Positions 1-64,000 of a stretch of DNA of 64,000 bases are shown piece by piece (position 1 is the first letter of the stretch; each line of letters opens with the position of its first letter). The notes below the pieces were generated by a model, which was not told where the DNA came from, searched no databases, and saw nothing but the letters and a program-made list of their open reading frames with translations. A program made the translations under genes and the position numbers. Source of the DNA: Gari tellinella (Eukaryota > Mollusca > Bivalvia > Cardiida > Psammobiidae); NCBI GenBank assembly GCA_922989275.2, contig OV277866.1, positions 79,644,328 to 79,708,327 on the forward strand, in the 5' to 3' direction.

Positions 1-181
1 TGCTCTTATCTACTGGACACAGGTCACCAGCAATATAACAAAGATCTAGTAATATGGTGCCCAGTTGCTCTCATCTACTGGGCGCAGGTTACCAGACACT
101 AGAAGGATAATATCAACAATCCACCAGATACCAACGCCCCCTAGTGTCAGCAACTTGCCAACAGCTGTGCCTGTAATAGAA
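1..181. repeat. Short degenerate two-copy direct repeat
   Basis: Two similar stretches containing TCTACTGG and CAGGT(C/T)ACCAG lie about 65 bases apart. No gene or RNA is recognisable. The short open frame over 65-400 runs into the palindromic element next to it and is not credible. Confidence 0.3.
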
Positions 182-187
182 AAATGG

Positions 188-443
188 CAGGGCTGCGATA
201 AGTTGATGATAAAAATCCTAAGATTTCAAATTTTCAATTTTTCAGACGACATTTTACTAATCATACATTTATCCCATAGTTTGTTTCTTGTTTTGAAGAC
301 ACATGACTGCTTAAAACAGGTTGAAAGTAAAGCAGAATGTGCCTTAAGGCGCATTCTGCTTTACTTTCAACCTGTTTTAAGCTACCATCTGCTAGGATAA
401 AAATCCGAAGACTTAGGAAAAATCCGGAGAAATGGCAGCCCTG
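188..443. mobile_element. Family G MITE, hAT-like ends, 6-bp target duplication
   Basis: A 256-bp element with ends CAGGGCTG and CAGCCCTG, flanked on both sides by AAATGG (182-187 and 444-449). Its centre is the long hairpin otherwise typical of family A (CAGAATGTGCC / GGCGCATTCTG). It is therefore a chimera: family G ends around a family A core. A second copy is at 39149-39403. Confidence 0.75.
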
Positions 444-470
444 AAATGGTGAGATCAGGATTGTGATAGC

Positions 471-711
471 CTATTACCACATATATATGCCTTTTTACAC
501 CTTTAAATTATTCATCCACTGAAGAAAATTATGAGTTCCACTTTATACAGTCATGAATATGTACTATAGTAAGAAACATTTTCTATATCCTAAAAGATAG
601 TAGCTTAATTAAAGCAGGCTGAAAGTTAAGCAGAATGCGCCTTAGGATGCATTCTGCTTTTCTGGGGTCACCTATCTTCAAAACTAAAACTAGGATATGG
701 GGTAATGGGTT
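471..711. mobile_element. Family A palindromic MITE
   Basis: Starts near CCTATTACCACATA and ends ATGGGGTAATGGGTTAA. The central hairpin is AAAGCAGGCTGAAAG..GCAGAATGCGCC with its inverse. The right end keeps the TTAA target motif. Confidence 0.7.
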
Positions 712-763
712 AACTCATCTCCTATTGAATATTCATATATCAAAATCCTCCTACTATGAACAA

Positions 764-957
764 CTCCAGATAAGGGGAGTATTTCAAAAACTAAAATCTT
801 TATTTCTGCATTAATTAAACCTATATGGTGTTACTACTCATTAGAATCGTCTCTTCGAGACGATTCTTATGAGTAGTAACACCATAGGATTCGGTGCTAA
901 AATGAGTGAGAAAATGTTGGATTTGTTCAGTTTACCCCCTCTTATCTGGAGCCCTGG
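764..957. mobile_element. Family B palindromic MITE
   Basis: Left end CTCCAGATAAGGGG and right end CTCTTATCTGGAG are inverted. The centre is a perfect hairpin GAATCGTCTCTTCGAGACGATTC inside a longer inverted repeat with TGAGTAGTAACACCAT. Confidence 0.7.
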
Positions 958-1304
958 AACATCTATCATTTTTGCAATTACTTTAGTCAATAAAATCTGG
1001 AAACTATTGGCAGGAAAGTCTCATATCAGACAGACACTATAATGAAGGTTCTCAGCCCAAAGAAATCTTGGTTTTGTGATGGTTAAGCTAGTATGAACTG
1101 TGCTTCATTTACCATTCTTCTGCAAAACTTTTAGGATGCCTTCTCCAACTCATCAACATAAACAATGCTTTCTTTATCAACATAAGCAATGCTTTCTTTA
1201 ATTCTATACAGATTGTAGCTTAAAGCATGATTAAAGTAAAGTAGATAGTTCCTAGGAACTAACTTTGTCTGCATTAAAAAATGTCTAGAAATTTGAAAAA
1301 AATA
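958..1304. other. Intergenic, nothing recognised
   Basis: AT-rich sequence with a short local duplication (CAATGCTTTCTTTA twice near 1163-1202). No coding or RNA signal was seen. Confidence 0.3.
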
Positions 1305-1497
1305 CAGTCGAACTTCGATATCTCAAAGTCGGTTTTGTCGAACATACCCATATTTCAAAGTTAAAACATGGCTAAGCCACGTTTTAACTTTGAAATATGG
1401 TTATGTTCGACTTAACCGAGAGTGAAAAAATGCAGTTCATATGTCGAACTATCGGATACTTCGAGTTTAACAAGTTCGAGATATCGAAGTTTGACTG
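1305..1497. mobile_element. TA-flanked MITE with CAGTCGAACTTCGATATC ends
   Basis: Inverted ends CAGTCGAACTTCGATATC and GATATCGAAGTTTGACTG, with TA on the left side. An internal palindrome of about 50 bp is centred near 1374. CAGT ends plus TA fit a mariner/pogo-type non-autonomous element (inference). Confidence 0.65.
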
Positions 1498-1652
1498 TTT
1501 TGACTATGATTGTGATTACTCACCTGTGTGTCCTAGGCAAAATCTGTCCATGCCAAGAAAACCAAGAAGCACAGAGTATATCAGAGTTGTTACAAAATAG
1601 TGGCCGCTGTACCTGTAAAAACATCAAACAGGGTAAGCAGACATGAGCCAGC

Positions 1653-2324
1653 ACGGACACGAGCCCCCGGTCGATTTTGTGCGGGCGGACATAAGCCCCC
1701 CTGGTTGGACAGATGATTAACAAATGTTTTATTAATATTTTAAGCAAAAAATGGATTTTTTCTTCGGCTAATAATTCACCAATTATTAATTGTTTCATTC
1801 TAATCATGATACCTTGTAGGAAAAAGATAATGATGATAGATCTAGTCACTGATATTATCTACTTGATTACACAACAGTGACAAAATAAGATAATCGTTGC
1901 CTATTAGCGAATCAAACTGTCGGTAATACTTTGATAATACCTGGAATTAATTGTTTAATTGACTCTTGTTTACTGAAGAAACACCGCCAGAGAAACTTGT
2001 AAGTTTGATAGATTGTTTGAATCCATTGTCCTTATAATCGTAAGTTAAAGGTGTTGTTTGTGTCTCATAATTCTGAAACATATCCAAGGTCTCAAACATT
2101 AGGGAGAAAAAGCATATACTGTGTTGCCTAAATGAAAACGACAGGTTTTTATTCATGAAAGTGAATACTATTAAAGTGAATTAATAACACAAGAACACTT
2201 AAGAACGCATTTTGAAGTTTTAAATCTAAAATTTTACACAATAAAACATGTATCTTATCATAGGGAGGGTCGGGGGCTTATGTCTGCGCGCGCAAAACAG
2301 GTGGGGGGGGGGGCTCGTGTCCGT
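1653..2324. mobile_element. Non-autonomous DNA transposon with GC-rich inverted ends
   Basis: A 672-bp segment bounded by ACGGACACGAGCCCCC on the left and GGGGGCTCGTGTCCGT on the right. The inverted similarity continues inward (GCGGACATAAGCCCCC versus GGGGGCTTATGTCTGC). The interior is AT-rich and codes for nothing recognisable. No target duplication was found. Confidence 0.65.
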
Positions 2325-2397
2325 CAATTATCAAACAGTAGTCTCATCATTACAACCAAGCAAATGGAGACTCTACGACACAATTATAGTCTCAACC

Positions 2398-2571
2398 AAT
2401 TACCCCATAAACACACATTTTAACCCCTTTGATTTATTATTCCATTGAAGAAAACAGCTTCCAATTGATACAGTTGTGAATATGCACCATAAGACATATT
2501 TTAAGTTATCCTAGTAGATGGTATCTTAAAGCAGGCTGAAAGTAAAGTAGCCTGCTCCTTAAATCTGCTTG
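2398..2571. mobile_element. Family A MITE, incomplete
   Basis: Carries the left end (TTACCCCATAAACACAC) and left arm of family A. It breaks off inside the hairpin at the AGATACCA region. Confidence 0.5.
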
Positions 2572-2657
2572 AAGATACCAGCTGACAACAAGCTATGGAG
2601 GAAAAGGTTAGCTGCAGTATTAACGAGGGAAAATTAATCATCTTGAAATGAAGAAAT

Positions 2658-2903
2658 TTAACTCTTTACCACATAGCCTGTTTCTAGTTTTAAAAATAGG
2701 TGACAACTTAAAACAGGTAGAAAGTAAAGCAGAATGTGCCTTAAGGCACATTCTGCTTTTCTTTCTGCCTGCTTTAAGCTACCATCTACTAGAATAAAGA
2801 AAATATTTCTTATCATTCATATTCAAAATTGTTTAAATTGGAACCATTTCTTCAGTTTGGGAATAAAGGCGTAAAGAGGTGTATTTATGGGGTAATGGTT
2901 TAA
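2658..2903. mobile_element. Family A palindromic MITE
   Basis: TTAA at both sides, ends TTAACTCTTTACCACATA and ATGGGGTAATGGTTTAA. Central hairpin AGAATGTGCCTTAAGGCACATTCT. Confidence 0.7.
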
Positions 2904-2961
2904 TTCCCTTACATGATACATGGAAAGCCATCCTTGAGGAATCTTCTCTCGCCATAACAGT

Positions 2962-3603
2962 GTATCCCTGGCAGGGCTTCACACCACACCTTTGTCATCT
3001 GAACGTCTTCATATCTCTCACCTCCCCACTGAAATGTACATGTACATGTATTAGAACACAGTAGTTAAAGGTGTATCCCTGGCAGGGCTTCACACCACAC
3101 CTTTGTCTTCTGGACATCTTCATATCTCTCACCTCCCCACTGAAATGTACATGTATTACAACACAGTAGTTAAAGGTGTATCCCTGGCAGGGCTTCACAC
3201 CACACCTTTGTCATCTGGACATCTTCATATCTCTCACCTCCCCACTGAAATGTACATGTACATGTATATGAACACAGTAGTTAAAGGTGTATCCCTGGCA
3301 GGGCTTCACACCACACCTTCGTCTTCTGAACGTCTTCATATCTCTCACCTCCCCACTGAAATGTACATGTATTAGAACACAGTAGTTAAAGGTGTATCCC
3401 TGGCAGGGCTTCACACCACACCTTTGTCATCTGGACATCTTCATATCTCTCACCTCCCCACTGAAATGTACATGTACATGTATTAGAACACAGTAGTTAA
3501 AGGTGTATCCCTGGCAGGGCTTCACACCACACCTTTGTCTTCTGGACATCTTCATATCTCTCACCTCCCCACTGAAATGTACATGTATTAGAACACAGTA
3601 GTC
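2962..3603. repeat. Six-unit minisatellite, alternating 105/111-bp units
   Basis: The motif GTATCCCTGGCAGGGCTTC recurs at 2962, 3072, 3178, 3289, 3394 and 3505. Unit lengths alternate (110, 106, 111, 105, 111) because an extra ACATGT is present in every second unit. This is a two-unit higher-order repeat of about 216 bp. The open frames on both strands here reflect the periodicity, not genes. Confidence 0.85.
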
Positions 3604-3632
3604 AATATCAAAACAAATCATGCAATAACATT

Positions 3633-4117
3633 GTTAACCCATTACTCCACAAATACACCTCTTTACACCCAATTTTTCAAATTCATACATTCATGAATAT
3701 GCATCATACAAAATATTTTCTATATTCCAGCAGATGGTACCCCTTACAGCAGGCTGAAATTAAAGCAGAGTGTGCATTAAGGCACATTCTGAGTTACTTT
3801 CAACCTGCTTTAAGTGGTCAACTATATTCAAAATTAAAAACAGGCTATGAGGTAATAGGTTAACCCTATAAACTCCATAGCCTGTTTCTAGTTTTGAAGA
3901 CAGGTGACCGTTTATTAAAGCAGGCTGAAAGAAAAGCAGAATGTGCCTTAAGGCACATTCTGCTTTTCTTTCAGCCTGCTTTTACACATTACCCCATGGC
4001 TTGTTTATACTTTTAAAGACAGGTGACCACTCAAAGCATATTCCTGACTGTTTAAAGTGGAACTATCTTCTTCAGTGGAGGAATAAATTAAAGGCATATT
4101 TATGGGGTAATGGGTTA
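3633..4117. mobile_element. Two adjacent family A MITEs
   Basis: Copy one (about 3634-3868) starts TTAACCCATTACTCCACA and ends GAGGTAATAGGTTAA. Copy two (3868-4117) starts at that TTAA and ends TATGGGGTAATGGGTTAA. They share or abut at one TTAA. Both have the GCAGAATGTGCC hairpin core. Confidence 0.7.
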
Positions 4118-4319
4118 AGAAGAAGAAGGGTTATAAGCCATTCATGCCTAGATATTGATATGGACTGTTCTTGTATACTTGCTGGAAAACTTCATTACAT
4201 AATCCCAGTAAACAACAATGACCTAAAGACAGTTTGTGTGACTTGGCGTCTCTTCGGGGCTCTACACTGTTTGCCAATGTCCACTTTAGTAGCACTAGGC
4301 TTAGATGGGTTTATCCTTT

Positions 4320-4591
4320 CTTCCCTACAACCTCAAATGGACAATTCTAGTTTTCAATTTAGGGGTCAAACATTAATGTTATGAAGTTGAAATTTAGTCT
4401 AGTCCATTATTGACTTTTTAGAGTTGATTATTACAATATATGTCAAAAATGACAAACAGTGTAGACCCTGATCAGATGACTCCTTAAGGAACCCTCTGAT
4501 CAGGGTCTACACTTTTTTAATTTAAGACAATTGTACTCCTCACAGGTACACTGTTTGCAAATGGCGCATATATGCCTGGCTAGGGTTCAAC
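4320..4591. mobile_element. Family C MITE with a small foreign insert
   Basis: Contains the C hairpin (AGACCCTGATCAGA... and inverse) and the GTACTCCTCACAGGTACACTG right arm. The left arm is interrupted near 4358-4393 by about 35 bases (GGGGTCAAACATTAATG) that resemble the tandem unit of the Helentron-like element at 15592-16700. Confidence 0.55.
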
Positions 4592-4744
4592 GATTTAGCA
4601 AACCACTTACTTTTGTACAACCATAACCATCAATTTCCCGTCTAGTCTCATTCCCGTCTAAGTCCTCTGGCTCACTACAGTTCAGGAATTCTAGTGGCCT
4701 GAAAAAGGGAGTAAAAGGTAAAGTGAACGCTTTTTAACATGCTA

Positions 4745-5640
4745 CCACAATATCCCATTACCCAATAAATATGCCTTTTTACGCCTTTAAATTAAACCTC
4801 CATAGTGAAAAATGGTTCCAATTCATATAGTCATATACATGTACATGTACCATAAGAAATATTTTCTATATCCTATCAGATAATAGCTTAAAGCAGTCTG
4901 AAAGTAAAGCAGAATGCGCCTTAAGGCACATTCTGTTTTACTTTCAACCTGCTTTACATGTGATTGTCTTTCTTTGAAACTAGAAAAATGCTATAGGGTA
5001 ATGAGTTAACATACTTTACCTTTAGATTCCATAGAGACAGTCAGAGTGAGTCCTATTTATACCTCTATAGGGACCTAATTAACCCATTACCTCAGGCTCA
5101 TAGCTTGTTTCTAGTTTTAAAGGCATGTGACCATTTCTAGCAGGTTGAAAGCATAGCTGAATCCTATTTAACCCAATAAACCCCATAGCTTTTTTTAATA
5201 TTGAAGATAGGTGATCACTTAAAGCAAGTTGAAAGTAAAGCAGAATGCTCCTGAAGGCGCATTCTGCTTTACTTTCATCCTGCTTTAAGCTACCGTATGC
5301 TGGTATATAGAAAATATTTCTTATGGTACATGTTCATAAATATTGTATAAAGCAAAACTATTTCCTTCAGAGGAGGAATAAGTTAAAGGTAAGGCGTATT
5401 TATGGGGTCATTGGATAACCCTTTACCTCATAGTCTGTTTCTAGTTTTCAAAATAGGTGACTACTTAAAAGCAGGTTGAAAGTAAAGATTAATGCGCCCT
5501 ACGGCGCATTCTGCTTTACTTTCAGTCTGCGTTCAGTTAATTACCACCTGCTAGAGTTAAGAAAATATTCCTTCTGATACATACTCATGACTCTATAGAT
5601 TGGAATTATTTTCTTCCGCGGATAATTAGCCAAAAAGGCC
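4745..5640. mobile_element. Cluster of family A MITEs
   Basis: Copies or fragments at about 4745-5010 (ends TTACCCAATAAATATGCC and GGGTAATGAGTTAA), 5090-5165 (fragment), 5168-5420 (full, perfect hairpin near 5250) and 5419-5630 (right end decayed). All share the GCAGAATGCGCC hairpin. Confidence 0.6.
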
Positions 5641-5918
5641 GTGGCTAGACGTCCGGAACCGGACGTCTAGCCCACCCTCACAGTGTAGGCTAGTCGTCTG
5701 GTTCCGGACGTCTAGCCTACACTGTGAGGGTGGGCTAGCAGTCCGGAATAGATTTTCTTCAGAGAATATACTGCTTTGTACGTGGGTTAATTAATGCCTG
5801 GATATATACGGGAAACAACTATAAATCCATTTAACTGTCAAAGCTAGACGTCCTGAACCGGACGACTAGCCTACACTGTGAGGGTGGGCTAGCCGTCCGG
5901 TTCCGGACGTCTAGCCAC
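5641..5918. mobile_element. Compound foldback element
   Basis: The outer arms are inverted for about 53 bp with one or two mismatches: GTGGCTAGACGTCCGGAACC on the left, its inverse GGTTCCGGACGTCTAGCCAC on the right. Inside, 5671-5735 is a separate hairpin with a 23-bp perfect stem (CCCACCCTCACAGTGTAGG). Two modules, CTAGACGTCCGG and CCTACACTGTGAGG, recur in alternating orientation. Confidence 0.7.
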
Positions 5919-5929
5919 TGCCTAAACGA

Positions 5930-8014
5930 AATCTGCTAAAAGGCGCTACTATAAGGTAAAGGGTATAAGAAGTACCGGTACTCTAATCTGACGCGCACCT
6001 ACCGATAATACTCGAAAGAGGCGTTATGGCAGTATCAATAGATAGATAGATAGATAATCTGTAACATTCAGCCTGTTTTAATCTACTAGATTATCTGCTA
6101 TATCCTTGCTTCTTGTCAATTCGCCACTTTCGCCACTTTCTTGTCAATTCGCCACCTAAGCAAAACTTAGAATTCCGTCACGAGCAGGCTACTGAGGATG
6201 TCCGAAAACTACAGAGGATATCCGAATAGTGGGACAGTTTAACAACAGAAGATTTCAAGCGCAGAAAATGCGAAAGAACAGGTAAAATAACAATTATTCA
6301 CAAAAAATTATAACAATTCAACAGAAAAGTTAGTACTGTCCGTTGTGACTTTTTTATTGTTAAGTTGTAAAATTATGATTTACTTTTAAAAAAATTAAAT
6401 TATTTCAAAATCATAAAAAAATGATAAAGTTTCATGAAACAAACTTTAACATACTGACAGAGCCTACATTGAACTAATTATCGAAGGACCAATCAGAGGT
6501 AGCGAATTGACAAGAAAGCATCCGGTGATACAGAGCAATGACCTCGTTCGAAAACGGTACAGTTATTTACACTTTGTATTTATTTCACAAGTTTATTTTG
6601 TATATATTCTTGTTATTGAAGGTTCAGTTCAGAATTAAATCCATGAACAAGTAAGAAATGTTACATCAGATAGGCGCATGCGCGAAAATATAGCTAAGGG
6701 TGGCGAAAACACAGGTAAACAGGCTAATTGATATAGAAAATATTTGTTGTTGTGCAAATTCATGAGACTGTTTATAATCTTTAAATGTGGAACAGATTTT
6801 TTGAGTGTTGGGAGTAAATAACAGGTGTATTTAAGGAGTAGTGCATTATCCCTTCATTTCCCCCATAACTATGCCTTTAATTTAATCCTCCGAGACAGAA
6901 ACTTGCTATGGGGTCATGGGTTTAAAAGACCATAATCATTTCCCATTTCACTTTTGTCAGTTTTGAATCATGATAGAGGATATTACAGATATTTTGTCTT
7001 TTCCTACTTACAGATAGCTGCAATAAATCAACGGCGATTGTGGTTTGTATTTGTTGCAGTTTTCGTAGCAAACTTCATCTGTTAATACTGTCGAAAACGT
7101 ACAAAGTAGTGCTGAAAAGAGTAAAAGCATCATGTTGACAGTTCATTCTTGTTGATTTTCTTGTTTCTGTTTAACGTTGCAACGTTTCAGATGATTGGTT
7201 ATCGTGGAAGAATTTGACCAATCGTTGATGGTTTAACAAAAACTATATTAGAAGGGAGACAACTCTTATTTACGCACGAGGCACTACTCCCGAATTTCAT
7301 GGCATACCGATACTACTATCTTCCAACGCCTTAATGTATGGTAATACTTTATATAAACCAAATAGGGACAGTCCGTTCTATTATTTTTATAGTAATGATC
7401 TTTACGCTTTAGTCAGTTAACATAACAGATCGTGCATAACATTGAATTACAGTTTTTTTTGTAGCTGTACGATCATCCGTCTTTATCATAAATCCTATAG
7501 GCCAGCTAACTTTCATCCGTTATTTTTGAGGGTATAAACTCTTTATCAAATTATTCAAAAATGCGTTGATTAAGTAAAGGAAAATTACAGACATGTTTCT
7601 GGGGAGTTGAAATATAGATCTATTGAGATATGCAACATGCCAAACTAGATCTAGATGAACAGAGAAACATCTTTAGTTTGGATCTATGCCTCTTCTTCTT
7701 CTTCTTCCAATGAAAAGTCAGGAGTCACTATGACTGTAGAGTTGACCTGAACTGAGTGATGGGATAGCCACCATCCTCCAGATTTAAAATATATCCGTAT
7801 TTACAGTTTAAAAATATTTACATGGCGCTGGTGTAACTGTAACTACGCAAGGAACTCAGTGTTGTAGATCTACTTTATAGGATAGAAGCCCATGGATCAT
7901 AGTCTACACAATTTGCACAGGACAAGTGTACTTTATATTAGTACACTGTTGTAAAGGAAACACAATTTGGGTTATTGATTTATGTTTCGCTAGGTTGATT
8001 GATAGTTAATCTTG
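5930..8014. other. Intergenic, no gene recognised
   Basis: Contains a short (GATA) run near 6038-6056. The sequence TTGTCAATTCGCCAC occurs twice near 6115-6155 and is matched by inverted GCGAATTGACAAGAAAG near 6500, possibly the remains of a TIR element. A decayed family A arm lies near 6730-6870 and a (TCT) run near 7683-7705. No credible open frame. Confidence 0.4.
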
Positions 8015-9474
8015 TCTAGATCTAGAGTAAATGAGGGTATTATCGACACCTTAAAAGCCTACCAATCAGAAACCTTCTTTTTGTCTTACCAACTCAAATT
8101 ATTAGTTCTCTATATGAAAGAGAAAATTTCATTGGTTCCTTTCTCCTGTATCGCCTTTGTCTGGCTTATCAATTAACGTTTCAGTATGATAGCTTCTGTA
8201 CGTAAACACCGTAGTCCATTATCGACACATCTAGGTAATTATCGACACCCATGCATCTCTGTATTAAATATGTCAAATAACAGTAGATTTAAGCATTTGA
8301 CGAGCTTGACAACTCTATAAATCGTACAAGATTGAAGTACAGAGAAAGTGATTGAGGGAATGTGTAATTTAATGCGAAACCAAGCCTACTGTAGCTTTTT
8401 TCACTCGGTCATGTGACATGATCAGTTGTCCTTAAAATAGATCCCGGTACATTGCGATTAAACTACATAATTTGGATCCGAATCAGACGCCCATTTATAG
8501 TAATTGTCTTATTCGAAACTTTTCTGCTGAGCACTTCATTTGTAGTTAGGCTGTGAACGGTTTAAAGTTGCATTGAAAATGCCCGTGGTGCTTTTGGTCA
8601 TATTTTTCGTTTAAAAGTTTCATGGCATCGTGCCCTGAGAATCAGACAGAGATGGCTTTTGGCACTGTGTCTCTCTCTCTCTCTGCCTGTCTGTCTGTCT
8701 CTGTCTATATCTGTCTGTCTCTTTCTCTCTCTCTGTCTCTCTCTCCCCCCAAGTATGCTTGTTGATCTGTTATAGATCGATTCGTAGCTATAATTAAAAA
8801 ATTTGATGTAGATCTAGATCTATATGTTAATTGCGTTTATTTTGATTGTATGGTTCGCGGTTATACCCGTTTATTTGTCGTTCTAGGGTGTTCCTATTGG
8901 TTACGCTAAAAGATAGGTGAAATAGACGTCGTATTATTTCCTAATTAGTGTACTACGAACCAGAGCTAGATCTACTGATAACATAAACGGGAATGATCTG
9001 GATTTACATTGATAGATCCACAAGCAGTGTCGATAACAGCCAACATAACCCAAAACCTGGAGGCATTTATCGACACCCAGTCCTTTTCTTTATTACTGTA
9101 AATATTGACGATTTGGGTCATTATACATGGTAAGGGAGATAAACGTGTCGTATTAAGTCATCCAGCATGAGCTATAGTCCAAGGTTAAACCGATGACTAA
9201 TATGTCATCACGTGACACCTGCTTATCGATCGATATAAGTCACTGATATTTTTGACTGAATGTACGGTTGGTGGTGTAAATATGCGTTATATATGGATCA
9301 GTCTTGCCATTTGAATTTGTTTTCCCGCGAGCTAGACTTGAAACTACGTCACTTTTCTTTAAAAAACACCGACGACGTAATAAAAGATCGTAGAAGATAA
9401 GAAAAGATTGGTTTACAAAGAAGTGTCGATAATTACCGACTGTCGATAATGCCCTCTTTTACTCTAGATCTAGA
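8015..9474. mobile_element. 1.46-kb non-autonomous transposon, 36-bp inverted ends
   Basis: Left end TCTAGATCTAGAGTAAATGA with GGGTATTATCGACAC. The right end, read inverted, gives TCTAGATCTAGAGTAAAAGA with GGGCATTATCGACA. The motif TATCGACAC recurs near both ends (about 8041, 8221, 8239; 9029 inverted, 9066; 9424 and 9441 inverted). Subterminal repeats of this kind are typical of transposase-binding sites. No transposase frame was seen, and no clear target duplication was found. Confidence 0.65.
8664..8750 (+). repeat. (CT)n/(CTGT)n microsatellite
   Basis: Uninterrupted pyrimidine-rich run of CT and CTGT steps ending in a short C run. It lies inside the TIR element. Confidence 0.9.
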
Positions 9475-9573
9475 TTCTCTATTATCTACCTCACATCCTT
9501 ACAGATAATTTCAGGCAGTGTTAAGAACAATGAGTCTACAGACGAAACAAAGTTGAATGTAGAATCAAAATAA

Positions 9574-9850
9574 TCTATGTTCTACCATTGTTAAACAGTG
9601 TTTTACAACGGTTGTTTTGCTGCGCAGGAGTTGACCACGAAAGCAGGGCCTTTTTTCCATGGGATGGGGACTGGTCTAATTCGCCTTTCCATTTGGGAAA
9701 TTCAGGCGCAATTTTCAACCAAATTGGGAAAAATAGATTGATTTCTATTATAGAAGGTAAAAAAAGCCCTGGAAAGCCACGTGGTCAATTCCTGCGCAAC
9801 ACAACTTCCAATCGCTGTATAATACCGTTTTACAATGATAGAACATTGAT
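9574..9850. repeat. Palindromic host element with nested hAT-like MITE
   Basis: Outer arms (GTTCTACCATTGTTAAACAG, GCGCAGGAGTTGACCACG) reappear inverted on the right (CGTGGTCAATTCCTGCGC, TTTTACAATGATAGAAC). The palindrome is split by the element at 9644-9771. Confidence 0.6.
9644..9771. mobile_element. hAT-like MITE with 5-bp duplication GAAAG
   Basis: 128 bp, ends CAGGGCCTTTTTT and AAAAAAAGCCCTG, with GAAAG at 9639-9643 and again at 9772-9776. CAGGG ends with 5-bp duplications recur at 23253 and 26648. Confidence 0.75.
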
Positions 9851-10079
9851 TATTTCTTAAGTATACACTTTTAAGTCTTGCAAAGACTTCTGGAACCCTG
9901 TGAACAGGGGCTGCAATGTTCATCATTTATACATTTTAACTATTTCATTCATGGCTTATTTTAGACAGTTGCTTAACTCTTTCAACTCTAAGTAACTCTT
10001 TTGGGTTATTAGGTTCCCTTGCAGTTCTTTTTAGTTACCAAAACATGAACCAGTCTGCTTGCAATTCTGGGTAGTTTTT

Positions 10080-11349
10080 AGCTCACCTGGCACATAGTGC
10101 CAAGGTGAGCTTTTAGGATCGCTGGATGTCCGTCGTCCGTCCGTCTGTCCACAATTGTTCGTTAACACTCTACCAGGTTCAAATCTCATTGGATCTTGAT
10201 GAAACTTGGTCACAATGTTTGCCTCAATGAAATGTAGGTCAAGTTCGAATGTGGGTCATGTCCTGTCAAAAACTAGGTCACTAGGTCAAATTATCGAAAA
10301 ACCTTGTTAACACTCTAGAGGCTACAAATTTCATTGGATCTTCATGAAACTTCATCAATATGATTGCCCCAATGCAATCTAGGCCAAGTTTGAATGTGGG
10401 TCATGTCCTGTCAAAAACTAGGTCACTAGGTCAAATTATCGAAAAACCTTGTTAACACGCTAGAGGCTACAAATTTCATTGGATCTTCATGAAACTTCAT
10501 CAATATGATTGCCCCAATGAAATCTAGGCCAAGTTTGAATGTGGGTCATGTCCGGTCAAAAACTAGGTCACTAGATCAAATCTTCGAAAAACCTTGTTAA
10601 CACTCTAGAGACTACAAATTTCATTGGATGTTCATGAAATTTCATCAAAATGTTTGCCTCAATAAAATCTAGGTTGAGTTTGAATGTGGGTCATGTCCGG
10701 TCAAAAACTAGGTCACTAGGTCAAATTATCGAAAAACCTTGTTAACACTCTAGAGGCTACAAATTTCATTTGATCTTCATGAAACTTCATCAATATGATT
10801 GCCTCAATGAAATCTAGGCCAAGTTCGAATGTGGGTCATGTCCGGTCAAAAACTAGGTCAAATCTTCGAAAAACCTTGTTAACACTCTAGAGACTACAAA
10901 TTTCATTGGATCTTCATGAAACTTCATCAAAATGTTTGCCTCAATGAAATCTAGGTCAAGTTCGAATGTGGGTCATGTCTGATCAAAAACTAGGTCACTA
11001 GGTCAAATTATCGAAAAACCTTGTTAACACTAGAGGCTACAAATTTCATTTGATCTTCATGAAACTTCATCAATATGATTGCCTCAATGAAATCTAGGCC
11101 AAGTTCGAATGTGGGTCATGTCCGGTCAAAAACTAGGTCACTAGGTCAAATCATCGAAAAACCTCGTAAATACTCTATAGAGACTACAAAATTCATTGAA
11201 TCTTCATGAAACTTGAACAAAATGTTTGTCTCATTGAAATCGAGGTCAAGTTAGAATGAGGGTCATGCCCGGTCAAAAACTAGGTCACACGGTGTACATG
11301 GTTATATGGTTACCAGGTGAGCGATTTAGGGCCATAGTGGCCCTTGTTT
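10080..11349 (+). mobile_element. Helentron-like element with tandem core (H1)
   Basis: Begins in a T run with the hairpin AGCTCACCTGGCAC/GTGCCAAGGTGAGCT, followed by GTCCGTCGTCCGTCC. It ends with GGTGAGCGATTTAGGGCC, the hairpin GGGCCATAGTGGCCC and TTGTTT. The core is about eight units of roughly 140 bp, many containing CTAGGTCACTAGGTCA. Helentron-associated elements insert between Ts, have a 3' hairpin and often carry tandem cores; assignment to that group is inference. No coding sequence. Confidence 0.65.
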
Positions 11350-11354
11350 AAATA

Positions 11355-11410
11355 CTGGTCTAAATTAGCAAACAGTGTAGACCCTTATTAGAGGGCTCCT
11401 TTAGCAGGCC
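11355..11410. mobile_element. Family C MITE fragment
   Basis: Short piece with GCAAACAGTGTAGACCCT and AGAGGGCTCCTTTAG, the left part of the C hairpin. Confidence 0.4.
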
Positions 11411-11499
11411 TTAGTCTGGCCATGATTTTGGGAAAACTCAATGACTTAGGAAAAATTCTTGGAATTTATTTAATTTATTTTGTTTTATTATACCCGCGT

Positions 11500-13443
11500 C
11501 ACTCACCGAGAGGGTTTATAGGGACCTTCACGTATGTGTGTGTAATTGTTTTTTGTGCGTCAGTACGTGATGCTTTTTGTCTGGAGCATATATCTTCTTC
11601 CACATTAGCTAGGGACACCAAATTTGTTGTGTGAGTACATCTTGGGATTTCGGAGAGTCACATACTACTTTCAGGACACTATGACATTGACCTCAATTTT
11701 TCAAAAAAGCTTGTCAGGAGCATATCTTCTGTACTGTATCAGTGAGGAATACCAAATTTGGTGTGTGAGTACATCGTGGGAAAGCGTAGTGTTGCATACT
11801 ACTTTGAGGTCCATGTAACCTTAACCTTGTCTTTTGACCTCAATTGTTAAATGTTTGTATGCATGTAACTCATTTTTTCTGGAGTATATTTCCTTTACCG
11901 CATCAGCTCAAAATAGTAAATTTGTTGTGTTAGTACTTCTTGGGATGGCGGAGTGCCGCAACCTACTTTAAGGTCACTGTGACCTTGACCTTTACCTTTG
12001 GCCTTATTTTTTTTTTGAATGCTTCTCCGGAGAATATCTTTGGTACCAGTAACCTTATCAGCTAGGAATAGCAAATTTGGTGTTTGAGTACATCATGGGA
12101 AGGCATAGTTTCACATGCTACTTTAATGTCACTGTGAACTTGACCATTGACTTCAATTGTAAAATATGTGATTGTTTGTATGTATGCAACTCATTTTGTC
12201 CGAAGTATTTCCACATTTGCTAGGGACACCAGATTTGTTGTGTAAGTAGATCTTGAGATGGAGGAGTGCCCCATACTAATGTTAGGTGACCTTGACCTTT
12301 GACCTTAATTTTTATAAAAATAGCTTGTGCAGAGCATATCTTCTGTACTGCCTCAGCTAGGAATAACAAATTTGGTGTGTGGGTATGTCATGGAATGGCG
12401 GAGTATTGCATACTACTTTTAGGTGACCTTGACCTTTGACCTCAATTGTAAAATGTTTGTATGTATGTAACGCATTATGTCCAGAGTATTTCCATATAAG
12501 CTAGGGACACCAATTGTGTTGTGTGAGTACATCTTGGGATGGTGGGGTGTTGCCTGCTACTTTAAGGTGACCTTCACCTTTGACCTCAATTGCAAAATAT
12601 ACGAGTGTATGTTTGTATGTATGTATGTAACTCATTTTGTCGGGTGTATATCCAAATTAGCTAGGGACACCAAATTTGTTGTGTGAGTACATCTTTGGAT
12701 GGCAGGGTGTTGCATGCTACTTCGAGAGCATTGTAACCTTGACCTTTGACCATCATCTTTTTTTTTTAAAAAAATTGTCCAAACCATATCTTCTGTACTG
12801 CATCAGCAAGGAAAAGCAAATTGGGTGTGTGAGTACATCATGAGATTGCGGGGTGTCCTATACTACATTACAGTCACTGTGACCTTGACCTCTATTATAA
12901 AATGTATGTATGTAGCTCATTTTGTTCAGAGTATATTTCCTTTTCCACGTTACTTCACACACATATTCACAGACATCACTCCTACTTCTTTGAAGTCACT
13001 GTGACCTTGACTTTTGACCTCAATTATAAAATATACGAGTGTATGTTTTTATATGTATGTAACTCATTTTGTCCAGAATATTTCCATATTAGCTATGGAC
13101 ACCATATTTGTTGTGTTAGTACATCTTGGGATGGCAGGGTGTTGTTTGCTACTTTGAGGACTCTGTGACCTTGACCTTTGACACTCATCTTTAAAAAAAA
13201 ATGACCAGAGCATATCTTCTGTACCTTATCAGCTAGGAAAAGCAAATTGGCTGTGTGAGTACATCATGGGATTGCGGAGTGTGGTATACTACTTTAAGGT
13301 CACAGTGACCTTGACCTTTGACCTCAATTGTAAAATGTATGTTTGTATGTATGTAACTCATTTTGTCCAGAGTATATATCCTTTACCACATTAGCTAGGA
13401 TTAGCAAATATGTTGTGTGAGTACATGTTGGTATGGTGGAGTG
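11500..13443 (+). repeat. Diverged tandem array rich in nuclear-receptor half-sites
   Basis: Units of roughly 130-160 bp alternate phrases like GGTGTGTGAGTACATC, CATACTACTTTAAGG, TGTGACCTTGACCTTTGACC and GTATGTAACTCATTTTGTCC. The core AGGTCANNNTGACCTTGACCTTTGACCT is present in degraded or perfect form about a dozen times. Perfect cases are at 11971-11985 and 13297-13324. The array resumes at 15526 after a 2.1-kb insertion. Open frames here come from the periodicity. Confidence 0.75.
13297..13324 (+). promoter_or_regulatory. Composite ERE-like palindrome plus DR1-like site
   Basis: 13297-13311 reads AGGTCACAGTGACCT, identical to the classical estrogen-response palindrome. 13312-13324 reads TGACCTTTGACCT, whose complement is a perfect DR1 (AGGTCA-A-AGGTCA). 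The junction also contains TCAAGGTCA on the minus strand, an ERR/SF-1-type extended half-site. Sequence match only; any activity is inference. Confidence 0.5.
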
Positions 13444-13731
13444 ACTGAGTCACTGGCACCAGAGTCATGGACTAAGATGCTCTGCCATCAGATGTTGTGC
13501 TGACTGGGGACTTGAATCAGTTCAAGTCTTCAGTCAGCAGCATCTGTCATTTTAAACCATGAGTCCAGCAGTTATGTTTTTATTCTGATTTTTATCTTTT
13601 CACCCTAGTATTTTAACCCTATCAGCTTTACCCCCTTACTGCCTTATCTTTTATCTGTTCTTATTTCCACTAATAGGCACTTGGCGCGCAACTGCTCGAA
13701 ATTACCCGTGAGGGTGTGAGCAGAAACCACG

Positions 13732-13759
13732 AGATAGATAGATAGATAGATAGATAGAC
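13732..13759 (+). repeat. (GATA)n microsatellite
   Basis: Seven or so GATA/TAGA repeats inside the 2.08-kb insertion. Confidence 0.9.
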
Positions 13760-14227
13760 TTATAATATGTGTGTATTTACATTTAGATGCATTTTTATTT
13801 CTTATACATACAGAGAAGAATATATATACACACACAGACATAATAAGTCTATGAATGTGGTGTCAGTGGTTAGAACTGTATCTACCGGTAAGCAATGTAT
13901 ACTATATATGAAGGCGGAAATCTTGATGTGTACGCTCTATAGTCTCTATCTACTAGATTCTGGATGTAGAACCTTTTTTCCGTTCTGTTAGCAACGTCTT
14001 TTGTATGGGAATGGAAATAAAAATAAAAATAAAAATGTGAGTTGACTCTAGATATGCCTCTACCTACCGGTCTGCTATTTTTTACTATAAGATCTATTAG
14101 ATATAGATTCTTGATCTATAAGATGTTCCCCCAAACGTTAGCAATGTCTATCGTATGGGATTGGAATAACAAAACAAGAAAACAGCTTTTTTTTTTTTTC
14201 TTTTTTTTTTATAAATCTATCACGATG

Positions 14228-15310
14228 AGCTTCTACTGGTCTGTTGATCTACTATTATAAGACCATGGTATGTAACCAATTCTACACCGTGTCACTTCAA
14301 CCACAAGAATAATTATCTAAAACGCATTCAATCCAAACCAAATCTTTTGCAATCCATAGATAAGATATTTTTCTATCCAAAATACACTTCTTCGACGGTT
14401 GATTTGAATACGCAACTACAAGAATCAAGATTGAAGCCGGTATTTTACCAAACAGGGATTTCCTCCACCCCCTAGCTTCCGGTTTAGACGAAATGAAAGT
14501 AAAGTTTGCGACGAGCGATTTGATTGGCTGATTGAAAAAAGAATGTATATACCGGAAAGATGTGTAAATATATATCGTTCTCATGATTTTTGGTTGAAAT
14601 TGTTAATCATGCAGTTATTAAAGTCTTGCATTAATATAAGTTCAGCACAATTGTGCACAATGTGACGCTGTAATCAGTAGTTTATTCATTTCGACAGAAG
14701 TGCGGGAAGACGCTCGCGCGAATGACGTCAAGTACAGAAAACGTTATTCTTTCCAAATAAACGCGTTTATACTAATACTATTATTTCATTTGCAAACCAT
14801 TTGGAGGCTGATCAGACACCAGGTATAACCAGGCGTCTGACTAGGCTCCAAATTGTTTGCCATTGAGATTAAAATTAATACTAAAAAATAGTAAAAAGCT
14901 GTCATTCAATACATTTTAGTGACATTCGTTTGCGTTTTGTTTGCGATTAAGCGGGAAAGAATAACGTATTGTCTACTGTACGGGAATACTCTCGCGTGAA
15001 TTATTCAGCCAATGAAATGTGCGCTTACAAACGCTTTAACTTGACCCAAGGTCAACCGGAAGCTAGGGGGTGGAGGAAATCCCTGTTTGGTAAAATACCG
15101 GCTTCAATCTTGATTTTTGTAGTTGCGTATTCAAATCAACCATCGAAGAAATGTATTTTGGATAGAAAAATATCTTATCTATGGACTGCAAAATATTTGG
15201 TTTCAAATGAATGCATTTTAGTAGGTAATTTGTGTGGTTGAAGTGACACGGTGTAGAATTGGTTACACACCATGGTCTTATAATAATAGATAGCAGACAG
15301 GTAGATGCCA
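14228..15310. repeat. Foldback with two arms of about 260 bp
   Basis: The left arm (about 14228-14490) and right arm (about 15052-15310) are inverted copies: GTGTCACTTCAACCAC versus GTGGTTGAAGTGACAC, and CCTCCACCCCCTAGCTTCCG versus CGGAAGCTAGGGGGTGGAGG. Both arms stay open in a matching frame, but nothing else supports coding. The loop contains a decayed family D MITE (14735-14966). Confidence 0.75.
14735..14966. mobile_element. Family D MITE, decayed, in the foldback loop
   Basis: ACGTTATTCTTTCC and AATAAACGCGTTTA on the left, GCGGGAAAGAATAACGT on the right. The central hairpin is CAAACCATTTGGAGGCTGAT with its inverse. Confidence 0.55.
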
Positions 15311-15591
15311 ATAGTCAACCCATATAGATTTTTTTTTTATTTTGATTTTTTTTTAATTTTTTTTTTTTAAATTTCAATGCAATAACATAGACATTGCTAA
15401 TCGGTGGGGAAAAATCTTTTAGATATAGATCACTGGCACCAGAGTCATGGACTTTTTATGTGTATGTTTTCTTTATCTATACCTCTACCGATATATATTA
15501 TAAGTCCACGACTCTGGTGCCAGTGGGTGGAGTGTCACATACTACTTTTCAGTCCCTGTGACCTTGACCTTTTACTCCATAATCAGTTTTT

Positions 15592-16700
15592 AGCTCGCCT
15601 GTTCGAAGAACAGCAGAGCTAATGTCATACCGTGGGCGTGAGCGTGGCCAAGGTTAAAGTTTTTTGGACGGGTTGTTTTAAAGCTTAATATTTGTGCTAG
15701 GGTGCTGAAATTTTGTATGGAGGTTCATTTGGGGCTAAACATTGATGTTATGAAATTGGAATTTAAAAATAAATTAAATTTATGTCAATTTTCAACATGT
15801 TTTGGACTTAGGTTTTTCGACTTCAAATCACCACGTTAAAGTTTTTTGGACGGGTTGTTTTAAAGCTTAATATTTGTGCTAGGGTGCTGAAATTTTGTAT
15901 GGAGGTTCATTTGGGGCTAAACATTGATGTTATGAAATTGGAATTTAAAAATAAATTAAATTTATGTCAATTTTCAACATGTTTTGGACTTAGGTTTTTC
16001 GACTTCAAATCACCACGTTAAAGTTTTTTGGACGGGTTGTTTTAAAGCTAAATATTTGTGCTAGGGTTATGAAATTTTGTATGGAGGTTCATTTGGGGTT
16101 AAACATTGATGTTATGATGTTGGAATTTAAAAATAATTTTAATTTATGTCAATTTTCGACATGTTTGGGACTTTGGACTACAAACCACCAGGTTAAAGTT
16201 TTTTGGACGGGTTGTTTTAAAGTTTAATACTTGTGCTAGGGTGCTGAAATTTTGTATGGAGGTTCATTAGGGGTCAAAAATTGATGTGATGAAGTTGAAA
16301 TTTAAAATAATTTTAATTTTTGTAAATATTTGACACGCTTTGGACTTAGGTGTTTTCCTACTAAACACCAGGTTAAAGTTTTTTGGACGGGTTGCTGTAT
16401 AGTTTAATACTTGTGCTAAGGTGCTGAAATTTTGTATGTAGGTTCATTAGGAGTCAAACATTGATGTTATGAAGATGAAATTTAAAAATAATTTTAATAT
16501 TTGTCAATTTTTGACACGATTTGGACTTAGTTGTTTTGACTTCAAATCACCAGGTTAAAGGTTGCACGAGTTGTTTAAAGTTTAATGAAACTAGACTAAG
16601 ACTCAACATTAATTTAATAATAGTTCTAAACTGAAAATTGATTTTCTTTTGATACAAGATGTTTTTTAGACTTAAACTTTAAACAGGCGAGCATCAGGTG
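15592..16700 (+). mobile_element. Helentron-like element with 186-bp tandem core (H6)
   Basis: Starts after a T run with AGCTCGCCTGTTCGAAGAACAG. The core is five units of about 186 bp starting near GGTTAAAGTTTTTTGGACGG. The first two units are nearly identical and later ones diverge. It ends around AGGCGAGCATCAGG. The 3' hairpin is not clear. Confidence 0.55.
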
Positions 16701-16739
16701 GCTTTGACACCCATTTCTGGTTTGTTTTAAGGACAGATA

Positions 16740-16850
16740 GTCGATGGTCACTTTTAGAAGGTTGGAAGTAAAGCAGAAAGTATCTGTTAATTGTTCAGTC
16801 TGCTTTAAGCTGCCATCTGGAAAGATACTGGAAATACATGTCATATTTTG
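16740..16850. mobile_element. Family A MITE fragment
   Basis: GGTTGGAAGTAAAGCAGAAAG and CAGTCTGCTTTAAGCTGCC form the remains of the A hairpin. Confidence 0.4.
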
Positions 16851-16889
16851 TATCCAGGAATTCGTATCTTGGAACTACTTTTCTTGGTC

Positions 16890-17034
16890 AGGTGTTAAAC
16901 CCTATGGTGTCACTACTCACTGGAATCGTCTCTTCAAGGCAATCCAATGAGTTGTAACAATATAGGGTTTTGTGATGAAATGAGTGAGAAAATGTTTGTT
17001 CGTTCAGTTCACTCCCTCTTATCTGGAGCCCTTT
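16890..17034. mobile_element. Family B MITE, left end missing
   Basis: AACCCTATGGTGTCACTACTC and its inverse, then CCCTCTTATCTGGAGCCC. It ends about 28 bases before the 3' splice site of the PCGF6-like 5' exon. Confidence 0.55.
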
Positions 17035-17062
17035 AACACATTTTATTTGTTTAATGTTTCAG

Positions 17063-17132
17063 GTGTTTTGATTAACATATCTACAAAACAACAACACAAG
17101 CAAAGGGACAGATTTCAATCACATGATTAGAT
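17063..17132 (+). other. 5' UTR part of the first visible PCGF6-like exon
   Basis: TTTAATGTTTCAG at 17050-17062 looks like a 3' splice site, so an upstream non-coding exon is likely. The alternative is that transcription starts nearby. The promoter was not located. Confidence 0.4.
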
Positions 17133-17152
17133 ATGGAACAGGAAGAGGATAA
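17123..17152 (+). other. Overlapping upstream ORF
   Basis: An ATG at 17123 opens a nine-codon frame ending TAA at 17152, out of frame with and overlapping the main ATG at 17133. Overlapping uORFs usually lower translation of the main frame; here that is inference. Confidence 0.4.
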
Positions 17153-17597
17153 TGTGCCAAAACTTGAAGATTCTGTGAAACTAGTTCATGATGAGTCCTC
17201 TAATGAATCAGCGTTGCTTAACCTATACTGTGATAGTAACCCAGCCATGGAGTCCGACGAGGCTTCAATGCCAATTTTGTGTGGAAAAAGCAATGAGAAC
17301 ACCACAAGAAAATCACTAGATTTTGCTAATGTTGAGGAATTACTAGCTGCAAAATCTGGAGACATTGAAACAGAGTATGATAAGCATAAAGCAGCTTGGG
17401 GGATAAATGACAATGAACAGGTATTGCTTAACGCAGAGCAAGTTGAACAGGATACAGAAAGAAAGGATGGAGATAGTAATAATGCTGCTGATGGGGGCAT
17501 CTACAGTGATGTTCAGATAAGAACTATAGAAATACCTGACGATGAGGATTTGTTTGATTTTCAAGCAGTGAACAAGGAGAATAACAAGAGGTTAAAG
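17133..17597 (+). CDS. PCGF6: PCGF6-like coding exon 1 (residues 1-155)
   Basis: Starts MEQEEDNVPKLEDSVK. Acidic and Ser/Asn-rich, no domain seen. Ends AAG|GTAAAT in phase 0. The frame runs on into the intron to 17687, so the donor rather than a stop defines the end. Confidence 0.75.
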
Positions 17598-20500
17598 GTA
17601 AATTATGATTGTTTATTTATGCTTTTCGATGGATTCAAGCAGTGGGATTATCGTCGCTCATGCTTCTTTTATGAGTTTTCCCCATAGGGCTCCCCAAGAA
17701 TCGTAGTCAATCGTGTCTTACCGTTCAATTCCGGCAGTACGTTTTGTCGCGAACCACTCAACGGAAGAACACGAATCCAAGATCAGAAGTAACGACGTAA
17801 TTCCGTTGACGTCAAATCAATAAATAAGTGACGTCATTGTACTGCCAACTGTCACGCACATGTGTTGGATATAAAGCTTGGGGCTCAACACGGGATAAAT
17901 AGTGTACTTTCGCTTTCAATTGCCAAATAATTTCGTTTAAAAAGTGGCTTAAAAGCATAAATAAAAAGAATGACTGTATTTTTTCAGTGTAAGATTGAAT
18001 TGAATCCATTTCATGAACATCAGACTGTTATATATTCACGAGTGGCTTCGCCACTCGTGAAAATATAACGTCTGATGTTCACTCAATGGATAAAATTTCG
18101 ATCTTACACTGAAAAAAACAATTATCCTCTATTTAACACTTTGCTCCATAGCCAGTTTCTAGTTTTGAAGTTAAGTGACCACTTAAAGCAGTGGACAGTA
18201 AAGAAGAATGTGTCTTAAGGCACATTTTGCTTTACTTTCAGCCTGCTTTAAGCTTGTATTTACTAGAATATAGAAAAAAAATCTTATGATACCTAATCAT
18301 GGCTTAATAAAATTGAATTCTTTGCTTCAGTTGAATAAAGTAATTGCTTGCCTTAGAAAGGCATTTCTATGGAGTAAAGGCAGGAATCCAGATTATAAAT
18401 TTATAATGGGAGTATTTCAAAAAATAAAATCTTTATGTCTGCATTAAATCCCATGGTGTCAATACTCATTAGAATAGTCTTTTCGAGACGATTCTAATTA
18501 GTAGTAACACCATTTGATTTGGTGCAAAAATGAGTGAAAAAACGTTGCATTTGTCAGTTTATTTGATCTTATCTGAAGCCCTGGTTAAGGTAGCTGTTTA
18601 CGATTGATACTGCAAGCGGATTTTTCTATTTAATTGTCGTGATTTATGATTTTCCCCCCAATTTTATAGATGACAGATTAATAGAATCAAGCACGGCTTC
18701 TGGTCAAGACGGACGAGTCTAGACCCGAGGTTTGTCTGTTCCCAGTCGGAATCGAGCTTTAGCGAGATTCCGACAGGAAGAGACAAACCGAGGGTCTAGA
18801 CTCGTCCGTCTTGACCAGAAGCCGTGCTTGATTATTTTTCTCGCTTAAAATACCTCTTAAAACGAGTATATTAAAGGATTTGTAAAGACCTACTTTTTTC
18901 CCGTATCACACATTCCATATCCAATAGCAACAAACAGCTGTTTGAAGGTCGCGCTATTTCAGCTTGGCTTTGACATCTATTTGTACACACGTTTTAAGAA
19001 GAAAACGTGTCCAACTTTAGATCATAACTCAGAAATACAAACGGTTTTTATTGAATCCAAGCGGTTTTGAATAGTTTAAGTTATCGAAACGATCATTTCT
19101 TCCTTTATATACGTTCTACTTCACAATGACGTCACATAAGAACGTGACGTTACGCGGATACTCAATCATTTGAAACAATCAACAAAAACAACATAAATCA
19201 CTGTTTAAACACCGGATCATTGAATTGTCGAAAGCCACAGCCAGTGTAGAGTTTACTGTAAAATTGTCGATTACATTTCTCTCTGTGAACGTAGCTTGAG
19301 GTCAAATTTTAGTTTTAAGGTTTTTCTGTAAGAGTTACCTCCCGTTCCCTTGCTTAAACCCATTCGGGCGGAAGAATACCGTACCAGACAAGGTTTGCCG
19401 CACTGCTATTTATAGTAACAAAATGTGGTCTAGCACCCCCAAAAAGCGAGAAGAAAATGGTACACATCCCATAAGAATATGCCAATTTACAAAAAATATT
19501 TTAATTTTTTACGATTTTATAAGAACATTGAAATTTTTTTTCAAAGAACGATATCAAAGCCATCTTTATTTGTAACATTATTAAAATTACCCAAAATACT
19601 CTTTATAAACATATCTAGGGATGTTGTCTCAGATTTTTAAAATACCGCTTCAAACCTTTGTTATGTAACATCAAAGTTTTTTTACGGTTTAAAGTCAACC
19701 ACTATTACGTAACGCTTTATAACGGACCATTGGAGCTTCTTATACAATTTCTGAGACACTGTTCCCTCGGGGAGATAATACCCTTTCATCTGCTTCAAAC
19801 CGCACGAAAATCGAACCCCAACTGCGAAAGTTAGGGGTGTTCAAAAATACCGCTTGTTTCAAAATATGTAATGCCGGTAACTTCAATTAACTGACTGATG
19901 TGTCAATTAGGCTCTCGTGACCACCCGGTATTCAACTAAGACCTTCTTTTTCAACAAAATACATGACCCAGCTTATGATCAACCATTTCATTAAACTCCG
20001 CCCCAAATTAACAAAGCCAATCATATAAAAATAACGATTTTAATATGGTAAAAGTCGTAAATCACCTCTGACAGCTTCGGATTAAACCACCTATCTAGTC
20101 ACGTAATCTACGCAATTGAGGCACCCAGCGGGGATTCTGACGCTTGATTTACCGGTAAAATGACCGAGAAAGCAAGAGAGAATTTGGTAACTTGTGGAAA
20201 ATACCTTTATCTATCAGGATTTGTAAAAAAGTATGAAACGACTATTTTACCATTTATTTCGTAAAACGCTACCTTAAGGGTTAATTTTGTTAACATTTTG
20301 TAACAATTATAGTTACAGCCTAGTGGTGACCTTGAAAAGACAGAGCTGTATAAATATCTGACAGAGAGTGACATTGCCCAGCTCAGGTCGTTAGAGGTCA
20401 CACCCAGTCAGTCGAGGCATGATTCTGGGGAGAGTGAACAGTCCGATGCATCGGATGGATACATGTCTGAAGTGTCTTTGGATGCGACAGTAAATAAACA

Positions 20501-23500
20501 GGAACAGAATGAAACATTGGATAGGTATGTTATTAACCCTTCACTCTTTCCTCCTTTAAATTTTAAATGGACAATTCCAGTTTCCATTTAAGTGTAGTCT
20601 ATTTCTGACTTTTAAGGGTTGATTTTGTCAATGTTTGGCTTTATGACAAACAGTGAAGACCCTGATCAGAGGGCTCCTAGGAGCCCTCTGATCTGGGTCT
20701 TCACTGTTTGCATAGGACAAGTGTACTATTGACATGTACACTGTTTGCAAAGGACGCCAATATGCGGGACTAGGGTTCAAAGGGTTAATTACTCCGTAAA
20801 TACACCTTTTAAGTTTTACCCTTTTGATTTATTCTTCATCTGGAAAAATAGTTCCACTCTATACAGTCATGAATATGTATCATAAGAAATATTTCCTATT
20901 TCTCACATAACTACCCCTGTTTTCTATAGCGAACAACGATGACGAATATCCTTATCTCCAACATGTGTAAGATGTCAGATCCTATATATCCTAGCAGGTA
21001 GTAACTTAAAGCAGGCTGAAATAAAAGAAGGATGCACATGAAGGGGCATTATGCTTTACTTCCAATCTGTTCACCTGTCCTCAAACTAGAAACATGCTTT
21101 AGGGTAAAGGGTAAAGTTTAGGTTACCAAAGCAAATCTTGAGTATTTTCCCTTTACATATTTTGCCTAAAATTAAAAAGATCTTTATTCACACACTAACT
21201 TTAACATAATGTACTAGGTCTAAAATGTTTTTCCACGCTGGTGATTGTATATTCCACATATTTTCTTTTACGCCCAAACACGACTGAAAGGGTTAGGGGG
21301 GTATATTGTTTTCTACCTCACTCGAGTTTTAGCTAAACCTATAGAAACTTTGTAAACATGCAAATGGACAAGCCTCATTTGCATATACCAACGTACCATG
21401 TACATTACACACAGTATCTTGGTAATGTTTAATTAACAACCTGTTTGTAACGGGGCTCTTTGTTGTTGAAATTTAAAAAAGGGCTTTGCCTTGAAGGTCA
21501 ACTCTTTACTCCATTAGTATGGCTTTAATTTACTCATTGACTGAAGAAAATAGTTTCATTTTATACACTGTAACAGTAATTAAAGTGCAACTCCTATATC
21601 CTAGCAGATAGTGTTAGACTTATTGCAGGTTGAAAGAACAGCAGAATGGGCATTACAGCACATTCTGCTGTACTTTGAACCTGCTTTAAGACTGGTCACC
21701 TGTCTTCAAAACTTGGTAAGACTATGGGGTAAAGGGTTAATTAGGGCCAACAGTAATGCAGAAACCTTCGAGTCTCTCAGACAGTGTCATAACTAGTTAC
21801 TCAAGCCATTACCCCATAAAGACACTATTTTACGCTTTTTAGCTCACCTGGCACGAAGTGCCAAGGTGAGCTATTGTGATCGCCCTGTGTCCGTCGTCGT
21901 CCGTCGTCAAACTTTTTGTTCAAAGATCTTCTTCTTAGAAACCACTGGGCCAATTTCATCAAAACTTCATAGGATTGTTCCTTGTAGGGTACTCTCTCAG
22001 ATTTCTTCAAATATAGGTAATCCAATTGAAATTGTGGTTGCCATGGCAACCAATTGAAAAAACTTTAAAAATCTTCTTGTCAAAAACTACTGGTCCGAAT
22101 TGAAAATAATTTTACCCAAATGTGCCATTGGTGACCCTCTATCAGATTTCTTAAAATAATTTTCCTATCTTGAAAAACATGGCCGCCAGTGGGTTGGGCA
22201 GATTTTCCTTATATGGCTATATAGTGAAAACTTAAAAAATCTTCTTGTCAAAAACTAGTGGTCCGATTTGAAAGTAATTTTATGCAAATGATCCATGGGT
22301 GACCCTCTACCATATTTTTTAAAATTATTTTGATATCTAAAAAAACATGGCCGCCAGTGGGTGGGGCAAAATTTCCTTATGTTACTGTATAGTAAAAACT
22401 TTAAAAATCTTCTTCTCTGAAACTACTAGTTCAAATTAAAAATAATTTAATACAAATGGTCAATTGATGATCTTTTACCAGATTTCTTAAAATCATTTTA
22501 TCTAAAAAAAACATGGCCGCCAGTGGGTGGGGCAAGTTTTCCTTATGTTACTGTATAGTAAAAACTTTCAAAATCTTCTTCTCTGAAACTACTGGTCCAA
22601 ATTAAAAATAATTTTGCAGAAATGGTCAATTGATGATCCTCTACCAGATTTCTTAAAATCATTTTGTTATCTTAAAAAACATGGCCGCCAGTGGGTGGGG
22701 CATGTTACTGTATAGTAAAAACTTTAAAAATCTTCTTCTCTGAAACTACTTATTCAAATTCAAAATAATTTTACACAAATGGTTAATTGATGACCCTCTA
22801 CCAGATATCTTAAAATCATTTTGTTATCTAAAAAACATGACCGCCAGTGGGTGGGACAAGTTTTCCTTATATTTCTGTATAGAAAAACTTTCAAAAAAAA
22901 TTCTCTGAAACTATTGGTCCTGATTTAAGAATTATTTTACACAAATAATGATTCATGGGTTACCCTTTGCCAGGTTTCTTCAAATAATCTTCCTAGCTCA
23001 AACAACATGGCCACCAGTGGGTGGAGGTGAATAAGTGAAAACTTAATCATAACTGGTCGATTTACATGACCGTAATCATGGATACCAGGTGAGCGATTTA
23101 GGGCCGCATGCGGCTCTTGTTATTAAAATCCTCCACTGAAGAAAACGGATCTATTTTATACAGTTATGAATATGTAGTACCATAAGAACTATTTTCTAAA
23201 TTCTAGCAGATGATAGCTTAATGCAGGCTGAAAGTAAAGCAGCTTTCAACCTCAGGGCTCGAACTTCGTTCTTGCGAACTCGCAAAATGCGAGTGGAATT
23301 TTGAAAATGCGAGCTGAAAAATTCAGCACTTGAAAAAAATTGCGAGTGTATATTTTGATGTTCAGACATTCCAAAATGTAAGGTTAAATTGGTAAAGACG
23401 AACACAGTGTCTAACCCTTCTTATAAATAATTATCGCCTTTCGCCCATTCTGTTCTTTTCGTATCTCGGCTATTTATAACTTCGGGAAACCCAGCACTGA

Positions 23501-26500
23501 ACGCATGCGCATGATTGATAGCCCGGCTTCATACGTACCAACGCTAAATCAGCATCAGAAAAAGGGGAACCAGTCTATTAGCTAGTGACCACAAACTGCG
23601 AATGGCGAACTCAAATATCAACGTTTTCCAGTCGACTCGTCCTTCTAGCGTTTATAAACGGAAGGTTGACGAGACATTTAAGGAAGAACAGCCGAACACA
23701 GGCTGAAAGCTTTCCCAAACCAAGTTACGAAACTCACGAAGTAAATTGTGTTTTATTGCTTTGTGCGAAAATGGGTCGAACCACGGCATCGCTAAAATCT
23801 GTCCTAAAAATGGTAGAAAGAAATGCACATCTTTCTCGAACATAATATTATGGACGATAGTGAAAGCGTTTTCGAAATATAGTGTACTGTCTGCCGACTG
23901 TCTTCACCGAAGATAAAAAAAAATCATCCATAAACATCGAACTCTGAAAATATAACACGGTCCTTTCGCCCCCTTGACAAAACGACCCAGCTACAAAGTT
24001 CAGCTATAGTCCGTATTTAATTAATCTGCAAACCTTGCTGTTTGAATGAAAATTGACTATATGGGTTGGACTGCAAATAAAGACTTATTTAAAGTTAAGA
24101 ATAGTAACTGTACAGTACTGTACCTACACAAAAAGACACACACTCTAGTTATTATTTTTTAAACTTTATTTACACATGAGTAATCTAGCACAGAATGAGA
24201 TACAGAATGAAAGTTCAACAAAGTAATGTTTATCTTAAAATTTTGATCAAAATGATGTGAAACATCAATTTGTAGATAATCGTATTGAAAAAGCAAGTTG
24301 GAACCTGGTTTTGCAAGTAGAAAATATGGGCACTTGCAAAAAAATGCAAGTGGGAAAAAATCTAAAGTTCATGCCCTGAACCTGCTTTAATTAATCACCT
24401 GTATTCAGAATTAGATACAGACTATGGGGTAATGGGTTAACTTACTTTTCTTCGTTCTTCTGTAGCAGTGGATCTTTACCGGGTCAGGATACACCCTCAA
24501 AAGAACCAGCCTCAATGACACGGAATAGACCCATGAGGCGCAAGCCCACTATACCTCAACCTCAAAATGACCCAACCCAGTTTGGCGAAATAAGTGCTAG
24601 AACTTTGGATAAGTTGGAGAAATCAAAACAGGTGGCAGCAAAGTGGATTCAGGATTTAGCAATTCCAGACAATCTCTCCTTCTCTCAGAAAGTGAGTCTG
24701 GATATTCTGGGTCTAAACCAGTATTTGACATGTGGGCTGTGTAAGGGCTACCTTTATGAAGCCTCCACTGTGACTGAGTGTATGCACACCTGTAAGTATA
24801 ATGGGGATCTGGTCATTACGTACCCAAACCAAATCGTACCCAAACCAAATCGTACCCACATCTTGGTCATTTCATACCCAAAATGTACTCATGGTCAAAT
24901 GGTACCCAAACAAAACTGAGTGTATGCACACCTGTATAGTGTAAGTATTTATCATGCAGGGCTCCAGATTGGGGAACTACAGTAAGACCTCTCTATTATG
25001 ACCACTAAGTTTAGTTAATTATTGGGTGTTTAATGCAGGTGATTGCTTAAAGAAAGGTGACAGTGAAAGAGAAAGCTTCCTTAGGAGCTTTAGGAGCTTT
25101 CTGTTTCAATGTCGCCTTGCTTAAAGCAGTCACCTGTCTGTTATAAAATCAATTAGCCCTCGCTTTAGTGGTCTATAAAGAGGTTTTTATTGTAGTTGAA
25201 AAATGAAAAATGTTTATTCCTGTATTAAACCCTATGTTGTCACTACTCAATTATAGCATTGTCTCTTTGAGATGATTCTAATGAGTAGTAACACCACAGA
25301 ATTATACACTCAGGGAATGGCAACCTCGCGCTATATCACAATTCTCGTGCGGTGCAAACCAGACTTGGCAAGACTTGATAAGATAATGTCAATCGGTAGT
25401 CAATATGATAAATGCCTGTATTGAAGCATCATTGTTCATGGGGTTATATTCCCTTGAATTGATAGGAATGTCCGCCAACTCGTTTATATCCACTAAAATG
25501 TCAATAAATACACTCAGGTTGGTAAATTCCCCCTCTAAATGTGACTCTGGCAAGCATTGTTGTCTTCTGACAACTCTTGTTAACTTTGCATTATGGGTAA
25601 GTTTGACATGAACAAGTTCCAATTATCAATGTTTGACTGTATGTATCTTTTCCTCTTAGTCTGCAAGAACTGTATCGTCCTACACTGTATGAACGTCAGT
25701 CTGCACTGCCCAGTATGCAGCATACTCATCCATCCAACAGATCCATTTGTCAACATAAGGTAAGCTTAGCTGTGTGTCTCTTTTTTTTTTACCTATGTCA
25801 ACATAAGGTTAGCTTATAGACCCCTTTACCCGATAGCATTTTTCTGGTTTTGAATATAGGTGATCTCTTAAAGCAGGTTGAAATAAAGCAGGATGTGCCT
25901 TAAGTCACATTTTGCTTTATTTTCAGTTTGTTTTAAACTACATGTACTATCTGATGGATATAATAAGCTATGTGTCTCTATTGACCTTTGTCAACATGAG
26001 TTATGCTATATCCCATTACCCCATAGCATGTTTTAAGCTACCGTCTGCTACAATATAGAAAATATACCTTATGCTACATATTCATGACTCCATAATGTGA
26101 AACTTTTTCCTTCAGTGGGATAAAACATTAAAGGCATAAAAAGGACTATTTATGGGCTAATGGGATAATAGGAGTTCCTGTTTAGTTTGCCACGTATATA
26201 AGATAGTTTTTTCTCACATAACTACCCCTGTTTTCTATAGCGAACAACGATGACGAATATCCTTATCTCCAACATGTGTAAGATCACTTTGATGACGTCA
26301 CTATTTATAACGGCGTTTTGACGTCACCGGGGTTCCAAAAAATGCATATTGCTAAAAAAAAGCTTAAATCGTTGGTAATGTGAGAAAAAGAATCTGTCAC
26401 TCATCGATGTTTAAGACAAGTTGATCTCAAACTGTTGTAGAATAGAAAAGTTATTAAGCTCGCCAAGGCTCGCTTTATAACATTTCAATTCTAGACGAGT

Positions 26501-29500
26501 TTGAGATCAGGTTGTCTTAAACATCGACTCATGACAGATCCTATATGTATACTTTATCTAGACTGGACAGGATGATTCAAGACATTGTCTACAAACTGCT
26601 GCCAAATGTTGCTGAAAGTAAGTCCTATCTCATATTGGTACAGCATACAGGGGTGTAAAATTCTACTCGCCCGCTCGCCATGGCGAGTAAAATTTTGTCA
26701 GGGCGAGCAGATTTTCTTATAATTTATAACAGAAACTGATGAATAAAATGTCATTCTAACACACCTCGCCCACACCCCTATATAAGCAAAGAAGGACCGT
26801 CTCAGTGTACCAATTTTCAGTAGAACACTCACGCGCTAAACGTTCTAACGTGACGTCATTTGGCTTCGAAAATGCGTACGCCAAGAAATGTAGCGCTGTT
26901 GCTTCGGTGCAAATTAAGGTTAAATTATGTGTTAGAATCGAAATAATAAATTAATACCAGTGTTTTATCTAACAATCGAACACGGGTAGTCGCTGAGATG
27001 CTTGTAATTAAACCACTCGGCCTGAAGGTCTCGTGATTAAATTACTACGCATCTCAACTCCTACCAGTGTTTGATTGCACGATAAAACACTGGTATGAAT
27101 TTATTATTTCTTAATTATCACCCAGCAGGGCGAGTAACAATTCTGAATTTTTTACACCCCTGGCATAATGTCTTTATACTATCAGTTAGTGATTGTCATA
27201 AAAGGGGTTTTACTCTAGGTTCATTATTTACCAGGTTTTCAACGAAAAACCTGGTTATTAGTTTGGGATATTCCTTCAGACGGGGCAAGCAGCGTCAAAC
27301 AGGGGGTTTCTGTCAATAACTTACTTTAGTTTGAATGAATAAACTTTGACCAAACTTAGGTGGTAGCTAGCTTACAAGGAGACCAAGCTTGGGTATTTAG
27401 GGTCATTGGGTCAAGATCAATGTTGCTGTTACTGAAAATAGAAAAATGGTTTGCAGTCAATAACTTCAGATTATAAGTCAATATTGACCAAACTTTTTTA
27501 GCAAGCTTACATGCAGACTAAGGTTTGGTATGTATTTGGGGGGAGGATCATCCAGACAAGTTAGCTGTCACTAGTCTAGAAATCGAAAAACAAATTTCCG
27601 GTTAATAACTTTAGATCAGATTGGCCAATTTAGACCAAACTTTGTATTTAGTAAATTTACATTAAGACCAAGTTTGGGATAGTATTCTGGAGTCACTGGG
27701 TCTAGGTCCAGGTCTCTGGTACTAAAAATATCAAAGTCACTGTTACTGAAAATAGAAAAACAAGTACAGGAAACCCTCTCTATTACGACCACTTAAACGA
27801 TGACTAATTGATTTATAAAGACAGGTGACAGTTTAAAGCAAGGTGACAGTAAAACAGAAAGCTCCTAAAGGAGCTTTCTGTTTTTTGTCACCTTGCTTTA
27901 AGCAGTCACCTGTCTTAAAGACCTAATATTTAACACAATTTAGTGGTCGTAATAGCTGGCAGAAACGGACGTTAACAAACGAAACAAACAAAAACTGTAT
28001 CTGGTCAATGGCCTCAGATTAGATAGACCATTTTGACCATACTTCGAATTTAGCAACCCTGCATTACGACGCAGCTTAGAATTTTATTTCAGGGTTCAAG
28101 GGTTAGTGTCAAAGTCACTGTTACTTAGAATAGAAACAAATGTTTTCCAGTCAATCACTTCAGATGGGATTGACAAATTATGAGTGACCAAACTTTGTAT
28201 TTAGTTAGACCTAGCTTGGGATTAATTTGTAAAACTTTGAAAACCTGGTTTTGTTTCTTGTTATTCAAAATTCAATAACTATAGACTTATTACTACAGAC
28301 TTGTTCTACTGTCAATGATACCAGTTTTACAGCTTTTCCTCATTACTTGTTTCAAATGTTTTAAGCCATCATGGCCCTCTTGTTATGCCTTTTGATTTAT
28401 TCCTTTATTACAGAAAGTTGTTCCCCTTTATACAATCATTTCGTTCCATAGCAGATGGAAGCTTTAAAGCAGGTTGAAAGAAGAGCCTTACGGCGCATTT
28501 TGCTTTACCTTCAATCTGCTTTAATTGGCCATCTGTCTTCAAAAGTAGAAATAAACTATGAGGTCAGAGCGCCAGATAAGGGGGTATTTCAAAAACTAAA
28601 ATCTTTATTTCTGCTTTATACCCTATGGTGTCACTACTTATTAGAATAGTCTCAAAGAGACGATTCTAATAAGTAGTAGGTAACACCATAGGATTCAATG
28701 CTAAAAAAAGTGAGAAAATGTTGGATTTGTTCAGTTTACTCTCCTTTATCTGGAGCTCTGTGAGGTAAAGGGTTAAAGCAACTAACATTGAGTTTACTGA
28801 CCTTTGATGTTTGTATTTCAGCTGAGATGGAGCGGATCAAGGCATTTTATGATGAGCATCCTGAGGTGGAGCCTAAAGGTACTACACATATGTTAACCCC
28901 TAACCCCATAACCTGTTTTTAGTTTTGGAGATAGGTGACTACTTCAAGCTATCTGCTAGGATATAGAGAATATTTCTTTGGTACATGATTGTTTAAATTG
29001 GAAGTTTTTCTTCAGAGGAGAAAAGAATTGAATGCACTATAAGGAGCTTCTATTGGGGAAAGGGTTAACTCTGATCAGGATCTACACTGTTTGTCATTTT
29101 GACTTATATTATAAAAATCAACCCTAAAAAGTCAAAAATGGACTAGACCAAATTGAAAAGTAGAATTGTTCATTTGAGATTTCTGGGAGGAAAGGGTTAA
29201 AACATGTGTCTGTTATATCCAATTCCAAAAACTCCAGATAAGGAAAGTACAGTTGTAACTTAATAATTCAACTCACTCAAGTTGAACTTACATATTTCAA
29301 AGTTAAATTTTACAGAAACAGCCATGTCTCTAGTTTGATTATGATTTATTTAATACATCCGGTCCAGCATCTTTACCTATCTAGAGTTCTTAAGCCTTTC
29401 CCCCTTAGTTTTGTTTCAATATTGAAGACAGATGGTTTCTTGAAGTAGACTGATAGTAAAACAGAAAGCTGCTGAAGGGAGCCCTTCTGATTACTGTTTA

Positions 29501-32500
29501 TAGTTCTATTTAAAAGTTTGAGTCCTCATACCTTAAGAAGTTAAGAGACAACATTAACAGGTCCAGTGTTCTGCCTAGAAATCCAAAACTATGGGCCCCA
29601 GGGCCCACTGGACATGACAAAAGGGGGCCATTTTTAGCTCACCTGAGCTAGCTCAGGGTGAGCTATTGCAATCCTTGAATGTCCGTCGTCCGTCGTGCGG
29701 CGTCAACAATTTTAGTGTTTATCCAATCTTTCTCAAACTTGCTCAGATGGTATATTGCCAGAAGAGTTCGGATGAGTTCGATTATGGGTGAAATCGGACA
29801 AATAGGTCATGAGTTATCTACCTTTGAACTGCTGAAAATGCCATATTTAACAGTGTTTACACTCTAGAGGCCACAGTATTTATCCAATCTTTCTAAAACC
29901 TGCCCAGATTGTATATGACCATAAGAGTTCGGAAGAGTTCGATTTTGGTTGAAATCGGACAAATAGGTCATGAGTTATCTACCTTTGAATTGCTGAAAAT
30001 GCCATATTTAACGGTGTTTACACTCTAGAGGCCACAGTATTTATCCAATCTTTCTAAACCTGGCCAGATGGTATATGACCATAAGAGTTCGGATGAGTTC
30101 GATTTTGGTTGAAATAGGACAAATAGATCAAGAGTAATCTACCTTTGAATTGCTGAAAATGCCATTTTTAACAGTGTTTACACTCTAGAGTTCACAATTT
30201 TTATCAAATCTTTCTTAAACTTGCTCAGATTGTATATTACTATAAGAGTTCAGATGAGTTTGATTATGGTGGAAAGCAGACGTATAGGTCGAGAGTTATC
30301 TACCTTTGAATTGCTGAAAATGCCATATTTAACGATGTTTACACTATAGAGGCCACACATTTTATCCAATCTTTCATAAACTTACTCAGATTGTATATTA
30401 TCATAAGACTTCGGATGAGTTCAATTTTGGTTGTAATCTGATCAATAGGTCAAGAGTTATCTACCTTTGAATGGCTGAAAATGATATATTTAACAGTGTT
30501 TACGCTCTAGAGGCCACAATATTTATCCAAGCTCTCTCAAACTTGCCCATATTGTATATGACCATAAGAGTTAGAAAAAGGGTGATTATGGTTGGAATCA
30601 GACAAATATATCAAGAGATATCTACCTTTGAATTGCTGAAAATGCCATATTTTACAGCGTTTACACTCTTGCAACTAGTTTTCAATGGATTTTGATTATA
30701 CATGTACTTGTACACAAAGGATGTAGCTATACATTCTCGAAGGAGTGAAATTATTGTTGAAATGTAATCATTGTGGCAATAGTTACCTGCCCTTGATATA
30801 CTTTGAAATGCTAGAAAAAGGCTTAATTTCAGTATTGTTTAGGCTCTAGTTATCTGCCTTTGATGTACTCTACTATACTACAGTAGGTCTACAAACTTGA
30901 GTGGATTTAGAATAAAACGGGTGAAATTCAAAGGTAAAGCTATCAGGCTTCATTACAAATGGTGAGCGATATCAGGGCCTTCAGGCCCTCTTGTTTAAAA
31001 GTGTGGGCCCCACATTTTTAGCTCACCTGAGCCATAGGCTCAGGATGAGCTATTGTGATCCCATTCCGTCCGGTGTCTGTCGTCCGTAGTACGTCGTACC
31101 TCGACCATCCACATTTTCAAACAACATCTGCTCTGTAACCACTAACCCGATTTCAACCAAACTTTATCAGAAGCATCAGTGACAAGGAGGAACGAAATCT
31201 TGTTCAAAGTTTTTGGCTAGAGTTATTCCCCTTGCTGTGGGACTAGATTTTCTAACATTACCGTATAGACAACTTTTAATGCATAAGAAAATCTTAAAAA
31301 ATCTTGTTCTCAGAAACCCAAAGGCCCAGACCTTTGATATTTGGTATGTATCATAACCTAATGATCTTCTACCAAGATTGTTCAAAGTTTGACCCTGGGG
31401 TAAAAAATGGCCCCGCCCTGGGGCTTATCAGCTTTTTAGCTCACCTGAGCCAAAGGCTCAAGGTGAGCTATTGGGATGGCCCTGTGTCCGTCGTCGTGCG
31501 TCGTGCGTCGTCCGTCGTCGTTAACAATTGCTTCAAATGACATCTCCTCCTATACCGCTGAACAGATTTCAACAAAACTTTACAGAAATGTTCCTTGGGT
31601 CAAGCTCTTTCAGATTTGTTCAAAGAATTAAAAACAATGCAGAACTCTGGTTGCCATGGCAACCAAAGTGAAAAAATAAGGAAATCTTAAAAAATCTTCT
31701 TGTAAAAAACTACAAGGGCCAGAGCTTAGATATTTGGCACATAGCATCACCTACAGGTCCTCTATCAAGTTTGTTCAAATTATGCCCCTGGGGTCAAAAT
31801 TGGCCCCGCCCCGGGGGTCACAGTTTTACATAGAGTTATATAGTGAACATTTCAAATGTCTTCTTCTCTGACACTGATATGACCAGAGCTTTGGTATTTG
31901 GCATGGTGACACTTCTAAATGTCCTTTACCTATTTTGTTCAAATGGTTCTGGTCTGTTGAATATCTAGGTCATAATTCACATTCAATAGATGTATAGCAG
32001 ACAGCAATTCAGCATTATATTAAGAGTTAGACCCTAGCCACATTTCCCAATGGCAGAGTTACATAACTGAACTCAGGTCAGCTGAGGTTCACTATAACAG
32101 CAGCATATGGTGATGTCTGCTACATTTTTTATGCCCCTGCAGTTGGGGCATATTGTTTTTGTCTGTCTGCTTTTTTTTGTCTGTTTGTCAATTTGTTTGT
32201 CTGTCAGTCCACAACTTTAATCTTAGCCATAACTTTGTTAAAGTTAGAAACTTTATAACTTAGGTCATGTTCTGCAAAGGTCAATGTCATTTTTGAGTTA
32301 TTTCCCAGTGTCATATTTTCTTGTCTTTGAGATAACTCCAGTTCTACTGATGTTAACCCATTACCCCATACATATGCCTTTTTACGCATTTAATTTATTC
32401 CTCCTCTACAGAGAATAATTCCACTTTATACAGTCATAAAAATTTAAGATATAAGAAACGGTATCTATATCTTAGTAGATGATAACTTAAAGCAGGTTGA

Positions 32501-35500
32501 AAGTAAAGCAGAATGGGCAATAAATAATCATACGGAAATACATGTAGCTTGATAAGAAGAAGTGTCATGGATAAGGGCCATAACTCTGCCAACAACATTT
32601 TTTTAAGTTATTCCAATTTGTCATGGGTTTTTTGTCTGGAAGATAATTCCATTTACAGCTATATTAAAATGTTGTCTTGTCTATTACGCTAAGGCACAAT
32701 ACAATGACCTCAGGTGAGCGAATTAAGGGCCATGGCCCTCTTGTCTTAGGAAAACCTTTAAAAATCTTCTCCTCAGAAACTGTATGGCCGAGATCATTAA
32801 TATTTGACATGTAGCTTTGCCATATGGTCCTCGTCCAAGAATGTTCAAATTATGACCCCCGGGTCAAAATTGGCCCCGCCCCGGAGCTTATCAGTTTTAC
32901 ATAGACTTATATAGGAAAACCTTTAAAAATCTTCTCCTCTGAAACTGTAAGGCCCAGATCTTTAATATTCGACATATAGCTTTGCCTTGTGGTCCTCTAC
33001 GAAGATTGTTCAAATAATGACCCCAGGGCCAAAAATGGCCCCGCCCTCGGGCTTATCAGTTTTTCATAGGAAAACCTTTAAAAATCTTCTTCTCTGAAAC
33101 TGTAAGGCCTAGATCACTTATATTTAACATGTAGCTTTGCCTTATAGACCTCTACCAAACTTGTTCAAATTATAACCCCTGGGTCAAAATTGGCCCGCCC
33201 CGGGGCTGATCAGTTTTACATAGACTTATATGGGAAACCCTTTAAAAATTGTCTTCTCTTAAACTGTATGGCCTAGATCTTTAATATTTGACATAAAGCT
33301 TTGCCTTGTGGTCCTCTACCAAGACTGTTCAAATTATGACCCCCGGGCCAAAAATTGCCACGCCCTCGGGCGTATTAGTTTTTAATAGGAAAACCTTTAA
33401 AAATCTTCTTCTCTGAAACCGTAAGGCCAAGATCATTTATATTTGACATGTAGCTTTGCCCTATGGTACTCTACCAAGATTGTTCAAATTATGACCCCTT
33501 GATCAAATTTGGCCCCGCCCCGAGCCTTATCAGTTTTACATAGACATATATAGGAAAACCTTTGAGAATCTTCTACTCTGAAACTGTAAGGCCCAGATCT
33601 TTAATATTTGACATATAGCTTTGCCTTGTGGTTCCCTACCAAGTGCGTTCAAATTATGACACCTGGGTCAAAATTGGTCCCACCCAGGGGCTTATCAGTT
33701 TTTATAGGAAAACCTTAAAAAATCTTCTTCTCTTAAACCGTAAGGTCCAGATCATTAATATCTGACATGTAGCTTTGCATTGTGGTCCTCTACCAAGATC
33801 AAATTATGGCACCTGGGTCATAGCTATATCAAAATGTTGTCTTGCCCAGTCAGATTCTATGGTACAATGTCCTCAGGTTAGCGAAATGTGACCCTCTGGG
33901 TCTCTTGTTGAAATATGCCCCTTTTTTAGCACGCCCTCGAGCCCCTTTACGTGATATTTTATGCGCCGTTTGTGATATTTATGGGCCATGGACGCGGCCT
34001 CGGCAGAACACTGCAGGTCTTTTTATAAGCAAATTTTATTTGATGATTTGTGACATATAAGGTTTAACCCATTACCCTATAGCATATTTCTAATATTGAA
34101 GATAAATGGCCTTTTACAACAGGTTGATAGTAAAGCTGAAGGCACATTCTGCTTTACTTTATGCCTGTTTTAAGCTACAACCTGCTAGGATATAGAAATT
34201 ATTTCTAATGAAACATATCCATGACAGTATAAATTGCACTATTTTCTTTGATGGGGGAATAAATTAGAGGCATAAAAAGGCGTATTTATGGGGTGATGGG
34301 TTATACGTACAAAGTGAGGGGTCCACTACACCATACTCATGTCATCTTGTTTCTTCAGAGATACATGAACCTCCTTCCAAGCCCAAGATTTCACCCAAAG
34401 ACAAAGAGCCCAGAGAGAGCAGAGGTCAGAGTACACAAGTTTCGCTGCTGTTGGAGTCTGAAGGGTAGGTAGTTTGTAGCTAATTAAGTCAGAGCGGACA
34501 CTAAAAGGTTGATACAGTTGTAGTATTTATGACCTGGTAGCAGCTTAATGTAGGCCAAAAGTCATGAGCTTACCCATTACCCCAATGCCTATTTCTTGTT
34601 TTGAAAACAGGTTACAACTTTGAACCCTAGTCATGCATATAAGCATCCTTTGCAAACAGTATACCTGTGAGGAGTACACTTGTCCTATGCAAACCTTATA
34701 GACCCTGATTTAAGAAACCCTCTGATCAGGGTGTGCACTGTTTGTCATTTTGATATATATATTGTAAAAATGCACCCTAAAAAGTCAAAAATGGACTAGA
34801 CTAAATTGAAAACTAGCATTGTCCATTTGAGGTTTCAGGGAGGAAAGGGTAAAAGCAGGTTGAAAGTAAAGCAGAATGTGTCATGAAGCACATCTGCTTG
34901 AATCTTGTGCATGTATATCTGGAAAAATACTTAATATGCCATCCATAATACATTTACAGTAATTTCTATATAACCCTTTACCCCATAGCCTGTTTCTAGT
35001 TTTGAAAATAAATGACTTCTTAACGCAGGTTGAAAGTAAAGCAGAATGCGCCTTAAGGCGCATTCTGCTTTACTTTCAGCCTGCTTTAAGCTGCTACCTG
35101 CTAGAATAATGAAAATATTCCTTATGATACTTATTCAAAACTGTATAAATTGGAGCTACTTTCTTCAGTGGAGGAATAAACTGAATGCGCTAAAAGGCGC
35201 TTCTATTGGGGAAAGGGTTAAGGACTACCTTTCTTGGTGTAGAAATAGTTAACCCATAGATAGGCCTTTTTATGTCTTTGATTTTTCCTTCACCGTAGAA
35301 AAAAATTCAATTTCATATGTACAGTCATGACTATATTTCATAAGAAATATTTTCTATATCCTAGAAGATTATTGCTTAAAGCAGGTTGAAAGTAAAGCAG
35401 AGTGCGCCTTAACCCTTTCAACCCTACTGCCCTCTGTAGAGATAACTGATAACATATGCAAACAGTGTAGACCCTGATCAGAAAGCTCCTTAAGGAGCCC

Positions 35501-38500
35501 TCTGATTAGGGTCTGCACTGTTTGGTGTTTTCATTGATTTTTGTTGTCATACCAAAAATGAAACAGTAGACTGGTTCAAAATACCTAATATAATAAAAGG
35601 ATTATAAAATTTAATACCCACAAGAGAAATTTAGGGTTGAAAGGGTAAAGGCACATTCTGCTTTAATTTCAACTATTTTAAGTGGTCAGTTATCTTCCAT
35701 ACTAGAAACAAGCTGTGGGGTAATGGTTTAAAACCCCTGTAAACTGGAAATTTAAGTTGTCCCCCACACATGTCCTGTTTAGAGAGGTTTCACTGTATCA
35801 TACTTGGAATATTGTTTTTCAAGGGATAATAGTCAGGAGGAGGACTTGGAGAAGAAGTTTATCAGAGTTACAAGCCGGGCCACTGTGGCACATGTGTGTT
35901 TATACCTGAAGAAGAAACTGAACCTTGCAGATCAGTCACAGGTAAGTAATGAAAGGTTGTGATTATACTGGGGTCTAGATAAGAGGGAGTTATCTTAATA
36001 AATCCAGCATTTTCTCACTTATGATACACTAAATCCGATGGTGTTACTACTCATTAGAATCGTCTCTCCGAGACGATTCTAATGAGCAGTGACACCATAG
36101 GGTTTAATGGAGAAAGAAAGATTTTATATTTTTGAAATACTCCTCTTATCTGGAGCCCTGTTTGTTTTGCCCTAAATTAATGCTTTACTCCATTGCTAGT
36201 TTCTAGTATTGAGGATAGGTGAACTCTTAAAGCAGGTTGAAAGTAAAGCAGAATGCATCTTAAAGCACTTTATGCTTTTCTATCGGCCTGCTTTAAGCTA
36301 TCATCTGTTAGAATATAAAAAAATATTTCTTATAAGACATATGAGCTGTGCCATGACAAAACCTACCTCATTGCATTGCAACATTGTACAGACCAAGCAC
36401 CATTGTCACCCAATGCTCTGTGTCTACGTTTGGTCTCCACTGCCTAATGATGTATTACATTTACATAAAATACTTTATATGCATGTGGGTGTCAAACAGT
36501 GTATATTAAGGCCAGCCTTGATCACACTGTTTACAATAAGGCAGATTTTCTCATGGCATGGCTCATATTCATTTCTATATAAGATGGAACTATTTTCTTC
36601 TGAAGAGGAATAAAATGTAATTCCATAAAATGTGTAATTGTGGAGTAAAAAGTTCAACTGCCAAGCTAAATAATACTGGTGTATGCAAACAGTTTTAATG
36701 CTGATCATATGCCTGGTAGTCATTTTAATGAGTAACAGGTAAAGGTGTTTATACGAAGAATAGATAAAGACTTGAAAAAGAATAAATAAAGGCTTATTAA
36801 AATCATGCATCATAACATACATAATATGCTTGTGATAATGATAGTCAATCTCTCAACAGGAAAAAAAATCTGTCTAAAAACAGATAGTTGTTTAACCCTG
36901 TACCCCATAGCCTGATTTAGTTTTGAAAAAATGTGGCCACTTAAAGCAGGTTGAAAGTAAAACAGAATGTGCCTTAAGGCACATTCTGCTTTACTTTCAG
37001 CCTGCTTTAAGCTTTTCTCTATTAGGATATAGACAATATTTCTTATGATATATTTCATTACTGTATCAAGAGAAATTATTTTCTCCAATGGAGGAATAAA
37101 TAAAAGGCACATTTATTGGGCAAGGGGTTAATGTATATGTAAGCTATATAGGAGCTGTCTGCAATTATTTTGATCTTGCATTAAGCAGTCACCTGTCTTA
37201 AGAGATCTCAAGACCTCTTTAATAAGTGGTTAAATAACCAAGTCACTGCCTTATTCCAAGTACATTGATTATTTGAAAACAGTTGAATCCTGATTGTACA
37301 CCATGTAATGTGGTGTCATATCAGCATTGAAACTGCTTTGCAATTGTATTGATGTTTCTGTTGAAAAAAAAAAGGCATGAAATGAAAATTTGAGAAATAA
37401 AAGCAGACAACAGTTACAGTATAACCTCTCTATTATGACCACAAAAACCGAGGCTTAAGGATTGTATAAACGACAAGTGACATCTAAAAGCAAGGAGACA
37501 GTTAAGTAAAACAGAAAGTTCCTAAAGGAGCTTTTTCTGTTTTACTGTCACCTCGCTTTAAGCAGTCACCTGTCGTAAACACCTAACAATTAACACAATT
37601 TAGTGGTTGTAATAGAGAGGGTTTACTGTATATCAAATGAATGACGTCACTATTATCAATTTCATTGAATAGATTTCAAAAGTTGTTTTGGTTTTAATGC
37701 GGTCTTTGATTACATACATACAGGTGAAGCTATTTTGTTGTGGGGATATAGTTGATGATAACTCGTGTACACTCGGGAACATCATGAACAAGTTCTTTGG
37801 AGGTCAGGTAGGGATTAAATAAACTGCAACAGTAGTATTTACTATTAACAGCAAAAACATATCAAATATCTCAAACAATTACCCCTGTTTTCTATAGCGA
37901 ACAACAATCACAAATATCCTTGTCTCCAACATGTGTAAGATCAAATTGATGATGTCACTATAACGTCACTATTTATTAAGGCATTTTGACGTCACAGGGG
38001 TTCTTAAAAAATGATTATTGCTTTAAAAATTAGCTTTAAATTGTTGGTTATGTAAGAAAAAGAATCTGTCACTCTTCGATGTTTAAGACGAGACTCCCTT
38101 AATAACATTTCAATTCTAGATTCGTTTGAGATCAGCTTGTCTTAAACATCGACTCATGACAGATCTTATATATCTTTATTCCGTAGCCTGTTTCTAGTTT
38201 TGAAAACAGGTGACCACTTAACCCTTTGCACCCTAATCCCGCATATTGTCGTCCTTTGCAAAAAGTGTACATGTGAATAGTACACTTTTCCTATGCAAAC
38301 AGTGAAGACCCAGATCAGAGGGCTCCTAGGAGCCCTCTGATCAGGGTCTTCACTGTTTGTCATAATGCCAAACATTGACAAAAATAACCCTTAAAAGTCA
38401 GAAATGGACTAGACTTAAATGGAAACTGGAATTATCCATTTAAAGTTTAGGGAGGAAAGGGTTAAAGCAGGTTGAAAGTAGAGCAGAATGTGCCTTAAAG

Positions 38501-40828
38501 CGACTCGCAACCAGATGGTGCATTAAAAATAGTAATTTGTAAATATGTGTCAAACGCTTATATAAATGGTAAAGAATTAGTTTAGGATAAGAAATTCTGT
38601 TTAAAAAAATGTATTTCAATAAAAAAAAATATTGGTCTCTGGTGGGATTCGAACCCGGGGCCCGGCATTGGCGGACAGAAGGCAAAATAGGGGAAACCGC
38701 TTAGACCAATGGACCACGGAACTATCCGTTTATCTCGGATCGATTTAACGTATTTCAATGTGTAGCGGTCGAAAGTGCATACAACTTCGTAATTCGGCTC
38801 GTGTTTATGTCTGAGCCAGTGTAGAGAAGCAGCAACAACAACTATACCGTTTACTAGTCGGTATAGAAAAACGATGGAAAATATCTAAAAATCTAAGATT
38901 CGGTGACGATTCTTGAGACTTTTTTTGGACTGATCATATTTTTTTAATGTCAGAAGCCAAATAATGCCACAAATTTGCTTTTATTTGAGTATTTTATTTT
39001 ATTTTGACAAGTACACCATCCGGTTGCGAGTCCCTTTAAGGTGCATTCTACTTTACATTCAGCCAGCTTTAAGTTATCATCTGCTTAGATATACAAAATA
39101 TTTCTTATTGTATATATTCATGACTGTATAAAATGTAACTACATGTATCAGGGCTTCCATAAGTTGAACTGAAAAATCCTAAGATTTCCAAATTTGCATT
39201 TTTCAAGTGCGATTTTACGAATCGTACCTTTACCCTTTAGCCTTTTTCTTGTTTTTTTGACATGCGACTACTTAAAGCAGGCTGTAAGTAAAGCAGAATG
39301 CGCCTAAGGGCGCATTCTGCTTTACTTTCAGCCTGCTTTAAGAAACCATGTAGTGAAAAAAAATCCGGATATTTAGGAAAAATCCGGAGAAATGGCAGCC
39401 CTGATGTATGTTCTGCAGTGGAAGAATGAATTAAATGTGTGAAAATGTGTATCAATGGAGTAAAGGATTATTGTTATACATCAGTCAAATTTCAGTGGAC
39501 ATATGATGGCATACACTATACCCCTTATAGTATACACTTATAGTGTATGGAACACCAATTAGGCTCTCCTAAATGATTCATATAAAGTGTGTCATTTTTA
39601 TTGTCAAAGTTTTTAACTTTAACAGCCTAGCCAGGTGCAAATCTATATTTTCCCAAAAGATACATTCATGCACAGCTGAAACATGAAGAAAAAACATGGG
39701 TTCATGTAAGAAAAATATCATGACTTCAATGACATGACTGGTGTTCTGCTACCTTTTGACGGAGGGTCCGGCTAAAATAGGGACTGTCACTTCAGCCCAC
39801 ATAATTTCCACATAAAACCCTTTTTGGATAACAGAAATGCCTTGTATCTATTCTCTGGCACCTATGCAGTACATCAAAAGTAAAAAACAGTGCATATCTA
39901 TTGACAAACTGCCATTTTGAGGCCAAATAAGTTGGCGCTATATCTCGGGGAACTACTTTTGATAGCATTTCCGTATTTGGTGTTCCGGTCTATTTGGTGT
40001 TCTGTAACCTAATATATACTGAGCGATAAAAGTTAAGTCATGCATTAAGGATGCAAACCACGTCTTATTGGTACAATATATTACTCATATTGTATTATGA
40101 CATAAGTAACAGACTGTCATAGAGCAGAGCGCTTTAAACATCTGTGTATAGGGAGGTAACTCCCCTTGTATTGTAACTTTTTTACCAGTCATTAAGTCCT
40201 AAAGTCATGGTTCTCTCATGAAAGTTAGCAGTAATGTTTGAAAAGTAGTCGGGAACAAAAACCCAGCATTTTGGCAAATCATTCTGAAGCGCTGTGTGTA
40301 CAATTGTCAGTTGGAAAAGGTGTTTTTTTTCCAAATCACCTCCCTTTGCATTAAAACAAAGAGTAAACTTTGAACAAAAAAACTTGAAAACAAATTATTG
40401 CAACCTATGTCTCTCAATGCAGTCCCCTTAACGGTGTACCTTACTTTATATTTTGCTGTTCCATATTTCTTTGATATAGCCTTTAAGACCTACACAAAAC
40501 TGGGAAAGCTGTCTATGGGAAAATCCATGTTAAACAACTGTTTGAACTTTTTTCACTCAGTATATTACATAACGCTCTTGGAACATTGGTATATGCAAAT
40601 GAGGCTTCCCAAATCATTGTTTGTTAGGAAGTGAGTGAATATAATATTCTATAGCCCATCGAACACCTCTTGCTGTGAGCTTTAACTGGTCTCGAAACTG
40701 TTTATCACTCATATAATAATAAATCATGAAAAAATTTAAAAGCCGTCAATTTCTACATTTTAGTGCATTGTTAATATCTGTTTCAGGATAGCCTTATGTT
40801 GATGCAATATAAAGTGCGAGATTCCTGA
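17133..40828 (+). CDS. PCGF6: Polycomb group RING finger protein, PCGF6-like (10 coding exons)
   Basis: Spliced CDS: 17133-17597, 20319-20524, 24466-24791, 25660-25759, 26562-26617, 28822-28878, 34359-34464, 35824-35941, 37724-37807, 40787-40828. That is 1560 nt and 519 residues; every junction is GT/AG and phases match. Residues 1-300 are acidic, low-complexity and unlike anything I recognise. The C3HC4 RING has C313, C316, C329, H331, C334, C337, C349 and C352, followed by LDRMIQDIVYKLLP, a PCGF signature. A RAWUL ubiquitin-like domain (about 447-516) ends DSLMLMQYKV, matching the conserved last strand. PCGF proteins pair with RING1/RNF2 in the nucleus to form PRC1, which monoubiquitinates histone H2A. 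RAWUL and RING wording resemble vertebrate PCGF6 (non-canonical PRC1.6) most; PCGF1 or PCGF3 is the alternative. The N-terminal extension is longer than in vertebrate PCGF6 (about 350 residues in all). Confidence 0.85.
17979..18118. repeat. 140-bp palindrome
   Basis: TTTTTTCAGTGTAAGAT on the left is mirrored by ATCTTACACTGAAAAAA on the right. The centre is the perfect hairpin TTCACGAGTGGCTTCGCCACTCGTGAA. Lies in intron 1 of the PCGF6-like gene. Confidence 0.8.
18133..18592. mobile_element. Family A MITE followed by family B MITE
   Basis: A: about 18133-18385 (TTTAACACTTTGCTCCATAG, hairpin near 18217). B: about 18390-18592 (hairpin GAATAGTCTTTTCGAGACGATTC, right end CTTATCTGAAGCCC). Confidence 0.6.
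18685..18833. repeat. 149-bp near-perfect palindrome
   Basis: Arms of about 65-70 bp begin AATCAAGCACGGCTTCTGGT and end with the inverse ACCAGAAGCCGTGCTTGATT. The centre is GGAATCGAGCTTTAGCGAGATTCC. Only a few mismatches were seen, so it is recent or maintained. No target duplication is obvious. Confidence 0.85.
18834..20318. other. Intron 1 remainder, nothing recognised
   Basis: No repeat family used here and no credible frame. It may hold diverged elements that cannot be seen without a library. Confidence 0.3.
20319..20524 (+). CDS. PCGF6: PCGF6-like coding exon 2 (residues 156-223)
   Basis: Acceptor TTATAGTTACAG, donor GATAG|GTATGT. Encodes a Ser/Glu/Asp-rich stretch (HDSGESEQSDASDGYMS). 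Phase 0 in, phase 2 out, which fits both neighbours. Confidence 0.75.
20532..20788. mobile_element. Family C MITE
   Basis: Begins TTAACCCTTCACTC and ends GGGTTCAAAGGGTTAA. Central hairpin GAGGGCTCCTAGGAGCCCTC with GATCAGA arms. It starts about 8 bases after the exon 2 donor. Confidence 0.75.
20788..21112. mobile_element. Family A MITE with a short family K insert
   Basis: A arms (TTACTCCGTAAATACACC; right hairpin arm to about 21110) flank CTCACATAACTACCCC...GTCAGAT (about 20898-20978). CCTAT is present on both sides of the insert. Confidence 0.55.
21113..21490. other. Intron, nothing recognised
   Basis: AT-rich sequence with no gene or repeat family identified. Confidence 0.3.
21490..21740. 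mobile_element. Family A MITE
   Basis: Hairpin GCAGAATGGGC/GCACATTCTGCTG; right end ATGGGGTAAAGGGTTAA at about 21724-21740. Confidence 0.6.
21841..23121 (+). mobile_element. Helentron-like element with tandem core (H2)
   Basis: Hairpin AGCTCACCTGGCAC/GTGCCAAGGTGAGCT, GTCCGTCGTCGTCCGTCGTC, then about six units of 145-160 bp containing ACATGGCCGCCAGTGGGTGG. It ends GGTGAGCGATTTAGGGCC-GCATGCGGCTCTTGTT. Inserted between T residues in the family A host. Confidence 0.7.
23253..24378. mobile_element. hAT-like element, 5-bp duplication AACCT
   Basis: 1126 bp, ends CAGGGCTCGAACTT and AAGTTCATGCCCTG, with AACCT at 23248-23252 and 24379-24383. Internal frames (for example 23585-23845) show no transposase motif I recognise. 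Probably non-autonomous. Confidence 0.75.
24466..24791 (+). CDS. PCGF6: PCGF6-like coding exon 3, first half of RING
   Basis: Encodes a basic patch (MTRNRPMRRK), a predicted helix (LDKLEKSKQVAAKW) and the first RING ligands in TCGLC and ECMH. The acceptor is a tandem TAGCAG, so the exon may start at 24466 or 24469, adding or dropping one Ser. Donor ACCT|GTAAGT. Confidence 0.9.
24773..24936 (+). repeat. 22-bp duplication of the exon 3 end and its donor
   Basis: ACTGAGTGTATGCACACCTGTA occurs at 24773-24794, across the exon 3 end, and again at 24915-24936. About 120 bases with repeated CGTACCCAAACCAAAT lie between. Read-through from the first donor meets a stop at the second copy, so the second donor could only give a truncated product. 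Confidence 0.7.
24980..25192. mobile_element. Family E MITE
   Basis: TA-flanked, left end CAGTAAGACCTCTCTATTA, hairpin AGCTTCCTTAGGAGC... The right end is slightly decayed (TTTTATTGTA). Confidence 0.65.
25200..25305. mobile_element. Family B MITE fragment
   Basis: AAACCCTATGTTGTCACTACTC with the inverted TGAGTAGTAACACCA and a decayed hairpin loop. Confidence 0.5.
25660..25759 (+). CDS. PCGF6: PCGF6-like coding exon 4, second half of RING
   Basis: Acceptor TTCCTCTTAG, donor ATAAG|GTAAGC. Encodes CKNCIVLHCMN and CPVCSILIHPTDPFVNI, completing the C3HC4 RING. Confidence 0.93.
25813..26170. mobile_element. Two partial family A MITEs
   Basis: Copy at about 25815-25985 with hairpin GCAGGATGTGCC/AGTCACATTTTGC. 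A second at about 26007-26170 (TATCCCATTACCCCATAGC ... TTTATGGGCTAATGGGATAA) has lost its hairpin. Confidence 0.5.
26196..26549. mobile_element. Family K element
   Basis: CTCACATAACTACCCCTG, TAGCGAACAACGATGACG and TGACGTCAC inside, ending GACAGATCCTATAT. The inner arms GATGTTTAAGACAA/TTGTCTTAAACATC are inverted. Related copies are at about 20898-20978 and 37868-38172. Confidence 0.6.
26562..26617 (+). CDS. PCGF6: PCGF6-like coding exon 5
   Basis: Encodes LDRMIQDIVYKLLPNVAE, the conserved PCGF helix just after the RING. Acceptor ACTTTATCTAG, donor GAAA|GTAAGT. A family K element ends about 13 bases upstream of the exon. Confidence 0.93.
26648..27162. mobile_element. hAT-like element, 5-bp duplication GCATA
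   Basis: 515 bp, ends CAGGGGTGTAAAATTCTACT and TTTTTTACACCCCTG, with GCATA at 26643-26647 and 27163-27167. The inner palindrome around 26950-27100 (ACCAGTGTTTTATC and inverse) is a second fold. Confidence 0.75.
27228..28262 (+). mobile_element. Helentron-like element with tandem core (H7) and nested family E
   Basis: Starts with the hairpin ACCAGGTTTTCAACGAAAAACCTGGT, ends CTTTGAAAACCTGGTTTTG. The core is about five diverged units with ACCAAACTTTGTATTTAG and TTACTGAAAATAGAAAAAC. A family E MITE (27777-27965, TA at left, right end decayed) sits inside. Confidence 0.6.
28380..28762. mobile_element. Family A fragment joined to family B MITE
   Basis: The A arm (GCAGGTTGAAAG.. near 28470) passes directly into B (CCAGATAAGGGGGTATTTC to CCTTTATCTGGAGC). 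The B hairpin is GAATAGTCTCAAAGAGACGATTC. Confidence 0.55.
28822..28878 (+). CDS. PCGF6: PCGF6-like coding exon 6
   Basis: Acceptor TTGTATTTCAG, donor AAAG|GTACTA. Encodes EMERIKAFYDEHPEVEPK, which continues the post-RING segment as in other PCGF proteins (E-x-x-R-x-x-x-FY). Confidence 0.92.
28895..29215. mobile_element. Family A remnant followed by family C half
   Basis: A lacks its hairpin (28897-29068). C keeps only the right half (GATCAGGATCTACACTGTTTG to GGAGGAAAGGGTTAA). Confidence 0.5.
29636..30996 (+). mobile_element. Helentron-like element H3
   Basis: Hairpin AGCTCACCTGAGCTAGCTCAGGGTGAGCT, GTCCGTCGTCCGTCGTG, about six tandem units of roughly 155 bp (ACACTCTAGAGGCCACA), end hairpin AGGGCCTTCAGGCCCT then CTTGTTT. 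Confidence 0.7.
31020..33908 (+). mobile_element. Helentron-like element H4 interrupted by H5
   Basis: Starts AGCTCACCTGAGCCATAGGC, ends TGACCCTCTGGGTCTCTTGTT. Tandem units (TTTAAAAATCTTCT, TGGCCCCGCCC) of about 160-165 bp continue on both sides of H5, so H5 inserted later at a T run. Confidence 0.65.
31438..32745 (+). mobile_element. Helentron-like element H5, itself carrying a family A fragment
   Basis: Hairpin AGCTCACCTGAGCCAAAGGC with its inverse, three GTCGTC-type runs, end GGGCCATGGCCCTCTTGT. A piece of family A (about 32352-32524) lies inside. ATGCCCCTGCAGTTGGGGCAT at 32131-32151 is another hairpin common in bivalve repeats. Confidence 0.6.
34064..34306. mobile_element. Family A MITE
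   Basis: TTTAACCCATTACCCTATAGC to TTATGGGGTGATGGGTTA. The hairpin is partly deleted (GCTGAAGGCACATTCTGC). Confidence 0.6.
34359..34464 (+). CDS. PCGF6: PCGF6-like coding exon 7, linker
   Basis: Acceptor TTTCTTCAG, donor GAAGG|GTAGGT. Encodes a charged, Pro/Lys/Ser-rich linker between RING and RAWUL. The phases fit exactly; the sequence itself is not conserved enough to recognise alone. Confidence 0.8.
34621..34855. mobile_element. Family C MITE
   Basis: GAACCCTAGTCATGCATA to GGGAGGAAAGGGT, central GATTTAAGAAACCCTCTGATC. A remnant of A surrounds it on both sides. Confidence 0.55.
34970..35222. mobile_element. Family A MITE with perfect hairpin
   Basis: AACCCTTTACCCCATAGCC to ATTGGGGAAAGGGTTAA. 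Hairpin GCAGAATGCGCCTTAAGGCGCATTCTGC at 35041-35068, with longer arms either side. Confidence 0.75.
35240..35735. mobile_element. Family A host split by family C at its loop TTAA
   Basis: A runs from about 35249 to 35732. The C element 35413-35645 sits exactly in the central TTAA of the GCGCC-TTAA-GGCGC loop. The left copy is TTAA (35409-35412); the right has mutated to TAAA (35646-35649). Confidence 0.8.
35824..35941 (+). CDS. PCGF6: PCGF6-like coding exon 8, start of RAWUL
   Basis: Acceptor TTTTTCAAG, donor CACAG|GTAAGT. Encodes DLEKKFIRVTSRATVAHV and YLKKKLNL, matching the first strands and helix of the PCGF RAWUL domain. Confidence 0.9.
35965..36165. mobile_element. Family B MITE
   Basis: AGATAAGAGGGAGTTATC at the left, CTCTTATCTGGAGCCCTG at the right, perfect GAATCGTCTCTCCGAGACGATTC hairpin. 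Confidence 0.7.
36180..36655. mobile_element. Family A MITE with a nested TIR element
   Basis: A arms flank about 36350-36571, bounded by GAGCTGTGCCATGA and TCATGGCATGGCTC with ATAT on each side. Confidence 0.55.
36890..37135. mobile_element. Family A MITE
   Basis: TTTAACCCTGTACCCCATAGC to GGGCAAGGGGTTAA, hairpin CAGAATGTGCCTTAAGGCACATTCTG. Confidence 0.75.
37417..37628. mobile_element. Family E MITE
   Basis: TA on both sides; ends CAGTATAACCTCTCTATTA and GAGAGGGTTTACTG. Central AAGTTCCTAAAGGAGCTTTT hairpin with AAGCAAGGAGACAG arms. Confidence 0.75.
37724..37807 (+). CDS. PCGF6: PCGF6-like coding exon 9, RAWUL
   Basis: Acceptor TACATACAG, donor GTCAG|GTAGGG. Encodes VKLFCCGDIVDDNSCTLGNI, the second RAWUL half. 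Phase 0 on both sides. Confidence 0.9.
37868..38172. mobile_element. Family K element
   Basis: CAAACAATTACCCCTGTTTTC, TAGCGAACAACAATC and GACAGATCTTATAT. Starts about 60 bases after the exon 9 donor. Confidence 0.55.
38222..38461. mobile_element. Family C MITE, TTAA duplication
   Basis: CCCTTTGCACCCTAATCCCG to GGGAGGAAAGGG, TTAA at 38218-38221 and 38462-38465. Perfect hairpin AGAGGGCTCCTAGGAGCCCTCT. Confidence 0.85.
38499..39035. mobile_element. 537-bp TTAA element with a pol III-like unit inside
   Basis: Ends AGCGACTCGCAACCAGATGG and, inverted, AGGGACTCGCAACCGGATGG, with TTAA at 38495-38498 and 39036-39039. The tRNA-like unit at 38625-38730 lies inside. Confidence 0.75.
38625..38730 (-). 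ncRNA. tRNA-derived pol III unit (SINE head)
   Basis: Read on the minus strand: GTTCCGTGGTCCATTGGTC resembles an A box, GGTTCGAATCC (38645-38655) is a perfect B box, and T9 follows at about 38627-38635. The stems do not fold as a functional tRNA (acceptor and T arm fail to pair), so it is tRNA-derived rather than a tRNA gene. Confidence 0.45.
39149..39403. mobile_element. Family G MITE, 6-bp duplication ATGTAT
   Basis: 255 bp, ends CAGGGCTTCCAT and ATGGCAGCCCTG, ATGTAT at 39143-39148 and 39404-39409. Core hairpin GCAGAATGCGCC as in family A. Confidence 0.8.
39476..40786. other. Last intron of the PCGF6-like gene, nothing recognised
   Basis: AT-rich, no known repeat family. The open frame at 40398-40634 has no recognisable domain and lies wholly inside the intron. 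Confidence 0.35.
40787..40828 (+). CDS. PCGF6: PCGF6-like last coding exon (13 codons and stop)
   Basis: Acceptor AATATCTGTTTCAG, phase 0, encodes DSLMLMQYKVRDS then TGA. The DxLxLxxY pattern matches the last RAWUL strand, which makes a chance hit unlikely despite the short length. Confidence 0.8.
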   Translation, partial: DSLMLMQYKVRDS

Positions 40829-40974
40829 TGGCTGGATTGTGTATTGTGGTACAAGGTGAACTGAGAGAGGTGTTTGATCTCATGATATAGATCACAGGGG
40901 TTGGACACCCAAATGTCTAGACCTGTAGCCCGTCTTCCGAAAAGTCATATGAAAAACAATGGTCATAAGTCAAA

Positions 40975-41095
40975 ACTTAAGAAAAAATATAATTTCCCTT
41001 TTCTCCTTCTAATTCTGTCTTGTAACAACTATTTAGAATCGTCTTGAAAAGATGATTCCAACGAGATGTCACAAGACAAGATTAGATGGAGAAAT
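40975..41095. repeat. Variant hairpin in the PCGF6-like 3' region
   Basis: TCTAATTCTGTCTTGTAACA is mirrored by TGTCACAAGACAAGATTAGA; loop GAATCGTCTTGAAAAGATGATTC resembles the family B core. The ends differ from B. Confidence 0.5.
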
Positions 41096-41101
41096 AATAA
41101 A
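41096..41101 (+). terminator. Candidate polyadenylation signal AATAAA
   Basis: AATAAA lies 268 bases after the PCGF6-like stop codon. Other AATAAA matches follow further downstream; the site actually used cannot be told from sequence. Confidence 0.3.
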
Positions 41102-41483
41102 TAACTAAGAATATTAGAAACTGACTTACGACAATGTTTGTCGTATGACGTTTTATAAACGGGCCCCTGCAGCTAAGATTAATAATGAAACTCACCTGAA
41201 GGGTGCTTTGATTTCATTACATCAATGGGACAAATCATTTTGAACCTAGGTCTAGTTTATTGTCATCAGGGATAAAAAGTTTATTTGTAAACTTTATTTC
41301 AAAATAGAGTCAAACTAAGGTCCGCTTGAACAGTATGGAGCCTGATGAGACACTGTTTGCAAAGGTTATTGTGGTTTTACTTATAGCTGGTTTAGAGTAA
41401 CTGAAGCTTATAGAAAATAAATGTAGAGATATTCTATGAACTTTCAGTATAACTTCATCTTATCCTGAAGCAATCTATACATA

Positions 41484-41977
41484 CAGGACTCCAGATAAGT
41501 GGGGTATTTCAAAAACTAAAATATTAATTTCTGCTTAAACCCTATGGTGTTACTACTCATTAGAATCGTCTCGGAGAGATGATTCTAATGAGTAGTAACA
41601 TCATAGGATTTGATGCTAAAATAAGAGAGACAATGTTGGATTTGTGCAGTTTACTCCCTCTTATCTGGAGCCCTGGTGCTCCTCCCTACAACGATTCCCT
41701 CCTTACAAAAATGCTTGCTGTCGTTTCACTACTGCAGTTTCATCTGCTTAAATTCGTTATATGCTGTTTTTATTCAAAGTTAAATATTAGGGGACATTTT
41801 GACAGAAGCAATACAATGACAAGTGACAAACAGCTTGAATTTAGATCAAACGCTGTGCGTCTAATCTGGATTCAAGCTGTTTGCAAATGTAAGTCAAGTA
41901 TTAATGTTCCCTCCCTATTACAACTCCCTCCGCATTGTCATTGTCTCCCAATGCGTGTTTGTCAAGAGGGAGTACTG
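41484..41977. mobile_element. Family B MITE abutting family F MITE
   Basis: B at 41484-41675 with GAATCGTCTCGGAGAGATGATTC loop. F follows directly (CTCCTCCCTACAACG to GAGGGAGTACTGTA), with the AACAGCTTGAATTTAGATCA hairpin. The 143-codon open frame over 41579-42010 spans both and is an artefact. Confidence 0.6.
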
Positions 41978-41998
41978 TACTGGTTTTGTCGAGATACC

Positions 41999-42388
41999 CA
42001 TGCTGTTTAAAAATTGACCAATGAGCACAATGCTGTTTAAAAATTGACCAATGAGCACAATGCTGTTTAAAAATTGACCAATGAGCACAATGCTATTTTA
42101 ATATTGACCAATGAGCACAATGCTGTTTAAAAATTGACCAATGAGCACAATGCTGTTTAAAAATTGACCAATGAGCACAATGCTGTTTAAAAATTGACCA
42201 ATGAGCACAATGCTATTTTAATATTGACCAATGAGCACAATGCTGTTTAAATATTGACCAATGAGCACAATGCTGTTTAAATATTGACCAATGAGCACAA
42301 TGCTGTTTAAATATTGACCAATGAGCACAATGCTGTTTAAAAATTGACCAATGAGCGAAATGCTGTTTAAAAATTGACCAATGAGTAC
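41999..42388. repeat. 30-bp CCAAT minisatellite, about 13 units
   Basis: The unit contains TGCTGTTTAAAAATTGACCA followed by ATGAGCACAA. Three variants (AAAAATT, TTTAATATT, AAATATT) come in the order aaab-aaab-ccc-a-a. That implies a 120-bp higher-order unit duplicated once. Each unit carries one CCAAT. Open frames reflect the multiple-of-three period. Confidence 0.9.
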
Positions 42389-42606
42389 AGGGTCCATGCT
42401 TATAAAGCTTTTTAGTTGAATCTGAAGTTGTTCTCAAGCATTTGATTGGTCAGATTTGTGCCTGGGCTCAAATCTGACCAATCAAATGCTTGAGAATGAA
42501 CTCAGACTCAGATTGGTCAGATTTGAGCCCAGGCACAAATCTGACCAATCAAATGCTTGAGAATGAACTCAGACTTAACTCAAACGCTGTATAAGCATGG
42601 AACCAG
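42388..42606. repeat. Foldback with repeated TGATTGGTCAGATT arms
   Basis: GGTCCATGCTTATA on the left and TATAAGCATGGAACC on the right are inverted. Inside, CAAGCATTTGATTGGTCAGA and its inverse occur in an alternating arrangement, with the loop GTGCCTGGGCTC present in both orientations. A remnant is near 47975-48050. Confidence 0.75.
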
Positions 42607-42830
42607 GTCTGACCTGTATTTGCAGAAAATTTTCTTTAGTTATTGTCCTCTTTTCGTTCATTTATAATTTATATAATTTGCAATATGAGCTTGTTAAGCT
42701 TAGTATCGATGTTGTCACTTACTTGTAAAAGTGCTTCTTGTTTTGTTTATTCGCAGTAAAAGATTGATAATATAAATCATGGTGTTTATCATTAGTGTGT
42801 GTTTCAGTAATGTAATGTTGGTTCTTCCTG
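42607..42830. other. Intergenic, nothing recognised
   Basis: AT-rich single-copy-looking sequence between the foldback and the first of two family C elements. Confidence 0.3.
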
Positions 42831-43302
42831 TTTAACCCTTTGAACCCAAACAGTGCACCTGTGAAGAATACGCATGTCTTTTACAAACAAGAGTACCTGT
42901 GAAGAATACACTTGTCTTTTACAAACAGTGTAAACCTGGACCAGAAGACTTCTATAGGAGACATTTGCTCAGGATCTACACTGTTTGCATAGGACAAGTA
43001 TACTCTTTAAATGTACACTGTTTAGCAATTAGGAGTCGCTAGGGTTAAATGCTTAACACATTCAACCCAAGTGAGAGTATACTTGTCTTTTATAAACATT
43101 GTCCCTATAAAGAGTACATTTTTCCAATACAAACAGTGTAGATCCAGATGAGAGGGCTCCTGCAGGAGCCCTCTGATCAGGGTCTGCACTGTTTGCCGAT
43201 TGCAATATATTGCAGAAATCATCCCTTATTTGTCATTAATGGACTAAACCTAATTGGAAAATGGAACTTTCCATTAAAAGTTTCAGGGGTGAATGAGTTA
43301 AA
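42830..43302. mobile_element. Two family C MITEs in tandem
   Basis: First about 42832-43050 (AACCCTTTGAACCCAAACAG ... CTAGGGTTAAATGCTTAA). Second about 43050-43302 with hairpin GAGGGCTCCTGCAGGAGCCCTC. Confidence 0.65.
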
Positions 43303-43965
43303 GGCACAATCCCGCTACAATTGGTGTTTAAAACGCGCAATTTCTTATATGTGTGCATTTTCTATGTATTAAAACTAAGTGAAATCGAGTGTAAGAAGCC
43401 TGACATATGCACCCACTTCGTAAAGAATCCTACCTTAATGTGTCAAAATCTTATCGTGGTGGTTTACATTATAAGCGGGTTTGTTTACAAATAAGATTAC
43501 GGGCTGGTTCCGAGAACTTTCGAACGATTGCATAAAGGTCACGTGATTGATTCGGCCGCGACAATGTGTATACATTACATCAGTTTAGCGGCCAAACTTA
43601 AAGGGAGTTGTCTCTCTTTGATTGTAAAACACTCGACTTGTTGTATAGAATTATGCAAATGAGCTTTACCGAGTATGTCCGTAAATTTTCGTCGCTATTC
43701 AAAAATAAACAAACTTGATTACTTGTTTCCACAAATTTCACTGTTGGTTAGCAATATTGCTTCAAATATCACCACGTATTATTTCTTTTTATATGGAACG
43801 CTTACGATAGTGACATAAATTTCATGTTAGAAAAATGTTCGATTCTGATTTATGTGGTAGATTCTAAGAAATATAGTGATCATAAATAAAGTCGAGTTTC
43901 CATAATCCCTTATAGTGTTGAATTGTCGTCTGCTTCATATATATTGTCTGCGAAAATATATAACG
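43303..43965. other. Intergenic, no gene recognised
   Basis: Begins AAGGCACAATCCCGCTACA. No open frame of note and no repeat family I could name. Confidence 0.3.
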
Positions 43966-43966
43966 G

Positions 43967-44050
43967 GCGCATTCTGCTTTACTTTCACCCTACTTTAATT
44001 GGTCACCTGTCTTTAAAACTAGAACCAGGTTATGGGGTAATTGGTTAAAG
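43967..44050. mobile_element. Family A MITE right-half fragment
   Basis: GGGCGCATTCTGCTTTACTT to TATGGGGTAATTGGTTAA. Confidence 0.5.
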
Positions 44051-44157
44051 CAGACAGAATAAATAAATATATCGTTAGGATGTAAATTAATCTTTACAGT
44101 ATTTATACATAATGTGCAAGTGAGCTTGCCCTTTTGAAATTGAATTCCTTGGGGTTA

Positions 44158-44403
44158 CAGTGGAGAATCTGTTATTCTTTCCCAATAAACGCGTTTACGC
44201 TAAAACTATTATTTGCAGTGCAAACAGTTTGGATCCAGATCAGACGCCAGGTAACCCGGCGTCTGATCAGGCTCCAAACTGTTTGCCACCAAGATAAACA
44301 TGAATTATAAGAATTGTCCAAAAGTTGTACTTTTCTACGTTTTAGTGCTTTGCGTTTGCGTACGTTTGCGTTTAAACGGGAAAGAATAACAGATTCTCCA
44401 CTG
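44158..44403. mobile_element. Family D MITE
   Basis: TA both sides; ends CAGTGGAGAATCTGTTATTC and GAATAACAGATTCTCCACTG. Hairpin CAGACGCCAGGTAACCCGGCGTCTG. Confidence 0.85.
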
Positions 44404-44404
44404 T

Positions 44405-44660
44405 ACGAGTTAACCTACAATGTATTACTCCATATCTTATTTCTAGTTTTGTAGATACATGTAGGTGAACACTTAAAGCAGAATGCGCCTTAAGGCATAA
44501 TCTGCTTTACTTTCAGCCTGCTTTAAGCTACCATCTACTACAATATAAAAATATTTCTTATCATACATAGGCATGACTGTATGAATTGGAACTGTTTTGT
44601 TCAATACAGGAAGAAATTATAGGCGTAAAAAGGTGTATTTATGGGGTAATGGGTTAATTA
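44405..44660. mobile_element. Family A MITE, hairpin partly deleted
   Basis: AGTTAACCTACAATGTATTACTC to TATGGGGTAATGGGTTAA. AAAGCAGAATGCGCC lacks the GTTGAAAG arm on the left. Confidence 0.6.
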
Positions 44661-44689
44661 AACGACGACTCCATACATTACCCAGTGGG

Positions 44690-44898
44690 AGCCAATAGTT
44701 ACAGGTAGTTGCTAAAATGTAGAATGAAAATAATACAGAAAGCTTTAAAAAAATAACAACCAAAGTCCAATTCTGACCATTTATTTCAATCACAGTGGCA
44801 AACAGTTTGGAGCCTGATCAGCTTCAAACTGTTGTCACTGCAAATAAAAGTTTTGGCGTAAACGCGTTTATAGCGAAAGAATAACGTCTTCTCCACTG
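44690..44898. mobile_element. Family D MITE, left end decayed
   Basis: Right part keeps GCGTTTATAGCGAAAGAATA and CTTCTCCACTGTA. Shortened hairpin TTTGGAGCCTGATCAGCTTCAAA. Confidence 0.5.
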
Positions 44899-44936
44899 TA
44901 TATAGAGGATCAACTGTATCTTTCAATATGCAAGTA

Positions 44937-45275
44937 CAGCTCTCCCTCTCTACAACGACATCCAACGGGAGACAACAAATATGTACGTTGTTTGGGAGTC
45001 GTTGTAGGGATTACATTTGCAAACGGCTTGAATCCAGATCAGACGCCGTGTAACGTCTGATCTGGGTTCAAGTTGTTTGTCACTCCTCATTAATTTTTTT
45101 CTGTCATAATTTCCATTATATAACTTTGAGAAAATTAGCAGACGACAGTTTTAAGCAGACTATATTTTCAGCAGTGAATGCGTTAGACATAATTGTCCTT
45201 TTTAGGGAATCACGGCAAGGGTCGCTGTAAGGAGGGAGTCGTTGTTGGGAGGGCCGTTGTAGAGAGGGACCACTG
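44937..45275. mobile_element. Family F MITE next to the lectin-gene stop codon
   Basis: TA both sides (44935-44936, 45276-45277), ends CAGCTCTCCCTCTCTACAA and TTGTAGAGAGGGACCACTG. Hairpin CAGACGCCGTGTAACGTCTG. It starts 28 bases after the lectin stop codon (minus-strand sense), so the 3' UTR must run into it. Confidence 0.8.
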
Positions 45276-45303
45276 TAAATGAGTCTCGTTAAGTCTATGA
45301 GTT

Positions 45304-45451
45304 CTAACACTCTGACGAGTCCTGGGTCTCCACTGTTGGCATCTCACCCGGGACACCCGTGAAGAGTTTCTTGAACTCGGCGAAGATCACGTTGAGATCC
45401 ATCAGAAAAAGACCACCAAACACGACCGTCATGAGAGCTACACCAACATAC
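45304..45451 (-). CDS. Lectin receptor last exon: TM helix and tail
   Basis: Acceptor ATTATTTTACAG, encodes YVGVALMTVVFGGLFLM, then DLNVIFAEFKKLFTG and a tail ending SSEC, stop TAG. No ITAM or ITIM-type tyrosine is present in the tail. A family D MITE ends 27 bases upstream of the acceptor. Confidence 0.85.
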
Positions 45452-48400
45452 CTGTAAAATAATAGTTTCATATAGGTACAGTGGAGAATGTGTTATTCTT
45501 TCCCAATAAACGCGTTTACGCTAAAACTATTATTTGCAGTGCAAACGTACGCAAACGCAAAGCGCTAAAACGTAGAAAAGAACAACTTTTGGACAATTCT
45601 GATATTTCATGTTTATCTTGGTGGCAAACAGTTTGGAGCCTGATCAGACGTCGGGTTACCCGGCGTCTGATCTGGCTCCAAACTGTTTGCACTGCAAATA
45701 ATAGTTTTAGCGTGAACGCGTTTATTGGGAAAGAATAACAGATTCTCCACTGTAATAGGGTAACTTTAGTTTATCCTAATTATTATTTCCCTTTCGGTGG
45801 AAGCGAAAATCCTTTCATTACTGTTGGTAACTTTGATAGTTTGGAGTGACTTTAGAATCTGTCCGCACAAGATTTTACCCTTTTTTTGCCTGGTGGTAGC
45901 CACTAGCGGCCGTATTCCTATTAATGGCTAGGGTAATGTCACAAGAAATGATGAGGTTAATGTCACAAGAAATGGCCAGGACAATGTCACAAGTAATCGC
46001 CAGGTTAATGTCACAAGAAATGACCAGGTTAATGTCACAAATAATCGCCAGGTTAAGGTACTTCGCAGGTGCGCTTAGTTTCCATACAAGGTGTTATGAA
46101 ACTTTTCATGAAGAATGATATAAGCCTAAGAAACAATGTGTGAAAATATAGGCAACATTTATCGTGTGGTTTGTCTTTAAGGTCTCTTTTTCTGACAAAA
46201 ACCTGGAATTTTGATGATTTAATTTTTCTCAAAATTAAATAAAGCTAATTACCATAAGTCTCGCCTAATATGTAGTCCACAACATTCATTACAAGAAAAG
46301 CTAAAAACGTTTTGAATAAAGGTGTTCAGAAAGATGTTGTCAGCTATTTAAATTTTGCAAAATGCTAAAAAATTGAATTACAAAAAACTGACTCATTCAA
46401 TGTATATTTGTTTTCATTTTATTCAAATATATGGTTGATGAAATAGTTAGTCTGAAAAAATTAGAAAATATTACAGTCAGGATTTGTTGTAATAACAGAT
46501 TTTCTTATTAAAATGTGGGATATTTGAAGTTGAGATACAGTTACCTACCTTATAATTAAAATTCTGTCATTAAAATGCATTATTATGTATTCATGGACTT
46601 GCATACAAGGTTAATTATATTGTTTAAACATATTAATAATGGGTAATATCGATATTGAAAAGGTTGACGTATTGATAAGCTTCAATGTGTGTCTTTATAG
46701 TTCAATCAAATCGTATACATGTATACCGATTTTATTGACTTGTAAGTCATTACATGTAAACTAAAACGTACATGTAAGTGGACATATAATTGGACCCTAT
46801 ATAACATCACTAATTCTAATCAACGAAGACTAAACATAACATGTCCCTTGATCACTGCGTTATGGATTGACAAGTCAATACATGTATATCGGACACTTAA
46901 AACAAATATTTGGATCGGATGGGTCTCGAACCTATGACCTTTGAATCGCTAGTCAATCACTCTACTGACTGCGCTATGAAGGATTATACAAAATCGTATC
47001 AACATTTCCTTTATATAAATTTTCTAGTATAAGCACGTACGAAAAAAGTCTATGTCGTCAAGACGCATATCCGCTCGCCCGCAAGACCGACTTCCGTTAT
47101 GCGAAAGGCCTTAATGTCACGAGAAATGGCAAGGTTAAAGAAATCGCTCGTTTTATCAGATAAAATTTGTGTAAAATGCATGTTGATTTGTTAGGGATAT
47201 AATATTTGATATGTATTTGGAAAATATATGATATTGGATGATTTCAAATATACGAAAAAGCTAAAATTATCTGCGGACAGATTCTAAAGTTGTAATGGAT
47301 CACCATTCACCGCCGGGTAGGGTCCATGTAATAGCGCAGTACTACTTTACTTATTTGTCAATTTGTCAGTCTTTTAAAAATACAATTTTTTATGATATCG
47401 ATTCTATTACCCAACTCCTTGAGCGCTTGGACGGTCGTCCTCGGCACTTATAAGTTTCCGCTGAGCGGCGCTGGTGTTGGAAGTGTCGATGGTGAGCTCC
47501 TTCACGTATTCCTCTGCCTTTGCCTCACTGCTGATTGGTGCTGGAATCGGCGGCTGAGTATTCGTCGGACAGTAACAAATCTCGGTGTCTGAAATAAGAA
47601 TTAGGTAAGTACCCAACTTTTAAAGCATATGATTGTTGAATACAGGCACAGTTAAACAAGAGTGTCATTTAAGAGTGTTTATTCTATTTTGCACACCTGT
47701 TTATAGTTTAAAAAATCTCACCCCACACTCGCTGCTGCCCTTCTGGGACCAAACTCTCACAAAATGGTATATGTTGATGTTTAAACAGTTTAAGAGCGCT
47801 GTGTTATGTCTTGCATAGTTTTGTTAATAGATAAAACACTTTTATGGCTATTAGAGGGCAGTTATATGTGATAATGGGCTTTCCATAACCTTGATGTTAA
47901 AATAAGCCCCATTCCCGCGAGTTTACCCCCCCCCCCCCCCCCCCCCCCCCCCTGTCCTATCCTGTCCAATGTTTTGGATCAGGGTCCAAGGTTAAGTTCA
48001 GTCTGAGATCATTCTCAATCATTTGATTGATCAGATTAGAACCTTCGCTCACTTTGGGTGGTTCCGGGCTAAAACAATGCTATATAAAATCCATATATGG
48101 ATGGTTAATAGAATAAATTATTTCAGTGGTCTTGTTTTGAATATCATTATAGATGATTTATACAAAGTTGATCCTATAACGACAATCCAGTATTTTTCCA
48201 TACCGCATGCCATTTTATCTTGCGGCGTCTCATCATAAATTTGCTTCTGTCTACCTCTGTGAATGATTGGCATAAATGGGGGATTCAATGTAGTTAGAAG
48301 CTATGAAGATTTGCAAAACAAGTACATGTATATTAAAGTCCATAGAATATGGATGACCTTTTTAATCGGAGCGTTAATCAGTATGGACCAGCCCGGAGAC

Positions 48401-51400
48401 CGTTTTAGGTCAACATTGTTCGCAATATTGTCGACAATATACAGTAAAACCTCTCTATTACGACCACTAAAGTTTGCTAATTATTAGGTTGTTTACGATA
48501 GGTGACCGCTTAAAGCAAGGTGACAGGGAAACAGAAAGCTCCTTTAGGAGCTTTCTGTTTCACTGTCACCTTGCTTTAAGCTGCCACCTCTCTATTATAC
48601 AATCAATTAGCCTTCGTTTCAGTGGTCGTAATAGAGAGGTTTTACTGTACTTACGTTGATCTGTTTCTACATTTTCTACAATGTTTTCTACAATGTTTGT
48701 TTTCGCAGGACATGGTTGCAGTGGGAGGACGCTGTTCTTACAATAAACGATTTCTTGCTAAAATAAATATTTCCATTGCGAACAAAATCAAAGGTAACAT
48801 ATCAAATTTAGAAACTTTTTTCTTCAGTAGATTAATTAGGTAAATGCATAAAGAGACATAATGATGACTGATAGGTTAACGTCTTGGTACTGACCGTTTG
48901 TGTCACCCGGGTAGACATGGTAGGAGCAGTTGGTGTTTGGGGTACTGTCTGTGTTGATGAAACCGCTATACACAACGCTGTCCTGGACCCCTGGATAATA
49001 ATAGTAATCATTATAATAATAAAAATACCGGGTAGACATGGTAGGAGCAGTTGGTGTTTGGGGTACTGTCTGTGTTGATGAAACCGCTATACACAACGCT
49101 GTCCTGGACCCCTGGATAATAATAGTAATCATTATAATAATAATAATACCGGGTAGACATGGTAGGAGCAGTTGGTGTTTGGGGTACTGTCTGTGTTGAT
49201 GAAACCGCTATTTTCAATGCTGTCCTGGACCCCTGGATAATAATAGTAATAATGATAATAACTGTAATAATAATAACAATAACAGTTGGTGTTTGGGGTA
49301 CTGTCTGTGTTGATGAAACCGCTATACACAACGCTGTCCTGGACCCCTGGATAATAATAGTAATCATTATAATAATAATAATACCGGGTAGACATGGTAG
49401 GAGCAGTTGGTGTTTGGGGTACTGTCTGTGTTGATGAAACCGCTATACACAACGCTGTCATGGACCCCTGGATAATAATAGTAATCATTATAATAATAAT
49501 AATACCGGGTAGACATGGTAGGAGCAGTTGGTGTTTGGGGTACTGTCTGTGTTGATGAAACCGCTATTTTCAACGCTCACGGTCCTGGACCCCTGGATAA
49601 TAATAGTAATAATGATAATAACTGTAATAATAATAACAATAACAGTTGGTGTTTGGGGTACTGTCTGTGTTGATGAAACCGCTATACACAACGCTGTCCT
49701 GGACCCCTGGATAATAATAGTAATCATTATAATAATAATAATACCGGGTAGACATGGTAGGAGCAGTTGGTGTTTGGGGTACTGTCTGTGTTGATGAAAC
49801 CGCTATTTTCAATGCTGTCCTGGACCCCTGGATAATAATAGTAATAATGATAATAACTGTAATAATAATAACAATAACAGTTGGTGTTTGGGGTACTGTC
49901 TGTGTTGATGAAACCGCTATACACAACGCTGTCCTGGACCCCTGGATAATAATAGTAATCATTATAATAATAATAATACCGGGTAGACATGGTAGGAGCA
50001 GTTGGTGTTTGGGGTACTGTCTGTGTTATGAAACCGCTATACACAACGCTGTCCTGGACCCCTGGATAATAATAGTAATCATTATAATAATAATAATACC
50101 GGGTAGACATGGTAGGAGCAGTTGGTGTTTGGGGTACTGTCTGTGTTGATGAAACCGCTATTTTCAACGCTCACGGTCCTGGACCCCTGGATAATAATAG
50201 TAATAATGATAATAACTGTATTAATAATAACAATAACAGTTGGTGTTTGGGGTACTGTCTGTGTTGATGAAACCGCTATACACAACGCTGTCCTGGACCC
50301 CTGGATAATAATAGTAATCATTATAATAATAATAATACCGGGTAGACATGGTAGGAGCAGTTGGTGTTTGGGGTACTGTCTGTGTTGATGAAACCGCTAT
50401 ACACAACGCTGTCCTGGACCCCTGGATAATAATAGTAATAATGATAATAACTGTAATACTAATAACAATAGCAGTTTTGTTTGGGGTACCGTCTGTGTTG
50501 ATGAAACCGCTAAATTCAACGCTGTCCTGCACCCCTGGATAATAATAGTAATAATGATAATAACTGTAATAATAATAACAATAACAGTTGGTGTTTGGGG
50601 TACTGTCTGTGTTGATGAAACCGCTATATTCAACGCTGTCCTGGACCCCTGGATAATAATAGTAATAATGATAATAACTGTAATAATAATAACAATAACA
50701 GTTGGTGTTTGGGGTACTGTCTGTGTTGATGAAACCGCTATACACAACGCTGTCCTGGACCCCTGGATAATAATAGTAATAATGATAATAACTGTAATAA
50801 TAATAACAATAACAGTTGGTGTTTGGGGTACTGTCTGTGTTGATGAAACCGCTATACACAACGCTGTCCTGGACCCCTGGATAATAATAGTAATCATTAT
50901 AATAATAAAAATACCGGGTAGACATGGTAGGAGCAGTTGGTGTTTGGGGTACTGTCTGTGTTGATGAAACCGCTATACACAACGCTGTCCTGGACACCTG
51001 GATAATAAAAGTAATCATTATAATAATAAAAATACCGGGTAGACATGGTAGGAGCAGTTGGTGTTTGGGGTACTGTCTGTGTTGATGAAACCGCTATACA
51101 CAACGCTGTCCTGGACACCTGGATATAGTGATAATAGTACTAATAATAATAACTGTAATAATAATAACAATAACAGTTTGTGTTTGGGGTACTGTCTGTG
51201 TTGATGAAACCGCTATACACAACGCTGTCCTGGACACCTGGATATAGTGATAAAAGTACTAATAATAATAACTGTAATAATAATAACAATAGCAGTTGGT
51301 GTTTGGGGTACTGTCTGTCGAGATGAAACCGCTATACACAATGCTGTCCTGGACCCCTGGATAATAAAAGTACTAATAATAATAACTGTAATAATAATAA

Positions 51401-54400
51401 CAATAACAGTTGGTGTTTGGGGTACTGTCTGTGTTGATGAAACCGCTATACACAACGCTGTTCTGGACCCCTGGATAATAATAGTAATCATTATAATAAT
51501 AAAAATACCGGGTAGACATGGTAGGAGCAGTTGGTGTTTGGGGTACTGTCTGTGTTGATGAAACCGCTATACACAACGCTGTTCTGGACCCCTGGATAAT
51601 AATAGTAATCATTATAATAATAAAAATACCGGGTAGACATGGTAGGAGCAGTTGGTGTTTGGGGTACTGTCTGTGTTGATGAAACCGCTATACACAACGC
51701 TGTCCTGGACCCCTGGATAATAATAGTACTAATAATAATAACTGTAATAATAATAACAATAACAGTTGGTGTTTGGGGTACTGTCTGTGTTGATGAAACC
51801 GCTATACACAACGCTGTCCTGGACACCTGGATAATAACAGTACTAATAATAATAACAATAACAGTTTGTGTTTGGGGTACTGTCTGTGTTGATGAAACCG
51901 CTATACACAACGCTGTCCTGGACCCCTGGATAATAATAGTAATCATTATAATAATAAAAATACCGGGTAGACATGGTAGGAGCAGTTGGTGTTTGGGGTA
52001 CTGTCTGTGTTGATGAAACCGCTATACACAACGCTGTCCTGGACCCCTGGATAATAATAGTAATCATTATAATAATAAAAATACCGGGTAGACATGGTAG
52101 GAGCAGTTGGTGTTTGGGGTACTGTCTGTGTTGATGAAACCGCTATACACAACGCTGTCCTGGACCCCTGGATAATAATAGTAATCATTATAATAATAAA
52201 AATACCGGGTAGACATGGTAGGAGCAGTTGGTGTTTGGGGTACTGTCTGTGTTGATGAAACTGCTATACACAACGCTGTCCTGGACACCTGGATATAGTG
52301 ATAATAGTACTACTAATAATAACTGTAATAATAATAACAATAGCAGTTGGTGTTTGGGGTACTGTCTGTGTTGATGAAACCGCTATACACAACGCTGTCC
52401 TGGACACCTGGATAATAATAGTACTAATAATAATAACTGTAATAATAATAACAATAACAGTTTGTGTTTGGGGTACTGTCTGTGTTGATGAAACCGCTAT
52501 ACACAACGCTGTCCTGGACACCTGGATAATAATAGTACTAATAATAATAACTGTAATAATAATAACAATAACAGTTTGTGTTTGGGGTACTGTCTGTGTT
52601 GATGAATCCGCTATACACAACGCTGTCCTGGACACCTGGATAATAATAGTACTAATAATAATAACTGTAATAATAATAACAATAACAGTTTGTGTTTGGG
52701 GTACTGTCTGTGTTGATGAAACCGCTATACACAACGCTGTCCTGGACACCTGGATAATAATAGTACTAATAAAAATAACTGTAATAATAATAACAATAAC
52801 AGTTTGTGTTTGGGGTACTGTCTGTGTTGATGAAACCGCTATACACAACGCTGTTCTGGACACCTGGATATAGTGATAATAGTAATAATGATAATAACTG
52901 TAATAATAATAACAATAACAGTTTGTGTTTGGGGTACTGTCTGTGTTGATGAAACCGCTATACACAACGCTGTCCTGGACACATGGATAATAATAGTACC
53001 AATAATAATAACTGTAATAATAATAACAATAACAGTTTGTGTTTGGGGTACTGTCTGTGTTGATGAAACCGCTATACACAATGCTGTCCTGGACACCTGG
53101 ATAATAATAGTACTAATAATAATAACTGTAATAATAATAACAATAACAGTTTGTGTTTGGGGTACTGTCTGTGTTGATGAAACCGCTATACACAACGCTG
53201 TTCTGGACACCTGGATATAGTGATAATAGTAATAATGATAATAACTGTAATAATAATAACAATAACAGTTGGTGTTTGGGGTACTGTCTGTGTTGATGAA
53301 ACCGCTATATTCAACGCTGTCCTGGACCCCTGGATAATAATAGTAATAATGATAATAACTGTAATAATAATAACAATAACAGTTGGTGTTTGGGGTACTG
53401 TCTGTGTTGATGAAACCGCTATACACAACGCTGTCCTGGACCCCTGGATAATAATAGTAATAATGATAATAACTGTTATAATAATAACAATAACAGTTGG
53501 TGTTTGGGGTACTGTCTGTGTTGATGAAACCGCTATACACAACGCTGTCCTGGACCCCTGGATAATAATAGTAATCATTATAATAATAAAAATACCGGGT
53601 AGACATGGTAGGAGCAGTTGGTGTTTGGGGTACTGTCTGTGTTGATGAAACAGCTATACACAACGCTGTCCTGGACACCTGGATAATAATAGTAATCATT
53701 ATAATAATAAAAATACCGGGTAGACATGGTAGGAGCAGTTGGTGTTTGGGGTACTGTCTGTGTTGATGAAACCGCTATACACAACGCTGTCCTGGACACC
53801 TGGATATAGTGATAATAGTACTAATAATAATAACTGTAATAATAATAACAATAGCAGTTGGTGTTTTGGGTACTGTCTGTGTTGATGAAACCGCTATACA
53901 CAACGCTGTCCTGGACCCCTGGATAATAATAGTACTAATAATAATAACTGTAATAATAATAACAATAACAGTTTGTGTTTGGGGTACTGTCTGTGTTGAT
54001 GAAACCGCTATACACAACGCTGTTCTGGACCCCTGGATAATAATAGTAATCATTATAATAATAAAAATACCGGGTAGACATGGTAGGAGCAGTTGGTGTT
54101 TGGGGTACTGTCTGTGTTGATGAAACCGCTATACACAACGCTGTTCTGGACACCTGGATAATAATAGTAATCATTATAATAATAAAAATACCGGGTAGAC
54201 ATGGTAGGAGCAGTTGGTGTTTGGGGTACTGTCTGTGTTGATGAAACCGCTATACACAACGCTGTCCTGGACCCCTGGATAATAATAGTACTAATAATAA
54301 TAACTGTAATAATAATAACAATAACAGTTGGTGTTTGGGGTACTGTCTGTGTTGATGAAACCGCTATACACAACGCTGTCCTGGACCCCTGGATAATAAT

Positions 54401-57400
54401 AGTAATCATTATAATAATAAAAATACCGGGTAGACATGGTAGGAGCAGTTGGTGTTTGGGTTACTGTCTGTGTTGATGAAACCGCTATACACAACGCTGT
54501 CCTGGACCCCTGGATAATAATAGTAATCATTATAATAATAAAAATACCGGGTAGACATGGTAGGAGCAGTTGGTGTTTGGGGTACTGTCTGTGTTGATGA
54601 AACTGCTATACACAACGCTGTCCTGGACACCTGGATATAGTGATAATAATAGTACTAATAATAACTGTAATAATAATAACAATAGCAGTTGGTGTTTGGG
54701 GTACTGTCTGTGTTGATGAAACCGCTATACACAACGCTGTCCTGGACCCCTGGATAATAATAGTACTAATAATAATAACTGTAATAATAATAACAATAAC
54801 AGTTTGTGTTTGGGGTACTGTCTGTGTTGATGAAACCGCTATATTCAACGCTGTCCTGGACACATGGATATAGTGATAATAGTAATAACTGTAATAATAA
54901 TAACAATAACAGTTGGTGTTTGGGGTACTGTCTGTGTTGATGAAACCGCTATACACAACGCTGTCCTGGACCCCATGATAATAATAGTAATAATGATCAT
55001 AATAATAATAATAATATTTACCGCTATACACAACGCTGTCTTGGACACCTGGATATAATGATAATAATAATAATAATAAGGACAATAATGATAATAATAA
55101 TAATAATAATGATGATGATATTAATAATAATAATAATAATCATAGTAATAATTATAATTTTATTATATTAATTATGAAACAATACCTGTGATAATAATAA
55201 TACATGTAAATGTAATAATAATAATAATACATGAAAATGTAATAATAATAATAATAATACATGTAAATGTAATAATAATACATGAAAATGTAATAATCCT
55301 AATAATACATGAAAATGTAATAATAATAATAATACATGTAAATGTAATAATACTAATAAATACATGAAAATGTAATAATAATAATAATAATACATGAAAA
55401 TGTAATAATAATAATACATGTAAATGTAATAATACTAATAAATACATGAAAATGTAATAATAATAATAATACATGAAAATGTAATAATAATAATAATACA
55501 TGAAAATTTAATAATAATAATAATGTACTAATTAATATTAACCGCTCCACTGACAAGTTTTCTTCAATTTTAAACAATTATCATCTTCTGTTATTTAATT
55601 TTCATTTTTTGATTATGTATTTTTTACTTTGGAATATTGAAGAAAATAACCTATATCTTGATTGCCCTATTCCAATGTTTCAAGTACAACCTCTCTTTTT
55701 ACTGGTTGAGAGATCGCCAAATATGGCAGTGTTTACAACTAGTTGCTACGAGTCGGAGCTACCTATATCGCATGCTGGCACTATTCTTAATGATTAAGTG
55801 CCGTACTTAATGGGATGCAAAGGCAGTTTGATTGGTTATATTCTACAGAAAAATCAAATTATGTATATTAAAATTTAATACAGTAAAATCTCTCTTTAAC
55901 GACCACTAAAATGAACACTGGCTATAAAAGACTGATGACAGCCTTAAGCAAGGTGACAGTAAAACAGATAACCCCTTAACCCTTTGAACCCTAGTCCCGC
56001 CTATAGGCGTCTTTTTCAAACAGTGTACATGTGAATAGTACACTTGTCCTGTGCAAACAGTGAAGACCCAGATCAGAGGGCTCCGAAAGGAGCCCTCTGA
56101 TCAGGGTCTTCACTGTTTGTCATAATGCCAAACATTGACAAAAACAACCCTTAAAGGTCAGAAATGGACTAGACTAAAATTGAAACTGGGATTGTCCATT
56201 TGAAGTTTCAGAGAGGAAAGAGTTAAGGAGTTTTCTGTTTTACTGCTACCTTGTTTTAAGAAGTCATATGTAGTTAACGCACAATAACGTTAACACACTT
56301 TAGTGGTCGTAACTGAGAGGTTTTACTGTATAACTTATCTCACCTTCGAAACACCGTCGAGCATAGAACAAGGAGCCGTTGTAATCTACTCTGTTCGCTG
56401 GGACGACATACAAAACGGAAGCGGAAGTACCCGCATTCGCTTGTGCAACCGAGTCAGTTATGGAGTATAGGAGACAACCCATGCTCTGTGTTGGGTCATA
56501 CTGAAAGCCCCAGCAATACTTTGCATTGGAGTAATAGTTACGGCAATGGTAAGCACATTCACTAGCAGACATGTTGACGGCCAAAAGCTGAAATGTGTCT
56601 ATGATTGACGGCTGCTTGTCGGGGAAAGGCTCGAACCAACAGTCGCCTGGAATGGAAATCGGATCGATTATACGACCATCTACATCTGAAGAAGGGCCAA
56701 CCGAATGTTACAAAGATATCTATGAATATGTTTGTTCCGTACTGGTGTTAGTTTGAGACCCTTTGGCGGTGCACTTTTAGAACCTAAAGTAACTACATGT
56801 AGTCAGTGAGACGTTAACCCTTTACCTGATAGCCTATTTCTAGTACTTAAGATAGATGACTACTTAAAGCAGGTTGAAAGTAAAGCAGAATGCGCCTTAG
56901 GGCGCATTCTGCTTTACTTTCAGCCTGCTTTAGGCTATCATGTGCTATAATATAGAAAATATTCCATATAATACATATTCATTACTGATTAAATTGGAAC
57001 TATTTTCTTCAGCGGATGAATAAATCATATCCGCTAAAAGGCGCTTCTATTGGGTAAAGGGTTAAAGCATTATATCTTTGCAATCATATGAGTTTGAGTG
57101 TACAGTGCTCCATCTTTACAACAGCACCCACTGCGAGACAAATATTGTGTGTGTTGTTCGGAGGGAGTTGTTATAGGGAGGGAACATATGGCTTACATTT
57201 GAAAACAGATCGTTCCGCGTCGTCTGATCTGGATTCAAGCTGTTTGCTTCTCGTCATTATGTTTTCTTCTGTCCATATGTTCATTTTGTCACTGAGAAAA
57301 TCAGCAGACGACAATTTTAAGTAAACGATATTGCAGCTACGAAAAGGTTAGCCACAATTGTCTTGTTTGGGGAACAGCGACAGGCGTTGTTGTAAGGAGG

Positions 57401-60400
57401 GAATCGTTGTGGGGAGGGCGCTTGTTGGAAGGGAGCGCTGTACTATAGCCAATTGCAAAGAGCGTATTGTAGCCAAATCAGTCACCGGGTTACCTGCTGA
57501 TCAGAATCAAAACTTTTCGCCAAGGCACATTTAAACTAATAGTCAACGTATTAAAAAAAAACTGCATTTTCAACATTTTGTTGCATTGTCAAGTTGCCAA
57601 AATTTTGTTTTTACAAGACTTAGTATAGTTCTCATATTAACGCATTATTCCCTGATACTTCACATACCAGTATCAACTTCAAATAAAGTCTAGTCCATTT
57701 TAAAAAAAAAAATAGGATTGAATTTTACATTGTTTAGCAAAATGACAAACAGTGCAGATTTTGATCAGGGTCTACACATTTTGCACAGGACAAATGTATT
57801 ATTTACAGGTACATTGTTTGTAAAATGACGATGTTAATAGTGGCTCAGATTGAATGTACAGCGCTCCCTCTCTACAACGGCCCTCCCAACAACGAATCCC
57901 TCCTTACAACGACACTCGCCGTAATTCCCTTAACGGGATAATGAAGCCTAACTATTTTACTGCTGCAATATCGTCTGCTTAAGATTGTCGTCTGCTGTTT
58001 TCTCTCACAGTAACATATAATTGAATATTTGATAGAATACATATATTTACCAGTAACAAACAGCTTGAATCCTGATCAGACGCCGCGTTACGCGGCGTCG
58101 GATCTGGATTCAAGCTGTTTGCAAATGTAAGCCAATTCTTAATTGTCCCTCTCTATAACGACTCCCTCCGAACAACACACATAATCTGTGTCTCCCATTG
58201 GATGTCGTTGTAGAGAGGGAACACTGTATTAAACCAATAAAGTCTAATATTGAGAACTGCCCAGTTAAAGTATTCCTTGAATCGATTATAGTTGTATTTG
58301 TTTTAATATTAGCCGTTACTTCTTGCACAAACAAAATTGTCAAAAGCGTAACTAATTATGTTTAAACTGTGAATTAATAATTCATCGTATTGGACTTTTG
58401 CAAAGCGTAGGTAAATAATGTAAGTTATCTCGAATTAGGAGTTAAAGGCAGGGTTAAAAATTACTTTGTCAGCTCTACAACATAATCAACGAGTTCTTTC
58501 GTTAGAGGCTTTAATTTCAGGTCTGCTCGTTGATACATCATCTGTTTTTATTTCTTGAGTAAAATGAATTAAGGCAGTTGAAGAATTTCTATATGTATGT
58601 CAAATTGTTTGGACACCGTTAGCGGTGTCTATAATAACCCTCAATGTTGGCCATATATATAACTTTGGTTCCTAAATGTAACTAAACGGCGCAATATGTA
58701 AAAATAGTCGAAATTAGGGTGACCTAAAAAAACAACAAAAAACCCCAAAAGAGTCCTATATAAACAACTTTCCTTGCTGGTTACTCTTTAACATGTTTTT
58801 CAGAGGTTAATCCTTTACCCCATAGCCTGTTTCTAGTTTTGAAAACAAGTAACCACTTAACGCAGATTGAAAGTAAAGCAGAATGAGCCACCGCCTGCTA
58901 GGATATAGAAAACGTTTCTCATGGTAAATGTTCATGAATGTATAAATTGGAACTATTTTCTTCAGTTGAAGAATATATTACATGTGCTAAAAGGCGCTTC
59001 TATGGGGGAAAGGGTTAAAGTCTCTCAGACAGATACTTTCGAGTAGTTTTAGAGAAGTCGGGTTTAGTTATTGTACACGCAATTAACGAATGCTTCCTTC
59101 CCGTGTAAACGACACTTACAGCGGAGAATCTGTTATTCTTTCCCGTTTAAACGCAAACGTACGCAAAGCGCTAAAACGTAGAAAAGTATAACTTTTGGAC
59201 AATTCTGATATTTCATGTTTATCTTGGTGGCAAACAGTTTGAAGCCTGATCAGACGCCGGGTTACCCGGCGTCTGATCTGGCTCCAAACTGTTTGTAAAA
59301 GAAAAAAATAGTTTTAGCGTAAACGCGTTTATTGGGAAAGAATAACAGATTCTCCACTGTAACATAAATACTCCTATTTGAAAAATAGTTTTGGAGTGTT
59401 AGCTGGCTCCAAATACTTGCAACCATGGCAACGGAAACACTTGTTTTAGCACAAATGCTTTTAACTTTTTCGATGCCAAATTAATCGTGAGATTTTTTAC
59501 CTCGTCACCGTTTCATCCTCGTCTGCTTCAATAATGTTGTATGCAATATCGTTTTTATATCTAGTTACATTTAAGGCAGTATAACGGATGTTATTTCAAA
59601 ACAAGTAGAAAACAGTTTTAATCCTGAACAGACGCCGCGTTACACGGCGTCTGATCAGGATAAAAAATGTTTGCAAATGCACATTATGACGTCATTGAGA
59701 GTAAAAGGGTGTGAAAAAAACCTCATACTCCCCTCAAACAGTATGAATTTAGATCATAAGGATATCCCTTTCATCAAGCTTGTGTGTGTGTTGTGTTGCG
59801 GGGTGTTATGATTTTAGTGGAGAACATTTTATTCTTTCGCAATAAACGCGTTCATACTATAACAATGATGTCCACTGCAAACAGTTTGGCGCCAGATCAG
59901 ACACCGGGTAAGCTGCAGTCTGATCATTCTCCAACTGTTTGCCACTCAGATTAATATAAATCGTTAAGAATTTCGAAACAAAAGGGAAAAGGCAAATACT
60001 TTTTCATTGTACATACCACATTTACTTAAGACATGTACATGAACAGTGGAGAAAACGTTATTCTTTCCCGTTTAAACGCAAACGCAACGCATTTAAATTG
60101 GTAAAATGACATCTATTTGACAATTTTGACTACTCATTTTATACTGAAAGGCAAACAGTTTGGAACCTGATCAGACGCCGTGTAACCCGGCGTCTGATCT
60201 GGCTCCAAACTGTTTGTAATTGAAATAATAGTTTCAACGTAAGCGCGTTTATTGGGAAAGAATAACGTTTTCTCCACTGTTCATACAGATTCTGGTGTCA
60301 TACACACCTTCATTGCGCTCACAGATGAAGCTGTAAGTATCTGTACAGTGGGTGATCTCGAGGTCCCAGGTGGTGTCAGTAAAGGCCCCACACCGTCCAC

Positions 60401-63003
60401 TAGGGTCAGAACTGACCACAGGAATATCACCAGTCTTCACCTCACAGTCCTGGTACTCTAGCGTAGAGTTACTGAAAGGCTTGTGTATGCCGTTCCAAAT
60501 CTTCCCAAAAGCTGCTCTACAAAGAAAAATAATCTAAACCATTACACCATAAATATGTCTTAATACGTATTTAACATATTCGTCCACTGCAGGGCTGCCA
60601 TAAGTTGATCATGAAAAATAGTATGATTTCCAAATTATATATTTTTAAAGCACAGAAAACCAGATGTCTTTGGTACCACTCAGGTTGCAAACCATTTTAC
60701 TATGTACTGACAGAATCTCTCGTATTCTGTTCAATTATAAAAAGTATCTGTTCTGAGATTTTCCAAGGAAATTGTACATTTTCTGTCTTATCAAGCTATT
60801 AGCATATATTGACGGTTTCAGAAACAGTTTATACCAAGATCGGACAGCACCTGAAAGGGGTGTCTGATCAGGGTCTTGCTTGGTTTCTTAGAATATATGT
60901 CTTACATGGTCCAACACTCTCTTTCTTACTTTGGTAGCGAATGTAAAAGCGCAGATGATAGATGTTTATAGTGGATGAAGTTTTATATGGTTATTTTTCA
61001 AGTTTAGATTTCATGACTGAAGGAACACCAACTTGTTTAGATCTTGACAAGACTCTCAGTCTGGTCCCAACTGTTTTCAAATACATCTACTAGCATAGTC
61101 ATGCTTGCCAGGGAGAGTTCCATTGGCCGCGGCGTCTGATCAGAATCCAAACTGTTTGACACTCGTTTCTTCAATCATACTGCCTTTAATTTAACTTTGA
61201 AACAATATTGCAGGCAACAATATTGAAGCAGACGACAATATGGCGGTGAGAGGTCGAAACTCTCACGATAAACTTGATCATGAATGAGTTATCAAAGTGT
61301 GTCTGTACTTACAGATTGGAGTGTGCAGCAAGTTCCCACGTGTAAGTATCGAGGAATTGTATTTCCTCCAGGTCCGCGCCGACCTTGGGCTTAAACAGCT
61401 GACCATACTGACTCTCACATATGGCCTTGGCCTCGTTCCATGTCTTCTTGTCGCTGAACAGAGTGTAAATAGTTCTCTTGGCCGTACAGTTCACAGTAGC
61501 TGAAATTGACTTACATGTACCTGCCTAAGTTTGTATATATAGTATTCCACTTAATTGTGTTAATTATTAGATGGTTACGAAAGGTGACTGCTTAAAGCAA
61601 AATGACAGTAAAACAGAAAGCTCCACGAGGAGCTTTCCGTTTTACTGTCATCTTGCTTTAAGCTGTCACCTGTATTTTATGCAATCAGTTAGCCTTTGTT
61701 TTAGTGGTCGTAATAGAGAGGTTTTACTGTAGATATATGTATAAGTATATAGATTTACTCAATACTTCAATCTCACTTAATTCGACCTTGCCAGTATTCT
61801 GTAAGTTGAACTTTATACTCGTGTTTCAAAGTCACGTGTGTGATCTTATCGTGCATTATACCATCGTGAAGGCAAATAATTGCTCTTTAAAATGATATAT
61901 CACACATGCATTTTGCAATTACAGTACTGTACATGTATTATATTGAAGTCATTGATCAAATGTAATTACGTTTTATTTTTTAAACGGTCCTCGTTTTAAA
62001 TGGAACTATTTTCTATTCTGGAGGAAAAGGTTTAACCAATTTATGCAAAGTGGTTTCTTTCATGCTTATATATTAGATGAGTCGATTTTTTATGCAAGTG
62101 GCGCCTGGTCTACATTGTCATTTTCGTTTTGTTTTATATTGAAATTGCTGTCAACAAACAGTGTAGACTCTGATCAGACGCCGCATAATGCGGCGTCTGA
62201 TCAGAGTCTACACTATTTGCATATGTCCCTTTACTAGGACGTTAGGTACAAATGGGCTTCAGACGTAAAAGGTGTTTTGTGGGATAGAGGGTGGTATAAT
62301 TCAAGTACTTACATGTGCCGCAACAGCACAAGGCAACACACACGGAGAACCAGCACAGCCTCTGAAATACATGTACATGCTGGGTAATTATTTCGTCGGC
62401 AACAATTGTCGTTGCGGTCTGCTACTGTTCTAAATGCAGATTCCTTAAAATTTAATTTTAGAAACAGGTTCAGAGTGTATGTGACAGATTGGATCCCGAT
62501 GAGACGTCGTGTCACGTGTTTCCCTCCTTACAGCAATATTTGCAAAATAGTCTGGATCCCTATCAAACGCAGCATAACCATCTGATCAGGATTCTATTTG
62601 CTCGACACTCATTTTAATATTAATTAAAAAAATGTAAATGAAAATAACGAAAATTTAAATTTGAGAATTCTTTTTTTGAAAATTTATGATATCATGGCAC
62701 TGAATGGGTAAATAAAATACAACTTTATGTATCTATGCCTACACGTACTAGCCGCACAGTTCTTTTTCATTTAAACAATAAGAAACTTAACCGCAGTGAA
62801 ATAAAAAAAAACAAAAAACAATTTTATTGAAAATCTATCTGAGTAGCAAACAGTTTGGAGTCAGATCAGATGCCGGGTTGTCCGGCGTTTGATCTGACTG
62901 AAAACGTTTTTAAACTAGAAATATTTTTTTTTAGCACAAACACATTTTTTTGCGAAAGAATGACATATCCGTAGTATATGATAAAGTGAGATGATCTTAC
63001 CAT
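45304..63003 (-). CDS. Type I membrane receptor: C-type lectin + PAN/Apple + TM
   Basis: Spliced minus-strand CDS: 63003-63001 (ATG only), 62361-62313, 61499-61313, 60516-60308, 56685-56344, 48990-48895, 47588-47411, 45451-45304. That is 1212 nt and 403 residues; all junctions are GT/AG with matching phases. Order: signal peptide (RLCWFSVCVALCCCG, 2-16); C-type lectin domain (about 21-147) with TWNEAKAICESQ, CGAF, THC and SFICE; PAN/Apple-like domain (about 160-262) with CAYHC, YCWGF and GCLLYS; a stalk with CYC and Pro/Thr-rich sequence; TM helix YVGVALMTVVFGGLFLM (from 356); 26-residue tail. Sequons include NCT, NST, NMS and NGS. The EPN/QPD and WND calcium motifs are absent, so sugar binding by the classical site is doubtful. 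A surface recognition role is inference from the domains. Confidence 0.8.
45479..45752. mobile_element. Family D MITE with one duplicated arm
   Basis: TA both sides. The left end carries CCAATAAACGCGTTTACGC, the same sub-terminal block as the right end, and then passes into GTACGCAAACGCAAAGCGC. Both arms thus carry one end type: a rearranged copy. Confidence 0.75.
45927..46055 (+). repeat. 24-bp minisatellite, about six units
   Basis: Unit AGGTTAATGTCACAAGAAAT plus GGCC-type ends. The 64-codon open frame over it comes from the multiple-of-three period. Confidence 0.85.
46918..46985 (-). ncRNA. tRNA-derived SINE head
   Basis: Minus strand: TAGCGCAGTCAGTAGAG (A-box-like) and GGTTCGAGACC (B box). 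Anticodon and T stems are imperfect, so it is probably not a working tRNA. The SINE tail was not delimited. Confidence 0.45.
47411..47588 (-). CDS. Lectin receptor exon 7: stalk
   Basis: Acceptor TTCTTATTTCAG, donor GTTGG|GTAATA. Encodes TEICYCPTNTQPPIPAPISS, then an acidic stretch with SNTS. No domain. Phases 1 and 2 fit the neighbours. Confidence 0.8.
47630..48440. other. Intron 6 tail-side sequence with poly-C run
   Basis: A run of about 26 C at 47927-47952, then a remnant of the TGATTGATCAGATT foldback (about 47975-48050). Otherwise nothing recognised. Confidence 0.4.
48442..48647. mobile_element. Family E MITE
   Basis: TA both sides; CAGTAAAACCTCTCTATTAC and GTAATAGAGAGGTTTTACTG. Hairpin GAAAGCTCCTTTAGGAGCTTTC with TAAAGCAAGGTGACAG arms. 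Confidence 0.9.
48895..48990 (-). CDS. Lectin receptor exon 6: source of the intronic array
   Basis: Acceptor TATTATTATCCAG, donor AACG|GTCAGT; 96 nt, phase 1 on both sides, so it can be skipped without a frameshift. Encodes VQDSVVYSGFINTDSTPNTN then CSYHVYPGDTN. Its first 83 bases and the acceptor are repeated about 52 times upstream in the same intron. Confidence 0.75.
48991..55052 (-). repeat. Exon-derived satellite array, about 52 units
   Basis: Units of 121, 120 or 114 bp. On the minus strand each has an AT-rich spacer ending TATCCAG, then GGGTCCAGGACAGCGTTGTG, TATAGCGGTTTCATCAACAC and CCAAACACCAACTG: the beginning of lectin exon 6. The 121-bp form keeps exon bases 1-83 (to CATGTCTACCCG) and then switches to GTATTTTTATT. 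The 114/120-bp form stops at about base 62 and continues TTATTGTTATTATTATTACAG. The spacer is a degenerate (TAA)n. The phrase GATGAAACCGCTAT (plus strand) was counted about 53 times including the exon. The array fills intron 5 next to exon 6. Confidence 0.9.
55053..55185 (+). repeat. (TAA)n/(TGA)n microsatellite
   Basis: Nearly pure ATAATA repeats following the last array unit. Confidence 0.9.
55186..55530 (+). repeat. Variable-length tandem repeat ATACATGWAAATG + (TAA)n
   Basis: About 12 units of TACATGAAAATGTAATAATAA or TACATGTAAATG type, with spacer lengths differing by multiples of three. Confidence 0.85.
55531..55878. other. Intron 5, nothing recognised
   Basis: No exon or repeat family seen. 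The 62-codon open frame at 55609-55797 has no recognisable features. Confidence 0.3.
55881..56328. mobile_element. Family E MITE split by family C at its loop TTAA
   Basis: E ends CAGTAAAATCTCTC and GAGAGGTTTTACTG, TA on both sides (55879-55880, 56329-56330). C (55980-56222, 243 bp) lies between TTAA at 55976-55979 and 56223-56226. Removing C restores the E hairpin. E ends 15 bases from the exon 5 donor. Confidence 0.9.
56344..56685 (-). CDS. Lectin receptor exon 5: PAN/Apple-like domain
   Basis: Acceptor CCCTTCTTCAG, donor GAAG|GTGAGA. Encodes GDCWFEPFPD, SASECAYHCRNYYS, YCWGFQYDP, GCLLYS and FYARRCFE. The spaced cysteines and the WGF-Y-x(n)-C-L-Y pattern fit PAN/Apple domains. Confidence 0.88.
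56815..57065. mobile_element. Family A MITE
   Basis: TTAACCCTTTACCTGATAGCC to TTGGGTAAAGGGTTAA, hairpin GCAGAATGCGCCTTAGGGCGCATTCTGC. Confidence 0.75.
57103..57440. mobile_element. Family F MITE
   Basis: TA both sides; CAGTGCTCCATCTTTACAAC and GGAAGGGAGCGCTG. Internal hairpin decayed on one arm (GATCTGGATTCAAGCTGTTTG kept). Confidence 0.75.
57620..57850. mobile_element. Family C MITE, decayed
   Basis: Right arm ACATTTTGCACAGGACAAATG and GGTACATTGTTTGTAAAATG. The hairpin tip is deleted. Confidence 0.5.
57859..58226. mobile_element. Family F MITE
   Basis: TA both sides; CAGCGCTCCCTCTCTACAAC and GTTGTAGAGAGGGAACACTG. Hairpin AACAGCTTGAATCCTGATCA, CAGACGCCGCGTTACGCGGCGTC. Confidence 0.85.
58230..58800. 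other. Intron 4, nothing recognised
   Basis: AT-rich, no exon-like frame. GGACACCGTTAGCGGTGTC near 58611 is a short palindrome. Confidence 0.3.
58808..59022. mobile_element. Family A MITE lacking the hairpin right arm
   Basis: TTAATCCTTTACCCCATAGCC to ATGGGGGAAAGGGTTAA. GCAGAATGAGCC then jumps to CTGCTAGGATATAG. Confidence 0.6.
59119..59359. mobile_element. Family D MITE
   Basis: TA both sides; CAGCGGAGAATCTGTTATTC and GAATAACAGATTCTCCACTG. Hairpin CAGACGCCGGGTTACCCGGCGTCTG. Confidence 0.85.
59600..59676. repeat. Solo hairpin of the CAAACAGT...GATCAGACGCCG type
   Basis: AACAGTTTTAATCCTGAACA, CAGACGCCGCGTTACACGGCGTCTG, then ATCAGGATAAAAAATGTTTG. MITE ends around it are unclear. Confidence 0.5.
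59815..60012. mobile_element. Family D MITE, decayed
   Basis: AGTGGAGAACATTTTATTC, GCAATAAACGCGTTC, hairpin CAAACAGTTTGGCGCCAGATCA.. with an imperfect inverse. Confidence 0.55.
60044..60279. mobile_element. Family D MITE close to an exon donor
   Basis: CAGTGGAGAAAACGTTATTC and GAATAACGTTTTCTCCACTG, hairpin CAGACGCCGTGTAACCCGGCGTCTG. Its end is 28 bases from the exon 4 boundary (60308). Confidence 0.8.
60308..60516 (-). CDS. Lectin receptor exon 4: second half of C-type lectin domain
   Basis: Acceptor TTTCTTTGTAG, donor GAAG|GTGTGT. Encodes IWNGIHKPF (WIGL-like), YQDCEVK, RCGAFTDTTWDLEITHC and YSFICERNE. Confidence 0.9.
60530..61300. other. Intron 3 with decayed MITE pieces
   Basis: A family G left end (CAGGGCTGCCATAAGTTGAT, 60591), a GATCGGACAGCACC/GGTGTCTGATC hairpin near 60838-60870 and decayed D/F hairpin halves near 61060-61160. 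No exon. Confidence 0.4.
61313..61499 (-). CDS. Lectin receptor exon 3: first half of C-type lectin domain
   Basis: Acceptor GTCAATTTCAG, donor AATCT|GTAAGT. Encodes VNCTAKRTIYTLFSDKKTWN, EAKAICESQYGQLF and a mid-domain helix (DLEEIQFLDTY). Confidence 0.9.
61540..61729. mobile_element. Family E MITE, left end decayed
   Basis: Right end GTAATAGAGAGGTTTTACTG plus TA; hairpin GAAAGCTCCACGAGGAGCTTTC. About 40 bases upstream of lectin exon 3. Confidence 0.7.
61735..62312. other. Intron 2 with one solo hairpin
   Basis: No exon. Holds the hairpin at 62155-62219 and a possible family A left remnant near 61990-62040. Confidence 0.35.
62155..62219. repeat. Solo near-perfect hairpin
   Basis: CAAACAGTGTAGACTCTGAT, CAGACGCCGCATAATGCGGCGTCTG, then the inverse to CACTATTTG. 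Almost fully paired over 65 bases, without recognisable MITE ends. Confidence 0.75.
62313..62361 (-). CDS. Lectin receptor exon 2: signal peptide
   Basis: Acceptor CATGTATTTCAG, donor ACAT|GTAAGT. Encodes RLCWFSVCVALCCCGT, a hydrophobic signal-peptide core with small residues at the end. Confidence 0.7.
62840..62925. repeat. Decayed hairpin of the same type
   Basis: CAAACAGTTTGGAGTCAGATCA, GATGCCGGGTTGTCCGGCGTT and TGATCTGACTGAAAACG. Possibly the core of a degraded family D element (GCGAAAGAATGACAT follows). Confidence 0.5.
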
Positions 63004-63125
63004 GTTATATTTGCCTATATCTCACCTACGCAACTATATAGAACTATTGACTGCTGGTCATGATCTTACTATGTTATATATGCCTATATCTCACCTACTT
63101 AACTAGAACTATTGACATCTGATCG
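62991..63125 (-). repeat. 69-bp tandem duplication of the putative start exon
   Basis: ATGATCTTAC(C/T)ATGTTATAT starts at 62991 and again at 63060, with TGCCTATATCTCACCTAC in both. On the minus strand one copy gives ATG|GTAAG and the other ATA|GTAAG. Confidence 0.75.
63001..63003 (-). CDS. Candidate start exon ending in ATG
   Basis: Minus strand reads AATATAACATG|GTAAGATC. ATG directly before a good donor gives the phase 0 that exon 2 needs and yields MRLCWFSVCV. A start elsewhere upstream remains possible. A decayed duplicate lies at 63060-63125. Confidence 0.45.
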
Positions 63126-63196
63126 TGTCAACAGTCTTTATTAACGACAGGAAACAATACCCTCCTTGCGCTGTTTATAATTCTTACAGAAATGTA

Positions 63197-63396
63197 CAGA
63201 GGAGAAGTTATTCTTTCCAATAAACACGTTTGAGCTAAAACCCATCGTCTGATCAGGCTCGAAGCTATTTGACCACCCAATTAAAAATAAAGCGTCATAA
63301 TTGTCAAAATTTTATATTTTTGGCACTATAGTGTAACTTGCGTTTGCGTTTAGATCAGATTATTTTAAACGGTAAAGAATAACAACTTCTCCACTG
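63197..63396. mobile_element. Family D MITE, hairpin arm missing
   Basis: TA both sides; CAGAGGAGAAGTTATTCTTT and AATAACAACTTCTCCACTG. Only the right half of the hairpin (CGTCTGATCAGGCTCG) is left. Confidence 0.65.
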
Positions 63397-63576
63397 TATT
63401 CATAGTTAAGTGCTTATCATTGTGTGAACTCCCAACTTATTATTAATAAAAACACAACTGCTTTAAACATAAATCATGATTTGCTTATATGTTTTAAACG
63501 ATACACTAGTTTACTATACTGAACAAAATGATATTCCGTATTTGTGTAACATGCGTAATTAACTGGGCGTCGCTTA

Positions 63577-63822
63577 CAGTGGAGAATCTGTTATTCTTTC
63601 CCAATAAACGCGTTTACGCTAAAACTATTATTTACAGTGCAAACAGTTTGGAGCCAGATCAGACGCCGGGTAACCCGGCGTCTGATCAGGCTCCAAACTG
63701 TTTGCCACCAAAATAAACATGAGTTATCAGAATTGTCCAAAAGTTGTTCTTTTCTACGTTTTAGTGCTTTGCGTTTGCGTACGTTTGCGTTTAAACGGGA
63801 AAGAATAACAGATTCTCCACTG
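63577..63822. mobile_element. Family D MITE, intact
   Basis: TA both sides (63575-63576, 63823-63824), ends as at 44158, perfect CAGACGCCGGGTAACCCGGCGTCTG. Only a few differences from the 44158 copy, so both look recent. Confidence 0.9.
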
Positions 63823-63866
63823 TAACCCATTTTAGATGCGGGATACACTTTTAGGTGTACCTCTAG

Positions 63867-63933
63867 GTAAACAGTTTTGATCTCAGATCAGGCCCCACAT
63901 TGTGGGGCCTGATCTGAGATCAAAACCGTTTGC
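63867..63933. repeat. Solo perfect hairpin with a different tip
   Basis: GTAAACAGTTTTGATCTCAG, ATCAGGCCCCACATTGTGGGGCCTGAT, then CTGAGATCAAAACCGTTTGC. Same AACAGT..GATCAG layout, but tip GCCCCACA instead of ACGCCG. Confidence 0.8.
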
Positions 63934-64000
63934 AGCTAAGTCAATATTCTATCAGAAACTGCTAAAATCTTTTGCAAATATTTGAGTTATATCCGCTGCA

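Follow-up and report, generated by a model that had tools for sequence, protein, structure and literature searches.

A coding exon of a C-type lectin receptor gene in the bivalve Gari tellinella has been tandemly amplified inside its own gene, where 52 partial copies of the exon, arranged head to tail and near-identical as in a satellite or minisatellite, occupy the adjoining intron. The array (48991..55048, minus strand) was found in a window of 64,000 nt, the whole stretch of DNA analysed here, and ends directly at the 96-nt exon (48895..48990, minus strand), which forms its 3'-most unit. It is very probably a half-exon satellite, i.e., an array that arose by tandem duplications taking in one edge of an exon, in which the copies keep one splice site without the other.

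Tandem Repeats Finder (TRF) reported overlapping rows across 48927/49048-55016 with periods of 114, 356 and 475 (scores 7522, 7921 and 5657), and unit parsing divided the region into the exon and 52 upstream units, in agreement with the initial annotation, which had described a tandem amplification of this exon in the adjoining intron. These units comprise 21 of type A, 30 of type B and a single truncated one. Type A units contain exon nt 1-84 and are mostly 121 bp long (18 of 21), type B units depart from the exon near nt 64-65 and are 114 bp long in 20 of 30 cases, and the truncated unit, the 5'-most of the array, departs near nt 29 (nt 1-29). The same annotation had counted about 50 near-identical decoy acceptors ahead of the real one, which is borne out by an intact AG of the 3' splice site in 49 of 52 units and an exact match to the exon's 23-mer acceptor (-20..+3) in 17. 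Its further description of units as the 3' splice site plus the first 62-83 exon bases, all diverging exactly after CATGTCTACCCGG, holds for the splice site but not for the extents (nt 84 in 21 units, about 64 in 30 and 29 in one), and the stated divergence point applies to the 21 type A units, not to type B or the 5'-most unit. Identity to the exon is complete over nt 1-64 in 17 of 52 units and over nt 1-84 in six. Directly upstream of the array lies an ATT/TTA-rich repeat tract (55055..55524, minus strand; TRF and window self-search) that resembles the type B linker at about 79-85% over 39-48 bp. As a separate observation, the type A junction coincides exactly with a GT of the exon (nt 84), for which the chance expectation is one place in 16.

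The host gene, read on the minus strand, includes two exons of the C-type lectin domain (first half at 61313..61524, with a provisional 5' limit, and second half at 60308..60516; domain search and protein match), followed by a PAN-like exon (56344..56646, acceptor TTCCAG^GCGACTG, donor GAAG^GTGAGA; domain search, homologues and protein match). Downstream of the array, the 96-nt exon encodes GVQDSVVYSGFINTDSTPNTNCSYHVYPGDTN in phase 1-1 (phases read by hand) with its donor split ACG^GTCAGT, as supported by homologue alignment and a protein match in the species' own genome (C11:79693220-79693330). It is followed by a juxtamembrane exon (47411..47588, TEICYCPTNTQPP...AQGVG) and a C-terminal exon with a hydrophobic, likely transmembrane segment (45304..45451, YVGVALMTVVFGGLFLMDLNV...SSEC and stop), both placed by homologues and protein match. 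With Lectin_C at 30.2 bits (cut-off 22.6) and PAN_1 at 22.6 bits (cut-off 21.4), scored on a gene model that included a false exon, and a C-terminal hydrophobic segment conserved in the homologue alignment, the sequence identifies the product as a C-type lectin/PAN receptor with a predicted membrane segment. The peptide of the 96-nt exon alone had no Pfam match, and a PDB search with the exon and the PAN part gave nothing significant (best E 0.067). Two elements of earlier gene models were rejected, namely an early PAN acceptor and a candidate exon at 48754-48653, opposite which all six homologues are gapped. A plus-strand reading, VWGTVCVDE, which we take to resemble a scavenger-receptor motif, was also set aside, the homologues supporting the minus-strand exon.

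The 96-nt exon region aligns once per homologue in all six proteins compared (five from named molluscs). Five of the homologues align across its 5' edge with no gap, and P0006 (Haliotis) has a gap of one residue there. From the exon cysteine to the next conserved cysteine we counted 14 residues by hand in both the G. tellinella protein, with the false exon removed, and P0001, and one residue more in P0004 and P0006. This single occurrence in six homologues contradicts the idea that an ordinary satellite was exonised late, with the exon as one more unit and younger than the array; the exon is indeed the terminal unit, and the linker upstream of it is array sequence, but no second genomic locus with the array was found, and we consider the probability of such an origin close to negligible. 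In a search of the 1.6-Gb genome of the species, 24 of 27 matches fell in the array and exon at this one locus, the counts being lower bounds, and the other three were matches of 33-41 bp to the ATT-rich linker. Exon copies outside the array were seen neither in the window nor, within these lower-bound counts, in the genome search, which upholds the initial view of an amplified exon rather than an ordinary genome-wide satellite.

Within the array, stretches of 385 bp (offset 595) and 234-254 bp (offsets 2562-3056) are repeated without a mismatch, which suggests that it grew partly by multi-unit duplications. Units of the same type do not clearly diverge more the farther apart they lie (Spearman 0.027, permutation p 0.11), so that the array records its growth history only in part. 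Tandem arrays of such length and near-identity are a classic place for mis-assembly, yet the diagnostic unit variants follow an ordered, partly higher-order pattern, and four arrays with the same logic and different units lie on three contigs (see below), which makes an assembly artefact very improbable.

Could the units be spliced in or read as extra repeats of the receptor stalk? Some type B units of 114 nt are open in the exon's frame. However, read-through from the decoy acceptors to the real donor, assuming no further splicing inside the array, is open in none of 52 cases and meets an in-frame stop in every one, 18 of the 21 type A units have 121 nt, which is not a multiple of three, and contain an in-frame TAATGA, and none of the six homologues carries repeats at the matching place. 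A coding array is therefore barely credible, and the initial suggestion that the array could alter stalk length is not supported, a change in length being unlikely because all 52 read-throughs hit a stop before the real donor. None of the units extends as far as the 3' end of the exon or includes its donor. They are thus incomplete exons that can grow in an intron, unlike the members of a duplicated-exon cluster, which would be open and have a splice site at either end.

This half-exon satellite probably began with a tandem duplication that took in the intron's 3' end and the 5' part of the exon, beside the ATT-rich tract, followed by growth to 52 copies, partly in multi-unit steps, with the original exon left intact as the 3'-most unit. 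As the true exon alone would have both edges, the protein would remain unchanged and the array would drift as intron sequence. The spliceosome presumably tolerates the copies through exon definition, and the likeliest effect on the gene would be quantitative, with slower or less accurate splicing, skipping of the 96-nt exon (which is symmetric) to a degree that depends on array length, and truncated or decayed transcripts wherever a decoy acceptor is used. U1 pairing alone leaves unexplained why decoys would be ignored, because weak donor-like GT sites in the units score close to or above the real donor. The real donor scores -4.7 kcal/mol and the type A junction CCG^GTATTT/A -4.4. Three units contain a GT site that equals or betters the real donor (-4.7 in two of them and -5.5 in unit 1), and a GT within the exon itself, at nt 84 (CGG^GTGACA), reaches -7.4.

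Alternatively, the array might be a regulatory device, in which decoys compete with the real acceptor, and decoy use or exon skipping sets the level of membrane-bound versus truncated (soluble) receptor. The retention of the AG in 49 decoys, including 17 identical to the real acceptor over 23 nt, is compatible with this, as is the stop that decoy use would bring ahead of the hydrophobic segment, and in the human gene ABCA7 a longer splice-site VNTR is accompanied by more exon skipping, according to the portion of the report available (PMC5954066). Nevertheless, decoy sites and codons drift with no visible constraint. Across exon nt 1-64, 15 sites are variable, distributed 5/4/6 over codon positions 1/2/3 (47 of 52 units, leaving out unit 1 and units with at least 11 mismatches), and 17 of 73 dinucleotides, the decoy AG included, changed as often as the AG or more (47 of 51 units, with unit 1 excluded and four units of odd length dropped). 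Selection keeping the decoy sites was considered, and the dinucleotide comparison gives no sign of it. Moreover, the genes for TM2D2, myosin V and dynein, which have no evident need of such control, contain similar arrays, and we regard a regulatory role as unlikely.

Recurrence at these three genes indicates that the lectin array is more than a one-off. In the same window, a 116-nt exon of TM2D2 (CG11103/amaretto homologue; 2913..3028, minus strand) is the terminal unit of a second acceptor-type array, whose five tandem units alternate between 111 and 105 bp (3029..3571, minus strand; TRF and unit analysis). They contain the intron's 3' end and the first 69 nt of the exon, with the AG intact and an in-frame TAA on read-through in all five, and one locus was found in the own-genome search, again a lower bound. 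Near the last TM2D2 coding exon (46..170, minus strand), a 65-bp repeat of 3.1 copies (1..95 in the window, minus strand, extending to -105) represents the coding end of the gene repeated after its stop codon, with decayed copies. A myosin-V exon (C19) has five acceptor-bearing copies, and a dynein heavy chain exon (C3) has 15 donor-bearing copies downstream, with in-frame stops in five of five and 15 of 15 decoy read-throughs, respectively. Half-exon arrays were thus seen at four exons on three contigs and in both polarities within one genome, acceptor copies lying upstream (lectin, TM2D2, myosin V) and donor copies downstream (dynein). In tandem whole-exon duplication, as with mutually exclusive exons, each copy retains its acceptor, its donor and an open reading frame. 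Half-exon arrays share with it the tandem duplication of exon sequence within its own gene, but their copies keep one splice site, in contrast to a myosin P-loop exon of this genome, whose two whole copies are both open and flanked by an acceptor and a donor.

Match tables of four families were surveyed by eye, i.e., PF00063 (80 matches) and PF00225 (128) with E up to 1e-3, and PF12774 (124) and PF00118 (74) with E up to 1. Among the 406 matches, array copies counted in, there were at least two arrays, and two of the four families showed none among the scored candidates (65 of 215, 122 of 219, 122 of 153 and 78 of 78), with short copies often under the threshold. On balance we lean slightly towards half-exon satellites being a genome-wide class in this lineage, of either polarity, repeatedly tolerated since copies with a single splice site escape exon definition, and growing to tens of units; they would place an increasing load of decoy splice sites on many genes, conserved ones included, and might shift exon inclusion with array length. 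Such arrays are a natural experiment in which the spliceosome has to settle on a single site with as many as 52 near-identical ones nearby, and they open the part played by exon definition to a direct test. They also suggest a route from coding sequence to satellite DNA that leaves the protein unaltered, may be a hidden source of splice variation among individuals, and are a warning for annotation, as they yield many false exon matches and stop-containing fragments.

The nearest precedent found is the VNTR in intron 18 of human ABCA7, whose 25-bp unit begins with a splice donor; one retained unit is out of frame, and skipping of exon 19 rises with array length (PMC5954066, as far as the available text goes). 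The lectin array is likewise a splice-site-bearing tandem repeat that adjoins an exon, here its last unit, but its units combine 64-84 nt of coding exon with an acceptor, and G. tellinella has both polarities in one genome, unlike what the accessible part of that report describes (PMC5954066). Human minisatellites overlap many genes and exons, and the overlap counts, in the part of the source at hand, include no description of arrays from one exon edge (PMC8096271). The initial annotation had known of no described class of this kind; for arrays built from exon edges this agrees with the open-licence literature, where none was found described in the accessible text of the matches listed, although the published ABCA7 splice-donor VNTR (PMC5954066) qualifies the claim.

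In the oyster, dispersed satellite-like repeats are carried by Helentrons, according to the accessible text (PMC7492417). Tandem arrays are scattered in G. tellinella as well, where 11 of 20 arrays in a 264-kb stretch recur elsewhere within it, but the half-exon arrays of the window are made of host-gene exon and, rather than occupying many loci as dispersed bivalve satellites do, were found at one locus each, with none elsewhere in the 264 kb (compared with PMC7492417 on the portion available). Among the nine non-recurring arrays of this stretch, three contain lectin or TM2D2 coding sequence, a fourth is the ATT-rich tract, and the other five (-20821, 22058, 73724, 109873 and 119987) have no coding sequence evident by eye. 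The array at 22058 has short matches, of at most 37 bp, to the array at 32747.

The lectin array is one of several half-exon arrays (tandem copies of one edge of an exon with one splice site, beside the source exon) in the Gari tellinella genome, and the initial annotation understated its importance. The array lies in a minus-strand receptor gene that extends to 45304 from a provisional 5' limit near 61524, with two C-type lectin exons, a PAN-like exon, the 96-nt exon, a juxtamembrane exon and a last exon whose hydrophobic segment is probably transmembrane. In the joined receptor model Lectin_C and PAN_1 exceed the Pfam cut-off, while the 96-nt exon peptide by itself had no match in Pfam and the PAN-plus-exon part gave nothing significant in PDB. 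A protein search with a receptor model that included one false exon returned six homologues (Mercenaria, two from Ruditapes, Mactra, Haliotis and one more); the false exon aligns as a gap in all six and was dropped, after which the 96-nt exon runs straight into TEICYC. By hand count the conserved cysteines are then 14 residues apart, as in homologue P0001, with one residue more in P0004 and in P0006 from Haliotis, and the 5' edge of the exon is gap-free against five of the six (RRCFEG-VQD; RRCFEG-TLD in P0001). Because this spacing and this edge match the homologues, the 96-nt exon (48990-48895, minus strand) is, on homology, genuine and older than its array.

Unit parsing placed 52 tandem units directly upstream of this homologue-supported exon, which bears out the initial description of an exon-derived tandem array inside its own gene. 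Type A units (21) carry exon nt 1-84 followed by TATTTTTATTATTATAATGATTACTATTATTATCCAG or a near variant; in type B units (30) exon sequence ends near nt 64 and a longer ATT-rich linker follows, which an ATT-rich tract at 55.1-55.5 kb resembles. The 5'-most unit retains 29 nt of the exon. Type A units part from the exon exactly at a GT (window 48907-48905, CGG|GTGACA, exon nt 84), possibly by coincidence. Exact repeats of 385 bp (offset 595) and of 234-254 bp (offsets 2562-3056) indicate that blocks of several units were duplicated.

The alternative of an ordinary satellite present elsewhere in the genome was not borne out, as 24 of at least 27 matches to a 321-bp array query in the 1.6-Gb genome (counts being lower bounds) belong to the array or its exon and three are 33-41-bp stretches of linker. 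By the loci found, the lectin array differs from an ordinary satellite. Among 20 arrays (period at least 40 bp) in 264 kb around the window, 11 recur elsewhere in the same stretch (matches of at least 50 bp) and nine do not; coding sequence occurs in three of these nine, which are the lectin array and two TM2D2 repeats, the one at the exon and the one of the coding end. Families with tandem units of about 145 and 161 bp (window 10161-11289, 29714-30669 and flanking loci) turn up repeatedly along the 264 kb, whereas the window's half-exon arrays do not.

The acceptor AG is intact in 49 of the 52 lectin units, and 17 share a 23-mer acceptor identical to that of the exon. Assuming no further splicing, reading through from any of the 52 decoy acceptors to the real donor meets a stop; the proposed variation of stalk length through the array is therefore unlikely, and use of a decoy would likely truncate the message or lead to its decay. 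Since the exon has 32 codons and phase 1-1, the frame survives its skipping. Within exon nt 1-64, 15 sites vary among 47 of the 52 units, with counts of 5/4/6 at codon positions 1/2/3, and the decoy AG is not specially preserved; the copies drift.

The window holds a second half-exon array, also of acceptor type, in TM2D2 (3571-2913 with the real exon, minus strand), whose five units alternate between 111 and 105 bp, each with the acceptor followed by 69 nt from the start of a 116-nt exon. AG is intact and a stop is met on reading through in all five, all six genome matches lie at the TM2D2 locus, and the exon edge is exact against homologues (the window's upstream frame has CTK, the homologues show WGGERYEDVQ and CTKWGGERYEDVQ). 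At 95 to -105 (minus strand), a 65-bp unit copies the TM2D2 coding end about twice past the stop codon, with TGG to TAG changes in the copies.

Two further cases lie outside the window. A myosin-V motor exon (C19:30535900-30536900; PDB match to myosin Va, E 4.9e-22) has a 97-bp unit present six times, with five upstream copies comprising the acceptor and first 81 nt of the 141-nt exon, all five with AG and a stop. A dynein heavy chain exon (C3:49796500-49798600) shows the mirror-image polarity: 15 copies downstream, by motif count, hold the end part of the 171-nt exon and its donor, although the motif itself includes AAGGT, so the number of GTs adds no independent support. Spacing is 115 bp in ten of the 15, all 15 meet a stop if read on, and the copy number was otherwise put at 15.4 (TRF) and at 14 partial copies (family search). 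In all four splice-site arrays the intact exon sits at the array end where its other edge lies; three are acceptor-type and one donor-type, numbers too small to claim a bias. By contrast, a myosin P-loop exon (C1:84197800-84198500) occurs as two whole copies 251 bp apart, each open and with acceptor and donor, which may form a mutually exclusive set; a third match lies about 2 kb off (C1:84200160). One stretch of the dynein AAA_6 model is matched twice on a single strand, 1.7 kb apart (C5:62553837-62553962 and C5:62555509-62555625), possibly by a duplicated exon.

Four family searches, with clusters picked by eye and candidates only partly scored in three, yielded two arrays per 406 exon-level matches including copies, which is a lower bound because short copies often fall below threshold; only one of the five myosin-V copies reached it.

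Sequence, homology, reading frames and recurrence are observed here, while the duplications would have come about through unequal exchange or slippage. In the likeliest account, short tandem duplications can start at any site and some span an exon edge; copies with one splice site would be incomplete exons, escape removal by selection and could grow, tolerated presumably through exon definition. Whole-exon copies would alter the protein and be retained or lost as alternative exons, and duplications past a stop codon would be silent for a separate reason. The predicted U1 pairing of decoy and internal GT sites speaks against so simple a picture: by a crude score the type A junction (-4.4) comes close to the real donor (-4.7), three units contain a site equal to or above that donor, and the GT at nt 84 inside the 96-nt exon pairs more strongly still (-7.4). 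The nearest published precedent that we found is the ABCA7 array, whose unit starts with a splice donor and with whose length exon skipping rises (PMC5954066); by analogy, half-exon arrays might affect exon inclusion.

Elsewhere in the window, plus-strand reading frames lie at 17127-17687 and 24395-24919, one of them with a Cys-rich segment that we take to resemble Polycomb-group RING proteins.
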